Of a stretch of DNA of 64,000 bases, positions 1-64,000 are shown one piece after another. The notes under the pieces are model-generated. The model was not told the DNA's origin. It saw only the letters and a list, made by a program, of their open reading frames with translations, and made no database searches. How positions within the stretch are numbered: the first letter of the stretch is position 1; each line of letters starts with the position of its first letter. The stretch is from Megaustenia siamemsis (taxonomy: Eukaryota; Mollusca; Gastropoda; Stylommatophora; Ariophantidae), in NCBI GenBank assembly GCA_032433765.1, contig JAVIAB010000124.1:90375911-90439910 (forward strand). The letters run 5' to 3'. Made by a program: the position numbers and the translations under genes.

Positions 1-585
1 AAACAAACCAGTGGAAGACATCAATCACTTTATCTATCTTGGAAGTCACATTGATCGAGAAGGGGATACAAATAAAGAAATTAGAATCAGAATAGCTAAA
101 GCAGCAATGTCTTTCATAAGCCTTCAAAAGTTGTGGAAATCAAAACTCATCAGCACAAACATAAAACTTGGACTATTCAAGTCAAATGTACTATCAGCCC
201 TAACGTATGCTTGTGAAAGCTGATAAACAATAAGAGACATAGAAACAAAGTTGGAAACATTCGAAAATAAATGTCTAAGGAAAATACTTGGTATAGCATG
301 GAACGAATTCAAAACAGACGAGGAAAATCGAGAAATCGCCAATCAACCACTAATATCTTCAGTAATAAAGAAAAGACGATGGTCATATGTTGGAATTGGC
401 TCCCTTAAGGAGAATTGGCTGCTTGCAGAGAACATAGACAAATGGCAAGATCTGATAAAATATCTTTAATAAAAGAATTGCAACTGCTAGGATACAAAAT
501 TTAGATAAGAGAATGAGTATTTTGGTCTACGCCCTATGGGCCGGCTACGGCTCGAAAGGGTCAATAGATAGATAAAAAAGAGAAA
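1..585 (+). mobile_element. LINE family A, 3' fragment (copy 1, enters from left edge)
   Basis: This is the C-terminal end of a LINE reverse transcriptase ORF with its short 3' tail. The frames at 11-223 and 251-469 read YLGSHIDREGD, then ACES, then a part ending DKWQDLIKYL. The same protein runs further in the copies at 10.7 and 35.6 kb. Lesions are a TGA straight after ACES and an internal deletion near 391: the text jumps from the SYVG motif to IGSL, losing the GHVMRR...RGRHRET region present in the 11.2-kb copy. The 3' tail has the family signature GGGCCGGCTACGGCTCGAAA. It is non-functional. Confidence 0.85.
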
Positions 586-786
586 AGAAGAAGAACGCGT
601 GATGTTAACTTGTTGACTATTCCATTATTCAAAGAAAACTATGTTACTGTTGCCTTCGTGGGATTGACAATTGTTCCTGTTTCCCCACTCCACAAACTCA
701 GACGTTCAAGCTTTGTCTAAAGTTCTCCTGCAGGACTCTCAAATTGCTGGTACGGGACGTGACTAGTGGCTGTGGTGTTCATAAAT

Positions 787-1233
787 ATGTCTGAGACTCA
801 TGAGGCAACTGATGAGGCACAACTACTGCTGACGGGAGAAAGTGATTTGATTTTTCTGCAGCCAAAGAAATTCGATCTCATAACACATAAATAATTCGAT
901 CGAATTTTTCTAAAAAATTCAGACCAGCTGCTATGAAGGAAGTGATTCATCTTGTGCTGGCAGAAAAACTGCATGGCAAGTCATACAGTCATGAAGATAC
1001 CACGGCTTGGACAAAAGAAATTGCAGACTCAGTCAAGTTCAAGTTAAAAGAAATGAGTCATGGCCGATACAAATGTGTGGTACAAGTTGTTATTAGTGAA
1101 CAGAAAGGAGAATGTGTCAAAATGGGATGGTAGGTGCTTTTGGGACTCTGACACAGATAACAACGCATAATCTATTTTTATGAATGATTCTCTCTTCTGT
1201 GTGGCTGCAGCTTACGGTGTTTTCAAGTACTGA
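787..1233 (+). pseudogene. Processed pseudogene of a Tctex1-type dynein light chain (DYNLT2B/TCTEX1D2-like)
   Basis: The intact gene would encode a small light chain of cytoplasmic or intraflagellar dynein. Starting at ATG 787, the three forward frames together cover a whole Tctex1-domain protein. FRPAAMKEVIH and EIADSVKFKLKEM are followed by the family signature RYKCVVQVVISEQKGE, and in another frame by CFWDSDTDNN and MNDSLFCVAAAYGVFKY before TGA at 1231. The domain is contiguous with no introns, which suggests a retrocopy made by the abundant LINE machinery. Breaks are a TAA and a frameshift near 890-897, a TAG plus frame change near 1131, and another TAA near 1170. The family assignment rests on the RYKxVVQVVIxEQ and CFWDxDTDN motifs; DYNLT2B is the best guess among Tctex1 members. 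Confidence 0.75.
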
Positions 1234-2929
1234 GCTCCACCCTCACAAGTAAAATCCATTAACAGTTTAATAACACAAATTATCTATTCATATCATGACC
1301 TTTAGATGTATCACATGATGCACCTCTGATAAGTGTAATATGGAATACAGAACATCATATGATATTAAACTGCAGAGTATCGTCATTATCATGCACATAG
1401 ATGCCACAGCACCGCAAGTCACCGGTATTTTTAAAAACTCACCTAATTTTCTGAATCACTACGTTTGCCTCGTACCTCAGAGTTTCCCAAAACAATCCCA
1501 CATTAATAGATATTTCTTGTTAATGTCTCCAGTCATCACAAAATAAAAAATCCAGCTCTTTATGAAGCGCAAGTTTGCAACATACTCCACTGATTCATGT
1601 CTTGATCTATCTACTTGTTCCAATTTTATCATTTACACTTTGTTCTTATATGTTTCCAGATCTCTTTTCTATGCATTGTTCAGCCTATCTGTGGATTATA
1701 TATAGAACATATTATGATGTTCTTAATACATGTTCTAGTTACTGCCATTGTTTTCTTTTTACTTTTGAAATCTGTTCATGTCATGAGTATTTCATGTATG
1801 TTTTTATACATTCTCAGTCTTTCTGTTCTTTGTGAACACCATTTTATGAACGTTTGTATTTTCTGCTTTTGTTCTTTGTGTTCTTCTGTCTATTTAAAAA
1901 GAAAAAAATTAATAATAATGACTTAACATCGCAGTACAGTTTAGTAACTTTGTACTGCATTTTATTTTAGTAAATAAAAGTGGTGGTCATAGCTAAGAAT
2001 AATAAATCTCTGAAATGCAGTTTAAAAGTAAATTTGACAGTTTCAAAATAGATCAATGAGTTCTAGTAGTTGGGAATGATAACAACAACTTCAAATGGTA
2101 GGTGTGAGGTGTAGAGTTATTCAATTATTTGCGGGTCATCATTGCAATCCGAACATGTCCATAGGTGCTCAGGTAACCTCCTCAGCAATTCTAGCAGTGT
2201 CCAGCAACTGACGACTCAAGTTCTATGTTGGTTGATTAGTCTTCTTACACGCCCAATAAGTTTCTCATTTCTGGATGTGCCCATCTTAACTTCTATCTCT
2301 GTGTAAGCAAAGGTGGCATTTCACAGAGCGAAAATTGAGCAGCCAATTGTTATCATTGGAGTTAAGAAATACAGTTTTACAATTTTATGACATTGGACAA
2401 TTGATCAACAGATGATCGACGCCATTGTTGGTGCTGTTCATGACAGTTGTTGGAATTGCTTGACGTAAGTTATTTACATGTAACTCATTAATGTGAAATG
2501 CTTCGACAGTCGCAGTTTTATCTCTTTAGGGAATTTGCACCGTGTTTTGTTCGTCGTAGGCTGCATTCGCTAGAGTAATCAGGATTCTAAAGGGCGCGGA
2601 ATTTTGTTGTGTGTGCTACGTCATCGTAATGGCTCATCGTCTATCCCTAGATCGGCCATACGCTAATCTTACGGTCTGTTATTTGATCTGCGACGGGGAT
2701 AATCTGACGACTAACTGTGTGTTATATGATCGGAGTTTGAGTCAACAACGATGGCCTAACATCATCAAGCGCTATATATATATTTTTTTTTAATGTGACG
2801 ATCATCATTTTCAGGAGGACGTGAACTTCCGGTATATGGTGGATAGGCGGCAGGAACCATTGAAGGCTATGCATAAAAAGTGTTCCTTATTGCAGTTTCG
2901 TAATATTCCAAGTCCGGCTTGTTGCAGGA
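1234..2929. other. AT-rich stretch with no supported gene
   Basis: Two overlapping short hydrophobic frames at 1575-1926 have no start context, domain or conserved motif and look like products of T-rich sequence. Nothing recognisable was found on either strand. Confidence 0.5.
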
Positions 2930-3225
2930 AATACTGAGTTAAGTTCTCTGTGAACACCGTGAGCTGTGTGTCTCATCCGCTTTGATGCTCCAATTGTTTA
3001 CAATGAATAATGATATCGTATGACAGGGAACAGTTGGCTGTGTTAACTTTCTGCGCGGTGTCACCATATGTCTTTTGACGTGTGCTGAGACTACTACGAT
3101 GGGAACTACAGTTACCTTTCTTTGTTTGGGAGATGATATATTAATTCGGATGATTACGCTGTCACGGGCGATTGAGCACTTATGGATTTTAATTCGTTTG
3201 CAGTGATACCGGGGCCTTCCATAAC
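2930..3225. repeat. Partial paralogue of the duplicated receptor segment
   Basis: This block matches 41130-41440 over about 300 bases. Shared landmarks are the TGACAGGGAACAG/TGACGGGGAGCAG region, CTTTTGRCGTGTGCTGAGAC, CTTTGTTTGGGAGATGA and TTTTAATTCGTTTGCAGTGAT. At 41 kb it lies between exons 2 and 3 of receptor gene 2. Here it has no exons beside it, so it is probably the remnant of another, older copy of the receptor unit. Confidence 0.7.
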
Positions 3226-3389
3226 CAAATTACCAAATAACCAAATAACCTCGTCGTAACATTTCTCCCTTTTGACCCTAACTGTATATGCTTTGAACAA
3301 CACTGCAGCTATTGATGAACTCCGTCGACAATCGGGTTGAATAGTTCTTGGTTCGGAAGTCCACGTACCACATTTACATACCAGCTTTC

Positions 3390-3640
3390 GCTGTAAAATC
3401 ATCATTATCATCATTAAGTGCCGTCTCTGCATTGAAGGTTGAATACCGTGGAGCGCCATTCCGTTCTGTCTATTGCTTTTATATTGTAGGTAGTCATAGG
3501 CTAACTTGTTCATCTTTAGCTGTCACTATTCTATGTTAGTCTTTGTCTGCCTGTGCCAATTTTACCTTATATTTTATCTTCTAAGATTACACCTAGTATA
3601 CTGTTGTATCTTTCAACATGCCCCAAAAATCTCATTTTCC
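3390..3640 (-). mobile_element. LINE family B, 3' end fragment
   Basis: Read on the minus strand, this is the last part of the family B ORF plus 3' tail, in the same order as at 17.63-17.85 kb and 40.55-40.72 kb. The tail is an ATC-type trinucleotide run (plus-strand ATCATCATTATCATCATT). It is 5'-truncated. Confidence 0.75.
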
Positions 3641-3689
3641 CTGGGAAAAAAATTAATTCGATTAGAAGGAATAGGCTAATCATGTGTTA

Positions 3690-3930
3690 AAAATAAGACA
3701 CACCAGGAAATCCAGAAATACTCTGCTGTATTCATCATCCAGGTCTAATACAGCAGCAAAGATTTCAATGCCATCATGGAAAGCCTTATATACAGCATGG
3801 GTAAAGAATGCAGCGTTTCCCCTAGTACCTCTATTTAGACAGCACTCTTGCAGGATATGTGTAAAAAGACTGTCTTTCAAGGTGGCAAGATCATTTCTTA
3901 ACAACCATTTTCTGCAAACGGAATGCATTA
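3690..3930 (-). mobile_element. Possible reverse transcriptase palm fragment
   Basis: The minus-strand frame at 3680-3928 contains FAAVLDLDDEYSRVFLDFL preceded by a TxAVYKAFHDG stretch. This resembles motif A of LINE reverse transcriptases (a hydrophobic run, then a D-rich turn and a W/F-L-DFL pattern). It has no neighbouring RT motifs and may be chance. Confidence 0.3.
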
Positions 3931-4009
3931 AAGATCTTTATAATGATGAACGAATGGAAGTAAATATTAAGGATAATTGAGAAGGACCAGAAATACTCAG
4001 AGATTATGT

Positions 4010-4905
4010 GGAAGACGCATTGAACAATATGAAAACATGAAAAAGCTCCTGGGCCAGATAATATAACTAAAAAAGAGATTGAAGCCATGAGTGATTTTGG
4101 AATAGAAATAATAACAAAAAATATTGAATGGTATCTACAACAGCGGATATATACCAGACGACCTGCTAAAATCAATATTCATAGCCCTACCAAAGAAATC
4201 TGGTGCAATTGACTGCGATGCTTATCGCACAATAAGCCTTATGAGTAACATAACTAAGAGTTATCATGCGAAGAGTGCAAAACAAAATCAGTCCAGAAAT
4301 TAGCGACAAACAGTATAGTTTTTTTAGAGATAAAGGACCGAGCAATATCATATACATCATAAGTTCTTTACTAGAAAGAGCCATAGATGTGGAAGCAGAT
4401 CTATACTTATGTTTCAATGATTGTACCAAAACATTTGACAAAGTACAGCACCAAGAAATATCAAAATTTTAGAAAGCATAAACGCAGACAGCAAAGATCT
4501 AATAATAATAAAGAACATGCACTGGCAACAGACATGAGTTACAAGAAAATGGGTTTTAAGAAATGTTAGACAATATAGTTAAAGAACACAAACATAATGG
4601 ACCCAGACTTAATAGCAGAAAGACAGAAGTAATGGTAACAACAAATAAAAAGACATTACTTCAGTTAAAAAATAAAGACAAGTGGGACAATATTAAAACA
4701 GGTAAATGAATTTAAATGAGTGGGAACTTTGTTAACCTCAGACGGAAGATGTACAAAAGAGGTGAGAAGCAGAGTAGCTAAGGCAAAAGCAGCTTTCTAA
4801 AAAATGAGGAAGATATTATGCAATCCATTGTTGACAATAGAAACAAGAAAAATTGTTCTTAAATGTTATGTAGAGCCAGTCTTAACACATGGATGTGACG
4901 TTTAT
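4010..4905 (+). mobile_element. LINE family C, internally deleted copy
   Basis: This copy starts in the RT fingers (KAPGPDNITKKEIEAMSDFG), shows the degraded palm near 4400-4470, and jumps near 4560 directly to the region just after the missing YADD box. It then continues to AKAAF and CYVEPVLTHGC at about 4890. Many stops and frame changes make it inactive. Fuller copies lie at 26.5-27.9 kb (minus) and 31.9-32.6 kb (plus). Confidence 0.8.
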
Positions 4906-5159
4906 TACTTTGTCTACAGTTTATAACTAATGTATAAAGGAAAACAGTATTTTTTCACTGTACTTCAAATTATAATATAGTTAGCACTGTAGCTTTTACA
5001 TTTTTGTTAGGTTTTAGATATCTGAACAACCAATAAACCAGTGAAAGTATATATAATTGGCAATCTTAGTCTAAATGAATTTTGGGCTGTCCTCAGTTTA
5101 GTTTATATATTTGGGTTCGGAACCTAACAAGTCATAACAGCTGTACGTTGTTGTATATG

Positions 5160-5163
<4 letters not shown>

Positions 5164-5225
<62 letters not shown>
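5164..5225. repeat. (TA)n microsatellite
   Basis: A pure TA run of about 60 bases. Its counterpart in the second segment copy is the AC/AT run at 34205-34275. Confidence 0.97.
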
Positions 5226-5229
<4 letters not shown>

Positions 5230-6800
5230 TTGAGAACCTTTCATTTTGTTCAAGTGTATAATATTTTTAACCTTTATATACTTTGTTTTATAAACACTTA
5301 TATGAAACACAACTTTTCAAAACATAACAAAATACTGTAGAAAATATAAACAATAAGTTGTTCAAATGAAAAGAAAATAAAAAATATGCAATTTTATGAA
5401 CATCAAATTGTATTTTTGGAGACACCATGTAATTCTATATAATTATCGGCGAAGGACTGGTGGTTGCGGACGTCCACCTAATAGTATGATGGAATGTACA
5501 ATGAAATTATGGAAGAGGTATATTAAGATCGACAAGTGTGTGTCTTCTTTGACAATTATTTTTTCAGTGACACATACTACCTGACTGTGAGAAAAATAGA
5601 AATTAAAAACAACAAAAGTGTTCTGACATTTCTCTAATTCTTTATATAAACGTAATCATGATGTCACTAGTATTTTGTTAATTGCATATCGTAAAAGCAT
5701 TCGTCAGACATTTCATTCATCATCCAAATATTATAATTGAAAGAATTTAGTAATCACGTTCTAAAAATATGTTATAGCTCAATTAGAAGTAGAAAAATAT
5801 AACTGTACATGTGTTTTTAATTGTTATTTAATTATTTATTGTGCATTAATTATGGTTCGAAAATAATTATTTGTAGGTTTTAGATTTAGCATTTCTTTGT
5901 CTTCATGTTTGAACTTAACAATAAAAATACTTACACTTTATTGTTTGCTATCCTAATAGCCACATCAATGTTTTGTTACACAAGTAATAGTTTATGCCTT
6001 TCGTGTTGTCCCCACTAACTTTACCACCGAATGTAAAGTACAAATAAATCATTTGCGTTGAGCATTATTACCACATAAAAAAAAAGAGAAAAACCGAACC
6101 TATTTCAACTACACAACAATAGTATCAATCAAATATAATTGTCTATTTTATGGACATGATCTCTTCTTCTGGGAGTCGCGATAGCTCAGTGGTTAGTGAA
6201 CTGGACTACAACGGACAAAGGGTAGGGTTCGATCCCAACCGACGGCTTCCGGGTTGACCCAGCTATAAATGGGTACCAGATTTTTTCTGGGAAAGTAAAG
6301 CAGCACGGGCGTAATACCGACCACATTACCCCAAAAATCATGTGCTGAAGGTCTGTAAAATATAGGGTCACTAACACTATATTTCCCTATATGCCACTTG
6401 GCGTGACTGGGGTACTTTACTTTGTCTTTTTATCTCTCCTTCTACGTTTAACATTCACTACATTAAAACACAACGCTTGTATATAAAGGGAAACGGATTT
6501 CGGTTTAATAAAAATATTTTTACACGTCATTTTATTTTCCAACAATAAAACCTACATTTGATCACAGAGAAGTCCCCATCTATACATCAGTATAAGTAGC
6601 TTTTTTTTAATAAAGCCGGAACGCGCTCTGATTAAATTATACTACTATAAATATCCCGACATGCACAACTAGACATTTTTCAAGTAATCGCAAACTAGAA
6701 TTACCAGTTTATATTTACATGTTATGGTTGTTCATAGCGACAATTCCAATTATCTACACCACAGTCACTATTTCATGAAACATTACGACGTTGCTATTTG
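5226..6800. repeat. 5' flank of duplicated receptor segment, copy 1
   Basis: Apart from the SINE at 6171-6431, this stretch aligns in order with 34276-35600. Examples are the GTGCATTAATTATGGTTCGA block at 5841 and 34915, and the ATAATTGTCTATTTTATGGAC block at 6136 and 35208. No coding frame is conserved between the copies, so it is non-coding flank. Confidence 0.8.
6171..6431 (+). mobile_element. tRNA-derived SINE, copy 1
   Basis: The 5' head is tRNA-like and carries an internal RNA polymerase III promoter: A box TAGCTCAGTGG at about 6182 and B box GGTTCGATCCC at about 6226. A non-tRNA body of about 170 bases follows, ending in GTACTTTACTTT. It is flanked by a 12-bp target-site duplication, ATCTCTTCTTCT (6159-6170) and ATCTCTCCTTCT (6432-6443), one mismatch. 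The matching site in segment copy 2 near 35230 is empty. Confidence 0.9.
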
Positions 6801-6825
6801 TTATATTGGTTGATATAAGTAAAAA

Positions 6826-7297
6826 AAGTAAAGTACCCCCGTATGCCAAGTGGCGTGCAGGGAATATAGTGTTTATCATTATCATCATTGAGTGCTATCT
6901 CCTCAACGAAGCTTGGCTACCATGGAGCGCCATTCTGCTCTGTCTCTTGCTTTGATGGTGCAAGTTATCATATGCCGGTTTGTCCATTTTTGATGTTATT
7001 CGTCCATGTTAGTCTTGATCTGCCTCTGCCTTTTTTACCTTGTATTTTCCCCTCCAGGATTTTTTTAAAATATTGACTGATGTTTTGAATATCGTGTTAG
7101 TGACCATATATTTTACAGACTTGCGGCACATGATTTTTGGGGGCAATGTGGTATTACGCCCGTGCCGCTTTACTTTCCTAGAAAAAAATCAGGTACCCAT
7201 TAAAGGCTGGGCGAACCGGTAGTCATTGGATGGTATCAAACCCTACATCTTGTTCTTTTGAGTCCAGTTCACTAACCACTGAGCTGTCGCGGCTCCC
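6826..7297 (-). mobile_element. tRNA-derived SINE, copy 2, split by a LINE fragment
   Basis: This is the same SINE on the minus strand. The body end is at 6826-6875 and the rest with the tRNA-like head at 7085-7297, ending at the GGGAGCCGCGAC head. A LINE family B 3' end sits between the two halves. The outer flanks TATTGGTTGATAT (before) and TATTGGATTATAT (after) look like a 13-bp target duplication with two differences. Confidence 0.85.
6876..7085 (-). mobile_element. LINE family B 3' fragment nested in SINE copy 2
   Basis: The ATC-type tail starts at 6877, followed by the family B C-terminal coding sequence on the minus strand. It is bounded by GAATATAGTGTT and GAATATCGTGTT, a probable 12-bp target duplication with one mismatch, so this LINE landed inside an existing SINE. 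Confidence 0.8.
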
Positions 7298-7384
7298 ATA
7301 TTGGATTATATGATAGGGCTATAATGTTGATAAACGTTTATCTAGAAAACAATCATTTTATTATATATATATATATACATAAGA

Positions 7385-7470
7385 AATATCACCATCATCA
7401 TCGAGTGCCATCTCCGCAACGAAGGTTAACCACCATGGAGCGCCATTCTGCTCAGTCTCTTGCTTTATCA
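7385..7470 (-). mobile_element. LINE family B, very short 3' end
   Basis: About 85 bases of the family B 3' end, including the ATCATCATC tail, on the minus strand. It is severely 5'-truncated. Confidence 0.7.
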
Positions 7471-7852
7471 AATATATCTAATGTTAGATTGGCACCGAAA
7501 ATAGAACAGTTTTGTTCAATTCGAATGTTCAGACGAGAATGTGATTTTTATCTCGGGGCAAAAACATCAACGTCTGGTTTGTCAAGATCAAACTTTGCCT
7601 CCATTGCTTTCCAATGACCAATTAGAGCTAAACCTTTCTATTTTTTTACCATCCACACATTTTTATGGGGTTATTTGGTGAGCGCTTCTCTTGTGGCGTT
7701 ATTTTTACTAAAAGAAAGGAACACATTTGAAGCGGTGCACCTAAGATCTGTCAAATGAGATCAAACCTAAATTCGTGTCCTTATTACTATTGTCCATTAT
7801 TCGATTAATTCAATGTGACACATTGATTTATCTTTAGATTTATAAATAAATA

Positions 7853-7856
<4 letters not shown>

Positions 7857-7892
<36 letters not shown>

Positions 7893-7895
7893 ATG

Positions 7896-7929
<34 letters not shown>

Positions 7930-7966
7930 TGTATATATATACATATATACATATATACATATATAT
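7857..7966. repeat. Imperfect (TA)n microsatellite with TG interruptions
   Basis: An AT/GT alternating tract directly upstream of receptor exon 1. The paralogous tract before gene 2 is 36782-36857, so the microsatellite predates the duplication and has changed length since. Confidence 0.95.
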
Positions 7967-8046
7967 GCGTGCTTGTGTGTAATATGATCAAAACAATGTT
8001 TCAGTTTTGCTCTGATATAAGTTAAAATAACAATTGTAAAACAACA

Positions 8047-8221
8047 ATGTCATCAGAAGGAGGTACCATAATAAGTGATTATGCAGTGATATTTTTTTCA
8101 TGGTTTACATTTGGTGCAGTCTGTCAATTAATTAACGTATTTGGTATCGTCACAAACATTATCAACATTATCTGCTTCATAAAACAAGGTTTTGAGGATT
8201 CAGTGAATGTCACTCTGTTAG
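8047..8221 (+). CDS. Receptor gene 1, exon 1 (N-terminus and TM1)
   Basis: The ATG at 8047 starts a 58-residue segment with a short N-tail and one strong hydrophobic helix. The exon ends in CTGTTAG followed by donor GTATAT at 8222. The frame runs on into the intron to about 8265, but the paralogue has the same splice point and diverges beyond it. A (TA)n tract lies about 80 bases upstream; no clear promoter was seen. Confidence 0.85.
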
Positions 8222-11200
8222 GTATATATTTACAACTCTCATTATTACTTAAACATTATTTATAAATAAAATCTATGTATAGTAAAAAAAAAATTAATGT
8301 AATGTTGATTAACATCCATATTTTGTAATCATGAAGCGAGCGATAAGGAACATTCAGATAAAACCATTTCTTTGCGTTTAGTTAAGCGTTCAAGATGAAC
8401 ACTTTATTGATTCCCGGAAGCAATTTCCACTGATGGATCTGACTTCGGAACTCGTAGGCTACCCCTGTACAATTCAGAGGAAGAACAGCGACGGAGAAAG
8501 CAGTGATGTCGCGAAATAACAAATAGTAGTTTGATCTTGGAGATCGTAGCAGTAACTAAATGAATGGCCTGACTAGAAGAGTAACTTATACTAAAGTGCG
8601 GGCTCTGAGTGATTCGATTAGTATGTTTTGGACAACCGAAGGAGACTGGGCACAAAGGCAGTGGCCGCCGTCACTAAAGAAGACAGTGTCTGGCGTCACT
8701 AAAGAAGACATTGTCTGACGTCATTAAAGAAGGCAGTTTCTGACGTCACTAAAGGAGACAATGTCTGACGTCACTAAACAATGAAGTTTCTGGCGTCACT
8801 AGAGAAGTCAATATATGACGTCACTAAAGAAAGCAGTGCCTGGCGTTACTAAGAAAAGCAGTGTTTGGCATCAATAAAGAAATCAATGTCTGACGTCACT
8901 AAAGAAGGCAGTGTCTGACTTCACTAAAGAAGACATTGTCTGACGTCACTAAAGAAGACAGTGTCTGTCGTCACTAAAGAAGGCAGTGTCTGACGACTAA
9001 ATACGGCAATGTCTGACGCCACTAAAGAACACAGTGTGTGGTGTCAATAAAGAATTTCATCTCTGACGTCGTTAAAGAAGGCAATGTTTGGCGTCACTAA
9101 AGAAATCAATGTCTGGCATCACTAAAGAAGCCAGTGTCTGACGTCACTATATAAGGTAGTGTCTAGCGTCACTAAATAATACAACGTGTGACGTCACTAA
9201 ACACGGCAGTTTCTGGCGTCACTAAAGAAGGCTGCGCCTAGAGTCACTAAAGAAGCAATGTCTGAAGCCATAAAATAAATAAAAGCCTGATGTCACAAAA
9301 GAAGGCTGTGACTTACGTCACTAAAGAACTCAGGTGTTTATGGGGTCTGTCTCATCTATGTTTCTTGACACTCTGGTTTGTTTGGAAACGAACGGGCAGC
9401 CTCGCAGTAAAAGCTGCCGTTGATGGCGAACGAGTAATGGACTTGGTTGATATTCTGAATGCCCTCTGGGTGGCAGGGCAAGCGTGTGATTCAATCAATG
9501 ATAATGTATCCGCATCAGCCTCAACAAACATCAGCTCAAAACTGGGAATGCCAGAAAGGAGTGCCACATGGAGAAACAGACGGATAACAAATCAACACAG
9601 AATTGTAGCGATCATTCACACACTGGATGACATACAGTGAATGAGAGGACTTATAGACATTTGCGGTCTGCAATGAGAATGATCTGAATTCTAAACTAAA
9701 CTTATTTCTTAGCAAAGACATACACAATTTGAAATTGTAAACACGTTTGGGTTATCGGATTCCTTTCTACACTTTTATAAAGTCGCAAGTTGATTTAAAT
9801 TAAATCGAAACACTTGTGAATGTACTCGGACGTAGAGATCGAACGATCATGTTTTCATTTGTATCAATTACAATAATAATTGTAATTACTATTAATGAAA
9901 ACATGATCTTTGTGTGTTTTCCAGCTGTGAGTATAGGTAGAAATATATTTTCTAGGCCAAATTAGCAGATAATGAGAGTGGCTAATAGTAATAACACACC
10001 GTAGCTGAAAACTGAAAATGGAAATCTATAAAAGAAAATAAGTGAACATGACATCAGGGGAGATAATTTTTTTGTCTGACTTCTTTTTACCTTCCACATA
10101 AAAAAACGGCACATTTTTCTTGATAAACAGAAGATCTACAGGCTGCCATTGAAGCTATGTTTACAGACAATAAATAGGTTTTCTTTTTAAATAACAGTCA
10201 TTGAATAGTTATTTTATTAAAAATAAAAGAAATAGGTAGCAATCGTGTTTAAGATAGGGATCACAGATAGATTATTTAATAATAAACAGCAGTATTATTA
10301 AGCGGTTTCCATTTAATCTTCTATAACCGGTTTGTTATTACTATTAGTCACACTCGTTATGTCCTACTTTGGCCCATAAAAATATTCTTCTACCTATACT
10401 CACACCCTGAGAGCATACAAAGATCCTGATTTCATTTATATCAATTACAGTTCAAATAAATTGTGCTACATTTTATACAACAAGAAATTATTATTGGCAA
10501 GTGTTTTTCGCAATTTACTGTAAACTATTTGTTTTTTAAACACCACCAGTTTAAAAGTGATCTTCGCATTAAGCAAACAAAAAATATACCTCTTTATCGT
10601 CCACTACAAATTTATGTAAGGTATTAACAACACAATGAATCAACACAATTTCTAATCAGCAGTCAGATAAAAACGATGTAGGAAAACACAAATGAACTAT
10701 CATCAACAGCCAGTAAAATTGTGCTTAAGATCAATCATGTAAAGACTAAGGTCATGAAAAGCTTAATTCCAACAGACGACAAAATATACATGGAAAACAA
10801 ACCAGTGGAAAAGATCAATCACTTTATCTATCTTGAAAGTCACATTGATCGAGAAGGGGATACAAGTAAAGAAATTAGAATCAGATTAGCTAAAGCAGCA
10901 ATATCTTTAAGAAGCCTTCAAAAGTTTGTGGAAATCAAAACTCATCAGCACAAACACAAATCGTATACTATTCAAATCAAATGTACTAGCAACCCTTACG
11001 TATGCGTGTGAAAGCTGGAAAACAACAAGAGACATAGAAACAAAGTTGAACGCATTTGAAAATAAATGTCTAAGGAATACTTGAGGAATACTTACTATTG
11101 CCAAGAATACTTGGTATAGCATGGAGCGAACTCAAAACAAAAAAAGGAAATTCGAGAAATCGCCAAACACTAATATCTTCAGTAATAAAGAAAAGACGAT

Positions 11201-14200
11201 GGTCATATGTTGGACATGTGATGAGAAGAGATAATAACCGAATAGGAAAGCAAGCCCTCATGTGGGAAACAACAGGTAAGAGGAAAAGAGGAAGACACAG
11301 AGAGACACTGAGAAGAACATTGATTAGAGAGGCAAGAGCAACAGGAATTGGCTCCCTTAATGAGATGGAGTTGTTTGCACAGAACAGAGACAAATGGCAA
11401 GATTTGATAAAATATATTTAATAAAAAATTGAAGACTGCTAGAATAAACATGTAGATAAGAGAAGGAATATCTTGGTTTACGCCCTATGGGCCGGCTACG
11501 GCTCGAAAGGTCAATAGATAGAAAAACTACACAAGCGAATAGATATGCACAGGAACATACATATTACATATTTGATGTTCACAGTAAGATCTTCAGCAGG
11601 CTACTCTGAACATTCCACCATTAACTCACGCTCCCCCCCCCTATTTTTCATCACATATATGGACAATGTATGCAAATTAGCATGCCCAAGCAAATGAATT
11701 ATACCAACAAGGATGATAACAAGAGATAACACACAGGGGAACGAAATATACGTACAAGAAAGCAGCAGAAGAGACAAAGTAAACGAAATACTATTTGCAG
11801 ACAACCAAGCACTAATACATGAAACTGAGGGCCTGCAAGAACATATCAACAGGCTTAACAACATTTGTAAACAATACAACATGGAGATCAATATAAACAA
11901 AACCGAAGTAATGGCAATAGCGAGAAAGAAAGAAAAACTAAACAGCATAATAGATAATACGACTCTAAAGCAAATAGACAATTTTAAATATATGGGTAGC
12001 ACGTTAACACGAGACAATAACCAAGAGACAGGGATAGAGATAAGGCGTAACAAAGCATGCCAAGTTATAGGCCAAGTATCAACACTATTGAAAAACAACG
12101 CAATAACTACAGAAGCAAAAAGGGCAATATACAAATCAATGTTTCTACCAACTTTGTGCTATCAGTGCCAGAAATGGACGCTGGACTCTAGAACAATAAG
12201 AAAGATAACGACCACCGAAATGATTGTATCAGAATAATGACAGGAAACAGCTTACTGGACAGATAAAGAATGACTGACTTGAGGACTAAACTCGAAATTG
12301 AACCAGCCACCTAATGCATAAATAAACAACAGATAGATTGGTTCGGGCACATAACAAGACAAATAGAACTAACAATGTCTCATAGAGCCATAAACAAACG
12401 CTACGAAAACGCCAGATTAACAGGAAGATTGAGAAAGAGATGGATAGATAGAATACAAGTCTCTAGGAGGGATACCATCAAATGAGGGTCACAGAAGAGC
12501 AAAGAATCACAGATTGTATCTCCCCTCGACGCCAACAGCAATGGAGGAAGGATAGAAGAAGAAAAAAGATGCGCACAGACTGTATTCTAGAGAGTAACTA
12601 GTTTTATGTGAGCACGACATTTTAATTCAAATTCATGTGTTACAATATGTCATAATTGTTACATTAACAACAAAACAACATTCTTCTCACTTCATTCAGG
12701 TTTGGCTGTTTCTGATCTGGTCAGCCTAATCACAGCGGTCTGGACGTGTATTAGCTTTACCCCTGCATTTGTGGCAGCTGAGCTGGATTTCGACCCCAGC
12801 GAAGTCTGCTACTTGACATCAGCAATGATACATTTTTCCTTCACTCGAGTCAGCGGTTGTTTGACGGCCATGATTACTGTAGAGAGATGTTTATGCATAA
12901 CAAGTCCTTTAAAGGTTGTACATTTTATGTCGACATTTTACGAAAATACATCAATAACTTGGTACAAATAATTGATAACAAATATAAGTTTTGGTTTGTT
13001 TTAATTTAAAGTACAAGTATTACATTAGTGCAGCGATATATATCAGCACAATTAATAATACTTTTTTTCAGTTGTAATGATATCAATAGGGGGCAAGGGT
13101 ATATTCGTAGACTAAGATGGGTAGGCCGCGTAAGAAGAATGTCAAATAATTGTATACATAAACAAATATTGCATGGTGAACTTAAGAACTGTAAAAGAAC
13201 AAAGGGGTGATCGTAGCACATGAAGAACAACAATAATGGCAAATCACCATTTGAGGCACTGTTGATATCAAATTTAGAAGACAAAAAACGCAGGAGAATA
13301 TATACGAGAACAGTCACCACGTGTTCATCGTGTTCGTTCTCTTGCCGGATCTGTCTATGCAATATTGACATATATTCAGCCACGACAGAAACTACTCATC
13401 AAAGCAGCATCCAACATAAAACATTAAATTTTGTACCAAACTACAAGATTATCATGATTATTTGCTACCAAACGTCTGTGAAGACGCCAAAAGCCACGTA
13501 TAAGAGAATGATTGCAATTTTACATTTTCTTTGTATCAGAAGATTTAAGAACCGTAGCATTCCTTAATTCACTTCTCTCTCAAAATGTGAAAGCAGTAAA
13601 GTAAGACATTTGTACTAATACATTTAATCTTTATTAACTTTGATGTGTATAATACAATTGATGGTCCAACTATTTCAGAAGTTGGATATGAACTGTGTGG
13701 ATTTGTACTTTGTTTAAACATATGTAACCTTCAGCATCATCAAGTAACGGTCCTGCTGGCATAGGTGATCATGTCTCTCCACAACTTTCGATCCCGACAG
13801 TTATTTATCATTTCTGTTGTTGACCTTCTGCCAAGCCATTCTCTTAAGCTGTCTGTTATTTTTCCTCTTTGCTTCCCTCTATCTCTTCGTCCCTCAATTT
13901 TTCCAGTTGTTACAATATATTCCAGTTGTTTTCCTATCATTACATGGCAAAAAAAATGATGATTGTTTCTTCCTAATATTGGAAATTAGCTCTCTCTTTG
14001 CTTTGACCTCTTTCAGAACATTTTCATTACTCTTCTTATATGTCCATGGTACTCTCAACATTTCTTCCTTAAAGGACCCTTATTGACCTGTTCTGCTAAC
14101 CTCATAAACTCCTTCCACATCATAGTAATTGAAGACATTGAGAACGATCACAGACCGATAGTAACCAATTAGTCACTAAAACACGCACAAATATAGACAA

Positions 14201-14358
14201 AACAGAGTGTTAGCTTAGAGGTAGCTACAACACTACCAACATTGTGAAAACAAATAATTCTCTATCACACATTTTTTTAGGAAATGATTTCAAAATGTAA
14301 AAAAAAAATATACATATATTCTTCTTAGTATTTGTTTTTGTTTGTTTGTTTTCGCCAG

Positions 14359-14420
<62 letters not shown>

Positions 14421-15215
14421 CGGGGTCCCATGGGGGCTGAATTTTGTTAGGATATCACTTTTTCCCTATTTTTTCACATCGGCATGCAGGCAGATATTCT
14501 ACGACTTTAGAGATGGTCTCATTTTATCTTTGAGAGATTTATCATTACTGGTAGATTCTTTTCCTATTAATTTTACCCGAGCAGCGATCATTTTTAACCC
14601 AGTATTTGTTTTTGAGATTGTTAACTACCAAGGATTATTTAACGTGCACAGAATTAGCACAGGACTTCCGGTTTCCACAGTTTTTAGAGTGGCATCGGAT
14701 CTCAGAGAGAGAAAAGGGGGGGGGGGGGGTGAAACCACCAATTCGATTAAAATTTTTAAAAATGTCCACCTGTGATGAGAATCCGAAGGAGATTACCACA
14801 AGAGAACCATCCGCTCAGTTATGATGAAGTCGAATCCATCCTCAAAGGTCAGTTCCATGTAAAATGGAAACGAGAACACCCAAAGCATAACGAGAGTGAC
14901 GGATACCACCAATTATCAAGGAGGGATCAAGTTATCATACTTGGCCTACGCACTGGCCACAATAGAATGAGAAATCACATGTTCACCAAATTCAAAATAG
15001 GTACAACCAGCCTATGCCACTGTACACTGGAAAATATGTCACTACAAAACATGTTCTACAGTATCCCCCCTCCCCCGTACACAGACCTGAGAAGAGCAAT
15101 GTGGTCCACGCCCACCTCCCTGGAAGAAAAACTATATGGGGCAATCGGTTCGCTTAAACAGACAGCTGACTTCATGAGAGAGTCTGGAATCCTACTCTGA
15201 TTGAGTCTTGATCGC

Positions 15216-15256
<41 letters not shown>

Positions 15257-18200
15257 GAAAAAGTGACACACGTAATGTTTATATTCCTACTGTTATCAAG
15301 CGTTAATATCAATGTAATTTTGCTTAGCAAAATTGACAGAACACAAAATCTGGCTGTTCGTATCATGATTGGTGCTATGAAATCTACAGCTATCGTGACT
15401 CTATAAACAGTAACATGTTTACAACTCTTAGATGGCTGACGGAAAACTAAAGTAATGCAACAAGCGGTGAAATATAAAAGGCTCCTTAGCCACCTCATGC
15501 ACCAAAGAATAACTGGTTTTGGAAAAGTAAGACTAAAGAGGAGCAACTTCGCTGCAATCTCCAAAGAACTGACAACTAGTGACCCAGTACTGTCCCAAAA
15601 CTACCGAAACCCATATGCCCATCTGATATAACTCCTCATGGGAAACACAAAATACCAGAACTTAAGTAAGATATAATAGGAATCATAAAAAAAGGCATAC
15701 AACCAGACAAAAGAGAGAAAACACATGGCAGAAAAACACACAACCGGCAACTATCCACAGGACACCTGGTCACACATATACACAGATGGCTCCGCTACAA
15801 ATGCCACCAGAAATGGAGGATGAGGTGTGTTCCAGAGGCTGAATAACCAGACTGAGATCGACCAAGTCAATAGCTACTGGGAAATTCTCAAACAAGTATA
15901 AAGCAGAAACTAAAGCCCTCAAAGATGCTGTAAAGCTGGCTATCCAACACAAAAATAACATGCACAAGAAATTGATGATACTGACTGATGCATTCCTAAC
16001 AGCTCTAAAAAACATCAGGAACAGTGAACTAGATGACATGAGAACAACCCTAGACCAACTATGCAATAACTTCCAGAGAGTGGTCATCCAGTGGATACCA
16101 TCACACTGTAATATACACGGGAATGAACGCGCAAACAAATTAGCTAAAGAGGGAGGGATATTACCACAAGAAAACCATCTGGTCAGCTACGACGAAGCCA
16201 AATCCATCATCAAAGGCCGGTATCATGAAAAATGGAAACGATATGGACGGATATATCCAACTATCAAGGAGGGATCACGTCATCATACTTCGCTTACGTA
16301 CTGACCAGAACAGAGTGAGAAACCACATGTTCAAGAAACTCAAAATGGGTACTTCCAGACAATGTCACTGTACACTAGATAACATGACAATAAAACATGT
16401 TCTACAGGATTGCCCCCAGTACACAGACCTGAGAAGGACAATGTGGTCCACACCCACCTCCCTGGAAGAGAAACTATACGGGACAACTAACTCACTTAAA
16501 CATACAGTTCCCTTTATAAGAAAGTACGGAATCCTACTCTGAAAGAGTCATGAGCGCAGAAGAAGAAGATCAATGTAAAAAAAAACAACAAAGCAATACG
16601 CTGTTTTCAAAAACAAAAAGAACTATCACAGAACTCCAGGTAGCGTACTGGGAAATAATGCGTCAGAGCCGGTACATCTATTGAACTTTAATCAACTCAG
16701 CGCCATTGGTGTCTATCTTTCACAGTTAAATAAATCTTGTATCAGTTCAATTATTGGTAAACTTCAAAGCCGCTGACTGAAATGGAAACCGTTTTCATGT
16801 CCTAAATGTACCAGTCTCACCACAGCTTATGTGTCCATAATGGCGGGTGATTGTTACCTTTTTCCTTTCTCTGGTCTATTTATTATAATTAAATAGTTGT
16901 AGCTGCTATAGTAGTTGTATGTCTCTTACTCTGAATGTAGAAATATATGTTTCTTTGTATGTATGGCTTTTGAGCGTGCATAACAGACTCAGTGTGAATC
17001 GTACTCTCTAAACGAAGCAGCAAAGACATTGAGTACCTGAACTTTTTTGTTGCTGATGAAAGGACACTGAAAGTGAAACACTTCTCCGTGCTTGCTTTAA
17101 ACAAAGTGAACCACAAACATTACACTACAGTCGCCAGCAGTTAAAATGTGTATCGGTATAACATGAACAGATTGAGTGTTTACAATTACTATTTTGCAAT
17201 TTGTTATCCCCATTAATAAAACTAAGCCTGCTATTACTTGTATTATTATTGTTCAAGACTCGTTAAATGTGTTTGATTTACAAAGAGGAATGAACATCAG
17301 CTTAAAGTAGCGATAAGAACGGGAAATGAAGGAGATTATTAAAAATAAACAATGTGTTTAACAAGGGTGCTTATTGCCACCACATTTATTTAATATTTAA
17401 AGTGAATGTATATATTACATTCAATCCAGGATACACCGAGAAAGTCACGGGGTTAGGATTATATATATAAACTGAGATATATTGATCATACCTTCATTGT
17501 CGTTGTTGTGAGTGAAAATAAACTACACAATATGATTGACATTACAATGATGGAAAGTACAAAATAAAATACCTTACCTTTCACATAAAAAGACAGAATT
17601 GATTGTTGCAACAACAACATAATATATATCATCATCATCGAGTGCCTTCTCAGCAACAAAGGTTGGCTACCATGGAGAGCCATTCTGCTCTGTCTCTTGC
17701 TTTGATGGTGCAGGTTGTCATAAGCTGGTTGGTCCATCTTTTGATGTTACTTGTTCATGTTAGTCTCGGTCTGCTCTACCTCTTTTACCTTGTATTTTCC
17801 CCTCCAGGATTACTTTTAGTAGGCTGTGGTGTCTTTTAACATGGCCTTTTAACATTCTTGTCTAATGTCCATGTTTCTGCACCATATAGGAATATTGAGA
17901 AGATGTAACATTTTGCTATTCTTAGTCTCAGCCCTGGTGTTATTTGTTTTGATGTTACTATGTTCTTCATGACATTACATTTTTTTTTTGCCATTCCTAT
18001 TCTTTTCTTTATTTCAGTTGTACATTTTCTATAACTGGTTATAGTGTGTCCAAGGTAGTTGTAGCTCTGAACTGTCTCCAGGTCTATTCCTTCCATTTTG
18101 ATATCCACTTGTGGGTTTTGAGTATTTTCTTTCTTTATGAACACAGTTTTAATCTTTTTTTATATTCATATCTAATCCATATTTTTTGCTTATCATGTTT

Positions 18201-20618
18201 ACTTCATTAAGTAATTGTTGTAGGTCTTTAGTATTTTCTGCTAGTTATACAGTATCATCAGCATATCTTAGGTTATTGATTATCCTTCCATTAATTAGTA
18301 GGCCTGGCATCTCTATGATGTTTTAAAAGATTTACTCAGTGTATAGCTTGGACAAGCTTGGTGATAGGATGCACCCCTGTCTTTACTCCTCTTTTTATAT
18401 CAATGGGTGTAGAGTTCTCTTTGTTATATTTTATTATTGCTGTTTGCTCCCAGTATAGATTACATATTAGTCGTATGTCTATGTCATCTAGATGTACCTC
18501 TTTTAGGCATTCTATAAGTTGTTTGTGGTGTACTCTATCAAAAGCTTCAGTGTAGTCTATGAAGCAGGCATATATTGGTTTGTTTACTTCTGTGTACTTT
18601 TCGATTAATGTTCTCGTGCAGAATATGCCTTCTTTTGCCCCGCTATTTTTCCTAAATCCAAATTGCTGCTCATCTAATTCAGTATTGATTTTATTCTGAA
18701 TCCTTCCTTATATAACTTGTAGCAAAATTTGTGTAACAAGGCTCTTTAGGCTTGTTGTTTTAAAGTCACTGCATTCAACAGCACCATTCTTTTTAGGCAA
18801 CGCAATAAAATGTGATGTTTTTAGTTCATTTGGCATGTATCATGTGTGGTATATGTTGTTGCATATGTCCGTAATCACTTTAATGCCAAAATCCTCTAGT
18901 GCCTGTATCATCTCTATCTGTATGCTGTCAGCTCCTGCTGGTTTTCCCCTTTTCGTTGTTTTAATAGCTTTTTCCAAAACAGATTTCAAGATTTTATAGC
19001 CTGATGTACATTTTATAATTGGTTTCTTGTCCTTTGATCATGCAATAGTTCTGTTATATATTCCTGCCATCTATTATATCTTTATTGCCTGTTAGCATTT
19101 TTCTTCTTTTTTTTGTCTGCAATGCATCCACCTTCTGTGGCTTTTTATTTTTATTAATCATTCTCTTTATTTCTGTGTGCATTCCTCTTAAGTCTTGTTT
19201 GCCTTCCATATTTTCTATTTCTATACATTTTTGGCTGAGCCAGTCTTCTTTTGCCTTTTTGCAAATTTTGCCTATTTCATTATCTATTTTATTGTATTGG
19301 GCAGTGTTCTTCGCTTGTCTCCTTTCTTCCATTTTTCTCTAAGATGTTGTCAGTTATCCATTTTTGTTTTTTGTTCTTTTCTCTTTTAGGTAAGGTATCG
19401 CAATGTTCTTGTATGCTTTTCATTATGCATTGCCATTGGTTTTGACTTTTTCATCAGGATTTTCTCTTCTGTATTGCTCAATTATTTCTTCTAGCATCTT
19501 CTGGTATGTGTTCTTTACTTGTATTGAATAGGTATCTTTAATATATTTTTTTGATTTAAAGCTGTTATAGCTTGTGGTATTGTTGCTGAATTAGACTTTT
19601 GCTTGTTTCTCTTTAATTTGATTTTCATTTTAATCATTACAGGATTGTGATCTGAATTAATATCTGCTCCTGGATAGTTTTTGGCTTTCTTTACGCTGAT
19701 ATGGAACCTTATAGATTACATAGTGACAACGAAAAAAAGTGGTGACAGAAGAGACAAATGTAAACAAAGAGGAAGAACTGATGACAGTTTAAGAAAATTA
19801 TTTCGTAAAAAACCACAACAGAACTGATAAATAATTGTGGAGAGACATGAACACCTACGTCAGTAAGCATTGTGTTAAAAAGTAATATTTATATACTTCT
19901 CCAGCGTGTCTGATATATTTTTTGATAGTCAACATTTTGTAAAAAGCTTTTATAATTTTTACATGAAAAAATTAATCAATAAATGATCATAATTTATTTA
20001 ATTGTTTGCTCCACTCAGGTAAAAACCATCATTACATCAAAACGATCGGCCGTGATCATAGTTTGCTTGTTCATTATCTTCGTCTTTAGTGGTGCTCCAG
20101 TGTACGCCGTCAACAGATTGGGCATGCGGTTTTCGGCTTCGAGAAACAAAACTATTTATGGCCTTGTATCAACGGAGAATCGAGAAAATGTTGAGAAGTT
20201 TACTTTTGCTATCAACAACTTTGTCATTCCATTTGGTTCCTTTGTAATCATCTTTGTCTGCACGGTAATACTTTCATTTAAACTACAAAAATCAACAAAA
20301 TGGAGACAGAAAACAATCAACAATATGCAAGTTGATAGAGTGTCCAGTCGTAACATGAAAACAGCTACAATGGTTGTTGTGATTTCCACTTTATTTATTG
20401 TTTGTTTTGTTCCAATTAGCGTTATTCTTCTTGCGGTGGGGCTGATACCAGAATTATATATAAATGGTAAATACGTGAATATATCAATACTTATCGGTGG
20501 AGTTGGTTACATAATGGAGAGCATAAACTCATCAATGAACATTTTTATTTACTATCACATGAGCAGCAGGTATAGAGACACGTTTCTCAACATATTTAGA
20601 AACACAAGAATCAAGTAA
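8047..20618 (+). CDS. Receptor gene 1: class A (rhodopsin-like) GPCR, candidate chemosensory receptor; join(8047..8221,12700..12914,20019..20618)
   Basis: A seven-transmembrane receptor of 329 residues, expected in the plasma membrane and coupled to G proteins; the ligand is unknown. Landmarks: TM1 with GIVTN (N37), TM2 with LAVSD (D64), C95 at the top of TM3, TM3 end ERC at 120-122 in place of DRY, TM5 around NNFVIPFG, TM6 with FIVCFVP (256-262) in place of CWxP, TM7 with NIFIY (304-308) in place of NPxxY, then SSRYRDTF, typical of the helix-8 region of molluscan chemosensory-type receptors. Both introns have GT/AG ends and join in frame: phase 1 after Gly59, phase 0 after Lys130. No frame lesions were seen. 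ECL2 has no cysteine to pair with C95. A paralogue of the same length lies at 36950-43531. The family call is from motifs; the chemosensory role is inferred. Confidence 0.85.
8671..9330. repeat. 25-bp minisatellite rich in TGACGTCA (CRE-type palindromes), in intron 1 of gene 1
   Basis: About 26 degenerate units spaced 25 bases apart: the TCACT/TCATT core recurs at 8671, 8696, 8721, 8746 and 8771. The unit is roughly TGACGTCACTAAAGAAGGCA plus GTGTC. Eight units keep the exact palindrome TGACGTCA, the consensus cAMP-response/ATF-CREB element; others are TGGCGTCA or similar. Paralogous intron 1 of gene 2 lacks the array: the flanking blocks (CTCGTAGGCTACC and GCGATCATTCACACACTG) are close together there at 37408-37515. 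Confidence 0.9.
9846..10430. repeat. Long imperfect inverted repeat in intron 1
   Basis: About 9905-10010 is the imperfect reverse complement of about 10330-10428: AGTATAGGTAGAAATAT on one side, ATATTCTTCTACCTATACT on the other, with TAGTAATAACA / TGTTATTACTA further along. The left end also has a smaller palindrome with GATCATGTTTTCATT and its complement (9847-9911). Segment copy 2 keeps one arm near 39360-39480. It could be a degraded terminal-inverted-repeat element or a fold-back duplication; no transposase is visible. Confidence 0.6.
10724..11525 (+). mobile_element. LINE family A, 3' fragment (copy 2)
   Basis: The C-terminal RT region from NHFIYLESHIDREGD through SYVGHVMRRD and GKRKRGRHRETLRRT to DKWQDLIKYI (stop near 11421), then the family A tail with GGGCCGGCTACGGCTCGAAA. 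It is 5'-truncated, with frameshifts near 10925 and 11090. It sits in intron 1 of receptor gene 1, in sense orientation. Confidence 0.85.
11625..12575 (+). mobile_element. LINE family D (RTE/jockey-like), 3' fragment
   Basis: The frame at 11713-12237 holds the end of an RT palm (ILFADNQALI, a degraded F-A-D-D box), then NINKTEVMAIARKK, IDNFKYMGSTLTRD and the thumb-like AKRAIYKSMFLPTLCY. The following 300 bases continue in broken frames (GRLRKRWIDRI). The tail is rich in GAAGAA. It lies in intron 1 of gene 1. The minus-strand 177-residue frame here is a shadow. Confidence 0.8.
12700..12914 (+). CDS. Receptor gene 1, exon 2 (TM2 to end of TM3)
   Basis: Acceptor TTCATTCAG ends at 12699 and donor GTTGTA starts at 12915, so the exon stops at Lys130 in SPLK. 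It encodes LAVSDL (TM2), the TM3 cysteine in SEVCYL and the TM3 end TVERCLC. The open frame beyond 12914 is intron. Exon length, 215 bases, equals that of gene 2. Confidence 0.88.
13075..13400 (+). mobile_element. LINE family E, C-terminal fragment in intron 2
   Basis: LRWVGRVRRMSNN, KQILHGELKN and, downstream, LEDKKRRR followed by a cysteine-rich CSSCSFSCRICL stretch resemble the RWVGHVxRM...KQxLYGEL region and the terminal zinc-finger-like tail of LINE ORF2 proteins. The paralogous copy is at 40228-40545 and 40723-40820, so this insertion predates the segment duplication. Confidence 0.65.
13735..14085 (-). mobile_element. LINE family C, 3' end fragment
   Basis: The minus strand reads KIEGRRDRGKQ, REWLGRRSTTEMINNCRDRKLW and TYASR, followed by a GAT-type tail (plus-strand CATCATCAAG at 13735). 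The same order occurs at 26.5 kb and 49.6-49.97 kb. It is 5'-truncated. Confidence 0.85.
14361..14415. repeat. (TA)n microsatellite
   Basis: A pure TA run in intron 2 of gene 1. The paralogous run is at 41731-41773 in intron 2 of gene 2. Confidence 0.97.
14770..15253 (+). mobile_element. LINE family F (RNase H-bearing), 3' fragment with (GA)n tail
   Basis: The ORF at 14772-15200 begins just after the RNase H domain (LPQENHPLSYDEVES) and runs through HQLSRRDQVIILGLRTGHN and the Cys/His-type motif CHCTLENM to a TGA after ESGILL. A GA run at 15219-15253 forms the 3' tail. The fuller copy at 27.95-30.2 kb ends in the same way. Confidence 0.85.
15288..16570 (+). mobile_element. LINE family F, second 3' fragment
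   Basis: This starts in the RT C-terminus (SKIDRTQNLAVRI), continues in broken frames, and holds a better preserved RNase H part at 15960-16304 (QWIPSHCNIHGNERANKLAKEG, with the catalytic-region SHCxxxGNExA pattern). The C-terminal part at 16225-16542 reads CHCTLDNMTIKHVLQDCPQYTDLRR. Numerous stops and frameshifts. Confidence 0.85.
17275..17615 (+). mobile_element. Degraded LINE segment shared with 31.54-31.86 kb, left part
   Basis: 17428-17615 and 19728-19865 together match 31540-31860 (CAGGATACACCGAGAAAGTC, AGACAGAATTGATTGTTGCAAC, then GTGGTGACAGAAGAG and GATGACAGTTTAAGAAAATTATTT). The right part resembles the family C 3' end. 17345-17405 reads like a reverse-transcriptase QGCLLPPHLFN motif, also at 24560-24612. 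A family B LINE splits it. Confidence 0.6.
17627..19722 (-). mobile_element. LINE family B, longest copy (endonuclease C-terminus to 3' end)
   Basis: Read on the minus strand from 19722: the end of an APE-type endonuclease domain (GADINSDHNPV), a linker with MEERRQAKNTAQYNKI and GKQDLRGMHTEIKRM, RT palm motif A (FIDYTEAFDRV near 18555), a YNYLGHTIT motif and GAETWTLDK near 17850, then the 3' end with an ATC-type tail at 17628. The reading frame is broken in many places, and a deletion joins the thumb region to the 3' end near 17830. APE endonuclease before RT places it in the RTE/CR1/jockey type of LINE. Confidence 0.85.
20019..20618 (+). CDS. Receptor gene 1, exon 3 (TM4 to C-terminus)
   Basis: Acceptor CTCCACTCAG ends at 20018, and the first codon GTA follows Lys130 in frame. 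The exon encodes TM4 to TM7 and a short cytoplasmic tail, ending with TAA at 20616. A candidate polyadenylation signal AATAAA lies at 20688. It is exactly 600 bases, like exon 3 of gene 2, and much of the protein is identical between the two. Confidence 0.9.
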   Translation, partial: VKTIITSKRSAVIIVCLFIIFVFSGAPVYAVNRLGMRFSASRNKTIYGLVSTENRENVEKFTFAINNFVIPFGSFVIIFVCTVILSFKLQKSTKWRQKTINNMQVDRVSSRNMKTATMVVVISTLFIVCFVPISVILLAVGLIPELYINGKYVNISILIGGVGYIMESINSSMNIFIYYHMSSRYRDTFLNIFRNTRIK

Positions 20619-20834
20619 AGTCATGAAGAAGGAATATGAAAATGGATTAAGATTGCCATGCTAAACTCAGATGTTTACCATAATAATAATAAAGCTATTA
20701 AAAGCTGACTCTGTTATTCCATGATATATGCCAAATAATCTCAAAACTTTTAAAAAAAATTGCCATGCCCAAGAACATTCGTTCTCTGAAGCGCTGTGAC
20801 TTTAGAACGACAATTTGATCAGCCAATTAACAAT

Positions 20835-21294
20835 CATCATCATCATCATCATCATGTACAATACCGGTTGGCGTAGGCGATAATGTCCTTCCACAATCTT
20901 CTATCCACAGTTCATCGTATCAGTTCTGTTGTTGACTGTTTTCCATGCCGTGACACAAAGCTATTCAGTATTTTCTCTCTTTGTCGCCCGCAATCTTTCT
21001 TTCCTTTTTTTTGCCAGTTGCAAGCAAGTATTCCAACCGTCATCTTCTTATGTGCCCGAAAAATGTTGATTGTTTCTTTCTGATGTTTTTTAGAAGCTGC
21101 CTTTTTGTGTTGGCCTCTTTGAGAACTTCCTCATTGGCCTTTTTAGCTGTCCAGAGAACTTTCAACATTCTTCTGAGAAATTCCATCTCTGTGGCCTCTA
21201 ATCTTTTCATTTGTTTGTCTGCGGTCCATGATTCGCTTACAAAGGTCAGAATTGGTTCTATAAAGCACCGATGAACTCTCTTTCTCATATCTAT
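20835..21294 (-). mobile_element. LINE family G, 3' fragment with perfect 11-bp target duplication
   Basis: The minus-strand frame at 21040-21297 reads RCFIEPILTFVSESWTADKQ, FLRRMLKVLWTAKKANEEVL and KKQSTFFGHIRR, a relative of family C. The tail is an ATC repeat at 20833-20855. CAATTAACAAT occurs at 20824-20834 and 21295-21305, a perfect target duplication. Confidence 0.85.
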
Positions 21295-21317
21295 CAATTA
21301 ACAATATTGCTTTAAAT

Positions 21318-23495
21318 TCTTCTACTTCTTCTTTCCTTGCTCATTTATCTTTTTCAGCGTTGAGGGGATATACAATTTGAAAAATGTTGCTATTATGTTC
21401 GCCTCTGCTGCTATTATGTTTCCTAGTGCTTCAGATATTCTGTCAATCCATCATTTTCGTAGTCGGCCCCTGGGTCTTGTATTCTCACAACGTGTATTGA
21501 AGACTCGTTGTTGTGTTTTGATCTGTCTTCCTTGTCACATGGCCAACCCATTATATCTGTTGTCTCATTATATTTTCTATGAAAGGGGTGGTACCTAGCT
21601 TTTTTTCTCAGTTATTCATTTATGATCTTGTCCTTTAGGCTGTTTCCTGTCATTCGTCTCGTCTAACATCTTCATCTCAGTTGTTTCACCATATCAGAGT
21701 TAATTTTTCTTTTTATTGCAATTAGGGTCCAGTACTGGCTGGTATTGGTAGCACACCGTTAGGATAAATATTGTATTGTAGAGTTGCCCGTTTTGATTCT
21801 ATATTTATTTCCTTGGTGGACAAGAGTGGCGATAGCTGTACAATGATTAGACAAACTGTGTTGCATCTTGAGTCTATCTCTGCTGTTTGTGAATTATTCG
21901 TTTTTTTCAATAGACTTGGTATTTGAATTCCTCTACTGGTTTTAGTTGCCTGCCTTCTATTGTTATGTTGATGTTCTGTTTCTCTTGTGTGATATTCATG
22001 ACTTCTGTTTTTTATGTTAATTTTCATGCTGTATTTTATGCCCTTTCTGTTGAGTCTATTTAAGTGATCTTATAGGTCTTCTATTGTTCTATGTCTTAGT
22101 GCCTGGTCGCCTTTGAAAAGAAGCTCGTTGATCTCCTCTGTCTCTGATGGGTTGGCTAACGTGAATATACAGTCCATGTATGTAATAAACAGTAGCGGGA
22201 AAGTACACACCATTGTACACCTGATCTAACTTCGAAGTGGTCTGTGTGGCCTGCTTTTGTTCCGACTGTGCAGCTGCTGTTGATGTTGAAACTTTTAATT
22301 AGGTTTGTTAGATGTTGGCTTACTCCGTATGTTGTTAGTATCTCCAACTGCTGTTCTCTGATTACTATATTGAATGCCTTTCCTGTTCAGTGAAAGCTAT
22401 ATACACATGTTGATTGTGTTTTGGCGTCTTTTCTACAAGCTGTTTTAAAGTGATTAGAGCGTCAGTGCATCTTCCGTTTTTTTTTCGGAACCCCATTTGA
22501 GAATTGCTTAATTGTAGCCCTAGTCTTTTTTTCCACAATTTTGGCGTATAGCTTACCAACATGGCTGAGAAGGGATATACCTCTATATTGATCGCAGTCT
22601 CTTTTGTTACACTTTTATTTCCATATTGGCACGGTGATTGCATTTTGCTTGTCTGCTGGGTCGTTTTGTTTTTGCCATGCTGCATTAAATATTCTGTGCA
22701 AATATGTCACTCCTGTTTCTTCTGCTACTGCTATTATTTATACTGGTATGTTATTTATCCCCGGTGCTTTATGCTGTGTTGCATATTTGAGTACTTCTTG
22801 GATTTTCTATTTTATGATGTTGGGTACAGGACGTGTGTATTCTTGCGTGGCTTTTGTTGTTATTAGTAGTTATTAATATATGGTGCTGCATATTTGATTC
22901 CTTCCATCTCTGTTGCATATGTTGGTTATTTGACATTGGCTGTCTGTTTTGTCATATATGAGCTCAGTAGGATCGTGATTTTATTTTCTCTCTCTTGTTG
23001 CTTGTACTGCTTTGTAGAAATCGTTTGTGGCTGTCTTGAAGTCCCTGCTCATATTTTGTTTGAATTCTGTAAATTTGTTTTGCTTAGTTTCTATGATAAC
23101 ATTTTTAACTCTTTTTTCTAAGGCATTTTATTTTCATATTTTTCTTGGCCCTTATTCTCTCTCCAATTTTTAAACAGTTTGGTCCTTTCTTTAATTGTTC
23201 CTCTGATAGATACGCTCCATCACAGGACGCTCTGTTTCCTATATTTTGTTCTTAGCTTTGTTCCACATACTGTTTTTCAGATGTTGGTCACTTTTATCTT
23301 AAATTATTTCCACTCCTCTTTTACTGTGCTTACTTCGTTTGGTAGTGTCTTGATTTCCTCTGTTAGCTTTTATTCTAGGGTTTTCATTGATTCTTGATAT
23401 TTTTGTAATTGTTTTATTTTATTGTTTGTTCTGTTAGCTTCTTTTGTTTGTTTTCGTAGTATTGTCTATATCTACAATAACGTTTCCTGCATAAA
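21318..23495 (-). mobile_element. LINE family H, long decayed copy
   Basis: Minus-strand pieces read GFRKKNGRCTDALITLKQLVEK (RT finger region, 22365-22685), TTYGVSQHLTNLIKSF with a degraded SGVQW...LS motif (22156-22347), and INIKNRSHEYHTRET further on. The 3' end at about 21320 has the family tail with TTCAGCGTTGAGGGG on the plus strand. Related copies: 50165-52330, 45255-45660, 33650-33935. Plus-strand frames with many Cys/Phe codons here are shadows. Confidence 0.75.
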
Positions 23496-23499
23496 AGTT

Positions 23500-24530
23500 A
23501 CTAACTTTTGTAACTCTTGCAGTGGCCCATATAGTTTTGTCTGTGGTGTTGTATCTATGGGCCAACGGATTTCCATCAGTCTACTTTTTTCAATACAGTC
23601 TTGAAGTAAAAAAAAAAAAGCATAGTACCCCCGTCACGCCAAGTGGCGTATAGGGAATATGGTGTTAGTGACCATACATTTTACAGACCTTCGGCAAAAG
23701 ATTTTTGGGGTAATGTGGTCGGTATTACGCCCGTGCCGCTTTACATTCCCAAAAAAATCAGGTAACCATTAAAGGCTGGGTGAACCCGGAAGTCGTCGAT
23801 TGGGATCGAACCCTATCTCTTGTCATTTGTAGTACAGTTCACTAACCACTGAGCTATCGCGGCTCCCGAAGTAGTTGAGGTGCCGATCTTGATTTGTGTA
23901 TATATGGGACTGTGGATTCGATTGTCCTCTGTTCTGGCGCGTATAATGATAACCTGTTCCCATCTATCCATATAATGAAAAGCATCCTGATTTGCTAGCG
24001 TTGGTCTTCTGATTGATTTGATTACCTGTTACTTCTGATGGTATGTAACTGGTACATCTTGTTGTGTGCCTTTGGCGCCTTCCTTTGCGAGCGTATCTGC
24101 TCTTTCGTTTCCTAGTATTTCATAGTGATGTGAAATCAACTGCACAGCAACTCTGTAACGCTTACAGAGTACAGTTAATAAGGCTTGCATTTTCTAGCCA
24201 GGCTATTTTCTAGGCAATTTTCTAGACTTTAGTGTCTGGAGTTCTGATCATGTATCTGTTAAAATCATTACAGGCTGTGGGCTGAGATTGCTGTTCAGCA
24301 GTTTTTCTATTGTCAACTTTATTGTATGGATTTATGCATCTTAATTGTAACAATATTTCCTTGTTGCAATGTTGTTTTTTTATATCCTTAGTGTTTAGGT
24401 ACTCTATGTAGGCTCATGCTCCCCCAGGGCTCTCCTTCCTACTTTACTGCATTATGTGCTGCTCCATCTGTGTACACACGAACCCATAGATCTTTTGGGT
24501 ATTTTTAATCCAAGAAAATGAATGTGATTT
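23500..24530 (-). mobile_element. RNase H-bearing LINE, C-terminal part (copy split by a SINE)
   Basis: On the minus strand, GNERADTLAKEGA (RNase H C-terminal region, near 24090) is followed by the terminal segment ending near 23500 (plus-strand GTGGCCCATATAG). It aligns with 43880-44660. The SINE at 23609-23867 interrupts it; the 43.9-kb copy is uninterrupted there. Confidence 0.75.
23609..23867 (-). mobile_element. tRNA-derived SINE, copy 3
   Basis: A complete SINE on the minus strand. The tail side has a run of A at 23608-23619 on the plus strand, and the tRNA-like head ends in GGGAGCCGCGATAGCTCAG. A short GAAGTA (23603-23608 and 23868-23873) may be the target duplication. Confidence 0.88.
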
Positions 24531-24879
24531 GTTAACGCTGATCTGCTCCCCCTTGCAGAAACAATGTGTTAGACAAGGATGTTTATTGCCGCCAGATTTA
24601 TTTAAAAAGTAAAGTGAGATTATATTATGGTCCATAAAGATAAGATGACCATATTTTTGAAACCCTCTTGGACGGATTAATTTGACTTAAATTTGTTTCC
24701 ATCAATAAAATGGCATTTCTTCCGTCTTTTTCAAGTGAATAATACATATATTTTAAAACTAATAAAATGACCTAAAAAGATATAGGCTTACAAAACGTTA
24801 TCAGGCGATATAAAAAAAATACATTAGTGTTACTCAATTTGATGGAAGGTGACGCAGGGTTTATGTACGTTGCTGATGA

Positions 24880-26480
24880 GTGGATTATTTAAAAAAAATT
24901 TTTCTTTGTTTGGAGCATCTTAAACAAATTCAGCACATGTTTGCTCAATATTCACTTTAATGATCAACATGGTCTTTAAAGTGTCCACACTTAGATGTGT
25001 TTTATCATTTGTCCACAAGCTGTTGATCAGTGAAAACAATATTTCTGTTGCAGCATTTGTTCCCGATAGACAGAAAAAGAACTCTACCAGCTACAAAATA
25101 TGTGAAATTGACACATGTCTGTTTTTGAAGTGGAAGCCATTTCAATCCAATGCTGCTCTGGTAATGTTTTATTAATACTCCATTCATTAATTTTATGAGA
25201 AGTAACAAACTGCTTCATGTAAACATATTCGTCATACATTTCATTTTCTGGAAAGTCGACTGGAGATACTGTTTGATTCACTGATGATGAAGATTTGTGA
25301 ATATATTCACAAGTTTGTGTTGTGTTCAATATTACCCTCAGCTGTAGTCCTCAATGTTTTGAAAATGATTTGCTGCCTATTTCTTCAAATAACTTAAAGC
25401 TGTTTCATAGAATGAAGAAACACTGGCTTTAAACTTGTTCACATCAGCCTGTGGAATTCCTACCATTTTCAGCTTGTCAAGAATTAGCTTAACTCTTGAT
25501 GGCAAGAAACCATCTTCCAGTTTGGGCTCCAAGATAGTTCTCAACCCATTGATGGTGTCAATTACTTCAAAAACAGTGACCACCTGTCCCTCTATCTTCT
25601 GCACTGCTTCGTGGAGAGAAGATGCCTAACTGTAAACAAAATTAAGTCATGCTTAAGACAGGGGGTTTGCAAAGAATGTATGTATAAAGACTGTGCATCT
25701 GTCTTGAGACTGAAAATATGATTTTAAAGGCAGGAACATGTTAAGAACCCTTTCAACAGTAGAAGGCAGTGCAAGCCACCTAGTCTGTGCCTAACCTAAA
25801 TTCATATGGAAGTCTGTGTCCACAAACTGGCAAAACTCCTTGAGACCTTCAACTCTAACTGTCTATGATTTGAAGTGAAGATACATTTTAGCAATAATAA
25901 TCTTAACATCAATAGGTAATACATCTGCAGCTACTCGAGCAGATTTTGTGGAAAATATGACATGCACAACCAACACCTATCAATATATAACACACGAAAA
26001 GAAAGAACAATGTTTTCATAAAGCTGAAAGAAAACCTTGGATAATGTCCAAGGTTTTCTTTCAGCTTTATGAAAACATTGTTCTTTCTTCTCGTTTTGCG
26101 CCTCCAAAATTAGAATTTCTGTTGCCTGCACATAATGCAACTACTTTCTTTTCTAAAACGTTAGAAAGGCATTAATAAAACTACTAACAATATCACGTTT
26201 CTCCTGGCAATGACTTCAATTCTAATATTTTAACATTCAGCATCTTATTATGATCAACGTATCTGACAAGCAAAGGATACATTTTGATTTCCTTGTGGTT
26301 GGAGGCATCTGTCAGTATGGAAATAAATGCTGAGTTTTCTAGGTCACATCTCAACTCGTTTTGAACACATAGGGTGTGAACACATTTCGAATAATGGCTT
26401 CTGTTTTCGTACATGTGCAAGCACAATTTTGGTTCTAAAGTAACCTGAAGAAATTTGCATGTGCAATCCACAGATCTAAA
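24880..26480 (-). mobile_element. hAT-like (DUF4371/dimerisation-domain type) transposase remnant
   Basis: Minus-strand pieces, N to C: CDLENSAFISILTDASNHKEIK with YPLLVRYVD and LELKSLPGET (about 26220-26350), resembling the S-x-x-x-DAS-N...L-FP-V-VRYF region of hAT-derived DUF4371 proteins; then EGQVVTVFEVIDTINGLRTIL and KASVSSFYETALSYLKK (25377-25604), resembling the linker before the hAT dimerisation domain; then a poorly conserved C-terminal part. The strand has many stops. No terminal inverted repeats were identified. A 42-bp-arm palindrome lies inside. Confidence 0.6.
25999..26089. repeat. Perfect 42-bp inverted repeat with 7-nt loop
   Basis: The arms 25999-26040 and 26048-26089 are exact reverse complements around loop ATAATGT. 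One arm begins GAAAGAACAATGTTTTCATA and continues to CCTTGG. As RNA it would fold into a long perfect hairpin on either strand. It lies within the hAT remnant and translates similarly in both directions, so it arose by inverted duplication of transposase sequence. Confidence 0.95.
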
Positions 26481-26500
26481 TGTATAATGGTGTATTATTG

Positions 26501-27935
26501 TCATCATCATCAAGTACAGGGCCTGCTCGCGTAGGTGATCATGTCTCTCCACAACTTTCGATCTCGACAGTTATTTATCATTTCTGTTCTTGACCTTCTA
26601 CCAAGACATTATCTTAAGCTGTCTGGTATTTTCTTCCCTTTGCTTCCTTCTATCTCTTCGTCCCTCAATATTCCCAGTTGTTACAATATATTCCAATTGT
26701 TCTCTTTTCATTACATGGCCAAAAAATGATGATTGTTTCTTCAAAATATTGGAAATTAGCTCTCTTTTTTTTGCTTTGGCCACTTTCAGAACGTTTTAAT
26801 TACTCTTCATATATGTCCATGGTATGCTCATCATTCTTCTGTAAAATTTCTACATACTACAGTGATTTTGGGAGCCGCGATATATCGGTGGTTAGTGAAC
26901 TGGACTACAAAGGACAAGAGGTAGGGTTCGATCCAAACGCACGGCTTCCGGGTCACCCAGCCTATAATGGGTACTGGAATTTTTCTGGGAAAGTAAAACG
27001 ACACGGGCGTAATAACGAACACATTACACCAAAAATCATGTGCCGAAGGTCTGTAAAATTTGTGGTCACTAACACGATATTCCCTACATGCCACTTGGCG
27101 TGACGGGTGTACTTTACTTTTTTTTTTTTTTTCACAGAGATATTCTTGTCTGTTGTCCTATTGTCCATGAATGACATCCATATGTTAAGACTGGTTCAAC
27201 ATAACATTTAAGAACTATTTTTCTTCTTTCTATTGTCAAAAATATATTGCAAGGTATCTTCCTAATTTTTTTGAAAGCTGCTTTTACCTGAGCTACTCTG
27301 CATCTCACCTCTTTTGTACATCTTCCGTCTGAGGTTAACAAAGTTCCCAAATATTTAAAATCATTTACCTGTTTTAATATTTTTCGACTTGTCTTTATTT
27401 TGCACTGAGGTGATGTCTTTTTCTTTGTTGTTACCACTACCTCTGTCTTTTTACTATTAAGGATGAGTCCTTTATTTTTGTTTTCTTTCACTAAAATGTC
27501 CAACATTTCTTGTAACTAATTTGCACTATTAGCATTAAGACTTTATCATCAGCATACCATAGTTTGTTTACAGTATGACCTCCAATTGTTATTACAGGCA
27601 TGTACCTAATGGATCTTAAAATAATCTCACTATACATATTAAACAAATCTGGTGACAGCACACAACCTTGCCTAACACCTTGTTTTATTTGTTGAAACAT
27701 TATCAATTGGTTTCCATTTCTTATGTCCGCTGTTTGTTGCCATTACATGTTCTTTATTATTCTTAGATCTTTGCTGTCAATGTTTATGCTTTATAAAAAG
27801 TGTGGTTATTTCGTGGTGCTTTGCTTTGTGAAATGCTTTTGTATAATCTATGAAACATAGGTATAGACCTGTTTTCACCTCCATGGCTCTTTCTACTAAA
27901 GATCTTATGATGTATATGGCATTGCTCGTTCCTTC
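26501..27935 (-). mobile_element. LINE family C, RT-to-3'-end copy, split by a SINE
   Basis: The minus strand carries the RT block from QIKQGVRQGCVLSPDLFNMY and the catalytic box LWYADDKVLM (27491-27706), through KTEVVVTTKKKT, FKYLGTLLTSDGRCTKEV and CYVEPVLTYGCHSWTIGQQT (27132-27506), to the C-terminus and ATC-type tail at 26501. The YADD active-site motif is intact, but the ORF is frameshifted and 5'-truncated. The SINE at 26870-27133 sits between WTIGQQT and the CRRML region. Confidence 0.88.
26870..27133 (+). mobile_element. tRNA-derived SINE, copy 4, inside LINE family C
   Basis: A plus-strand copy with head GGGAGCCGCGATA and B box GGTTCGATCC. The 3' tail is a T-rich run at 27117-27132. 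Flanks ACAGTGATTTT (26859-26869) and ACAGAGATATT (27134-27144) fit a diverged 11-bp target duplication; the uninterrupted LINE sequence at 49600 kb-scale coordinate 49607-49625 shows the original join. Confidence 0.87.
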
Positions 27936-27949
27936 TAAAGATAATAAAT

Positions 27950-30168
27950 GCTAGCTGGAAGAGAGGTCACGTTCTGGCAATCTGGAAAGAAGCTGTTATG
28001 GTGCCCATCCTCAAACATGGAAAGGACCCACTAGACCAAAGTAGCTACAGACCAATTAGCCTACTGAGCTGCCTGAGTCAACTCATGGAAAGACTGGTTA
28101 ACAGAAGACTTATGTGGTATTTGGAGTCAAAACAACAAATCATACCACAACAAAGTGGCTTCCATCTGCACATATCAACTGAAGACCTGGTCACCTATAT
28201 AGCACAGGTTATAGAGAATGCTCTACAAGAAAAGAAACGCACACTGGTAGTGTGGATCGACATGGAGAAGGCTTTTGATAAGGTTTGTAGAGAGGGCTTA
28301 AAGAACAAGCTTTTCAGACTTGGCATAAGGGTTGTTTATTCAATTCGGTCTCTCAATACCTTCAGGATACAACGGCCAGAGTACAAGTACAAGGACAAGG
28401 ACAACTATGTAAGAAGGTCAGAATCGAACAAGGTGTCCCACAAGGCGGTGTCCTGTCCCCAACACTCTTTTTAATTTTCATAAATGACATCATAATGAAC
28501 ATTCCACCCAGAATAAACTCAGCAATATACGCAGATGATTTGACGTTATGGGCACGTCAGGAAACTATGTCGGTGGCTGGATCCAGGATGCGAAATGCTC
28601 TAAGAGAACTTGAAAATGGACGAACAGCTGGTTATTACCCATTAACGAGAAAAAACAACATATGCAATTTTCAGCCTATCAAGAAACATACTCTCTGCAA
28701 ACTTCACCAAGATTTGCAGAATGACCTGGAAAAATCAGATAAAGCAATAAAAAAAGCCTGAAATCGAACTAATATTATGAAGAAATTGGCAGGAACGGAC
28801 TGGGGAGCAGACTGCAATGTCTTGAAACAACTATACGTAGGTAGAGTCAGACCAGTCCTAGAGTATGGAGTCACAGCCTGGGCTATGGCTTCCAAATCAC
28901 ACCTTAGCAAAATTAACAGAACACAGAATCAAGCTGCCCGTATCATCACTGGTGCTATGAAATCTACACCTATCAATATTCTGGAAAGAGTAACAGGTTT
29001 ACAGCCCTTAGATGACAGACGGAAAACTAAAGTATTGCAACAAGCGGAGAAATATAGAAGGCTACTTAGCCACCCCATGCTTTAAAGAATAACTGATTTC
29101 GGAATAATACGACTAAAGAGGAGTAACTTTGCTGCAATCTCCAATGAACTAACTACTAGGGACACAGTACTGTCCCAAACAATACCGAAACCCTTTGGCC
29201 CATCTGACATGTATCCTCATGGGAAAAGCAAAATAACAGATCTTAAGTAAGATATAACAGGAATCATGAAAATAGGCACCCAATCAGACACAGAAAGAAA
29301 ACACGTAGCAGAAAAACACATAAACGATACCTACAACAAAAATCTTGGTTCCACATTTACACAGATGACTCTGCTATAAATGCCACAGAAATGGAGGGGG
29401 AGGTGTGTTCTTGATGTTGAATAACCAGGACGAGATCACCAAGTCAAAAGCTACTGGGAAATTATCAATCAACTTTAAAGCAGAAACTGAGGCCCTCAGA
29501 GATACTGCAACACTGGCTAATCAACACAAAAATAGCATGCACGTTAAATTGGTGATTCAGACTGATGCACTGTCAGTACTATCAGCTTTAAAAATCCCCA
29601 AGAACAATGAACTAGATGACTTGAGAACAACCCTAGACCAACTATGACCAACTTCCAGAGAGTAGTAAGTCAGTGGATATCATCACACTGTAATATACAC
29701 GGGAACGAACGCGCAGACACATTAGCTAAAGAGGGAGGTAGATTACCACAAGAGAATCATCCGGTCAGTTATGATGAAGCCAAACCCATCATCAAAGGTT
29801 AGTACCATGAAAAATGGAAACGAGATCAACGTAAGCATAATGAGAGGGACGGTTACCACCAACTATCAAGGAGGGATCAAGTCATCATACTTTGCCTACG
29901 CACTGGCCACAATAGAATAAGAAATCACATGTTCACCAGATTCAAATTAGGTACAACCAGCCTATGCCACTGTACACTGGACAATATGACCAAAAACACA
30001 TGTTCTATAGGATTGCCCCCTCCCCGTACACAGACCTGAGAAGAGCAATGTGGTCCACAAAGACCTACCTGGTAGAGAAAATATATGGGGCGTTCGAATC
30101 ACTTAAACATACAGTTGACGTCATGAGAAAGTCTGTAATCTTTCTCTGATTGAGACTTGATCGCAGAG

Positions 30169-30214
<46 letters not shown>
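27950..30214 (+). mobile_element. LINE family F, longest copy: RT, RNase H, (GA)n tail
   Basis: Successive plus-strand frames give RT fingers and palm (YRPISLLSCLSQLMERLVNRR, then motif A VWIDMEKAFDKV at about 28250), INSAIYADDLTLW (the YADD box, 28495-28761), the thumb (YVGRVRPVLEYGVTAWAM, 28777-29085) and RNase H (LVIQTDALSVLSAL, 29405-29647, with GNERADTLAKEG just beyond). The C-terminus ends at 30149. A (GA)n run at 30168-30214 is the 3' tail. Frameshifts divide it. RNase H after RT fits I/jockey-related LINEs. Confidence 0.9.
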
Positions 30215-30217
<3 letters not shown>

Positions 30218-31539
30218 CATTCCAAATACCTATCTTTAGAGTCCGTTTTTCTTTATTTTGCTTACAGTATCTTGATGACGATCGGGTATCACCTGTAGCA
30301 CATAATGTTCCCTACCGAACGAGGGTTTTCCATTGGAATCCCCCTTAACGTTGTTGTTGTAATTACTATTATTGTGGCGATTCATGAATGTACAAGAACT
30401 TACGACGGTGGTTTTCTGTTGCCTTCCGTCGGTATGTGTACGGTTGGCTCCGCTAGCCTTTGACTAAAATGTCTCACCCACAAGGCAGTGGGGTTGTTTT
30501 ACTTCGGGTACCCTCCCTTAGCCTTTTACTCTCCCGAGCCTACCTGCAAGGCAGCAAGGCAGGCATAGGTTGTACTTTTTACTGTATAAAGTAGCAGGTA
30601 AAATTACCCGATTTGACCAATATTACTGTTTGATAGGCAAATGCACTTTCAGTAGCAGTTAATTGTTCTTCTTTGACACCAATCTGTTCAGCTAAAAATA
30701 AATAGTAAATAAATGTTGTAAACGACGAGCTTGATGCAGCTGTAGCGGCGGCTCTCTTATGTTTCGCACTATTTATGTGACTCTCAAGATCACCACGTCC
30801 CCCAAGGTTAATCGAAAACTAAGAGGCACATAAACTGCATCTTACATTGAAGTCTGATGTAGACTTTTTTAGAAAGGGGTATTACTTTTGTAAATCTTGA
30901 TTGAAACTTGCCATTTACGTTTTGATGCCATTTGTTGCAAGAATTACAGACTTTACAAACTAACTGAAGTATAACTAATTATTGTCTATGACTATACCTA
31001 CCATATGCATAGCATAAGTTCTTGAACATTAAAATGTCAAGTAACTGAATAATAGCACAATATAAATAAAATCTAATGAATGCAATAACCTCTATCACTA
31101 AACAACACACTGTAAAGAATTAGTTCACCAGTAAACTAAAGTAACATAATGAATATACAAGAATATGAAATCTTGTGGCCGCAAAGATGCTACTTGTTGA
31201 GTTTCAGTTTCACTTTACAATATTTAAAACTTCAAACACATGTTGCTGTTACTGTTTCTCCAAATGAACAGCCAGTTCAACTGTTTAAACATTTTCTACA
31301 CAACAACGGAATAATGTGTATATTTTTAAGTCGAAGAGACGTTTACCATATTGGCAAAATTCGTAAATGTTTGTGTCCCTAATGTATTTTAACAAATCCG
31401 GGACAAAAGCTAATAAATCGGACAAAATCATGACAATATCGGAACAGTAACAAATCCCAGACAAAGGTTAAAAAAAAAAACCCAGTAAAAATTCAGAACT
31501 GTCACGGAAAAATGGGAACGTCTGGTCATGTCACCTTAA
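30215..31539. other. Stretch with no supported gene
   Basis: 30410-30600 is less AT-rich and could be a 5' part of an unidentified element. Short frames at 31149-31382 and elsewhere carry no recognisable domain. Confidence 0.4.
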
Positions 31540-31860
31540 TAAAGGATACATCGGGAAAGTCACCACGTTAGTGTAATATAAATAAACTGAGATATACTAA
31601 TCGTATCGTCATAAGAATGAAAATACGCTACAGAAAATGATTGAAAATTATACATTCTAGTGATGGAAAGTATAAAATAAAAAACCTTACCTTTCACATA
31701 AAAAAGACAGAATTGATTGTTGCAACAATTACAATATATAGTGAGAACGGGTAAAAGTGGTGGCAGAAGAGAAAAAGATAAATAGAGAGCAAAAATTGAT
31801 GACAGTTTAAGAAAATTATTTGGCATGAAACCACGACACAACATTACACAATTACACACA
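31540..31860. repeat. Unsplit counterpart of 17.43-17.62 plus 19.73-19.87 kb
   Basis: This is the same sequence as the flanks of the 17.6-19.7 kb LINE, but here the two halves are contiguous at about 31735, so it serves as an empty site for that insertion. Confidence 0.75.
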
Positions 31861-31861
31861 T

Positions 31862-32583
31862 TTTAGTGAAAGAAAGCAAAAATGAAGGATCCAACCTTAA
31901 TAGCAAAAAGACAGAGGTAATGGTAACAACAAAGAAAATGAAATCACCTCAGTGCAAAATAAAGACAAGTGGAGCAATATTAAAACAGGTAAGTGAATTT
32001 AAATGTTTGGGAACTTTGTTAACCTAAGAAGGGAGATGTACAAAAGAGGTGAGATGCAGAATGGCTCAGGCAAAACCAGCTTTCCAAAAAATGAGTAAGA
32101 TACTATGCAATCCATTTTTGGCAACAGAAACAAGAAAACGAGTTCTTAAATGTTACGTAGAGCCAGTCTTAACATATGGATGTGACTCATGGACAATATG
32201 ACAACATATAATAAAATCACTGGAATCTGTAGAAATGTGGTTTTACAGAAGAATGTTGAGAGTACCATGGACACCTAAGAAGAGTTATCAAGATGTTCTG
32301 AGAGAGGTCAAAGCTAAAAGAGAGTTAATTTCCAATATTAGGAAGAAACAATCATCATTTTTTGGCCATGTAGTGAGAAGAGAACAACTGGAAGATGTTG
32401 TAACAACTGGAAAAAAATGAGGGACGAAGAGATAGAGGAAAGCAAATAGAAAAAATAACAGACAGCTTAAGAGAATATCTTGGCATAAGGTCAACAACAG
32501 AAATGATAAATAGCTGTCGAGATCGAAAGTTATGGAGAGGTCATGATCACCTACGCCACCAGGCCCGGTACTTGATGATGATA
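31862..32583 (+). mobile_element. LINE family C, 3' fragment
   Basis: Broken frames run from the KTEVMVTTKK-like region through CYVEPVLTYGC to WFYRRMLRVPWTPKKSYQDVL, FFGHVVRREQLED (32235-32420) and the C-terminus near 32560, then a GATGATGAT tail at about 32573. It is 5'-truncated. Confidence 0.85.
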
Positions 32584-32599
32584 TGTTATACCTGCAAAT

Positions 32600-33640
32600 G
32601 GAAAAAAATTAATTCAATCTTAAAAAAATATCCCAGTTTAATGTACTTGTATGTATATTTTATATATCTGCAGCTACAACGGGCGTCATCTCATTTCTCG
32701 AGATTGAGTGACTCATTAAAAATAGAGACTTATGGTGAGAAAACATTCAAGTCGTCCTTAAAGTCTGACGACACTTGATAGCATCAACGAATCGCTTCAG
32801 GAGTTGGGCTGTTTTTCTTTAGTTTTCTGCTCTATTTGTAACGTCCTCTATTCAAAAAAGAAATAACATAAAATAACACGTATCCCAACACGTGGGTACT
32901 TTAAATAGATCACACATTTATTTGTGTTTACTTCACAAGGAAACATGTCTTATACATTATATTCACAAATGATTTTTGAAAAAAAAGGAGATGTGGTATA
33001 TGTGTTTTTTGAAGTATGCTTTGTTCGAAGATAATAACAAAACACAGTCTTCGATACTGACGTTCTAATTCTTCTTATTCAATTCGTCATTTGCCTTTCA
33101 TCACCAAGGACAAATATATAATAGCCTACGGTTGTCTGCTCTTCTTTTAACTTATAATGCGGTTAAGATTTCTAAAATTTTTAACTTTAACAAACTATTC
33201 ATCTTCTTCTTTCGTGTTCTTTGGCACTTATGTTCCAGATGGGCCTTTTTTCGTTGTGTCTAGTTTTATCTATATATCTTATAATTAGCTAACCGGTGTA
33301 TATAATAGTATACACTATTTTATTGCATACATATATATATATATATATATTACTTTTTAAAATATGTTTTTCATGCTTTCCTTCTAATCATATTTCTCAA
33401 GCTATTTCATGCATGCGTCTAACTCTTTTCATTTTGCTTGTGGCTATATTCTTGATTGAACTTGAACATAGCGTACATGACTGAGAGTTGTAGCACATTC
33501 TTGGAATATTGGTAAAAATGGACTTAGTGATATCAAATGCTACAATCTAGTTCCACAAGTGCATCTGAAGGCCAATAGATGTACAGAAAAAGGAACGAAT
33601 CAATTAAGATCGCAATCAATGGTTGGAAGAAACAGCTGCA
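32600..33640. other. AT-rich stretch with no supported gene
   Basis: It contains an (AT)n run at 33330-33351 and short frames without domains. Nothing else was recognised. Confidence 0.4.
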
Positions 33641-33649
33641 AACACACAC

Positions 33650-33935
33650 ACGTTACCAACATCTTCCTCTTCTTCTTCTTTCCTTCCTCATCTGCCTTTC
33701 AGCGTCGAGGGGAGATATAATTTGCGGTCTTTTGCTCTTCAATTCGCCTCTGCTGCTGTTGTGTTTCCTAGTGCTTCTAATATTCCATCGACCCATCTTT
33801 TACGTGGTCGACCCTTGGGTCTGGTTTTCTCACAACGTTTGTTGAATGCTCGTTGTGTTGTGTTTCGTTCTTTCTGCCTTGTCACGTGGCCAAACCATTT
33901 TATCTATTGTTTCCTTATATATTCTATTACCAACA
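33650..33935 (-). mobile_element. LINE family H, 3' end fragment
   Basis: This matches the plus-strand order of 45255-45540 and 50165-50430 (TTCAGCGTCGAGGGG, TCTTTTACGTGGTCGACCC, TTGTCACGTGGCCAAACCAT). Only the 3' end is present. Confidence 0.75.
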
Positions 33936-34204
33936 TGCAATACAAATATGTAAGAACGACATGGTTGGTAGTAGCAACGACGTTTCCATTGTTACTAACC
34001 AACGTCTCTGATGTCTGTGTCTCTCAGTGAATGTTTAAGTTTGATGTTGACATTCGTCCTTCCTCTAATGGGTGTTTCATGTCCGTATTGAAAGAAGTAT
34101 GAAATACTGTGCATGATATAATGTGCAACATTTTAAATCTGGATGTGGTATCTTGATTCTTTTAGGCCGTAATAAAGTGTCTTCGTTAGAGAAATTATAT
34201 TTCC

Positions 34205-34210
34205 ACATAT

Positions 34211-34275
<65 letters not shown>
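34205..34275. repeat. (AC)n(AT)n microsatellite
   Basis: A compound run, paralogous to the TA run at 5164-5225. Confidence 0.96.
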
Positions 34276-34277
<2 letters not shown>

Positions 34278-35600
34278 ATATTTCATTTCGTTTCAGATAT
34301 ACCATTTAAATAAACACTTAAATATATTTTTATGAACACTTAGATGAAACACAGCTTTTTTTAAAACAAAGAACAAAATAGTATAAAAAACGTGAACAAT
34401 AAATGTTTCTAATGTAAAGAAAGGAGATAATGCAGTCTGATGAACACTAAAATTATATTTATGAAGAGACCTCGTAATTCGTTATAATTATAGATGAAGT
34501 GTTATTGGATGAGAGCGTACAACTAATAATATGCAGTAATGTACAACGAAAGTATGAAAGATGTACATTGTGACAAACAAGTGTGTCTATCCCTTGACAA
34601 TGATTTTTTCTTTCAAAGACACATAATCAGGGTCAACCTAGCTCTGACAAAGATAGAAATTAAAAACAGGAAAAGTTTTCTGACATTTCTCTTATTGTTT
34701 ATATAAACATAATTATGATGCCACTGCCGTTTTGTTAATTGCAATTTAATTATCGTAAAAGCATTCGTCAAACAACTCAACAGACAACAATTCGACAGAG
34801 AACTTTTATATTTTAAAGAATTTAGAAATTACAGACTAAAAAATCGTATAACTCATATTAAAACAGAAAAATATAACTGTATAAGTTATTTTCATTGTTA
34901 CTTAATTATGTATTGTGCATTAATTATGGTTCGAGAATAATTATTTGTAGGTTTTGGGCTATATTTGTCATTTCTTTGTCTTCGTTGTTTGAACTTAACA
35001 ATGAAAATACTTACATTCAATTGGTTGCTATCCTAAAAGCACACCAATTTTTTTTTTTACTTTACATTTTCCTAAATGTTGTTCCCACCCCCTTTACCGC
35101 CGAATATAATGTAGAACTAAACTGCATGGCGCATTATTACAATATAAATAAAACAAAGAACACATCCATACTATTCCAACCACCCAGGAATAGTATCAAT
35201 CAAATATAATTGTCTATTTTATGGACAGCATCCCTTCTTCTATCTTTAGCATTCCCAGCATTAAAACATAACGCTTGTATATAAAAGGAAAAGGATTTCA
35301 ATTTAATGCACATAGTTCTATACATTTTTTATATTCCATCAATAAAGCCTATATTTGTTTACAGAGAACACCCCATGCTATATATTAGTACACAGCTTTT
35401 TTTACGGGCGTAACGCGCTCTGGTTACATTATAGGTTCATAACTATCCTGACATACAGACTAGACATTTGTCAAGTAATTAGAAACTAGAATTGCTGCCA
35501 GTTTACATTTACATGTTTTGGTTGTTCATAACGATAATTCATATTAACTACACTACAACACTAGATATTGAAATATTATGTCGTTCCTATTTGCTAAATT
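34276..35600. repeat. 5' flank of duplicated receptor segment, copy 2
   Basis: It aligns in order with 5226-6800. It lacks the SINE present there at 6171-6431: TTATGGACAGCATCCCTTCTTCT runs straight on at 35218-35241. No coding frame is conserved. Confidence 0.8.
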
Positions 35601-36242
35601 TAATACCGAAAATAGAATCAGAATAGATAAAGCAGCAATGTCTTTCAGAAGCCTTGAAAAGTTGTGGAAATCAAAACTCATCAGCACAAACACAAAACTT
35701 AGACTATTCAAATCAAACATATTACCAACTCTTTCGTATGCATGTGAGAGCTGGAAAACAACAAGAGATACAGAAATAAAGTTGAACGCATTCGAAAATA
35801 AATGTCTAAGGAAAATACTTGGTCTAGTATGGAACAAATTCAAAACAAATGAGGAAATTAGAGAAATCACCAATCAACCACTAATATCTTCAGTAATCAA
35901 GACAAAAACGATGTCATACGTTGGACATGTGATGAGAAGAGATTACCGAATAGCAGTGCAAGCCCTCATGTGGGGAAACAATAGATAAGAGGAAAAGAGG
36001 CCGGCCCATAGAGACACTGAGAAAAACATTGATCCGAGAGGCAAGAGCAGAAGGAATCGGCTCCCTCAATCAGAGTTACCTTTCACAGAACAGACACAAA
36101 AAGCGAGATTTGAATTTTGAGAAAGAGCTTTACAAGGATTGACAACTGCTAGAAAAAAAAAAGTTAGATAAGAGAAAGAGTATCTGGGTCTATGCCCTAT
36201 AGGCCGGCTACGGCACTAAAGGTTAATAGATTGGTATATAGA
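35601..36242 (+). mobile_element. LINE family A, 3' fragment (copy 3) with target duplication
   Basis: The frame at 35578-35988 reads KLWKSKLISTNTKLRLFKSN, YACESWKTTRD and SYVGHVMRRDYR. The 3' tail includes AGGCCGGCTACGGC. TTTGCTAAATT (35590-35600) and TTTACTAAATT (36243-36253) form an 11-bp target duplication with one mismatch. The matching site in segment copy 1 (near 6795) has no LINE A. Confidence 0.87.
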
Positions 36243-36308
36243 TTTACTAAATTGGTTGATATAATACGAGAACAATGTTGGCAAATTTTATTTACAAATC
36301 AATCAATG

Positions 36309-36376
<68 letters not shown>
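36309..36376. repeat. (TA)n microsatellite
   Basis: A pure TA run upstream of receptor gene 2. Confidence 0.97.
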
Positions 36377-36379
<3 letters not shown>

Positions 36380-36777
36380 ATGTGAGATTGGCACCAATAA
36401 TAAAACATTTTTTTTCCATTCTCAATGTCCAGACGTAAATGAAATCTCTGTTCCTGGGGCAAAATCGGCAGTGTCTGTTGTGTAACGGTCTAACCTCTGC
36501 TTCCATCGTTTTTAGTGACTAACTAAAAAATATAATAATTGAAAAGAATAATAACGCGTCGTGGCCTATAGAGCGAAATATTTGTTTTTCTATTACCATC
36601 CACATATTTTAATTGGGTTATGTGGTCAGTGATTCACTTGTGACGTCATTCGTGGGAAAATCACATTTAAAGCAGTGAATCTAAGATCTGTCAAATGGGA
36701 TCAAACCCCAAATCGTGTTCTTATTAGTATTGTTCACTATTCGATTAATCCAGTGTGACACATCGATTGATCTTTAG

Positions 36778-36781
<4 letters not shown>

Positions 36782-36857
<76 letters not shown>
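36782..36857. repeat. (TA)n microsatellite
   Basis: A pure TA run about 90 bases upstream of exon 1 of gene 2, the counterpart of 7857-7966. Confidence 0.97.
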
Positions 36858-36860
<3 letters not shown>

Positions 36861-36949
36861 TGCTTGTGTGTAATATGATCAAAATAATGTTTCAGTTTTG
36901 CTCTGATATAAATTCAAAGAACAACATTAAAACAGCTATTGCTTACACA

Positions 36950-37124
36950 ATGTCATCAGAAGGAGATAGCATGATAAGTGACTATGCAGTGATAATTTTT
37001 TCATGGTTTACATTTGGTGCTGTCTGTCAATTAATTAACGTATTTGGTATCGTCACAAACATTATCAACATCATCTGCTTTGTAAAACAAGGTTTTGAGG
37101 ATTCAGTTAATGTCAGCCTGTTAG
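36950..37124 (+). CDS. Receptor gene 2, exon 1
   Basis: Encodes MSSEGDSMISDYAV and TM1. It ends CTGTTAG before donor GTATGT at 37125, the same position and phase as in gene 1. Confidence 0.87.
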
Positions 37125-40100
37125 GTATGTACATAACTCCCATTATTATTTGAACATTATTCATAAATAAAAATGTATGTTTAATATAAACAATTAATGT
37201 AATTGTGTTTAACATACATATTTTGTAATCATGCAGTGATCGATAAGGGACATTCTGATGAAACAATTTCTTAGCTTTAGGTTCAAGATGAATACTTTGT
37301 TGATTCCTGGAATGGTAGCTAAGTAGATATGGGGGTTTTCCGACTCCAGTTAAATCATTCCATTCTAAAGTCTCAAGTCATTTACACTGTTGGATCTGTT
37401 CCTCGGAGCTCGTAGGCTACCTAAAATTGGGGATGCCAAAATGGAGCGTTTCTTGGAGCAGCGCATGTCGAATAAGAAATGAACACATAATTGGAGCGAT
37501 CATTCACACACTGAATGTACTCGTGCGAAAAAAATCGAATTTGACCAGAGGAGCACAGTAACCCACATCGACGCTGACAGGCAAATCAGGGAGGAAAGTT
37601 CAGTAACCTGTCATGTACATTCAATTAAATTATTAAAATGTTCATCGACAATAAATGCACGGTCATAGTTATATCTTCCTTGAAGATCAAAATGCACACG
37701 AAAGCGAGCGTACAGATACATCATTTGAGAAACTATGATCATTTTCATGGGCATGTTTAACATAACTAATTTGAGTTTAATTGACACAGCAGTAAAATAA
37801 AAATAAAAGCAGCAGGATTAAAATATATTCAACTAGATACATATAGGGATTATTGTATCCGCCTAATACATATATGTTATGTTTAAAACTGTATTAATTT
37901 TTCATAACTAGTACTCTCAAACTATTTTTATACTTTAATCAAGAGTTGTGTTGTCAGTTTGCCATCGACCAATGTTTAAGACAATGTATTTGGTAGATTT
38001 GTTGATGGGAGTTACATGATAAGAACTAGTTTGACCTAGTCCGGAGATGTTGGTGGGAGGAAAGAATGCCTTAGTAAGTAAAGGTAAAAACATGCAAGTT
38101 TCTGCCTGTGAAACAATTATTGGACATTTGATTCAAGGCAGACATTGTTTATCGGAAAAATAAATATCTACGAAACACAAAGTTGATGTTCACAGCATCA
38201 TTTGTTAGACAAAGTCAATTGTTGATTTTGTTCCCGCAACATCACTTCATGTTGTCAGAAAGATCCAGAAGAAGCAAGACTGTCTACTCGTCTAAACCAT
38301 TACCTGAATATACATACTTTCATTAATGGATGCTTGCGCAGAATAAAAGGATGGAAATGGCAGGACAAAATCACTAACATAGAATTATGGAAAGGTACCA
38401 GTCAAACACCAGTGGATAAAGAGATACAGCGAAGACGATGGCGCTGGATTGGACACACACTACGGAAGCCAACTGAGAGTATTACACAACAGGCCCTTTT
38501 TTGGAATCCCCAGGGGAAAAGACAAAGAGGAAGACCAAGGAATTCTTGGAGAAGACAGATCGAAGCAGAGATGAAGATGATGGGGAAGACATGGAATGAT
38601 CTTAAAATAATGGCAAAAGACAGAACGACGTGGAAAGTGTTTGTTGAAGACCTATGCTCCACTGGGAGCTAAAAAGGTAGAAGAAGAAGTAGAAGAGAGA
38701 AGAAACCATTACCTATTCGTGTTACTAACGTTATAATTTCTTTCTTTTTTTTCAACGAATTGTGCAAATGTTATTATGAATTAAATGGAAACATATTAAT
38801 ATTACTGTTGATTATTATAGTAAGTAAGTAAGTAAAGTACCCCTGTCACGCCAAGTAGCGTATAGGGAAATGTGGTGTTAGTGACCCTATATTTTACAGA
38901 CTTTCAGCACATGATTTTTGGGGTAATGTGGTCGGTATTACGCCCGTGCTGCTTTACTTTCCCAGAAAAATCCGGTACCCATTTAAGGCTGGGTGAACCC
39001 GGAAGTCGTCGGTTGGCATCGAACCCTACCCCTTGTCCTTTGTAGTCCAGTTCACTAACCACTGAGCTATCGCGGCTCCCTTGTTGATTATTATGATAAA
39101 ACTAATATGTGATCTCTATCCTAAACACCATCGCTTCCTGTTTCTATTATTTATTATAATATAAAATAACCAGCCGATGACCGCTATTTAAAACGAAAGA
39201 TATTGCCTGTAAACATAGCTTCATTGGCAGCACGTAGATCTGTTTATCATGAAAAGTGATGGGTTTTTTTTATACTGAAGATAAAAAAAATTTCACAAAT
39301 AAAGGTATCTCCCTTGATAATATTTTCACTCATTTTCTTTTATAGATTTCTTTTCAGTTTGCAGTGACGGTTTGTTATTATTATTGGACACTATCGTTAT
39401 CTCTTATTTTGGACCATGAAAATATACTTCCACCACTACTCACACACTGAGAAAATAGACAAATCATGTTTTCATTTATACCAATTACAGTTCAAATATA
39501 GTTATACTTGAAAAATAAATTATTAGTGTCAGGTGTATTTGGTACATTACACAATATACTGTTTTATTCGTTAATTTTTTTATTTACACCACCAGATTAA
39601 AAGTATTTTTTTTCCATTAAGCAAAAGAAAAAAGATATACCTCTTTATCGTTCGCTACAAATTTCAGTAAGCCATTAACAACACAAGCGAATGTACAGGA
39701 CAATAACGTTCCATATTTGACGCGAACATATTATATTCTAGAGAGTAATTAGATTTATGTGAGCAGAATCCGAAATCTTATTTTAAATTCATGTGTTACA
39801 ATATGTCATAATTGTTACATTAGCAATAAAACAACATTCTTCTCACATCATTCAGGTTTAGCCATTTCTGATCTGGGCAGCCTAATCACAGCAGTCTGGA
39901 CGTGCATTAGCTTTAACCCTGGAGTTCTAGCAGCTGAGCTGGATTTTGACCCCAGCGAAGTCTGCTACTTGACATCAGTAATGATACATTTTGCCTTCAC
40001 TCGAGTCAGCGGTTGTTTGACGGCCATGATTACTGTAGAGAGATGTTTATGTATAACAAGTCCTTTAAAGGTTGTACATCTGATGTTGACATTCTAACAA

Positions 40101-41729
40101 ATTGAGGTTACATTAGTAACTTGGTTCAAATAAGTGATAACAAATGCATGTTTTAGTTTGTTTTAATTTAAAGTACTGGTTTTACATTAGTGCAGCGATG
40201 TATCAGTACAATTAATAATACACTACCAGTTATAATGATACCAATAAGGCACAAGAGCATGATTGTTCGTAAACAAAGGTGGATTGGACGTGTAAGAAGA
40301 ATAGCAAACAATCCTATCCCTAAACAAATATTGCATGGTGAACTTGAGAACGGTCAAAGAACAAAGGGGTGAGATATAGGAATGTTTACAGCGCTTCCTT
40401 GAGTGAATTCTCTATCAGTGAGTCAGTGCGCTTATATAGCACATGGAGAACAAACATAACGGGAAATCAACATTTGCCGCAGTGCTTATATCAATTTTAG
40501 AAGACAAAAGGCGCAGGAGAATGTAGATGAGGCCAGGCACCACAAATCATCATCATCATCAAGTGCCATCTCCGCAACGAAGGTTGGCTACCATGGAGTG
40601 CATTCTGCTGTCTTTTGCTTTGATGGTGCAGGTTGTCATAGGCTGGTTTGTCCATCTTTTGATGTTACTCGTTCATGTTAGTCTTAGCCTGCCTCTGCCT
40701 CTGTTACCTTGTATTTACCACGAATACATCTTGCTATTTCTCTCGCCGGATCTGTCTATACAGTATTGGCACATTCGGCCACGAGAGACGCCCCTCAGCA
40801 AAGCTGCATTCAGCTAATGCACTAAATTGTGTACCAAACTACTGACTTATCATGATTGCTTGAAACTAACGTCTGCCAAGACCCCTAAGGCTATATACAA
40901 GTGTATGATTGCAGTTTTCCATTTTCTTTGTATCAGAAGATGTAGGAAGCTTAACATTCCCTAGTTTACGTCTCTCAAAAGTGAAAACAGTAAATGCATT
41001 AGTACTAAAACACGTTATTAAAGTTAATATGTACAATAACAATGATGGTAAACAATATTTCAGAAGTTGGATATGAACAGTGTGGATTCGTACTTTTGTT
41101 ATAAATATCTCTACCTAGACTTGTAGCAGGAGCCACTGAGTTAAGTGTTATGAGCACAGCGTGAGCTGTGTAATTGATCCGTTTTGATCGTGTTTCGATT
41201 TCAAAATTGTTTACAATGAATGATAATATCGTATGACGGGGAGCAGATGGCTGTGTTCATTTTCTGTGCGGTTTCACCTTATGTCTTTTGGCGTGTGCTG
41301 AGACTGCTACGATGTAGACTACAGCTACCTCTCCTTGTTTGGGAGATGAGATAGCAAGTCGGATGATTCCACTGGCACGGTCGTTAGAGCAATTATGAAT
41401 TTTAATTCGTTTGCAGTGATTCCATAACCATAACCAATCTCAAACATTAGTAGACTCTAATTGACCATCTGTCCTGCTGACCTAATAAACTCCTTCTACA
41501 TGCAAGTAATTGAAGACATATGGAACGTTCATAGACTGATAGTCACCGATTTATCCACTAAAACACGCAAAATCTAGACGAAGCAGAGCGTTAGCACAAA
41601 GGTGGCCTCAACACTACAAACATGGTAAAAACATTAATTCACGATCAAACATTTTTTTAGGAAGGATATCAAAAAGAGATCTACATATATTCTTCTTTGT
41701 CTGTGTTTTGTTTTGTTTATAGTCGCCAG

Positions 41730-41777
<48 letters not shown>

Positions 41778-43531
41778 CTGAATGTTGAGTGAATATTTGA
41801 TCCTATTTTTGCACACCAGCAGCCAAGTGCTAGGGTTTCCCACGCCATGCAGGCAGGTATTCTCTGATTTCAAAAATGGTCTTATTTTATCGTTGAGCGA
41901 TTTACCAATTTTGGTGTATTTTTAACTTATTAAATTTCCCCGGGCCGCGGCTATTCTTAGCCTAAATTGTTTTTGATTTTCATCTACCAAGAATTATTTA
42001 ACGTTCGCAGAATGAGCACGTGACTTCCTTTTCTCACAGTTTTCCTAGGGACACTGGATGTCAATACCCAGAGTCCCACCGCCTGTGATAAGAATCGATC
42101 ACCAGACCTAATTGTTCAGGTCAACGTCTAGATCACAAAGCCCTCTTTGTCTATGCGAACACATTTTAAACAGATACGTTACGGGTGATTGTCTTGATTG
42201 TTTTGGTTGGAGCTTTTTTTTCTTTGTCACGGATGACAACTATTTCCCTTACGTTGTATGGAATGGTGACACACGTACTGTTTATTTTCATGCTGTCATC
42301 ATGCATTAAGATCAATAAAAAACAAAATTATGGTTTTCGAAAACAATCAAATTTATCGCAGAACTCCAGGTGGCGTACAGGGAAATAATACATGATATTC
42401 GGTATATCTATTGAACTTTAGTCAACACAACGAAGTTGTTGTATATCTTTCACGGTTAAATAAATATGGTATCAGTTTAAAGATTTATAAACCTCAAAGC
42501 CGCAGATTGAAATCGCAACTGTCTTTCTGTCCTAAATGTACAAGTCGCGCCACATCTTATGTGTTCTCTATGGGGAGTCATTATTACGTTTTCCTTTCTT
42601 TGGTAAATCTGTTATATTGTTAGATCGTTGTAGTTTTCATAGTACTTTTATATCTCTTACTCGGACTGTGGAAAGATATACTTCTTTGTATGTCTCGCTT
42701 TTGAGCGTGCATAACATACACGGTGTGAATCGTACTCTATAAATAATGCAGCAAAGACAATGAGAACCTGACATTTTGTTAGAGATGAACAGTTATTGAT
42801 TTTCTTTTCCAGTTTGTCTTATATCTTTTCTGGTATTCAACATTTTTGCACAATTTAACACTTTTACATATTTAGATGAAAATAAATGAATCAATAAATG
42901 TTCAAACATGTTAATTATTTACTCCATTCAGGTAAAAAACATCATCACATCAAAACGATCGGCCGTGATCATAGTTTGCTTGTTCATTATCTTCGTCTTT
43001 AGTGGTGCTCCAGTGTACGCTGTCAACAGATTGGACATGAAGTTTTCTGCATACAGAAACAGAACTATTTATGGCCTTGTATCAACGGAGAATCGAGAAA
43101 ATGTTGAGAAGTTTACTTTTGCTATCAACAATTTTGTCATTCCATTTGGTGCCTTTGTAATCATCGTTGTGTGCACGGTAATACTTTCATTTAAATTACG
43201 AAGATCAACAAAATGGAGACAGAAAACAATCACCAGTACACAGGTTGACAGAGTTTCCAACCGGAACCTGAAAACAGCCACGATGGTTGTGGTGATTTCC
43301 ATTTTGTTTATTGTTTGTTTTGTTCCAATAAGTGTTATTGTTCTTGCAGCGGGACTGATACCAGAATTATCACTAAATGGTAAATACATGAAGATATCAA
43401 CACTCATTGGTGGCATGGGTCACATAATGGAGAGCGTCAACTCATCAATGAACATTTTTATTTACTATCACATGAGCAGCAGGTATAGAGACAATTTTCT
43501 TAACATATTTATAAACACAAGAATCGAGTAA
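36950..43531 (+). CDS. Receptor gene 2: class A GPCR, candidate chemosensory receptor; join(36950..37124,39856..40070,42932..43531)
   Basis: The paralogue of receptor gene 1. It has the same three exon lengths (175, 215, 600), the same intron phases and the same 329-residue product, and no lesions were seen. Motifs match: GIVTN in TM1, LAISD in TM2, TVERC at the TM3 end, FIVCFVP in TM6 and NIFIYY in TM7. Substitutions cluster in extracellular-side parts and loops, for example FNPGVLAA for FTPAFVAA after TM2, and GLIPELSLNG for GLIPELYING before TM7. ECL2 again has no cysteine. The ligand is unknown. Introns are shorter than in gene 1 because fewer transposons landed in them. The ATG at 36950 is chosen by alignment with gene 1; the longer open frame begins inside the (TA)n tract and is not credible. 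Confidence 0.87.
38306..38702 (+). mobile_element. RTE-like LINE, 3' fragment with perfect 12-bp target duplication
   Basis: The frame at 38334-38672 reads RRIKGWKWQDKI, RRRWRWIGHTLRKP and GKRQRGRPRNSWRRQIEAE and is almost identical to the end of the 45.78-48.87 kb element. AAACCATTACCT occurs at 38294-38305 and 38703-38714, exact. The tail is rich in GAAGAA. It sits in intron 1 of gene 2 in sense direction. Confidence 0.93.
38819..39081 (-). mobile_element. tRNA-derived SINE, copy 5, perfect 13-bp target duplication
   Basis: A minus-strand copy. The tail side has a TAAG/AGTA repeat at 38820-38836. The head ends at 39080 in GGGAGCCGCGATAG on the minus strand. TGTTGATTATTAT flanks it at 38806-38818 and 39082-39094, exact. 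It is in intron 1 of gene 2. Confidence 0.93.
39856..40070 (+). CDS. Receptor gene 2, exon 2
   Basis: Acceptor ATCATTCAG ends at 39855; donor GTTGTA starts at 40071. It encodes TM2 to the TM3 end, with LAISDL, SEVCYL and TVERCLC. Length is 215 bases. Confidence 0.89.
40228..40820 (+). mobile_element. LINE family E fragment, split by a LINE family B 3' end
   Basis: The left part reads RWIGRVRRIANN and KQILHGELENGQRTKG, paralogous to 13075-13235. The right part resumes at about 40723 (CTCGCCGGATCTGTCTAT). Between them, 40546-40720 is a minus-strand LINE family B 3' end with an ATCATCATCATC tail. ACCACAAAT and ACCACGAAT flank the family B piece, a likely 9-bp target duplication. Copy 1 at 13.3 kb is not split. 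Confidence 0.7.
41130..41440. repeat. Intron 2 block shared with 2930-3225
   Basis: See the 2930 entry. It is not found in intron 2 of gene 1, so either gene 1 lost it or copy 2 is closer to the unit at the left end here. Confidence 0.65.
41731..41773. repeat. (TA)n microsatellite
   Basis: A pure TA run in intron 2 of gene 2. Confidence 0.97.
42932..43531 (+). CDS. Receptor gene 2, exon 3
   Basis: Acceptor CTCCATTCAG ends at 42931. The exon covers TM4-TM7 and the tail and ends with TAA at 43529. A candidate AATAAA polyadenylation signal is at 43603. Confidence 0.9.
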   Translation, partial: VKNIITSKRSAVIIVCLFIIFVFSGAPVYAVNRLDMKFSAYRNRTIYGLVSTENRENVEKFTFAINNFVIPFGAFVIIVVCTVILSFKLRRSTKWRQKTITSTQVDRVSNRNLKTATMVVVISILFIVCFVPISVIVLAAGLIPELSLNGKYMKISTLIGGMGHIMESVNSSMNIFIYYHMSSRYRDNFLNIFINTRIE

Positions 43532-43879
43532 ACTCGTTAAGTCATGGAGAAGGAATATGAAAATGGATTGCTATGTTGAGCTCAGATGTTTAGTACGATC
43601 CTAATAAAGTTATTATATACAGACTCTATTTGTTATTTCAGGATCTAAAAAAATAAAAACAAAAAAGTAATGCCTTGCCCAAGAAGATTAGTTCTATGGA
43701 TTGTAGTGACTTTAGAACAATAATTGTGAGGAGCTACTTTAAAATTGTACTTGATGTTATGCAGTAAAGAATTCAGAATAAAAAAATAATTTAATTAACA
43801 TAACTACTATTTAGATTTTGATAAAGACAATGTGACATGAGAATCCATTTTCTACTATAGGATGTATCCTTTCACTACC

Positions 43880-44660
43880 TTTTGTAATTCTTGCAATGGC
43901 CCATATAGTTGTGCCTGTAGTGCTGTATCTCACGGTCAACGGATTTCAATCAGTCTACTATATTCAGTACATTCTTGAAGTATGTGTTCAGCTATCTAGG
44001 GCGCCTGTCCACATGTATATATAATTGAGGTCTTGAATTTTATATAAATGTGTCTGTTGTGTCGATTGTGCCCTGCTCTGTGGCGTATAATGATAACTTA
44101 TTCCCATCTAATCATATTATGAAAGTCAACCTGATTTGCGGCTTGTGGTCTTCTGATTGATTTGATTATCTGTTTCTTCTGATGGTATGTAACTGTTACA
44201 TCTGGTTGTGTGTTTGTTGCTTCATTTCTTTACCAGTTGATCTGCTCTCTCGTTACCTGGTATTCCACAGTGAGATGGGATCCACTACAAGACGACCATG
44301 TGATGCTTGCCGAGTTCAGCCAATAAAGTCTGCAGATGTTGCAATTTTCTTGATTGTAGTGCCTGGAGAGCTGGACATACATCTGTCAAAAACACTACAG
44401 GCTGTGTGCTGTTGCTACTGTTCAGCGGTTTTTCTATGGCCAACCTTATTACTTGGACTTCTGCATCGTAATTCTGACTCTATTTCCTTGTTGCTATTTT
44501 GTTCATATCCTTAATGTCACTTTGGTACTCTATGTATGCACCTGCCCCCTCATTATTTCTGTGTTGCTCCATCTGTGCACACACGGACCCATAGATCTTG
44601 TGGGTATTATTGGCGTGAGTGTGTTCCCTCCTGATTGCTATGGTGCGCCTTTTGGCTGAT
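43880..44660 (-). mobile_element. RNase H-bearing LINE, C-terminal part
   Basis: It aligns with 23500-24530 but without the SINE. The minus strand has degraded RNase H text and a terminal LQEC...LYGPLQELQK stretch, comparable with the HVLQDCP...KLYG end of family F. It lies just downstream of receptor gene 2, as the 23.5-kb copy follows gene 1. Confidence 0.7.
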
Positions 44661-44689
44661 TGCCTCCATACTTCAACACATAAACTTTC

Positions 44690-45240
44690 TAGAGCAGTCT
44701 TGTGTACCCACGATATGGAGCTGGTCTTGATGTAGATCTTTCAGTTGTTGAAAGAAAAAAATATTCTGAAACAAAACCAATGTATATATATTTATTAGAC
44801 AACACGAAGCCGTGGAATGAATACACTGTAAACAACAACTAAACTGTTTGAAAGATATACTTCTAGATGATGTAGCCATGAGATTACTATGCCAACTATA
44901 ATGTGAAAAAAATATGATCAAATAAAACAAAGAAAACATTGGAACCTATTGATATATAAATAGGAGTAAGAAAGCCGTGCATTCTTTCACCATGGTTATT
45001 AAATTGACAAACTCAGCAATTATTTCAGTAGAGGTTAGGTCTAAAAATAAAATAAAAAACACACAACCTACCTCATTAGTGAGCAAGCTACATTCTACCC
45101 ACCGCATTAGAAGGACGCGTGTTCGATGTCTACGAGCAGATGCGACATTGTGAACAGAACCGGAGGAAGAAACCGTCATCAGCTGACCTCCAAGTAGAAC
45201 AATGTATGTTGTGATCGAGACATGTCTTCCTTTGATGGAG
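44690..45240. repeat. Duplicated non-coding block shared with 53100-53700
   Basis: Shared landmarks include AAATATTCTGAAACAAAACC at 44758 and 53188, and the CGATG...GAGCAGATG..GACATTGTG..CAGAACCGGA region at 45122 and 53570. No conserved frame. Confidence 0.75.
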
Positions 45241-45254
45241 GGAACTAAGACTAC

Positions 45255-45660
45255 ATATCTTCTTCTGCTTTCCTTCCTTCCTCATTTGCCTTTCAGCGTT
45301 GAAGGGTGATATAATATGCAGTCTTTTGTTCTTCTGTTCGCCTCTGCTGCTGTTATGTTTCAATAGTGCTTCTAATATTCCATCCATCCAGCTTTTTCGT
45401 GGTCAACCCTTGGGTCTGGTGTTCTCACAACGTTTGCTGAAGGCTCGTTGTGTTGTGTTTTGGCACCGCATTGTCACGTGGCCAAATCATTTTATATGTT
45501 GTTTCTTTATATATTCTATGCCGGGGTTATTCCTAGCTTTTTTCTCAGTTCATTTCAGATCTTGTCTCTCAGACTGTTTCCTGTCATTCGTCTACATATT
45601 TTATGTCAATAGAGGTTATTTTCTTATTGTTCTTGCATCTGGGTTCCAGGTTTGGCATTG
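45255..45660 (-). mobile_element. LINE family H, 3' end fragment
   Basis: It has the same plus-strand order as 33650-33935, extended to a degraded upstream part. It is 5'-truncated. Confidence 0.75.
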
Positions 45661-45780
45661 GTAGCACAACGTTGGGATTACAAATGAGGGGTTCAAACCA
45701 GACCCCAAATTCTCGAACATATCAGAACAAACGGCCGTCAGTATACGCTCCGTTTCAAATTACTAGTTAGGCTCATACAT

Positions 45781-48700
45781 CTTCTATCTTTTAGCTCCCA
45801 GTGGAGCATAGGTCTTCTACAAACACTTTCCAAGTCGTTCTGTTTTTTGCAATTCTTTTAAGATCATTCCATGTCTTCCCCATCATCTTCATCTCTGCTT
45901 CGATCTGTCTTCTCCAAGAATTCCTTGGTCTTCCTCTTTGTCTTTTCCCCTGGGGATTCCAAAAAAGGGCCTGTTGTGTAATACTCTCAGTTGGTTTCCG
46001 TAGTGTGTGTCCTATCCATCGCCATCGTCTTCGCTGTATTTCTTTATCCACTGGTATTTGACCGGTACATTTCCATAATTCCACGTTTGTGACTTTGTCA
46101 TGCCATTTCCATCCCTTTATTCTGCGCAAGCATCCATTAATGAAAGTCTGTACCTTCGTGATTGTCAATTTTGTTATTCTCCTTGTTTCGCAGCCATATT
46201 ATAGGACCGACTTAACATTTGAGTTGAAAATTTTTATTTTTGTATTTAGCCTAATTTCTGTGGATTTCCATATGTTTCCCAGTGCAATGAAAGCTCCTCT
46301 TGCTTTTGATATCCTTATTTTGGTATCATTTCTGTTCCTCCCTCTTTATCTATATCACTGCCCAGATATATGTAAGATTGTACGTCTAGTAGAGGTATTT
46401 CTCCTAGTTTTATTTGGTTATTGCCAACTGCATTAATTCTCATAATGTTGGTCTTATCTCTATTAATCGTTAGTCCTAGCTGTTGTGATCTCTGATCTAA
46501 TATACTCATTTTATCCTGCATCTGTTGATGGCTGTGTGATAGGAGAGCTATGTCATCAGCAACGTCTAAATCATCAAGTTGTTTGGTCAGTGACCACTGG
46601 ATCCCATTTCTGTTGTTTTGATTTATTTTCATAATCCAATCTATGGCCAGTAGAAAGAGAAATGGGGACAGAAGGCATCCTTGCCTTACTCCTGTTCTTA
46701 TTTCAAATGCTTCTGTAAGCTGTCCTTCATGCACCACACTACATTTTGTTCCTTCATACATTGTTTTTATCAGGTTAATAAACTTTATGGGGATTCCGTA
46801 ATGACTCAGCAACTCCCAAAGCATTCTTCTGTCTAAACTATCAAATGCCTTTTCGTAAACTATGAATCAAATATAAAGTGGGGATTTTAGTTCTAAACTT
46901 TGTTCAACTATTATACTTAGAGTAGTTATTTGATCAGCACATGATCTGTTCTTCCTAAAACCTGCTTGTTCATCTCTCAAGTGTTTCTCTATAGCCTCTT
47001 TTAGTCTCTCCAGAATGATTCTGCCTAATATTTTTCCTGGCACTGATAGTAGCATAATTCGTTAATATCTGCTTTGATGGCTTCCGAAGGAATTTCATCT
47101 GGTCATGTGGCTTTACCATATTTTAATAGTTTGATGGCTTTCATTATTTCTTCTTTGCTTGGTTTTCCGCATTTAACGTGTAACTCCTCTTCTGTTGGTA
47201 GTATATCCGGAGGATTATTTGAGCCGGGTCTGTTCAAAAGTTCTTCAAAATGCTCTTTCCATCTCTCCATTTGTTCCCACATATTACTAAGTAGATTTCC
47301 TTTCTTATCTTTGATAAACGCGTTGATCTGTTTGTATTTTCCACCTAATTTCTTTGTGCTGTTGTACAGATCTTTCAGATTCCCTTTATTTGCTGCTTCT
47401 TCTGCCTCTTTAGCTAGTTCATCTATATATTTCCTCTTATCCCTTTTAATGCATCTTCTCACTTCTTTGTTCACCTCTGTGTAATCTTCATGTGTGTTGG
47501 CTTTATTACTTCTTGTTTTGCTTTTATTTATGTCTGCTTTCTTGTTCTTTCTCTCTTTAATTTTATCCAGGGTCTCTGCTGTCATCCATGCCTTATCCTG
47601 GCGTTCTCTTTTCCCCAGTGTTTCTTCGCATGTCTCTTTCCATATATTTTTTAACTGTTTCCAATGATCTTCTATATTTATTGTATTTTCTATTTGTTGG
47701 AGGACTTGGTATTTGTTTGATATTGTGACTGCGAATTTATCTTTAATTCCTTGTTCTTTAAGAAACCCTGCATTGAAATACTTTCTACCCTTATTCGTTG
47801 TAGTATACCTTTTAATTTAATTTTAAGTTTGGCTAACAGAAGATGATGATCAGAAGCTATATCTGCCCCTCTATATACTTCTACATCCTGTAAGGATGAC
47901 TTAAACTTATTATTAATACATATGTGATCAATTTGATTTTCCGTTCTATGATCTGGTGACACCCATGTAGCTTTGTGTATTCTTTTATGTTTGAATATTG
48001 TTCCTCCTAGGCTCATTTGATTAAGGGCGCAGAAATTCACCACTATCTCTCCATTCTCGTTTATATCTCCAAGTCCATGTTTTCCCATAATCTATTCGAA
48101 GCCTCTGTTGTCTGATCCTACCTTAGCATTTATGTCTCCCATCAAGATTATAATATCCTTGGCTCGTCTTGCATCCATCTGACATTGTAGCTGTTTATAA
48201 CAATCATCTTTAACTGAGTCATCCTTGTCGTTGGTTGGTGCATAGCATTGTATAATGTGTAATTTTTTATTTTTTCTTTGGTTGTTTTAAATGTTGCTCT
48301 CACCAGTCTTGGTCCCGCTGCCTCCCATTCTATTAGTGTCTTCTGTGCATTCTTGGATAGCATTATAGCTACCCCTTCGCTATGCTGTGCTCCTGGTTCC
48401 TGGTGTCCTGATGATAAGATCATCTCCCCTGTATTTAATTTTATTCTCTCCGCTCCCAGCCATCTTGTTTCACACATTCCTAGAATATCTATCTTTTAGT
48501 TGGTCATTTCTGCTGCCACTTGTGCCGCTTTTCCCTGTTCGTTAAGGGTACGAACATTCCAGGTGCCAATTCTGGAGGATTTCCTGGTAGACGAAGGCTG
48601 AGTCGGCAACCCGGACTCCTTATGACTTCCTCCGGATTGCGTCATACGTCTCTTAGACAGAGAGCCCTTCTCTTTCCTGGTTGACGGATTAACTTTATCT

Positions 48701-48868
48701 CTCTTTGACTTGTTCATGTTTGTGGAGTTTTTTTCGGCTTATTATTTTACAGTATGGGATAGCCAGTCCCATGCCTAGCCCTCCTTTCTCGCCTCTTACG
48801 AACATGCCTGGTAGGGTACATCGCCGCTATTCTTTACTCCCCTTTCGGGCCCCGGCAGCGCACAGGCG
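45781..48868 (-). mobile_element. RTE-like LINE, near full length, decayed
   Basis: On the minus strand: a short GC-richer 5' UTR, then from ATG 48717 a basic N-terminus, then an APE endonuclease (GTWNVRTLNEQGK; CETRWLGAERIKL; QIDHICINNKFK; GADIASDHHLLLAKL). The RT follows: KCGKPSKEEIMKAIKLLK, EQAGFRKNRSCADQI, RTGVRQGCLLSPFLFLLAID, and the catalytic box reads LDVADDIALL (VADD). The C-terminus is RWRWIGHTLRKP...VEDLCSTGS, stop near 45791. Lesions include a TAA after EMTN at about 48498 and several frameshifts. AGGCTCATACAT (45769-45780) and AGGCCCATACAT (48869-48880) flank it, an 11/12 target duplication; 53790 is an empty paralogous site. At 3.1 kb it matches the usual RTE size. It is probably inactive. 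Confidence 0.92.
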
Positions 48869-48880
48869 AGGCCCATACAT

Positions 48881-49560
48881 GACGTCGACAAAAGGCTACA
48901 GAACGAGAAATTATGAGATTAAGGAGAATTTGAAATAACATCAACTAAATTAAATCGAAATGATATCGTAGATAAGACAGTGTTTGCGTGGAAGGGACAG
49001 TGAAATTTGGAAAGAATTACGTGTAATGGAGCAAAGGGGAATAAGCACCGGGCCGGTGTCTAATGCAAATAAAAATGCAATTGTGTTTACTACAACCAAT
49101 TGTTAGATATATAAAACATGTCACGATAGAAACCGATGATCTGTGAATTAGAAAACGTTGTTATGTGATCGTGATACAGTGAAATATTAATAGTGACGTT
49201 TGATATAAGGGTCGATAAACGAGAAATGAATCAAACATAGGGATAATTGCGTTAAAATCGAAATAGGTGTTAGGTGGTTAGTATGAGATAGTATGTTTGC
49301 AGTTTATGCTAGAATATAGTAATATTGAATCAGTTTAACATCATGATGACAGGTAGTCCTTTATCATGGGAAACATTACCTTTCTTGAGAAATGTTTATT
49401 CGTACCATATATCCCATTTTGTGAAACATAACTTAAAGGTAAATGGAATTATAATTAACTACTTAAAGGGAAACAGAGAATGGAACATGGTACTGATATC
49501 GATGAGATTAACGAATAAGTTGCGATTCTATTGACTAGACGAATTGCTTGATATACATTA
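48881..49560. other. Non-coding stretch, left part shared with 53800-53925
   Basis: 48881-49000 continues the duplicated block (AAAAGGCTACAGAACGAGAA and AAATTATGAGATTAAGG). The rest is AT-rich with no recognisable element. Confidence 0.6.
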
Positions 49561-49565
49561 TGATA

Positions 49566-49979
49566 TAATGATTGTGAATCATGGACAATAGGACAACAGA
49601 CAAGAAAATTACTGGAGTCTGTAGAAATGTGGTTTTGCAGAAGAATGTTGAGAATACCATGGACAGCTAAGAAGAGTAATGAAAGTGTTCTGAAAGAGGT
49701 CAAAGCAAAAAGAGAGCTAATTTCCAATATTAGAAAGAAACAATCATCATTTTTTGGCCATGTAATGAGAAGAGAACAACTGGAATACATTGTAACAAAT
49801 GGAAAAATTGAGCGACGAAGAGATAGAGGGAAGCAAAAAGAAAAAAAAATACCAGACAGCTTTAGGGAATGGCTTGGCAGAAGGCCAACAAAAGAAATGA
49901 TAAATAGCTGTGGATATCGAAACTTGTGGAGATACATGATCACCTACGCCAGTAGGCCAGGTAGATGATGATGATGATG
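49566..49979 (+). mobile_element. LINE family C, 3' fragment
   Basis: The frame at 49627-49968 reads MWFCRRMLRIPWTAKKSNESV, FFGHVMRREQLEY and REWLGRRPTKEMINSCGYRN, ending TYASRPGR, stop, then ATGATGATGATGATGC. Of the family C pieces, this is the cleanest C-terminus. Confidence 0.88.
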
Positions 49980-50160
49980 CTAAACTCAGATGTTTACAAC
50001 TATCATAATAATGCTATTAAATGATGACTCTGTTATTCCAGTATGTATACCAACAGATCGAAAACTTAAAAAAAAAATATTGCCTTGCCAGTGCAGATTA
50101 GTGCTATGGAGTGTAGCGGCTTTAGAACAATAATTGTGATGAGCCATTTTAAAAGTTTCC
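49980..50160. repeat. Orphan copy of the receptor gene 3' flank
   Basis: It matches the sequence after receptor exon 3 at 20655-20830 and 43570-43745 (CTAAACTCAGATGTTTAC, CTCTGTTATTCCA, TTAGAACAATAATTGTGA). No exon precedes it, so it marks another lost receptor copy. Confidence 0.7.
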
Positions 50161-50164
50161 TTAA

Positions 50165-52330
50165 ATTCTTTCTACTTCTCCTCGTCCTCATTTACCTTTC
50201 AGCGTTGAGGGGAGATAAATTTGCGGATGTTAGTTCTTTTGTTCGTCGCTGCTGCTGTTATATTTCTTAATGATTCTAATATTTCATCAATCCATCTTTT
50301 TCGTGGTCAGTCCATTGATCAGGTGTTCTCGCAAAAGTTTATCAAATGGTCGTTGTGTTGTGTTTTGATCTTTCGGTCTTGTCACGTGGCCAAACCATCT
50401 TATCTGTTGTTTATTTATTTGTTTCTATGGCGGGGCTATTCATAGCTTGTTTCTCAGTTCTTCATTTCTGATCTTGTCTCTAATGCAGTTTCCTGTTATT
50501 CGTCTCGTCTAACACACTTCATATCACTTGAAATGAAGATTGTATAGTAGAGTGCCCCGTTAGCCGTTATGATTATGTATTTCTTATACATTAGTGGTGT
50601 CCAATGATTTGACAAACCGTGTTACATCTGGAGTCTACTTCTGATGTTTGTAAATTATCGTTTTGCACTAGACTTCATAAGTATTTAAATTTGTTCCTTG
50701 TTTTAGCTGACTTCCTTTTATAGTTATGTTGATGTTCTGTTTCTCTTTTGCGATCTTCATGGCATCTGTTTTGTTGATGAATTTCATGTTGTATTTTGCG
50801 CCTGTGTTGTTTTGTCTATTTAAGTGTTCTTGTAGGTCTTCTCTTTTTCCATGTATTAGACCTGTCTGTGATGGGTTGTCGAACTCCCATATATAACCCA
50901 TACGTGAAATAAACTGTAGGGGCGATAGTGCCCACCTCTGTCTTACACCTGATCTAATGTCAAAGTAATATGCCTTCTGCTTTCTGATTGAGCAGCTGCT
51001 GTTGATGTAGAGACTTTTAATTAGGTTGGTTAGATGCTGGCTTACTTCGTATGTTGTTACTATCTTACGCAGTTGTTGTCTGTTTACTCTGTCGAATGCT
51101 TGTTCCTGGTCAGTGAAAGCTATATACAAATTGTGATTGTGTTCTAGCGTCTTTTCTACAAGTTGTTTTAAGGTGCATAGAGATTCAGTACAGCCTCTGT
51201 TTTATTCGGAACCCCATTTAAGAATCGTTTATTTGTGGTTCTATTATTGGTCTCTGCCTGTTTTCCACAATTTTGGCGTATAACGTTTCTACATGGCTGA
51301 GAAGGGATATGCATCAATATTGATTTCAGTCTCTTTTGCTGCCTTTCTTTTCCCATATTGGTACGGTGGTTGCCTGTTACCATTCTTCTGGGGATTTTTG
51401 TTTTTATTATGCTCCATTGAATATTCTATGCAGTCATGTTACTCCTGTTTTTCCTGCTGCTGTTATAATTTATACTGTTATACTATCTATCCCAGGCGCT
51501 TTATTTCGTGGTGCATATTTGATTGCTTCTTCGATTTCCTCTTTTATGATGTTGGGTTCAGTAGGTGTCCATTCTTGTGTGACTTGTGTTGTGTTATTGG
51601 TAGTTGGTGTCATGTTTAATAGGTCTTCAAAGTATTCTTTTTATCTCTGTTGCATATGTTGGTTATTTGATATTGGCTGTCCGTGTTTGTCATTTATGAG
51701 CTCAGTAAAATCGTGGTTATTTTTCTCGCTCTTGTTGCTTTTACTGCTTTGTAGAAATCGCTTGCCGCTGTCTTGAAGTCTCTGGTCATATTTTGTCTGA
51801 ATTCTGTCCATCTGTTCTGCTTAACTTCTTTCATCAAAAAACTTTTTTTTTTAAAACTAAGGCATATTTTTTCATATTTTTCTTGATTCTTATTCTCCCT
51901 CCTATATTTTAACAGTATCTTCTTTTCTTTAATTGAACCCCTGATTGCATTGTTCCACCACGGGGTGCTCTTTTTTTGTTCTTAGCTTCGTTCCACATGC
52001 TGTTTTTCAGATGTTGGTTACTGTTTTCTTTAATTGTTTCTACTTTTCTTGTACTGTGCTTTCATAATGGAGCTTCTTAAATTCATCTGTTAGATTTTCT
52101 GCAAGGTTTTTCCTTGATTCGTGATATTTTTAATTTTTTTTTTCGTTTTATTGTTTGTTCTTGTTGCTTCTTTTTTTTTCTTTTCGTATATTCTCTTTGT
52201 TTTTGGCTGTTGGAGTGTAACCAAAAGATTGTGTGAGTAATGTCGTCTGTGATATTATTGGTAGCTCTGATGTCGGTTACTCTTTCCTTGTTATGTTTTC
52301 TTGTTAGTATAAAATATATCTGCCTTCTGT
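50165..52330 (-). mobile_element. LINE family H, second long copy
   Basis: The minus-strand frame at 50668-51129 reads MYIAFTDQEQAFDRV (RT motif A region), TTYEVSQHLTNLIKSLYIN, IRSGVRQRWALSPLQF and INKTDAMKIAKEK. The 3' end at 50165 carries the family signature on the plus strand. The 5' part beyond 51900 is hard to follow. Multiple breaks. Confidence 0.78.
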
Positions 52331-52339
52331 ATGATGTGT

Positions 52340-53060
52340 CATTTTACATGTACAAGGTGTATAATTGCAGCTTACTGTATTTGAGGAATGTGTTGATGAT
52401 AGATAAATCATGTTGATTACATAATTCCAGCAGTTTCTTTGCCAGCTTATCTGCTCTCTCGTTTCCTGGTATTCCACTGTGAAATGGGATCCACTGATGG
52501 GCGACCCTGTGGTGCTTGCAGAGTTCAGTCAATATGGTCTGCATATGTTGACAATTTCTGGATTGTACTGCCTAGATTGCTGAACTTGCAAAAAACAATA
52601 CTAGCTTTCCGCTGAGGTTACTGTTTCGCAGTTTTCTATTGTCAACTTTATTGCTTGGATTTCTGCATCGTAATTGTGAAAATATTTCCATTTTGCTATT
52701 GTATTCATACCCTTAATGTTATTTAGGTAATCTATGTATGCATCTGCTCCACTATTCTTTACTGCAGTATATACTGATTCATCTGTGTACTCATGAAACC
52801 ATAGATCTTGTGTGTATTATGTGATTTTTTTAAATGCTGTAGACAATCTGTTCCTTCTTGTCAAGTATTCCTTTTATTTCTGTCCGTATTTGTATTGACA
52901 ATCCGGATTCCTCTGTACAGAGGGGTCTGTTCTGGTATGGGCAGTAGGGGACTGACAACTTCTGGCATGTTAATTGACGTGAGTGCGTAGAATCTGGATT
53001 GATGTGGTTCGCCTTTTGAATGGTTGCATCCGTCTTCAGCAATTATACTTGCTAGAGCAG
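52340..53060 (-). mobile_element. RNase H-bearing LINE fragment
   Basis: The minus-strand frame at 52344-52544 reads HQWIPFHSGIPGNERADKLAKK, the C-terminal RNase H pattern. Further RNase H text lies toward 52800 in broken frames. Confidence 0.7.
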
Positions 53061-53924
53061 ACTGCTTTCTTGATCGGGTGGTCTAGGAAGGCCTGGTCAG
53101 TCTTTGTTGTTAGTCCCGGGTGGCTGTTAGGCCCCATCCCCACGACAAGGAGCTAGCCTTGATGGAGGGCTTTAGGATGTTTAAAGAAAAATATTCTGAA
53201 ACAAAACCAATTTATATATATAGCTCATAGACAACACTAAGCTGTTGAGTGAATATATTGTAAACAGCTAATACAATGTTTGCAAGATACACATTTAGAT
53301 GATGCAGCCATGAACCTACTATGTAAATTATACTGTGAACAAACAGCTGTGATAAAATACAATAAAGAGAACTATGTACCTATTGATATATCGAGAGAAG
53401 TAAGTCAGGCATGTATTCTCTCACCATGTTTATTAAAGTAGTACACTCTGCAAATATTTCAACACACCCTAGGTCTAAAAATAAAATAAAAAAAAAAAAC
53501 AAATACAGAACCGATCTCTTAAGTGATCAAGTTTCATTTTTCCAAACCGCATTATAAAGACGCATGTTCGATGGCTATGAGCAGATGTGACATTGTGGAC
53601 AGAACCGGAGAGAAGAAACCGGTATCAAGAAAATAAAGAATGGTAAAGAATGTATTACTCGAGAAATGGCACCGTTGATGAACGGAACTAAGACTACATA
53701 TGAGGTGCCCATACCAGACCCCAAGTACTCGAACATATCAGAATAAATGGGCGTTAGTGAAGTACGCGATCCGTTTTAAAACACTATTCAGGCCTACGCA
53801 CGATGTCGGCAAAAGGCTACAGAACGAGAAATTATGAGATTAAGGCGAATTTGAAATAAAATCAACTAAATTAACGGGAAATGATGATATCGTAGAGAAG
53901 ACAGCGTTTGTGCGAAAGATGCAG

Positions 53925-54172
53925 TAAAGTAAGTAAAGTACCCTCGTCACGCCAAGTGGCGTATAGGGAAAGTTAGTGACTATATTTTACAGACCTTCAG
54001 CACATGATTTTTGGGGTAATGTGGTCGGTATTACGCCCGTGCTGCTTTACTTTCCCAGAAAAAATCAGGTACCCATTTAAGGCTGGGTGAACCCGGAGCC
54101 GTCGGTTGGGATCGAACCCTACCCCTTGTCCTTTGTAGTCCAGTTCACTAACCACTGATCTATCGCGGCTCA
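53925..54172 (-). mobile_element. tRNA-derived SINE, copy 6
   Basis: A minus-strand copy with AGTAAAGTAAGTAAAG at the tail side. The head ends in GTGAGCCGCGATAG at 54172. Only CAGTA is shared at the two flanks, so the target duplication is weak. Confidence 0.88.
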
Positions 54173-54232
54173 CAGTATGATTATGCTAAAGTTTATAATG
54201 GGCATACCCACAGCATCATTCAGTTATCATAA

Positions 54233-54271
54233 TATACTATGATGTATACTGATGGCATACATCATAGTATA
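54233..54271. repeat. 15-bp perfect inverted repeat
   Basis: TATACTATGATGTAT and its exact complement around a 9-base spacer. No gene lies beside it. Confidence 0.85.
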
Positions 54272-54289
54272 GTATCGTCTAAAAGTAAA

Positions 54290-55020
54290 TTAGGTACAGA
54301 CAATAATTGACATTATAATGGGGGAAAATAAAAATAAAGGTCTTAACCTGAACAGCACAAAGACTTAAAGATAAAAGGTGTTGATAGTTGCAACAAAGAA
54401 AAAAAACATCGCCCAAATTCACAATTAAAGTAAATGAACAGTATTAAAACAGGTGAATGATCTTAAATACTTAACGGCGATGTTAACTTTGGTCTGTAGA
54501 TATACACCAGAAATAAGGTGCAGAAAAGCTCCGGCGAAGGGGTGCTCTAAATATTGAGAAAAATATGTGATCTATTTTTGTCGACGAAAATAATAAAACA
54601 GATGTTTTATGGAGCTAATCTTGACGTATAGTTTTGAATCCTGAATAATTGAACAACAGATTAGAAGATCAGTAGGGGGCCACAAACATGTTGTAGAATA
54701 TACGTATACAGAAGTTTGTTTAGAAACCCTTCGGCAGTTAGCACGATTAAGGAGCGTGTTCTAAAAGAGATCAAGGTGAAAGGAAATCTAAATTCCACCA
54801 ACAATATTCAAGGATTCATTTGTGGAAACATCAGAGTAGATCCTCTATCGTCAAGTAGATTATATATTGATAACCAGGAAATTGTAGGGAAGAATGGATC
54901 AAGAGAAACGGAATGAGAATATTGAAAATAAATATGTATTGGAAGGAAGGAAAAACAGAATTGACAAACAAATATAGCGTTACAAATAGTGGAAAGAAAT
55001 GATTACCCACGCTAAGGACA
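54290..55020 (+). mobile_element. Very degraded LINE family C fragment
   Basis: Words of the family C ORF are recognisable in order (AACAGCACAAAGAC, TATTAAAACAGGTGAATGA, CTTAAATACTTAACGGCGAT, then a QQIRR...-like part near 54650), but nearly every frame is broken. Confidence 0.55.
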
Positions 55021-55170
55021 TAGTATTTACAAATTATGATGTTCTATTTCTATTTGTCTGATAGTTGTTCTTGTCATAAACTTATCATATATTTCTGCAC
55101 TGTTATAAACCAATATATATTTATCACACGAACACAAAATTAATCAGTACATGCTCATTATTTTGTAAAT

Positions 55171-55768
55171 AGGGTAAAGAACATCATTACTTCAAAAAGA
55201 TCTGCAGTGATCACAGTTTGTGTATTCATTACCCTCTTTATTAGTGGTTCCCCAGTGTACATTGTCAACAGCTTGGGTATGAAGTTTTCTGCATCGAGAA
55301 ACAGAACTCTCTATAGCTTTTTATCAACGGAAAATCGAGAAGATGTTGAGATGTTTACATTCGCCAGCAACAACTTCATCATTCCATTTGGTGCGTTTGT
55401 GATCATCGTTGTCTGCACGGCAATACTTTCATTTCAGCTACGAAGATCAACAAACTGGAGACAGACAACAACCACCAGTACACAGGCTGACAGAGTTTTC
55501 AGCCGTAATCAGAAGACAGCCACATTGGGTTGCTGTTATTTCTATTGCTATTATTGTTTGTTTTGTTCCAGTTAGCGTTATTATTCTTGCAATTGCATTA
55601 TCCCCATAAGTGACGTTGAATGGTAAATACATGAGGATATCGATAGTAATTGGTGGCATTGGTTACTTGACGGAGAGCATAACCTCATTAATTAATATTT
55701 TTATTTACTATCAAACGAGTAGTCGGTATAGAGACACTTTTCTCAACATATTTAGAAACAAGAAATAA
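55171..55768 (+). pseudogene. Receptor exon 3 relic (third paralogue)
   Basis: It aligns end to end with exon 3 of both receptor genes (VYIVNSLGMKFSASRNRTL, FIIPFGAFVIIVVCTAILSF). Breaks: the acceptor reads ATAGGGTA where the genes have CAGGTA; one extra G at about 55530 shifts the frame after KTAT; a TAA follows IALSP near 55607. No exon 1 or 2 was found upstream in the 11.6 kb back to gene 2. The expected receptor product is therefore lost. Confidence 0.9.
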
Positions 55769-55989
55769 CCCCATGACGTAAATACGTCATGAAGGTATTA
55801 TATGACAATGGATTCATATTAGGAGGTAAAACTCAAATGGTTTAATGTGTTTACTATAATTTTAATAAAACAATTATTGTTGATTTCTTTTGCTAATACA
55901 GGCATACATTCTATTTACGTTTATGTTTTTTCTAGAACATTTATTATCGTGGTTAAGTATAGCACTACATAAGAATAAAACCCATTTGA

Positions 55990-57480
55990 AAAAGTTATAA
56001 CTATAAGGCAAAGCATAAAGAAAGGCATACAAGAAACTTCCGACATCTTACTCAAAAAACAAAAGAACAGAAATAAATGTATAACTGACGCCACTTTGGA
56101 AAAAAAAAAATTAAAGAATGAAATCAACCGAAGAACACTACCTATTACAGCAAAATTGATAAGGAAATACGCAAAATGTGCAAAAAGGCAAAATAAGACT
56201 CACTCAGCTAAAGATGTCTAGAAATCGGAACTATGGAAAATAAACAAGATTTAAGAGGGATGCACACATAAATAAAGAGAATGACTAGCAAAAATTAAAG
56301 GCAAAAGAAAGTGGATATTTATAAACAACAAAAAAAAAGAGAATGCTAATAGACAACACAGTTTTAATCAATAGACGGCCAGAATATGTAATATCATTTT
56401 ATGACGAAAGGGAAAATAAACCAATGTTAAAATGTACATTATTATATAAATTCTTACAAATCGGAAGTGGAAAAAGCTATACACACAATGAAAATAGAAA
56501 AGCTGCAGGACGTGACAGCATACAGATCGAGATGGTGAAGGCACCAGAAAAATGTTGGTATTGACGTGATCACAGATTTATGCAACGACATATCCCAAAC
56601 AAAGTGCATACCAAATGAACTAAAAACAATAACAAAAATCTTGCTGAAAGTTATACAAGGAAGGTTTCATTATACAACCATATTGAATTAGATGAGGAGA
56701 TGGAAAAAAACAGTGGGACGTAAGAATAACAATATAAGAACAACAATTTTGATTTAGGAAAACAGTGGGACAAATGAAGCCATATTCAATAACCTAAGAT
56801 ATGATGACGATACATTACTAGCAGAACATCCTAGCCTAAAGATCTACTACAACTGCTTAATACAAATAAACATGACAAGCAACGAGTATAGATTATATAT
56901 GAATATCAAAAAAGACTAAAACTATGATCACAAACAAAGATAATACTAAAAACCTATAAATGGATATCAAATTTGAAGGAAAAGACCTGGAGACAGTTGA
57001 GAGCTACAACTAACTTGGACATATTATAACCAGTGATGGAAAATGTAAAGCGGAAATAAACTAAAGAATAGGAATGACAAAAAATAATTGTAATGTCATG
57101 AAAAATGTATAATCATCAAAACAAATAACAACGGGGCTAAAACTAAGAATAGCAAAATGTTATATCTTCTCAATATTGATGTATGGTGCAAAAACATGGG
57201 CATTACACAATAAAACAGAACATACAATTGAAGCCTTTGAAATGAAATGTGGATTTATAGAATAATGTGAAGAATTGGAAGAGGACTACTAAACACAATT
57301 CAAACAATACAAATGAGATGTTTCGAGCATGTTAAACAACACAAGAACCTATTGAAAGCAATCTTGGAATGGAAAACATAAGATAAAAACGGCAGAAACA
57401 GACTAAGGCTAACATGGACGAGTAACATAAAAAGATGAACAAGTCAGCCTATGACAACCTGCACCACCAATGCAAGAGCA
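55990..57480 (+). mobile_element. LINE family B, decayed copy, interrupted at its 3' end
   Basis: Plus-strand words in order: KEIRKMCKKAK, NKQDLRGMHT, GRDSIQIEMVKAPE, and the ESYN-LGHIITSDGKCKAEI-like stretch near 57000, then LRLRIAKCYIF and MYGAKTWALHNKTE-like text at about 57190, and LRLTWTSNIKR at about 57405. The expected 3' end continues after CCTATGACAACCTGCACCA at 57448, but the sequence departs from the family by about 57480-57505, where the GC-rich element begins. Confidence 0.82.
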
Positions 57481-57505
57481 GCAGCAGAGGGACGCGCTGG
57501 ACTGT

Positions 57506-58400
57506 GGGTGGGTATCTTTTTTCGCACCGCCCGCCCGAATAAGCCCCCCCAGAGGTGCCCGCTGCTGTTGCCTCTGGGAGCACGCCCGGTGCGAAAAAGA
57601 TACCCCCCCAGAGGTGCCCGCTGCTGTTGCCTCTGGGAGCACGCCCGGCCGAATAAGCCCCCCCAGAGGTACCCGCTGCTGTTGCCTCTGGGAACACGCC
57701 CGGCCGAATAAGCCCCCCCAGAGGTACCCGCTGCTGTTGCCTCTGGGAGCACGCCCGGCCGAATAAGCCCCCCAGAGGTACCCGCTGCTGTTGCCTCTGG
57801 GAGCACGCCCGGCCGAATAAGCCCCCCCAGAGGTACCCGCTGCTGTTGCCTCTGGGAGCACGCCCGGCCGAATAGCCCCCCCCCCCCAGAGGTACCCGCT
57901 GCTGTTGCCTCTGGGAGGTCCAACGCACGCGGCTGACTGCCCACGGGCCGGCGCGGTGGGTATCTTTTTCGCACACGCCCGGCCGAATAGCCCCCCCCCC
58001 CCAGAGGTACCCGCTGCTGTTGCCTCTGGGAGGTCCAACGCACGCGGCTGACTGGCCCACGGGCCGGCGCGGTGGGTATCTTTTTCGCACACGCCCGGCC
58101 GAATAGCCGCCCCCCAGAGGTACCCGCTGCTGTTGCCTCTGGGAGGTCCAACGCACGCGGCTGACTGGCCCACGGGCCGGCGCGTTTCTTCTCAAGGTGA
58201 GCTATTTGGCGCTTAGTGAGCCCCAGGGTATCGTCGCCATGAAGTATCTTTTTCGCACGCCCGGCCGAATAGCCCCCCCCCCCCAGAGGTACCCGCTGCT
58301 GTTGCCTCTGGGAGGTCCAACGCACGCGGCTGACTGGCCCACGGGCGCGTATCTTTTGTCTCACGCCCGGCCGAATAAGCCCCCCCAGAGCTACCCCGCT
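57506..58400. repeat. Composite 55-bp / about 115-bp tandem array with hairpins
   Basis: CCCGGCCGAATA recurs at 57644, 57699, 57754, 57808 and 57863 (steps 55, 55, 54, 55), then at 57978, 58094, 58260 and 58366 (steps 115, 116, 166, 106). Every unit has CCCAGAGG, a 15-base loop, CCTCTGGG. The long units add GGTCCAACGCACGCGGCTGA and GGTGGGTATCTTTTTCGCAC. C runs vary from 6 to about 11. The 166-base step carries an extra piece at about 58188-58250. By position it looks like a terminal or subterminal repeat of the element. Its long minus-strand frames (up to 306 residues) are repetitive read-through, not genes. Confidence 0.95.
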
Positions 58401-58530
58401 GGCGCCCTCTCATGGGTACCACTTTGCTAGCCCCCGCCACCCCTATTATTTCAGAAGGAGTTTAAACGTCTAGCAAGGATTGAAATTGGCAATTAGTTAA
58501 ATGTGAACTTATGAATATACCAAACTCAAC

Positions 58531-59718
58531 ATGTTGCATCATGAGCGAGCGCTCATACTCCGAGCTGAATATGAGCGAGAGACGGGTGTTCGCCCCCCTT
58601 ATCCAAGGTCAGGTCTGGCTCTACAGGATCTGGCAGACAGGCTGGCCCAACATCGGGCGCAGAGCATCTTGGACTGGCCCATCCCAAAGGATGTAAAGAA
58701 GAGGCTAGCGAAGCCTCTGATCCCATCGCCCGGGAAGGACCTGCGATTTAATGATCTGGATGTGGTGGTACCTCACCCTATCCCACTCCCAGTGGGAGAG
58801 CCGTGGGTTGATCTCATTGCCCAGGCCAAGGAGGAGTTAGAAGTAGACGGTGCCGTTCGCACTTACTCTACATGGTGTGTAGAGAGGGCGGAGGACGACA
58901 AAGATGTCTGTACTATGACTGACGAGAGGGCAGCAAGGCTCATTCAATATTTCCCGTGGGGTAGGTCCCTTTGTAAGATCAAATTTCTCAGACAGGCTTG
59001 GAACAGCAATGTAAAAGAACCCGAGGAGGAGTGGGTTATCAGAGATAAATTTGACCCGATTAAATTGGAAATCAAAAAGGGGGGTGGTATTGTCGAGTTT
59101 TCTCGGGATATGAAGCCTGGCGCGCTAACAGGGATCGACAAGCCGTATTACGAAAAAGGTTATCCAGAGTCCGCGGTCGTGTACGGTCTCTACCAGATCC
59201 GAGACCCAGACCCTGCCAATCTAGCACCGCTGCGCGACGGTGACTTGAACTGTGTTGCTCAGAGTGTGATAGCGCACTTTGAAGACGCTCTTCGAGGACA
59301 AGGGTTAACACCCACCAGACGGCAAAAAATACGGGATTGGGAGGAACGAGTTCGTAGACCCGGGGCCACGATCAATGATGTGGCTGAACTGGAAAAGATC
59401 CTCAAACGAGCCATCATCTTGCGGGACATAGCCGGTGGGATTATATACTGCAGCGGCAAGTATCAAAACGGGCACCGCAACATAGAGCTCATCGTTCACA
59501 ACGGCCACGCGTGGAGTAAGGACCTACAATTCCCGCTTAGCAGGGAGGTCCACTTCTACGAGGGTGGCATTGTGGACGCCATCAGAGAAGCCACCCAGGG
59601 TGCGCCGGTTGCAGTCTGGCTTCTGGGGGTTCCTCGGAAGGGCGGCTCGCCGTCGACCAGTTTGTTCTTCAAGACGGTCGAACATTTAAGAAGCGTACAG
59701 ATCACGACAAAATCGTGA
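58531..59718 (+). CDS. Element polyprotein, N-terminal part: uncharacterised region plus possible OTU-like domain
   Basis: 395 residues from ATG 58531. The first 200 or so have no motif I recognise. Around 236-241 the text DGDLNC, followed by a helix-like VAQSVIAHFEDALRG, and HNGHAW at 323-328 recall the Asp-Cys and His boxes of OTU-type cysteine proteases; this is a weak, motif-only suggestion. No DxE exonuclease signature is evident. After AVWLLG (about 365) the frame becomes a short non-conserved tail, while the +0 frame of the next piece is already open. The real product probably continues into the polymerase through the G5 run at 59625-59629. An upstream ATG at 58512 is in another frame. 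Confidence 0.8.
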   Translation: MLHHERALILRAEYERETGVRPPYPRSGLALQDLADRLAQHRAQSILDWPIPKDVKKRLAKPLIPSPGKDLRFNDLDVVVPHPIPLPVGEPWVDLIAQAKEELEVDGAVRTYSTWCVERAEDDKDVCTMTDERAARLIQYFPWGRSLCKIKFLRQAWNSNVKEPEEEWVIRDKFDPIKLEIKKGGGIVEFSRDMKPGALTGIDKPYYEKGYPESAVVYGLYQIRDPDPANLAPLRDGDLNCVAQSVIAHFEDALRGQGLTPTRRQKIRDWEERVRRPGATINDVAELEKILKRAIILRDIAGGIIYCSGKYQNGHRNIELIVHNGHAWSKDLQFPLSREVHFYEGGIVDAIREATQGAPVAVWLLGVPRKGGSPSTSLFFKTVEHLRSVQITTKS

Positions 59719-60923
59719 CGGCTTGTGAACGCCTGGCCAGTGAGGTGTCATTTGATGATACTGACTTGGGTGATCCGGAGTCGCTCGCCAGACGGTGTTT
59801 CAGTGACAACCACGCATCCAACCTCGTCGCTGTTAAGAAAAACGGATGGAGGCCGACCCCAGCAAGCATTCTCGGTGATGTGCAAAAGGCTTGCGTGGAA
59901 CACGGGCACGGTGGGCTCTGGAATTCGATGGACTACACCCTAAAAGATATCGTCTGCATCGACATGAAGGAATGCTACCCCGCCAGCTTCCTAGGCAATG
60001 GCGAGGCTGCGCCATGGTTCCAACGGTTTGGACATCCGGGCCACCGCATGACCAGGGTCAGCATCAATGGTCCTCTCCCCACCGACATAGGCACCGGCTT
60101 CGCTGAGGTCCAAGAATGGGTGTGGACAGACAACTGTCATCCTGTCATACCTGCCTGGTACGGAAGACATTTCGCGGAAAAGAGGTGGGCCCCGACGCCG
60201 CTGCTGGCCTTCTTTGTAGAGACCGGCTTGCTTGTCCATCTCAGAGTCAGAGAGGCCCTGCTGGCCTTCGAGAAGCAGGAAGAGGTCTGGCTGCCAGAAG
60301 GTCGCGATGTCCGCTGTGCAATCATCGGCAAATTTACACAAGGGAGGAAAGCTGGCTGCAAAAGGTTGACCCGCAGGCTAGTGACTGACCAGGGGGAGCT
60401 CGACTACCTGGTTCGCGACACGATGCAAAGTGGCACTCTGGTCGGAGCTCCAGAGAAATTCCCTCTAGGGTGGATACTTACATATCACGACGGCAGCCAG
60501 CCTCAGTACGCGCATCTACGCGCCAGCATGTTGGCCTACGCCCATATCAACCTCGTCACAATGCTGGTCAGATTTGATCCCACAGAGGCCGTCCGGGTCG
60601 CCACTGACAGCATATATCTCAAGAAAACGGCGCTGCATAAGCTCGAGGGGGTCGAGGCATACGTGCCGAAAAATAAACCCGTCAAGGCACCCTGCTATTG
60701 TAATTGCATTTGGCACCCATCACACAGCAACGAGGGTGCTGTATTACCTCGGTGTGATTGCCAAAAAAGCAAATGTGACAACTGCAAAGAAGGTGGGATG
60801 GTGATGCTTCCTCCAACAGTTGGCCCGGCCCAGTGGCGCGACAAGGGCGAGAGGCTGTACGAGCCTAAGGAGCACGCTGCCTACCTTCCAAAGCCCGAGT
60901 ACATCAGCCAGTATGACACTTAG
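59628..60923 (+). CDS. Element polyprotein, middle part: divergent family B DNA polymerase
   Basis: This would copy the element's DNA. The frame is open well before its first GTG at 59715 and has no ATG there, so it reads as a continuation of the preceding piece. Counting from 59715, palm motif A is IDMKECYPAS (D83), a motif-B-like GKFTQGRK lies at 205-212, and motif C is VATDSIYL (T297-D298-S299). Family B enzymes normally have DTDS there; the metal-binding second Asp is kept and the first is Ala. After motif C comes a Cys-rich insert (CYCNCIWH, CDCQKSKCDNC), likely a zinc-binding loop. The frame ends in TAG 60921-60923, and the helicase follows in the same frame. The overall pattern suggests a protein-primed-type polymerase; that is inference. 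Confidence 0.8.
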   Translation, partial: GSSEGRLAVDQFVLQDGRTFKKRTDHDKIVTACERLASEVSFDDTDLGDPESLARRCFSDNHASNLVAVKKNGWRPTPASILGDVQKACVEHGHGGLWNSMDYTLKDIVCIDMKECYPASFLGNGEAAPWFQRFGHPGHRMTRVSINGPLPTDIGTGFAEVQEWVWTDNCHPVIPAWYGRHFAEKRWAPTPLLAFFVETGLLVHLRVREALLAFEKQEEVWLPEGRDVRCAIIGKFTQGRKAGCKRLTRRLVTDQGELDYLVRDTMQSGTLVGAPEKFPLGWILTYHDGSQPQYAHLRASMLAYAHINLVTMLVRFDPTEAVRVATDSIYLKKTALHKLEGVEAYVPKNKPVKAPCYCNCIWHPSHSNEGAVLPRCDCQKSKCDNCKEGGMVMLPPTVGPAQWRDKGERLYEPKEHAAYLPKPEYISQYDT

Positions 60924-60935
60924 GTCCTGTCAATT

Positions 60936-62492
60936 ATGGAGAATAGCGCAGCGCCACGCTACGACGACCCACTGTCGAGACATCGATTCTGTTACCTGAA
61001 TGGCGGAGGCGGCTCCGGCAAGACAACGAGAGCGATCGAGCTGTTTCGTGACAGAGATCCCATCGTGTTTACTCATACCCATCGTCTGGCCAAAGAGATG
61101 CGGACCAGGGGGGTTAAATCACAGACCTACCATAGCTTCTTCCGTTGGTGTGGGACGCGGAGAGCTAAGGCAACTGCGGAGGACCTAGCAGTGCTGCAGA
61201 AAAAACACAAGAGACCTATTACAGTTTGGAAGGCAAAAAAGGATTGGACTTCTACAGATGAAGTGTTGCTGTCTATAGGGGGTGCGGGAGAGGTTATAGA
61301 GTTTGTTTCCCGAAAACAAGGGGAATCTCTCCATGTACCTGGAAGTAATCAGAAAGGTCCGCAGATTGCAGATGTTGACTGGACGCCTGAGCGCATGGGC
61401 GACAAATACATTCCCCGTGTCATCATATGGGACGAAGTCTGCACTGTGTCAAAGCCTATCCTGGAGTTGTTCCTGGGGTGGCTCGATCAACGTGGGGTCC
61501 AGGTCATATGTTGCGGTGATCAAGGCCAGCCGCCACCGATCGCTGGTGGCATGCCCCATGACTGGCTACAGGAAACCTGCGGCTACTACGAAGAGATTTC
61601 CGTCGACCACAGAGCGAAAGACGAGGAGCTAAAAGCTCTGAAAAGGCGTATCCGGCTTCAGTCTGACAAGGTCCAGTGCGAAGAAATGCGTAAGGCCCTC
61701 CCAGGCTGCCTCGAGTGGAATAGGTTTGTTAAAGACTGGACGCCAAGAGATCTTATACTGGTCTCACGCACCAAGGTCCGCGATCGGGCACAGACGCTCT
61801 TATTCCAGCGGCATAAGGAGCAGTTCCAAGATGTCCCTGTGCCTCTGCTGTATCACCCCAAGGACAGCAGGAAGCAAAATATTGAGGTCCTCATACCTGG
61901 AACAGAAAACAAGGAAGTGCTCGTACTCAACGATGTTGTAGAGGTATCGATAGCTGCAGCTGAGAGTGCTATCACGACTGATGATTGGCGCCTGGGCTAT
62001 GCCTTGACGATCCATTCTAGCCAGGGTCTTACCATCTCTGACCCACAGAAGGTCTGGATCATTGACGACTGGCTTACGTGGTCCAACCTCGTGTATCTGG
62101 GTGTCTCTCGGGTGGAGTATAGTCACCAGCTCAAACGGGTGGGGTGTCCGCCGGCCGAGGCAGCCGCAGATGTAATCGATTTGACAGCACAGTACATGCC
62201 TGTGCGCGCAACAATATCGAGGAAGCTTTTTAGTTATAAGAGTCTAGACCAGGCAAAAGGACTTCCTGGGTTTGACCTAAAAGTTGACTACATATTGCAA
62301 CTTCACGAGGCCCAAAAAAACCATTGCGCTGCATGTAACTGTCTAATGTTGTGGTCGTATCGGCCGGCTGATATGCAGCAGTTTAGCGTCGATCGGCTAG
62401 ACAACAGCAAGGGCCACTGCGTAGGAAACATACGGCTGACCTGTCTGGACTGCAACCGAAAAAGAGGGGGCGCAGCACTTATCGCCGCCTAG
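60936..62492 (+). CDS. Element polyprotein, C-terminal part: superfamily 1 helicase with HNH domain
   Basis: 518 residues. ATP-driven DNA unwinding is expected. Walker A is GGGGSGKT (23-30), Walker B IIWDE (D166, E167), motif III GDQGQPPPI (194-202), motif IV region LILVSRTKVRD, motif V/VI YALTIHSSQGLTI and VYLGVSRVEYSHQL. The HSSQG form is that of the Pif1/RecD branch (SF1B). The last 60 residues are an HNH-type module: CAAC (464-467), VDRLDNSKGH, GNIRLTCLDCN (C503, C506). The usual first His is replaced by Arg, as in some phage-type HNH domains. The frame is the same as the polymerase, 12 bases after its TAG, so the helicase was probably fused to it. No ribosome-entry logic for a separate start is visible. 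Confidence 0.9.
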   Translation: MENSAAPRYDDPLSRHRFCYLNGGGGSGKTTRAIELFRDRDPIVFTHTHRLAKEMRTRGVKSQTYHSFFRWCGTRRAKATAEDLAVLQKKHKRPITVWKAKKDWTSTDEVLLSIGGAGEVIEFVSRKQGESLHVPGSNQKGPQIADVDWTPERMGDKYIPRVIIWDEVCTVSKPILELFLGWLDQRGVQVICCGDQGQPPPIAGGMPHDWLQETCGYYEEISVDHRAKDEELKALKRRIRLQSDKVQCEEMRKALPGCLEWNRFVKDWTPRDLILVSRTKVRDRAQTLLFQRHKEQFQDVPVPLLYHPKDSRKQNIEVLIPGTENKEVLVLNDVVEVSIAAAESAITTDDWRLGYALTIHSSQGLTISDPQKVWIIDDWLTWSNLVYLGVSRVEYSHQLKRVGCPPAEAAADVIDLTAQYMPVRATISRKLFSYKSLDQAKGLPGFDLKVDYILQLHEAQKNHCAACNCLMLWSYRPADMQQFSVDRLDNSKGHCVGNIRLTCLDCNRKRGGAALIAA

Positions 62493-62494
62493 CC

Positions 62495-62576
62495 GTCCTC
62501 CGGACGGGTAAAAGCCTCGCGCAGCGAAGGGATTCAGTCGTCCTCCGGACGGGTAAAAGCCTCGCGCAGCGAAGGG
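62495..62576. repeat. Direct duplication, 45-bp period, between convergent genes
   Basis: A 37-base unit at 62495-62531 recurs at 62540-62576 with the internal palindromes GTCCTCCGGAC and TCGCGCAGCGA. Copy 2 overlaps the end of the minus-strand DUF2314-like gene, so copy 1 looks like a tandem duplication of that gene's last codons. It could also act as a transcript-end structure for both sides; that is unproven. Confidence 0.9.
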
Positions 62577-62831
62577 TATATATCGTATATATGCTTCCCC
62601 TGAAATTTGATAAGGTCCCCGCATTTGCCAGCCTTATGGTTTAGTAGTTTATTGTCAATTACACCAGTAAACTCCACCTCAGAGGCCTCACCCCTCCACC
62701 CAAAATCGCTCCTCTCCGTTGCATACTTTTACGAAGTCACCGCAATTCAGTACCAGAAGCTCTTTATCGGGTGGGACCCAAAATGTGTCTGGGTTTCGAC
62801 GATGCATCCCTTGGGCATCTATTAAGTTCAT
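62534..62831 (-). pseudogene. DUF2314-like small protein gene, frameshifted
   Basis: Starting at ATG 62831 (29 bases after the integrase stop), the frame reads to GDFVKVCNGEERFWVE and then meets TGA at about 62690. In the neighbouring frame the text resumes at once with EFTGVIDNKLLN and CGDLIKFQGKHIYDI, stop at 62534. The shift lies at the G4 run (62691-62694). The two halves together have the layout of DUF2314 proteins (G-D-x-V-K...ERFWVEV...TGV-D-N...GD-I-F...DI), about 98 residues, function unknown. No known role in transposition. It could be a real mutation or a base-call error in a homopolymer. Confidence 0.6.
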
Positions 62832-62859
62832 TGTAGAAATATTCTTCAGCGGCAAGTGT

Positions 62860-63963
62860 TCAATTGAGGACCCCATCTGAAGGAAGCTCTGTCCCCTCAG
62901 GAACAATCATCAACTCTTCACGCACAAACCCACGCTGTGGACCATCTTCCAAATAGTATACCGCAGGCTGGCCATTCTGCCGCAATACATTTCGGATCGA
63001 ATGCAGGGTCACAGACCACACGGGGTCAGTAGCACGTTTTCGACCACCCTCGAGCTCGCCAGGCTGGTACAAATACCGAACCATTGCATCAGACGGGATC
63101 AGCGGCTCCTCGAGCCCTACAGGGCGTCCTGGAACGACAGATGAGGGTTGCGCAGTCACTCTCTGAAGTTTAATGGCATCCACAGGCTTCTTACCTGTCA
63201 GCCGAGTCGGCTCATTGTTTAAAGCCGCAACAACCGCAGGGAGTCGAGCCACCCATTCTGCAGACCGCTCAGAAGACCCACGGGCAGCAAGCAATAGCTC
63301 CTGAGCATACTGGTGTCCAAAAAGCCGCTCGGCCAGAGTCCGGTTAAAACGTTCTACTATACCTTGGTCTCTATGGAGGTCCACACGCCCACGCCGTATT
63401 TCAGTCCCATGTTTTGCCATAAGTGTTGATACCGAGCCCATGAATTCTCTTCCCGGGTCGACCTGAAGAAGCTTTGGAAAAACTAGAGGGCCCCGTTTAT
63501 AAATCCTCTCAAGGGCGTCTGCAACCTCTTGTGAATCTTTTGTAGCCAAGGGCTCTGCCTCTTTGTACCGGGAGGCTATATCGACGAGGGTCAAGGCGTA
63601 TTTGTACGTGCGTCGTTTCACACGATCATGCGGCAGATATAATAAATCCCCTTGATGAACTTCGTTTGGCGCAGTCACGTTAAAATGTGGCCGTGGTATT
63701 CGTCGAGGAGCAGGCAAATAGAGCTGCCATATGTCTTGTTTCGAGAGCCAGTCCCGAGCATCCTTTTTGCTAACTCGGGCTGCCGCAGCAAGCTTCGGGA
63801 TGGCCGCCAGCCCACGCCAATAGCCTTGAGGACTGTAGTAGAATTTCTCCATGATTGCTGACGTGCCGTCGGACTTCTCTGCCATAGAAAACTTCTTCAG
63901 TTTAGGATATTTTCTTCGCGACTTTTTTTTAAGGCCCATCCCGAAGCGTGATTTCGCAGCCAT
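62860..63963 (-). CDS. Retroviral-type DDE integrase (rve), possibly 5'-incomplete
   Basis: 367 residues from the first visible ATG at 63963. It inserts the element's DNA into the host. The catalytic triad is D106 (VHQGDLLYL), D169 (VDPGREF) and E204 (GIVERFNRT), with 34 residues between the last two, the classical D,D-35-E spacing. ALNNEPTRLTGKKPVDAI follows, as in rve cores. The C-terminus has YYLEDGPQRGFVREEL, compatible with a small beta-barrel or chromo-like domain. The N-terminus is very basic (GMGLKKKSRRKYPKLKK). The frame is open from the ATG to the window edge at 64000 with no stop, so the start may lie outside. It faces the polymerase unit, head-on. Confidence 0.92.
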   Translation of the reverse strand: MAAKSRFGMGLKKKSRRKYPKLKKFSMAEKSDGTSAIMEKFYYSPQGYWRGLAAIPKLAAAARVSKKDARDWLSKQDIWQLYLPAPRRIPRPHFNVTAPNEVHQGDLLYLPHDRVKRRTYKYALTLVDIASRYKEAEPLATKDSQEVADALERIYKRGPLVFPKLLQVDPGREFMGSVSTLMAKHGTEIRRGRVDLHRDQGIVERFNRTLAERLFGHQYAQELLLAARGSSERSAEWVARLPAVVAALNNEPTRLTGKKPVDAIKLQRVTAQPSSVVPGRPVGLEEPLIPSDAMVRYLYQPGELEGGRKRATDPVWSVTLHSIRNVLRQNGQPAVYYLEDGPQRGFVREELMIVPEGTELPSDGVLN

Positions 63964-64000
63964 AATCGCAGAAACCGTCTTAGCATCACGCTTTTCCCAG

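What the first reader, a model, noticed from the sequence alone, without database searches (positions are those of the whole stretch)
57490..64000. Unusual self-synthesising element: polymerase, SF1 helicase and HNH in one coding unit with a retroviral-type integrase
Polinton/Maverick elements are known to carry a protein-primed PolB and an rve integrase as separate genes along with capsid genes. Here one coding unit of about 3.96 kb holds an N-terminal domain, PolB, SF1 (Pif1/RecD-like) helicase and HNH, and the integrase converges on it. A composite hairpin array sits at the left end. I do not know a named family with this exact layout, so it could be an undescribed class or a distant relative of Polintons and adintovirus-like elements.
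Basis: partly seen in the sequence, partly recalled or inferred. Interest (0 to 1): 0.92.

Follow-up and report, generated by a model that had tools for sequence, protein, structure and literature searches.

The report
Animal endogenous virus with swapped replicase
The window ends inside an 18-kb virus-derived element, one of many near-identical copies in a (likely animal) genome, that carries capsid genes and is predicted to copy itself with a fused polymerase-helicase known from protist viruses, a gene that sister copies with the same capsid have likely exchanged for another polymerase.

Summary
The host assembly (2.59 Gb) shows an 18,034-bp element (C123:90433390-90451423; window 57480 onward). 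Its hairpin array is a terminal inverted repeat, found inverted at the other end. Order: array, replicase, convergent integrase joined to a phospholipase A2 domain, packaging ATPase, penton-like protein, double-jelly-roll capsid protein, weak adenain-like protease, fibre-like protein, array. It is an endogenous polinton-like virus, not a capsid-less transposon. The window's replicase reads as three ORFs; in 12 sister copies, chosen for long open frames, it is one 1,325-1,381-codon frame. A likely vOTU domain, pPolB-type palm (ATDS motif C), SF1 helicase and C-terminal HNH match the published "Tlr1-like" pPolB-S1H layout (PMC11071308). Seven of eight copies examined have 5-6 bp target-site duplications; the window copy has none. 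Capsid matches: 97 scored, 94 without stops, 97-100% identical. At three of four capsid loci fetched for lacking this replicase, a DNA_pol_B_2 polymerase lies in its place; at one of these the adjoining backbone is 94% identical. Known kind, new variant: Tlr1-type replicase in a likely animal host, with replicase exchange.

The parts
57480..58448 (.). Left terminal inverted repeat of the element: tip 5'-AGCAGCAGAGGG, then a composite array of about 55-nt and about 115-nt units with 10 exact copies of one stem-loop
   Evidence: Inverted copy at C123:90450339-90451423 (L011:7339-8423): 95.3% over 935 bp, and 84.7% over 886 bp out to the tips; tips; one unit folds at -18.4 kcal/mol
58179..58245 (-). 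67-bp antisense fragment of the element's own p165 gene captured inside the terminal repeat
   Evidence: 100% identical to L011:2007-2073 and present in both terminal repeats of this element; not found at other places in L012-L031
58531..59718 (+). Replicase piece 1 (ORF1): variable N-terminal part, alpha/beta domain in the place of a terminal protein, likely vOTU domain
59233..59508 (+). Likely vOTU-type cysteine protease domain (ORF1 residues 235-326; conserved Asn240-Cys241 and His323/His326)
59715..60923 (+). Replicase piece 2 (ORF2): pPolB-type palm with motif A DMKECYP and motif C ATDS
   Evidence: Model of relative P0147 matches phi29 DNA polymerase, 2pyj_B E 2.6e-5; A, D and S of ATDS invariant in 20 of 20 aligned relatives, T in 90% or more
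60936..62492 (+). Replicase piece 3 (ORF3): SF1B Pif1/RecD-like helicase and C-terminal HNH
62250..62471 (+). HNH / endonuclease VII-like domain at the C-terminus of the replicase
   Evidence: phrog_1035 endonuclease VII 7.5e-12, residues 439-512
62491..62576 (.). Two copies of a 41-nt palindromic repeat between the convergent genes; near here the homology with an element carrying another polymerase begins
   Evidence: D4
62860..64000 (-). Integrase gene, cut by the window end; in this copy one 534-codon ORF (to C123:90440374) with DUF5679, phospholipase A2-like and rve domains; the rve protein proper starts at about 63852
   Evidence: rve 5e-10, Phospholip_A2_4 5.4e-8, DUF5679 2.9e-12; D106, D169, E204 invariant in 15 of 15, second D and E at a spacing of 35

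Best explanation
The window holds the left part of an integrated 18-kb polinton-like virus that carries capsid genes, is predicted to copy its linear DNA with a self-primed polymerase-helicase (the 'Tlr1-like' pPolB-S1H replicase with a likely vOTU domain and an HNH domain) and likely inserts by a retroviral-type integrase. Shown: element borders, terminal inverted repeats, gene order, near-identical copies, 5-6 bp target-site duplications at seven of eight copies examined, purifying selection on the replicase among selected open copies, and, at one locus read on both sides, the same backbone next to a different polymerase. Inferred: the vOTU domain would cut a terminal protein from the replicase; initiation would occur at the repeated AGC-AGC tip by jumping back, as recalled for adenovirus CATCAT ends; the helicase would stand in for the missing exonuclease or strand-displacement partner; DNA would be packaged by the A32-like ATPase into double-jelly-roll particles; the two ends of one element would be copied from each other; and whole replicase cassettes would be exchanged between elements by recombination near the palindromic repeat that separates replicase and integrase. 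The window copy itself has a broken replicase and, if it moves at all, would need enzymes from sister copies.
For: Borders and repeats. Tip AGCAGCA at 16 of 16 ends of 8 elements (ends were located by a loose match to this motif, so partly by construction) and TSD 5 bp in 6 of 8, 6 bp in 1 of 8. Ends of one element resemble each other (first 150 bp 95.3-100%) more than ends of different elements (mean 88.7%; 4 of 56 comparisons reach the lowest within-element value). A 67-bp internal fragment sits in both ends of the window element only. Capsid PF21738 3.7e-57, ATPase Pox_A32 6.7e-9, PLA2 5.4e-8. Replicase. One open replicase frame in 12 of 12 other fetched copies (chosen for long open frames), palm 98.5-100% identical in 11 of 12. 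dN/dS median 0.276 over the 43 of 66 pairs with dS above 0.03. Capsid: 94 of 97 scored matches without stop. Swap: DNA_pol_B_2 in L038, L039, L040; in L042, which adjoins L038, integrase 98.8%, ATPase 95.5-96.7%, penton 95.7% identical to the window element.
Confidence: 0.8

Rival explanations
1. A capsid-less self-synthesising transposon: a new class with one replicase and one integrase.
For: The window alone shows only these genes, and Polintons without a detectable capsid gene, one in Rhizophagus, were described (PMC7805220, passages).
Against: The same element continues with a double-jelly-roll capsid gene, ATPase and other virion-like genes before the inverted array; 94 of 97 scored capsid matches are free of stops.
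Confidence: 0.03
2. An ordinary animal Polinton/adintovirus with a standard exonuclease-bearing pPolB.
For: Capsid set, size, rve integrase and TSD fit; some sister elements do carry a DNA_pol_B_2 polymerase.
Against: No Pfam DNA_pol_B_2 match in ORF1, ORF2 or any of 20 relatives; SF1 helicase and HNH follow the palm in one protein; motif C is ATDS. TSDs are mostly 5 bp rather than the 6 bp reported for vertebrate Mavericks (PMC8097293, passages).
Confidence: 0.1
3. Misassembly or contaminating DNA joined to the host contig.
For: Sharp change in base composition at 57480; the window copy has no TSD.
Against: Copies lie on many large contigs; seven of eight copies examined are flanked by TSDs.
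Confidence: 0.02
4. Remnants kept by the host, for example as a reservoir against giant viruses or other elements, rather than a virus still spreading.
For: PLVs are reported to act so in protists (PMC12220804, start of abstract in a search listing); many near-identical copies; several copies have broken integrase frames.
Against: Purifying selection on the replicase and TSD-flanked insertions at scattered sites fit spread by their own enzymes.
Confidence: 0.1

Closest known systems
Tlr1 element of Tetrahymena thermophila and other PLVs with the 'Tlr1-like' pPolB-S1H replicase
   Same: Likely vOTU, palm lacking the first Asp of motif C, SF1 helicase, C-terminal nuclease (GIY-YIG in Tlr1, HNH in others), rve integrase, capsid set (as described in PMC11071308 and PMC12721341)
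   Different: Likely animal host; C-terminal nuclease is HNH; PLA2-like domain next to the integrase; composite hairpin arrays as terminal repeats; sister elements carry another polymerase. Relationship not tested by a tree
Polintons/Mavericks and adintoviruses (animal)
   Same: 16-18 kb, long terminal inverted repeats, rve integrase, double-jelly-roll capsid, ATPase; tip made of a repeated short motif as in vertebrate Mavericks
   Different: Replicase is pPolB-S1H-HNH rather than a DNA_pol_B_2-type PolB; TSD mostly 5 bp
Transpovirons
   Same: pPolB-S1H replicase by published description (PMC11071308)
   Different: Linear plasmids of mimivirids without the capsid genes
OmPLV of Oxyrrhis marina
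   Same: Endogenous PLV with helicase and pPolB in one protein
   Different: There the helicase is N-terminal and the exonuclease is kept (PMC12721341, section 15)

Membership tests
Polinton-like virus / Polinton supergroup | Double-jelly-roll major capsid protein | tested here: met
   PF21738 DJR-like 3.7e-57, L011:567-1865
Polinton-like virus / Polinton supergroup | A32/FtsK-type packaging ATPase | tested here: met
   PF04665 Pox_A32 6.7e-9, above its cut-off
Polinton-like virus / Polinton supergroup | Penton / minor capsid protein | tested here: inconclusive
   258-aa protein near the capsid gene; PF19254 3.4e-4 below cut-off
Polinton-like virus / Polinton supergroup | Adenain/Ulp1-type protease | tested here: inconclusive
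   PF00770 0.0027, below cut-off
Polinton-like virus / Polinton supergroup | Long terminal inverted repeats and TSD | tested here: met
   Inverted repeats in 8 of 8 elements with both ends read, 5-6 bp TSD in 7 of 8
Polinton (Polintoviricetes) / adintovirus | pPolB with exonuclease domain | tested here: inconclusive
   No DNA_pol_B_2 match in 20 of 20 relatives; about 130-140 residues lie between the vOTU His and motif A in P0147 (numbering), which looks short, but exonuclease motifs were not scored
Polinton (Polintoviricetes) / adintovirus | rve integrase | tested here: met
   rve 2.4e-10; D, D and E invariant in 15 of 15
Adintovirus | Hexon recognisable by BLASTP to reference adintoviruses; integrase chromodomain | not tested
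   No reference sequences held
Tlr1-like pPolB-S1H replicase | vOTU domain with Cys and His before the palm | tested here: inconclusive
Tlr1-like pPolB-S1H replicase | pPolB palm with first Asp of motif C replaced | tested here: met
   phi29 polymerase match; ATDS, with A, D, S in 20 of 20
Tlr1-like pPolB-S1H replicase | SF1 helicase fused behind the palm | tested here: met
Tlr1-like pPolB-S1H replicase | C-terminal HNH or GIY-YIG | tested here: met
   phrog_1035 7.5e-12; match of P0147 to a SECphi18 endonuclease, 39.5%
Tlr1-like pPolB-S1H replicase | Common descent with Tlr1, TvV-S1 and transpoviron replicases | not tested
   Those sequences were not held; BFVD best match H6WBE3 is unnamed

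The most novel reading that the evidence does not exclude
One virus lineage spreading in an animal genome keeps a single capsid backbone while swapping whole replication cassettes, a Tlr1-type pPolB-helicase-HNH in some copies and a Polinton-type DNA_pol_B_2 polymerase in others, by recombination at palindromic repeats that punctuate its genome, so that 'Polinton' and 'Tlr1-type PLV' are interchangeable states of one virus rather than separate groups.
Probability: 0.45. Interest if true: 0.87.

Novelty: new variant of a known kind. Interest (0 to 1): 0.74.

Why it matters
The literature I read treats the choice of replicase, including replacement of one polymerase by another, as a key to the deep history of eukaryotic double-jelly-roll viruses (PMC11071308, passages). 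Here two replicases sit on backbones that differ by a few per cent inside one genome, so the exchange could be studied as a recent event, with breakpoints. It also places a Tlr1-type replicase in what is very likely an animal, with relatives named from molluscs, a coral, a shark assembly and Glomeromycota. Terminal arrays that hold internal DNA at both ends give a natural marker for how linear genome ends are copied.

Tried and rejected
Searches that gave nothing: IMG/VR scans with ORF3, A1, A2, A5, A6 and the capsid protein found no relative by the tool's confirmation. In annotated phage records the rows listed (20 of 35) are helicase or HNH pieces. The capsid protein has no PDB relative by sequence at E up to 1. 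Paper search for the accession H6WBE3: 0 papers. Literature searches that did not show this replicase in an animal element: of which I saw the listings and, for ten papers, passages or one section; two key papers (doi 10.1093/ve/vew019; PMC8502044) were not held.

Rejected: capsid-less transposon (capsid found); misassembly (TSDs, copies on many contigs); a conserved PLA2-integrase fusion (one ORF only in the window copy and L015 among 13 loci; separate frames in 10, split in L019). Equal contig lengths between replicase and integrase hits (for example 11702, 14105, 1512711) suggested pairing, but with so many lengths chance matches are possible, so I do not count them. Counts of open copies (31 places with an open frame of 1,325 aa or more and no stop in any listed piece) are my own reading of its table; the tool scored 83 of 169 candidates. 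For the capsid it scored 97 of 467, so absence of a replicase row near a capsid row is weak evidence; the swap claim rests on the four sites fetched.
Full report
What is in the window. Up to about 57480 the DNA is AT-rich (29-41% GC per 2 kb) with reverse-transcriptase fragments and 7TM receptor genes, so the host is very likely an animal (inference; the assembly is unnamed). From 57480 to the end it is about 54% GC. No Pfam or PHROG family matches ORF1 or ORF2 at E up to 1; ORF3 matches AAA_30 (5.6e-11) and, at its C-terminus, endonuclease VII-like HNH (phrog_1035, 7.5e-12); the integrase matches rve (2.4e-10).

One coding unit, broken here. Searching ORF3 gave 145 proteins with E up to 0.001, and a longer relative, P0016, gave 164. 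Many relatives are single proteins of about 1,130-1,390 aa. Of the 322 proteins held, 60 match all three window ORFs, and in 60 of 60 the three matches lie in the same order. So ORF1, ORF2 and ORF3 are pieces of one replicase gene, with a frame change between the first two and a stop between the last two. Named relatives come from Elysia, Sinanodonta, Desmophyllum, Scyliorhinus and several Glomeromycota, and from 'Thiodiazotropha' bins that probably hold host DNA (my inference).

The whole element. The host assembly became reachable (2.59 Gb, 155 contigs; window = C123:90375911-90439910). The left array L010:390-1358 has an inverted copy at L011:7339-8423 (95.3% over 935 bp; 84.7% over 886 bp out to the tips). 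The element is 18,034 bp. After the integrase, which lies with its PLA2-like domain on the minus strand, the listed genes lie on the plus strand: packaging ATPase (Pox_A32 6.7e-9), a 374-aa protein, a penton-like protein (258 aa), a 134-aa protein, the capsid protein (432 aa, DJR-like 3.7e-57), a 165-aa protein, a weak adenain match (118 aa, 0.0027), a fibre-like protein (328 aa, phage tail-fibre family 4.6e-15), and 257- and 196-aa proteins; a minus-strand ORF of 127 aa near the right end was not examined. The integrase ORF of this copy continues past the window into a phospholipase A2-like (5.4e-8) and a DUF5679 (2.9e-12) domain; in most other copies these are separate frames.

Integration. 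In 8 elements with both ends read, the tip is AGCAGCA at 16 of 16 ends (ends were found by a loose match to this motif); lengths are 16,305-18,034 bp; six have a 5-bp and one a 6-bp target-site duplication; the window copy has none. Within an element the first 150 bp of the two ends are 95.3-100% identical; between elements the mean is 88.7%, and 4 of 56 comparisons reach the lowest within-element value. Over 700 bp the contrast is weaker (17 of 56). Both ends of the window element carry the same 67-bp piece of its own p165 gene, not found at other places in L012-L031. I read this as end-to-end copying; the repeated AGC triplet would suit jump-back initiation by a protein primer (recalled from adenovirus).

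Copies and selection. ORF3 has 136 matches (83 of 169 candidates scored). The 12 further copies I fetched, picked for long open frames, each have one replicase frame of 1,325-1,381 codons; palm identity to the window is 98.5-100% in 11 of 12 and 84.3% in one, while integrase identity ranges from 80 to 98.5%. Their other genes are less whole: the integrase match lies in one open frame in 8 of 12, and ATPase or p374 matches are in pieces in several. Median dN/dS for the replicase is 0.276 in the 43 of 66 pairs with dS above 0.03 (range 0.146-0.372); closer pairs give noisier, often higher ratios. The capsid gene has 97 scored full-length matches of 467 candidates, 97-100% identical, 94 of 97 without a stop.

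Replicase exchange. By my reading, a number of capsid rows had no replicase row nearby. I fetched the replicase place at four: L038, L039 and L040 hold a different polymerase with DNA_pol_B_2 (6.5e-12, 1.1e-13, 2.7e-14), open over 1,017 and 1,255 codons in L038 and L040 and broken in L039; L041 holds only a tandem 85-bp array. L042, which adjoins L038, carries the same backbone: DNA 94.4% identical over 4,335 bp beginning at L010:5803, integrase 98.8%, ATPase 95.5-96.7% in two pieces, p374 88.5%, penton 95.7%, p134 99.3%. Upstream, L038 shares with the window element only stretches near the palindromic repeat that separates replicase and integrase (382 bp at 72%, and exact matches of 32-34 bp). 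The repeat is also found elsewhere in the element, including inside genes, and not in the 57,479 bp of window outside it; L039 and L040, as fetched, show no copy. Older elements tell a similar story: in L033 and in L001, a 5.1-kb contig filed under an Oligoflexia bin, a DNA_pol_B_2-type polymerase converges on the same integrase family, and in L032 such a polymerase shares 59% identity with the first 69 residues of window ORF1. Trees of palm and helicase put the window next to different relatives (P0149/P0179/P0151/P0187, support 0.9; P0007/P0152, support 0.99), which points to exchange inside the replicase too.

Verdict. This is an endogenous polinton-like virus of a likely animal host with a Tlr1-type replicase. 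The kind is known; the host, the PLA2-integrase neighbourhood, the hairpin terminal arrays and the replicase exchange on one capsid backbone make it a new variant. Steps of replication, packaging and exchange are inferred.

Noticed in passing
window 58179-58245; L011:7545-7611; L011:2007-2073: Both terminal arrays of the window element hold an identical 67-bp antisense fragment of its own p165 gene; it was not found at other places in L012-L031.
   Followed up: yes
L038, L039, L040, L042: Elements with the same capsid gene carry a DNA_pol_B_2 polymerase in the place of the window's replicase; the backbone was read only at L042.
   Followed up: partly
L041 (C106:27598300-27602299): A tandem array of about 46 copies of an 85-bp unit that includes sequence next to the replicase-integrase palindromic repeat; no ORF of 150 aa or more.
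   Followed up: no
L014 (C47:24148000-24157999): Two copies face each other: a left half ends near 6249 and an inverted copy follows; both replicase frames are open.
   Followed up: no
L019, oriented 7661-9440: An insertion of about 1.8 kb interrupts the phospholipase A2-like gene of one copy.
   Followed up: no
L011:2809-3795: Fibre-like protein with repeats matching phage tail-fibre families (phrog_2710, 4.6e-15) in an animal element.
   Followed up: no
L001 (JANQFH010000027.1): A contig filed under an Oligoflexia bin carries the integrase (76% identical) convergent with a DNA_pol_B_2 polymerase; probably eukaryotic contamination.
   Followed up: partly
database proteins P0002, P0011, P0017, P0245 and others: 'AAA family ATPase' and 'DDE integrase' proteins annotated in Candidatus Thiodiazotropha and Sedimenticola bins belong to this element family, likely host DNA in symbiont bins.
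   Followed up: no
window 12612-12971, 19983-20618, 39753-40097, 42890-43531, 55144-55575: 7TM receptor gene fragments that look alike by eye (two scanned: 7TM_GPCR_Srw 2.2e-13 for 42890-43531, 7tm_1 0.00024 for 12612-12971) among LINE fragments.
   Followed up: partly
P0159, P0178, P0181, P0183 and others: Glomeromycota relatives form a separate group in the trees; whether they have capsid genes was not readable.
   Followed up: no
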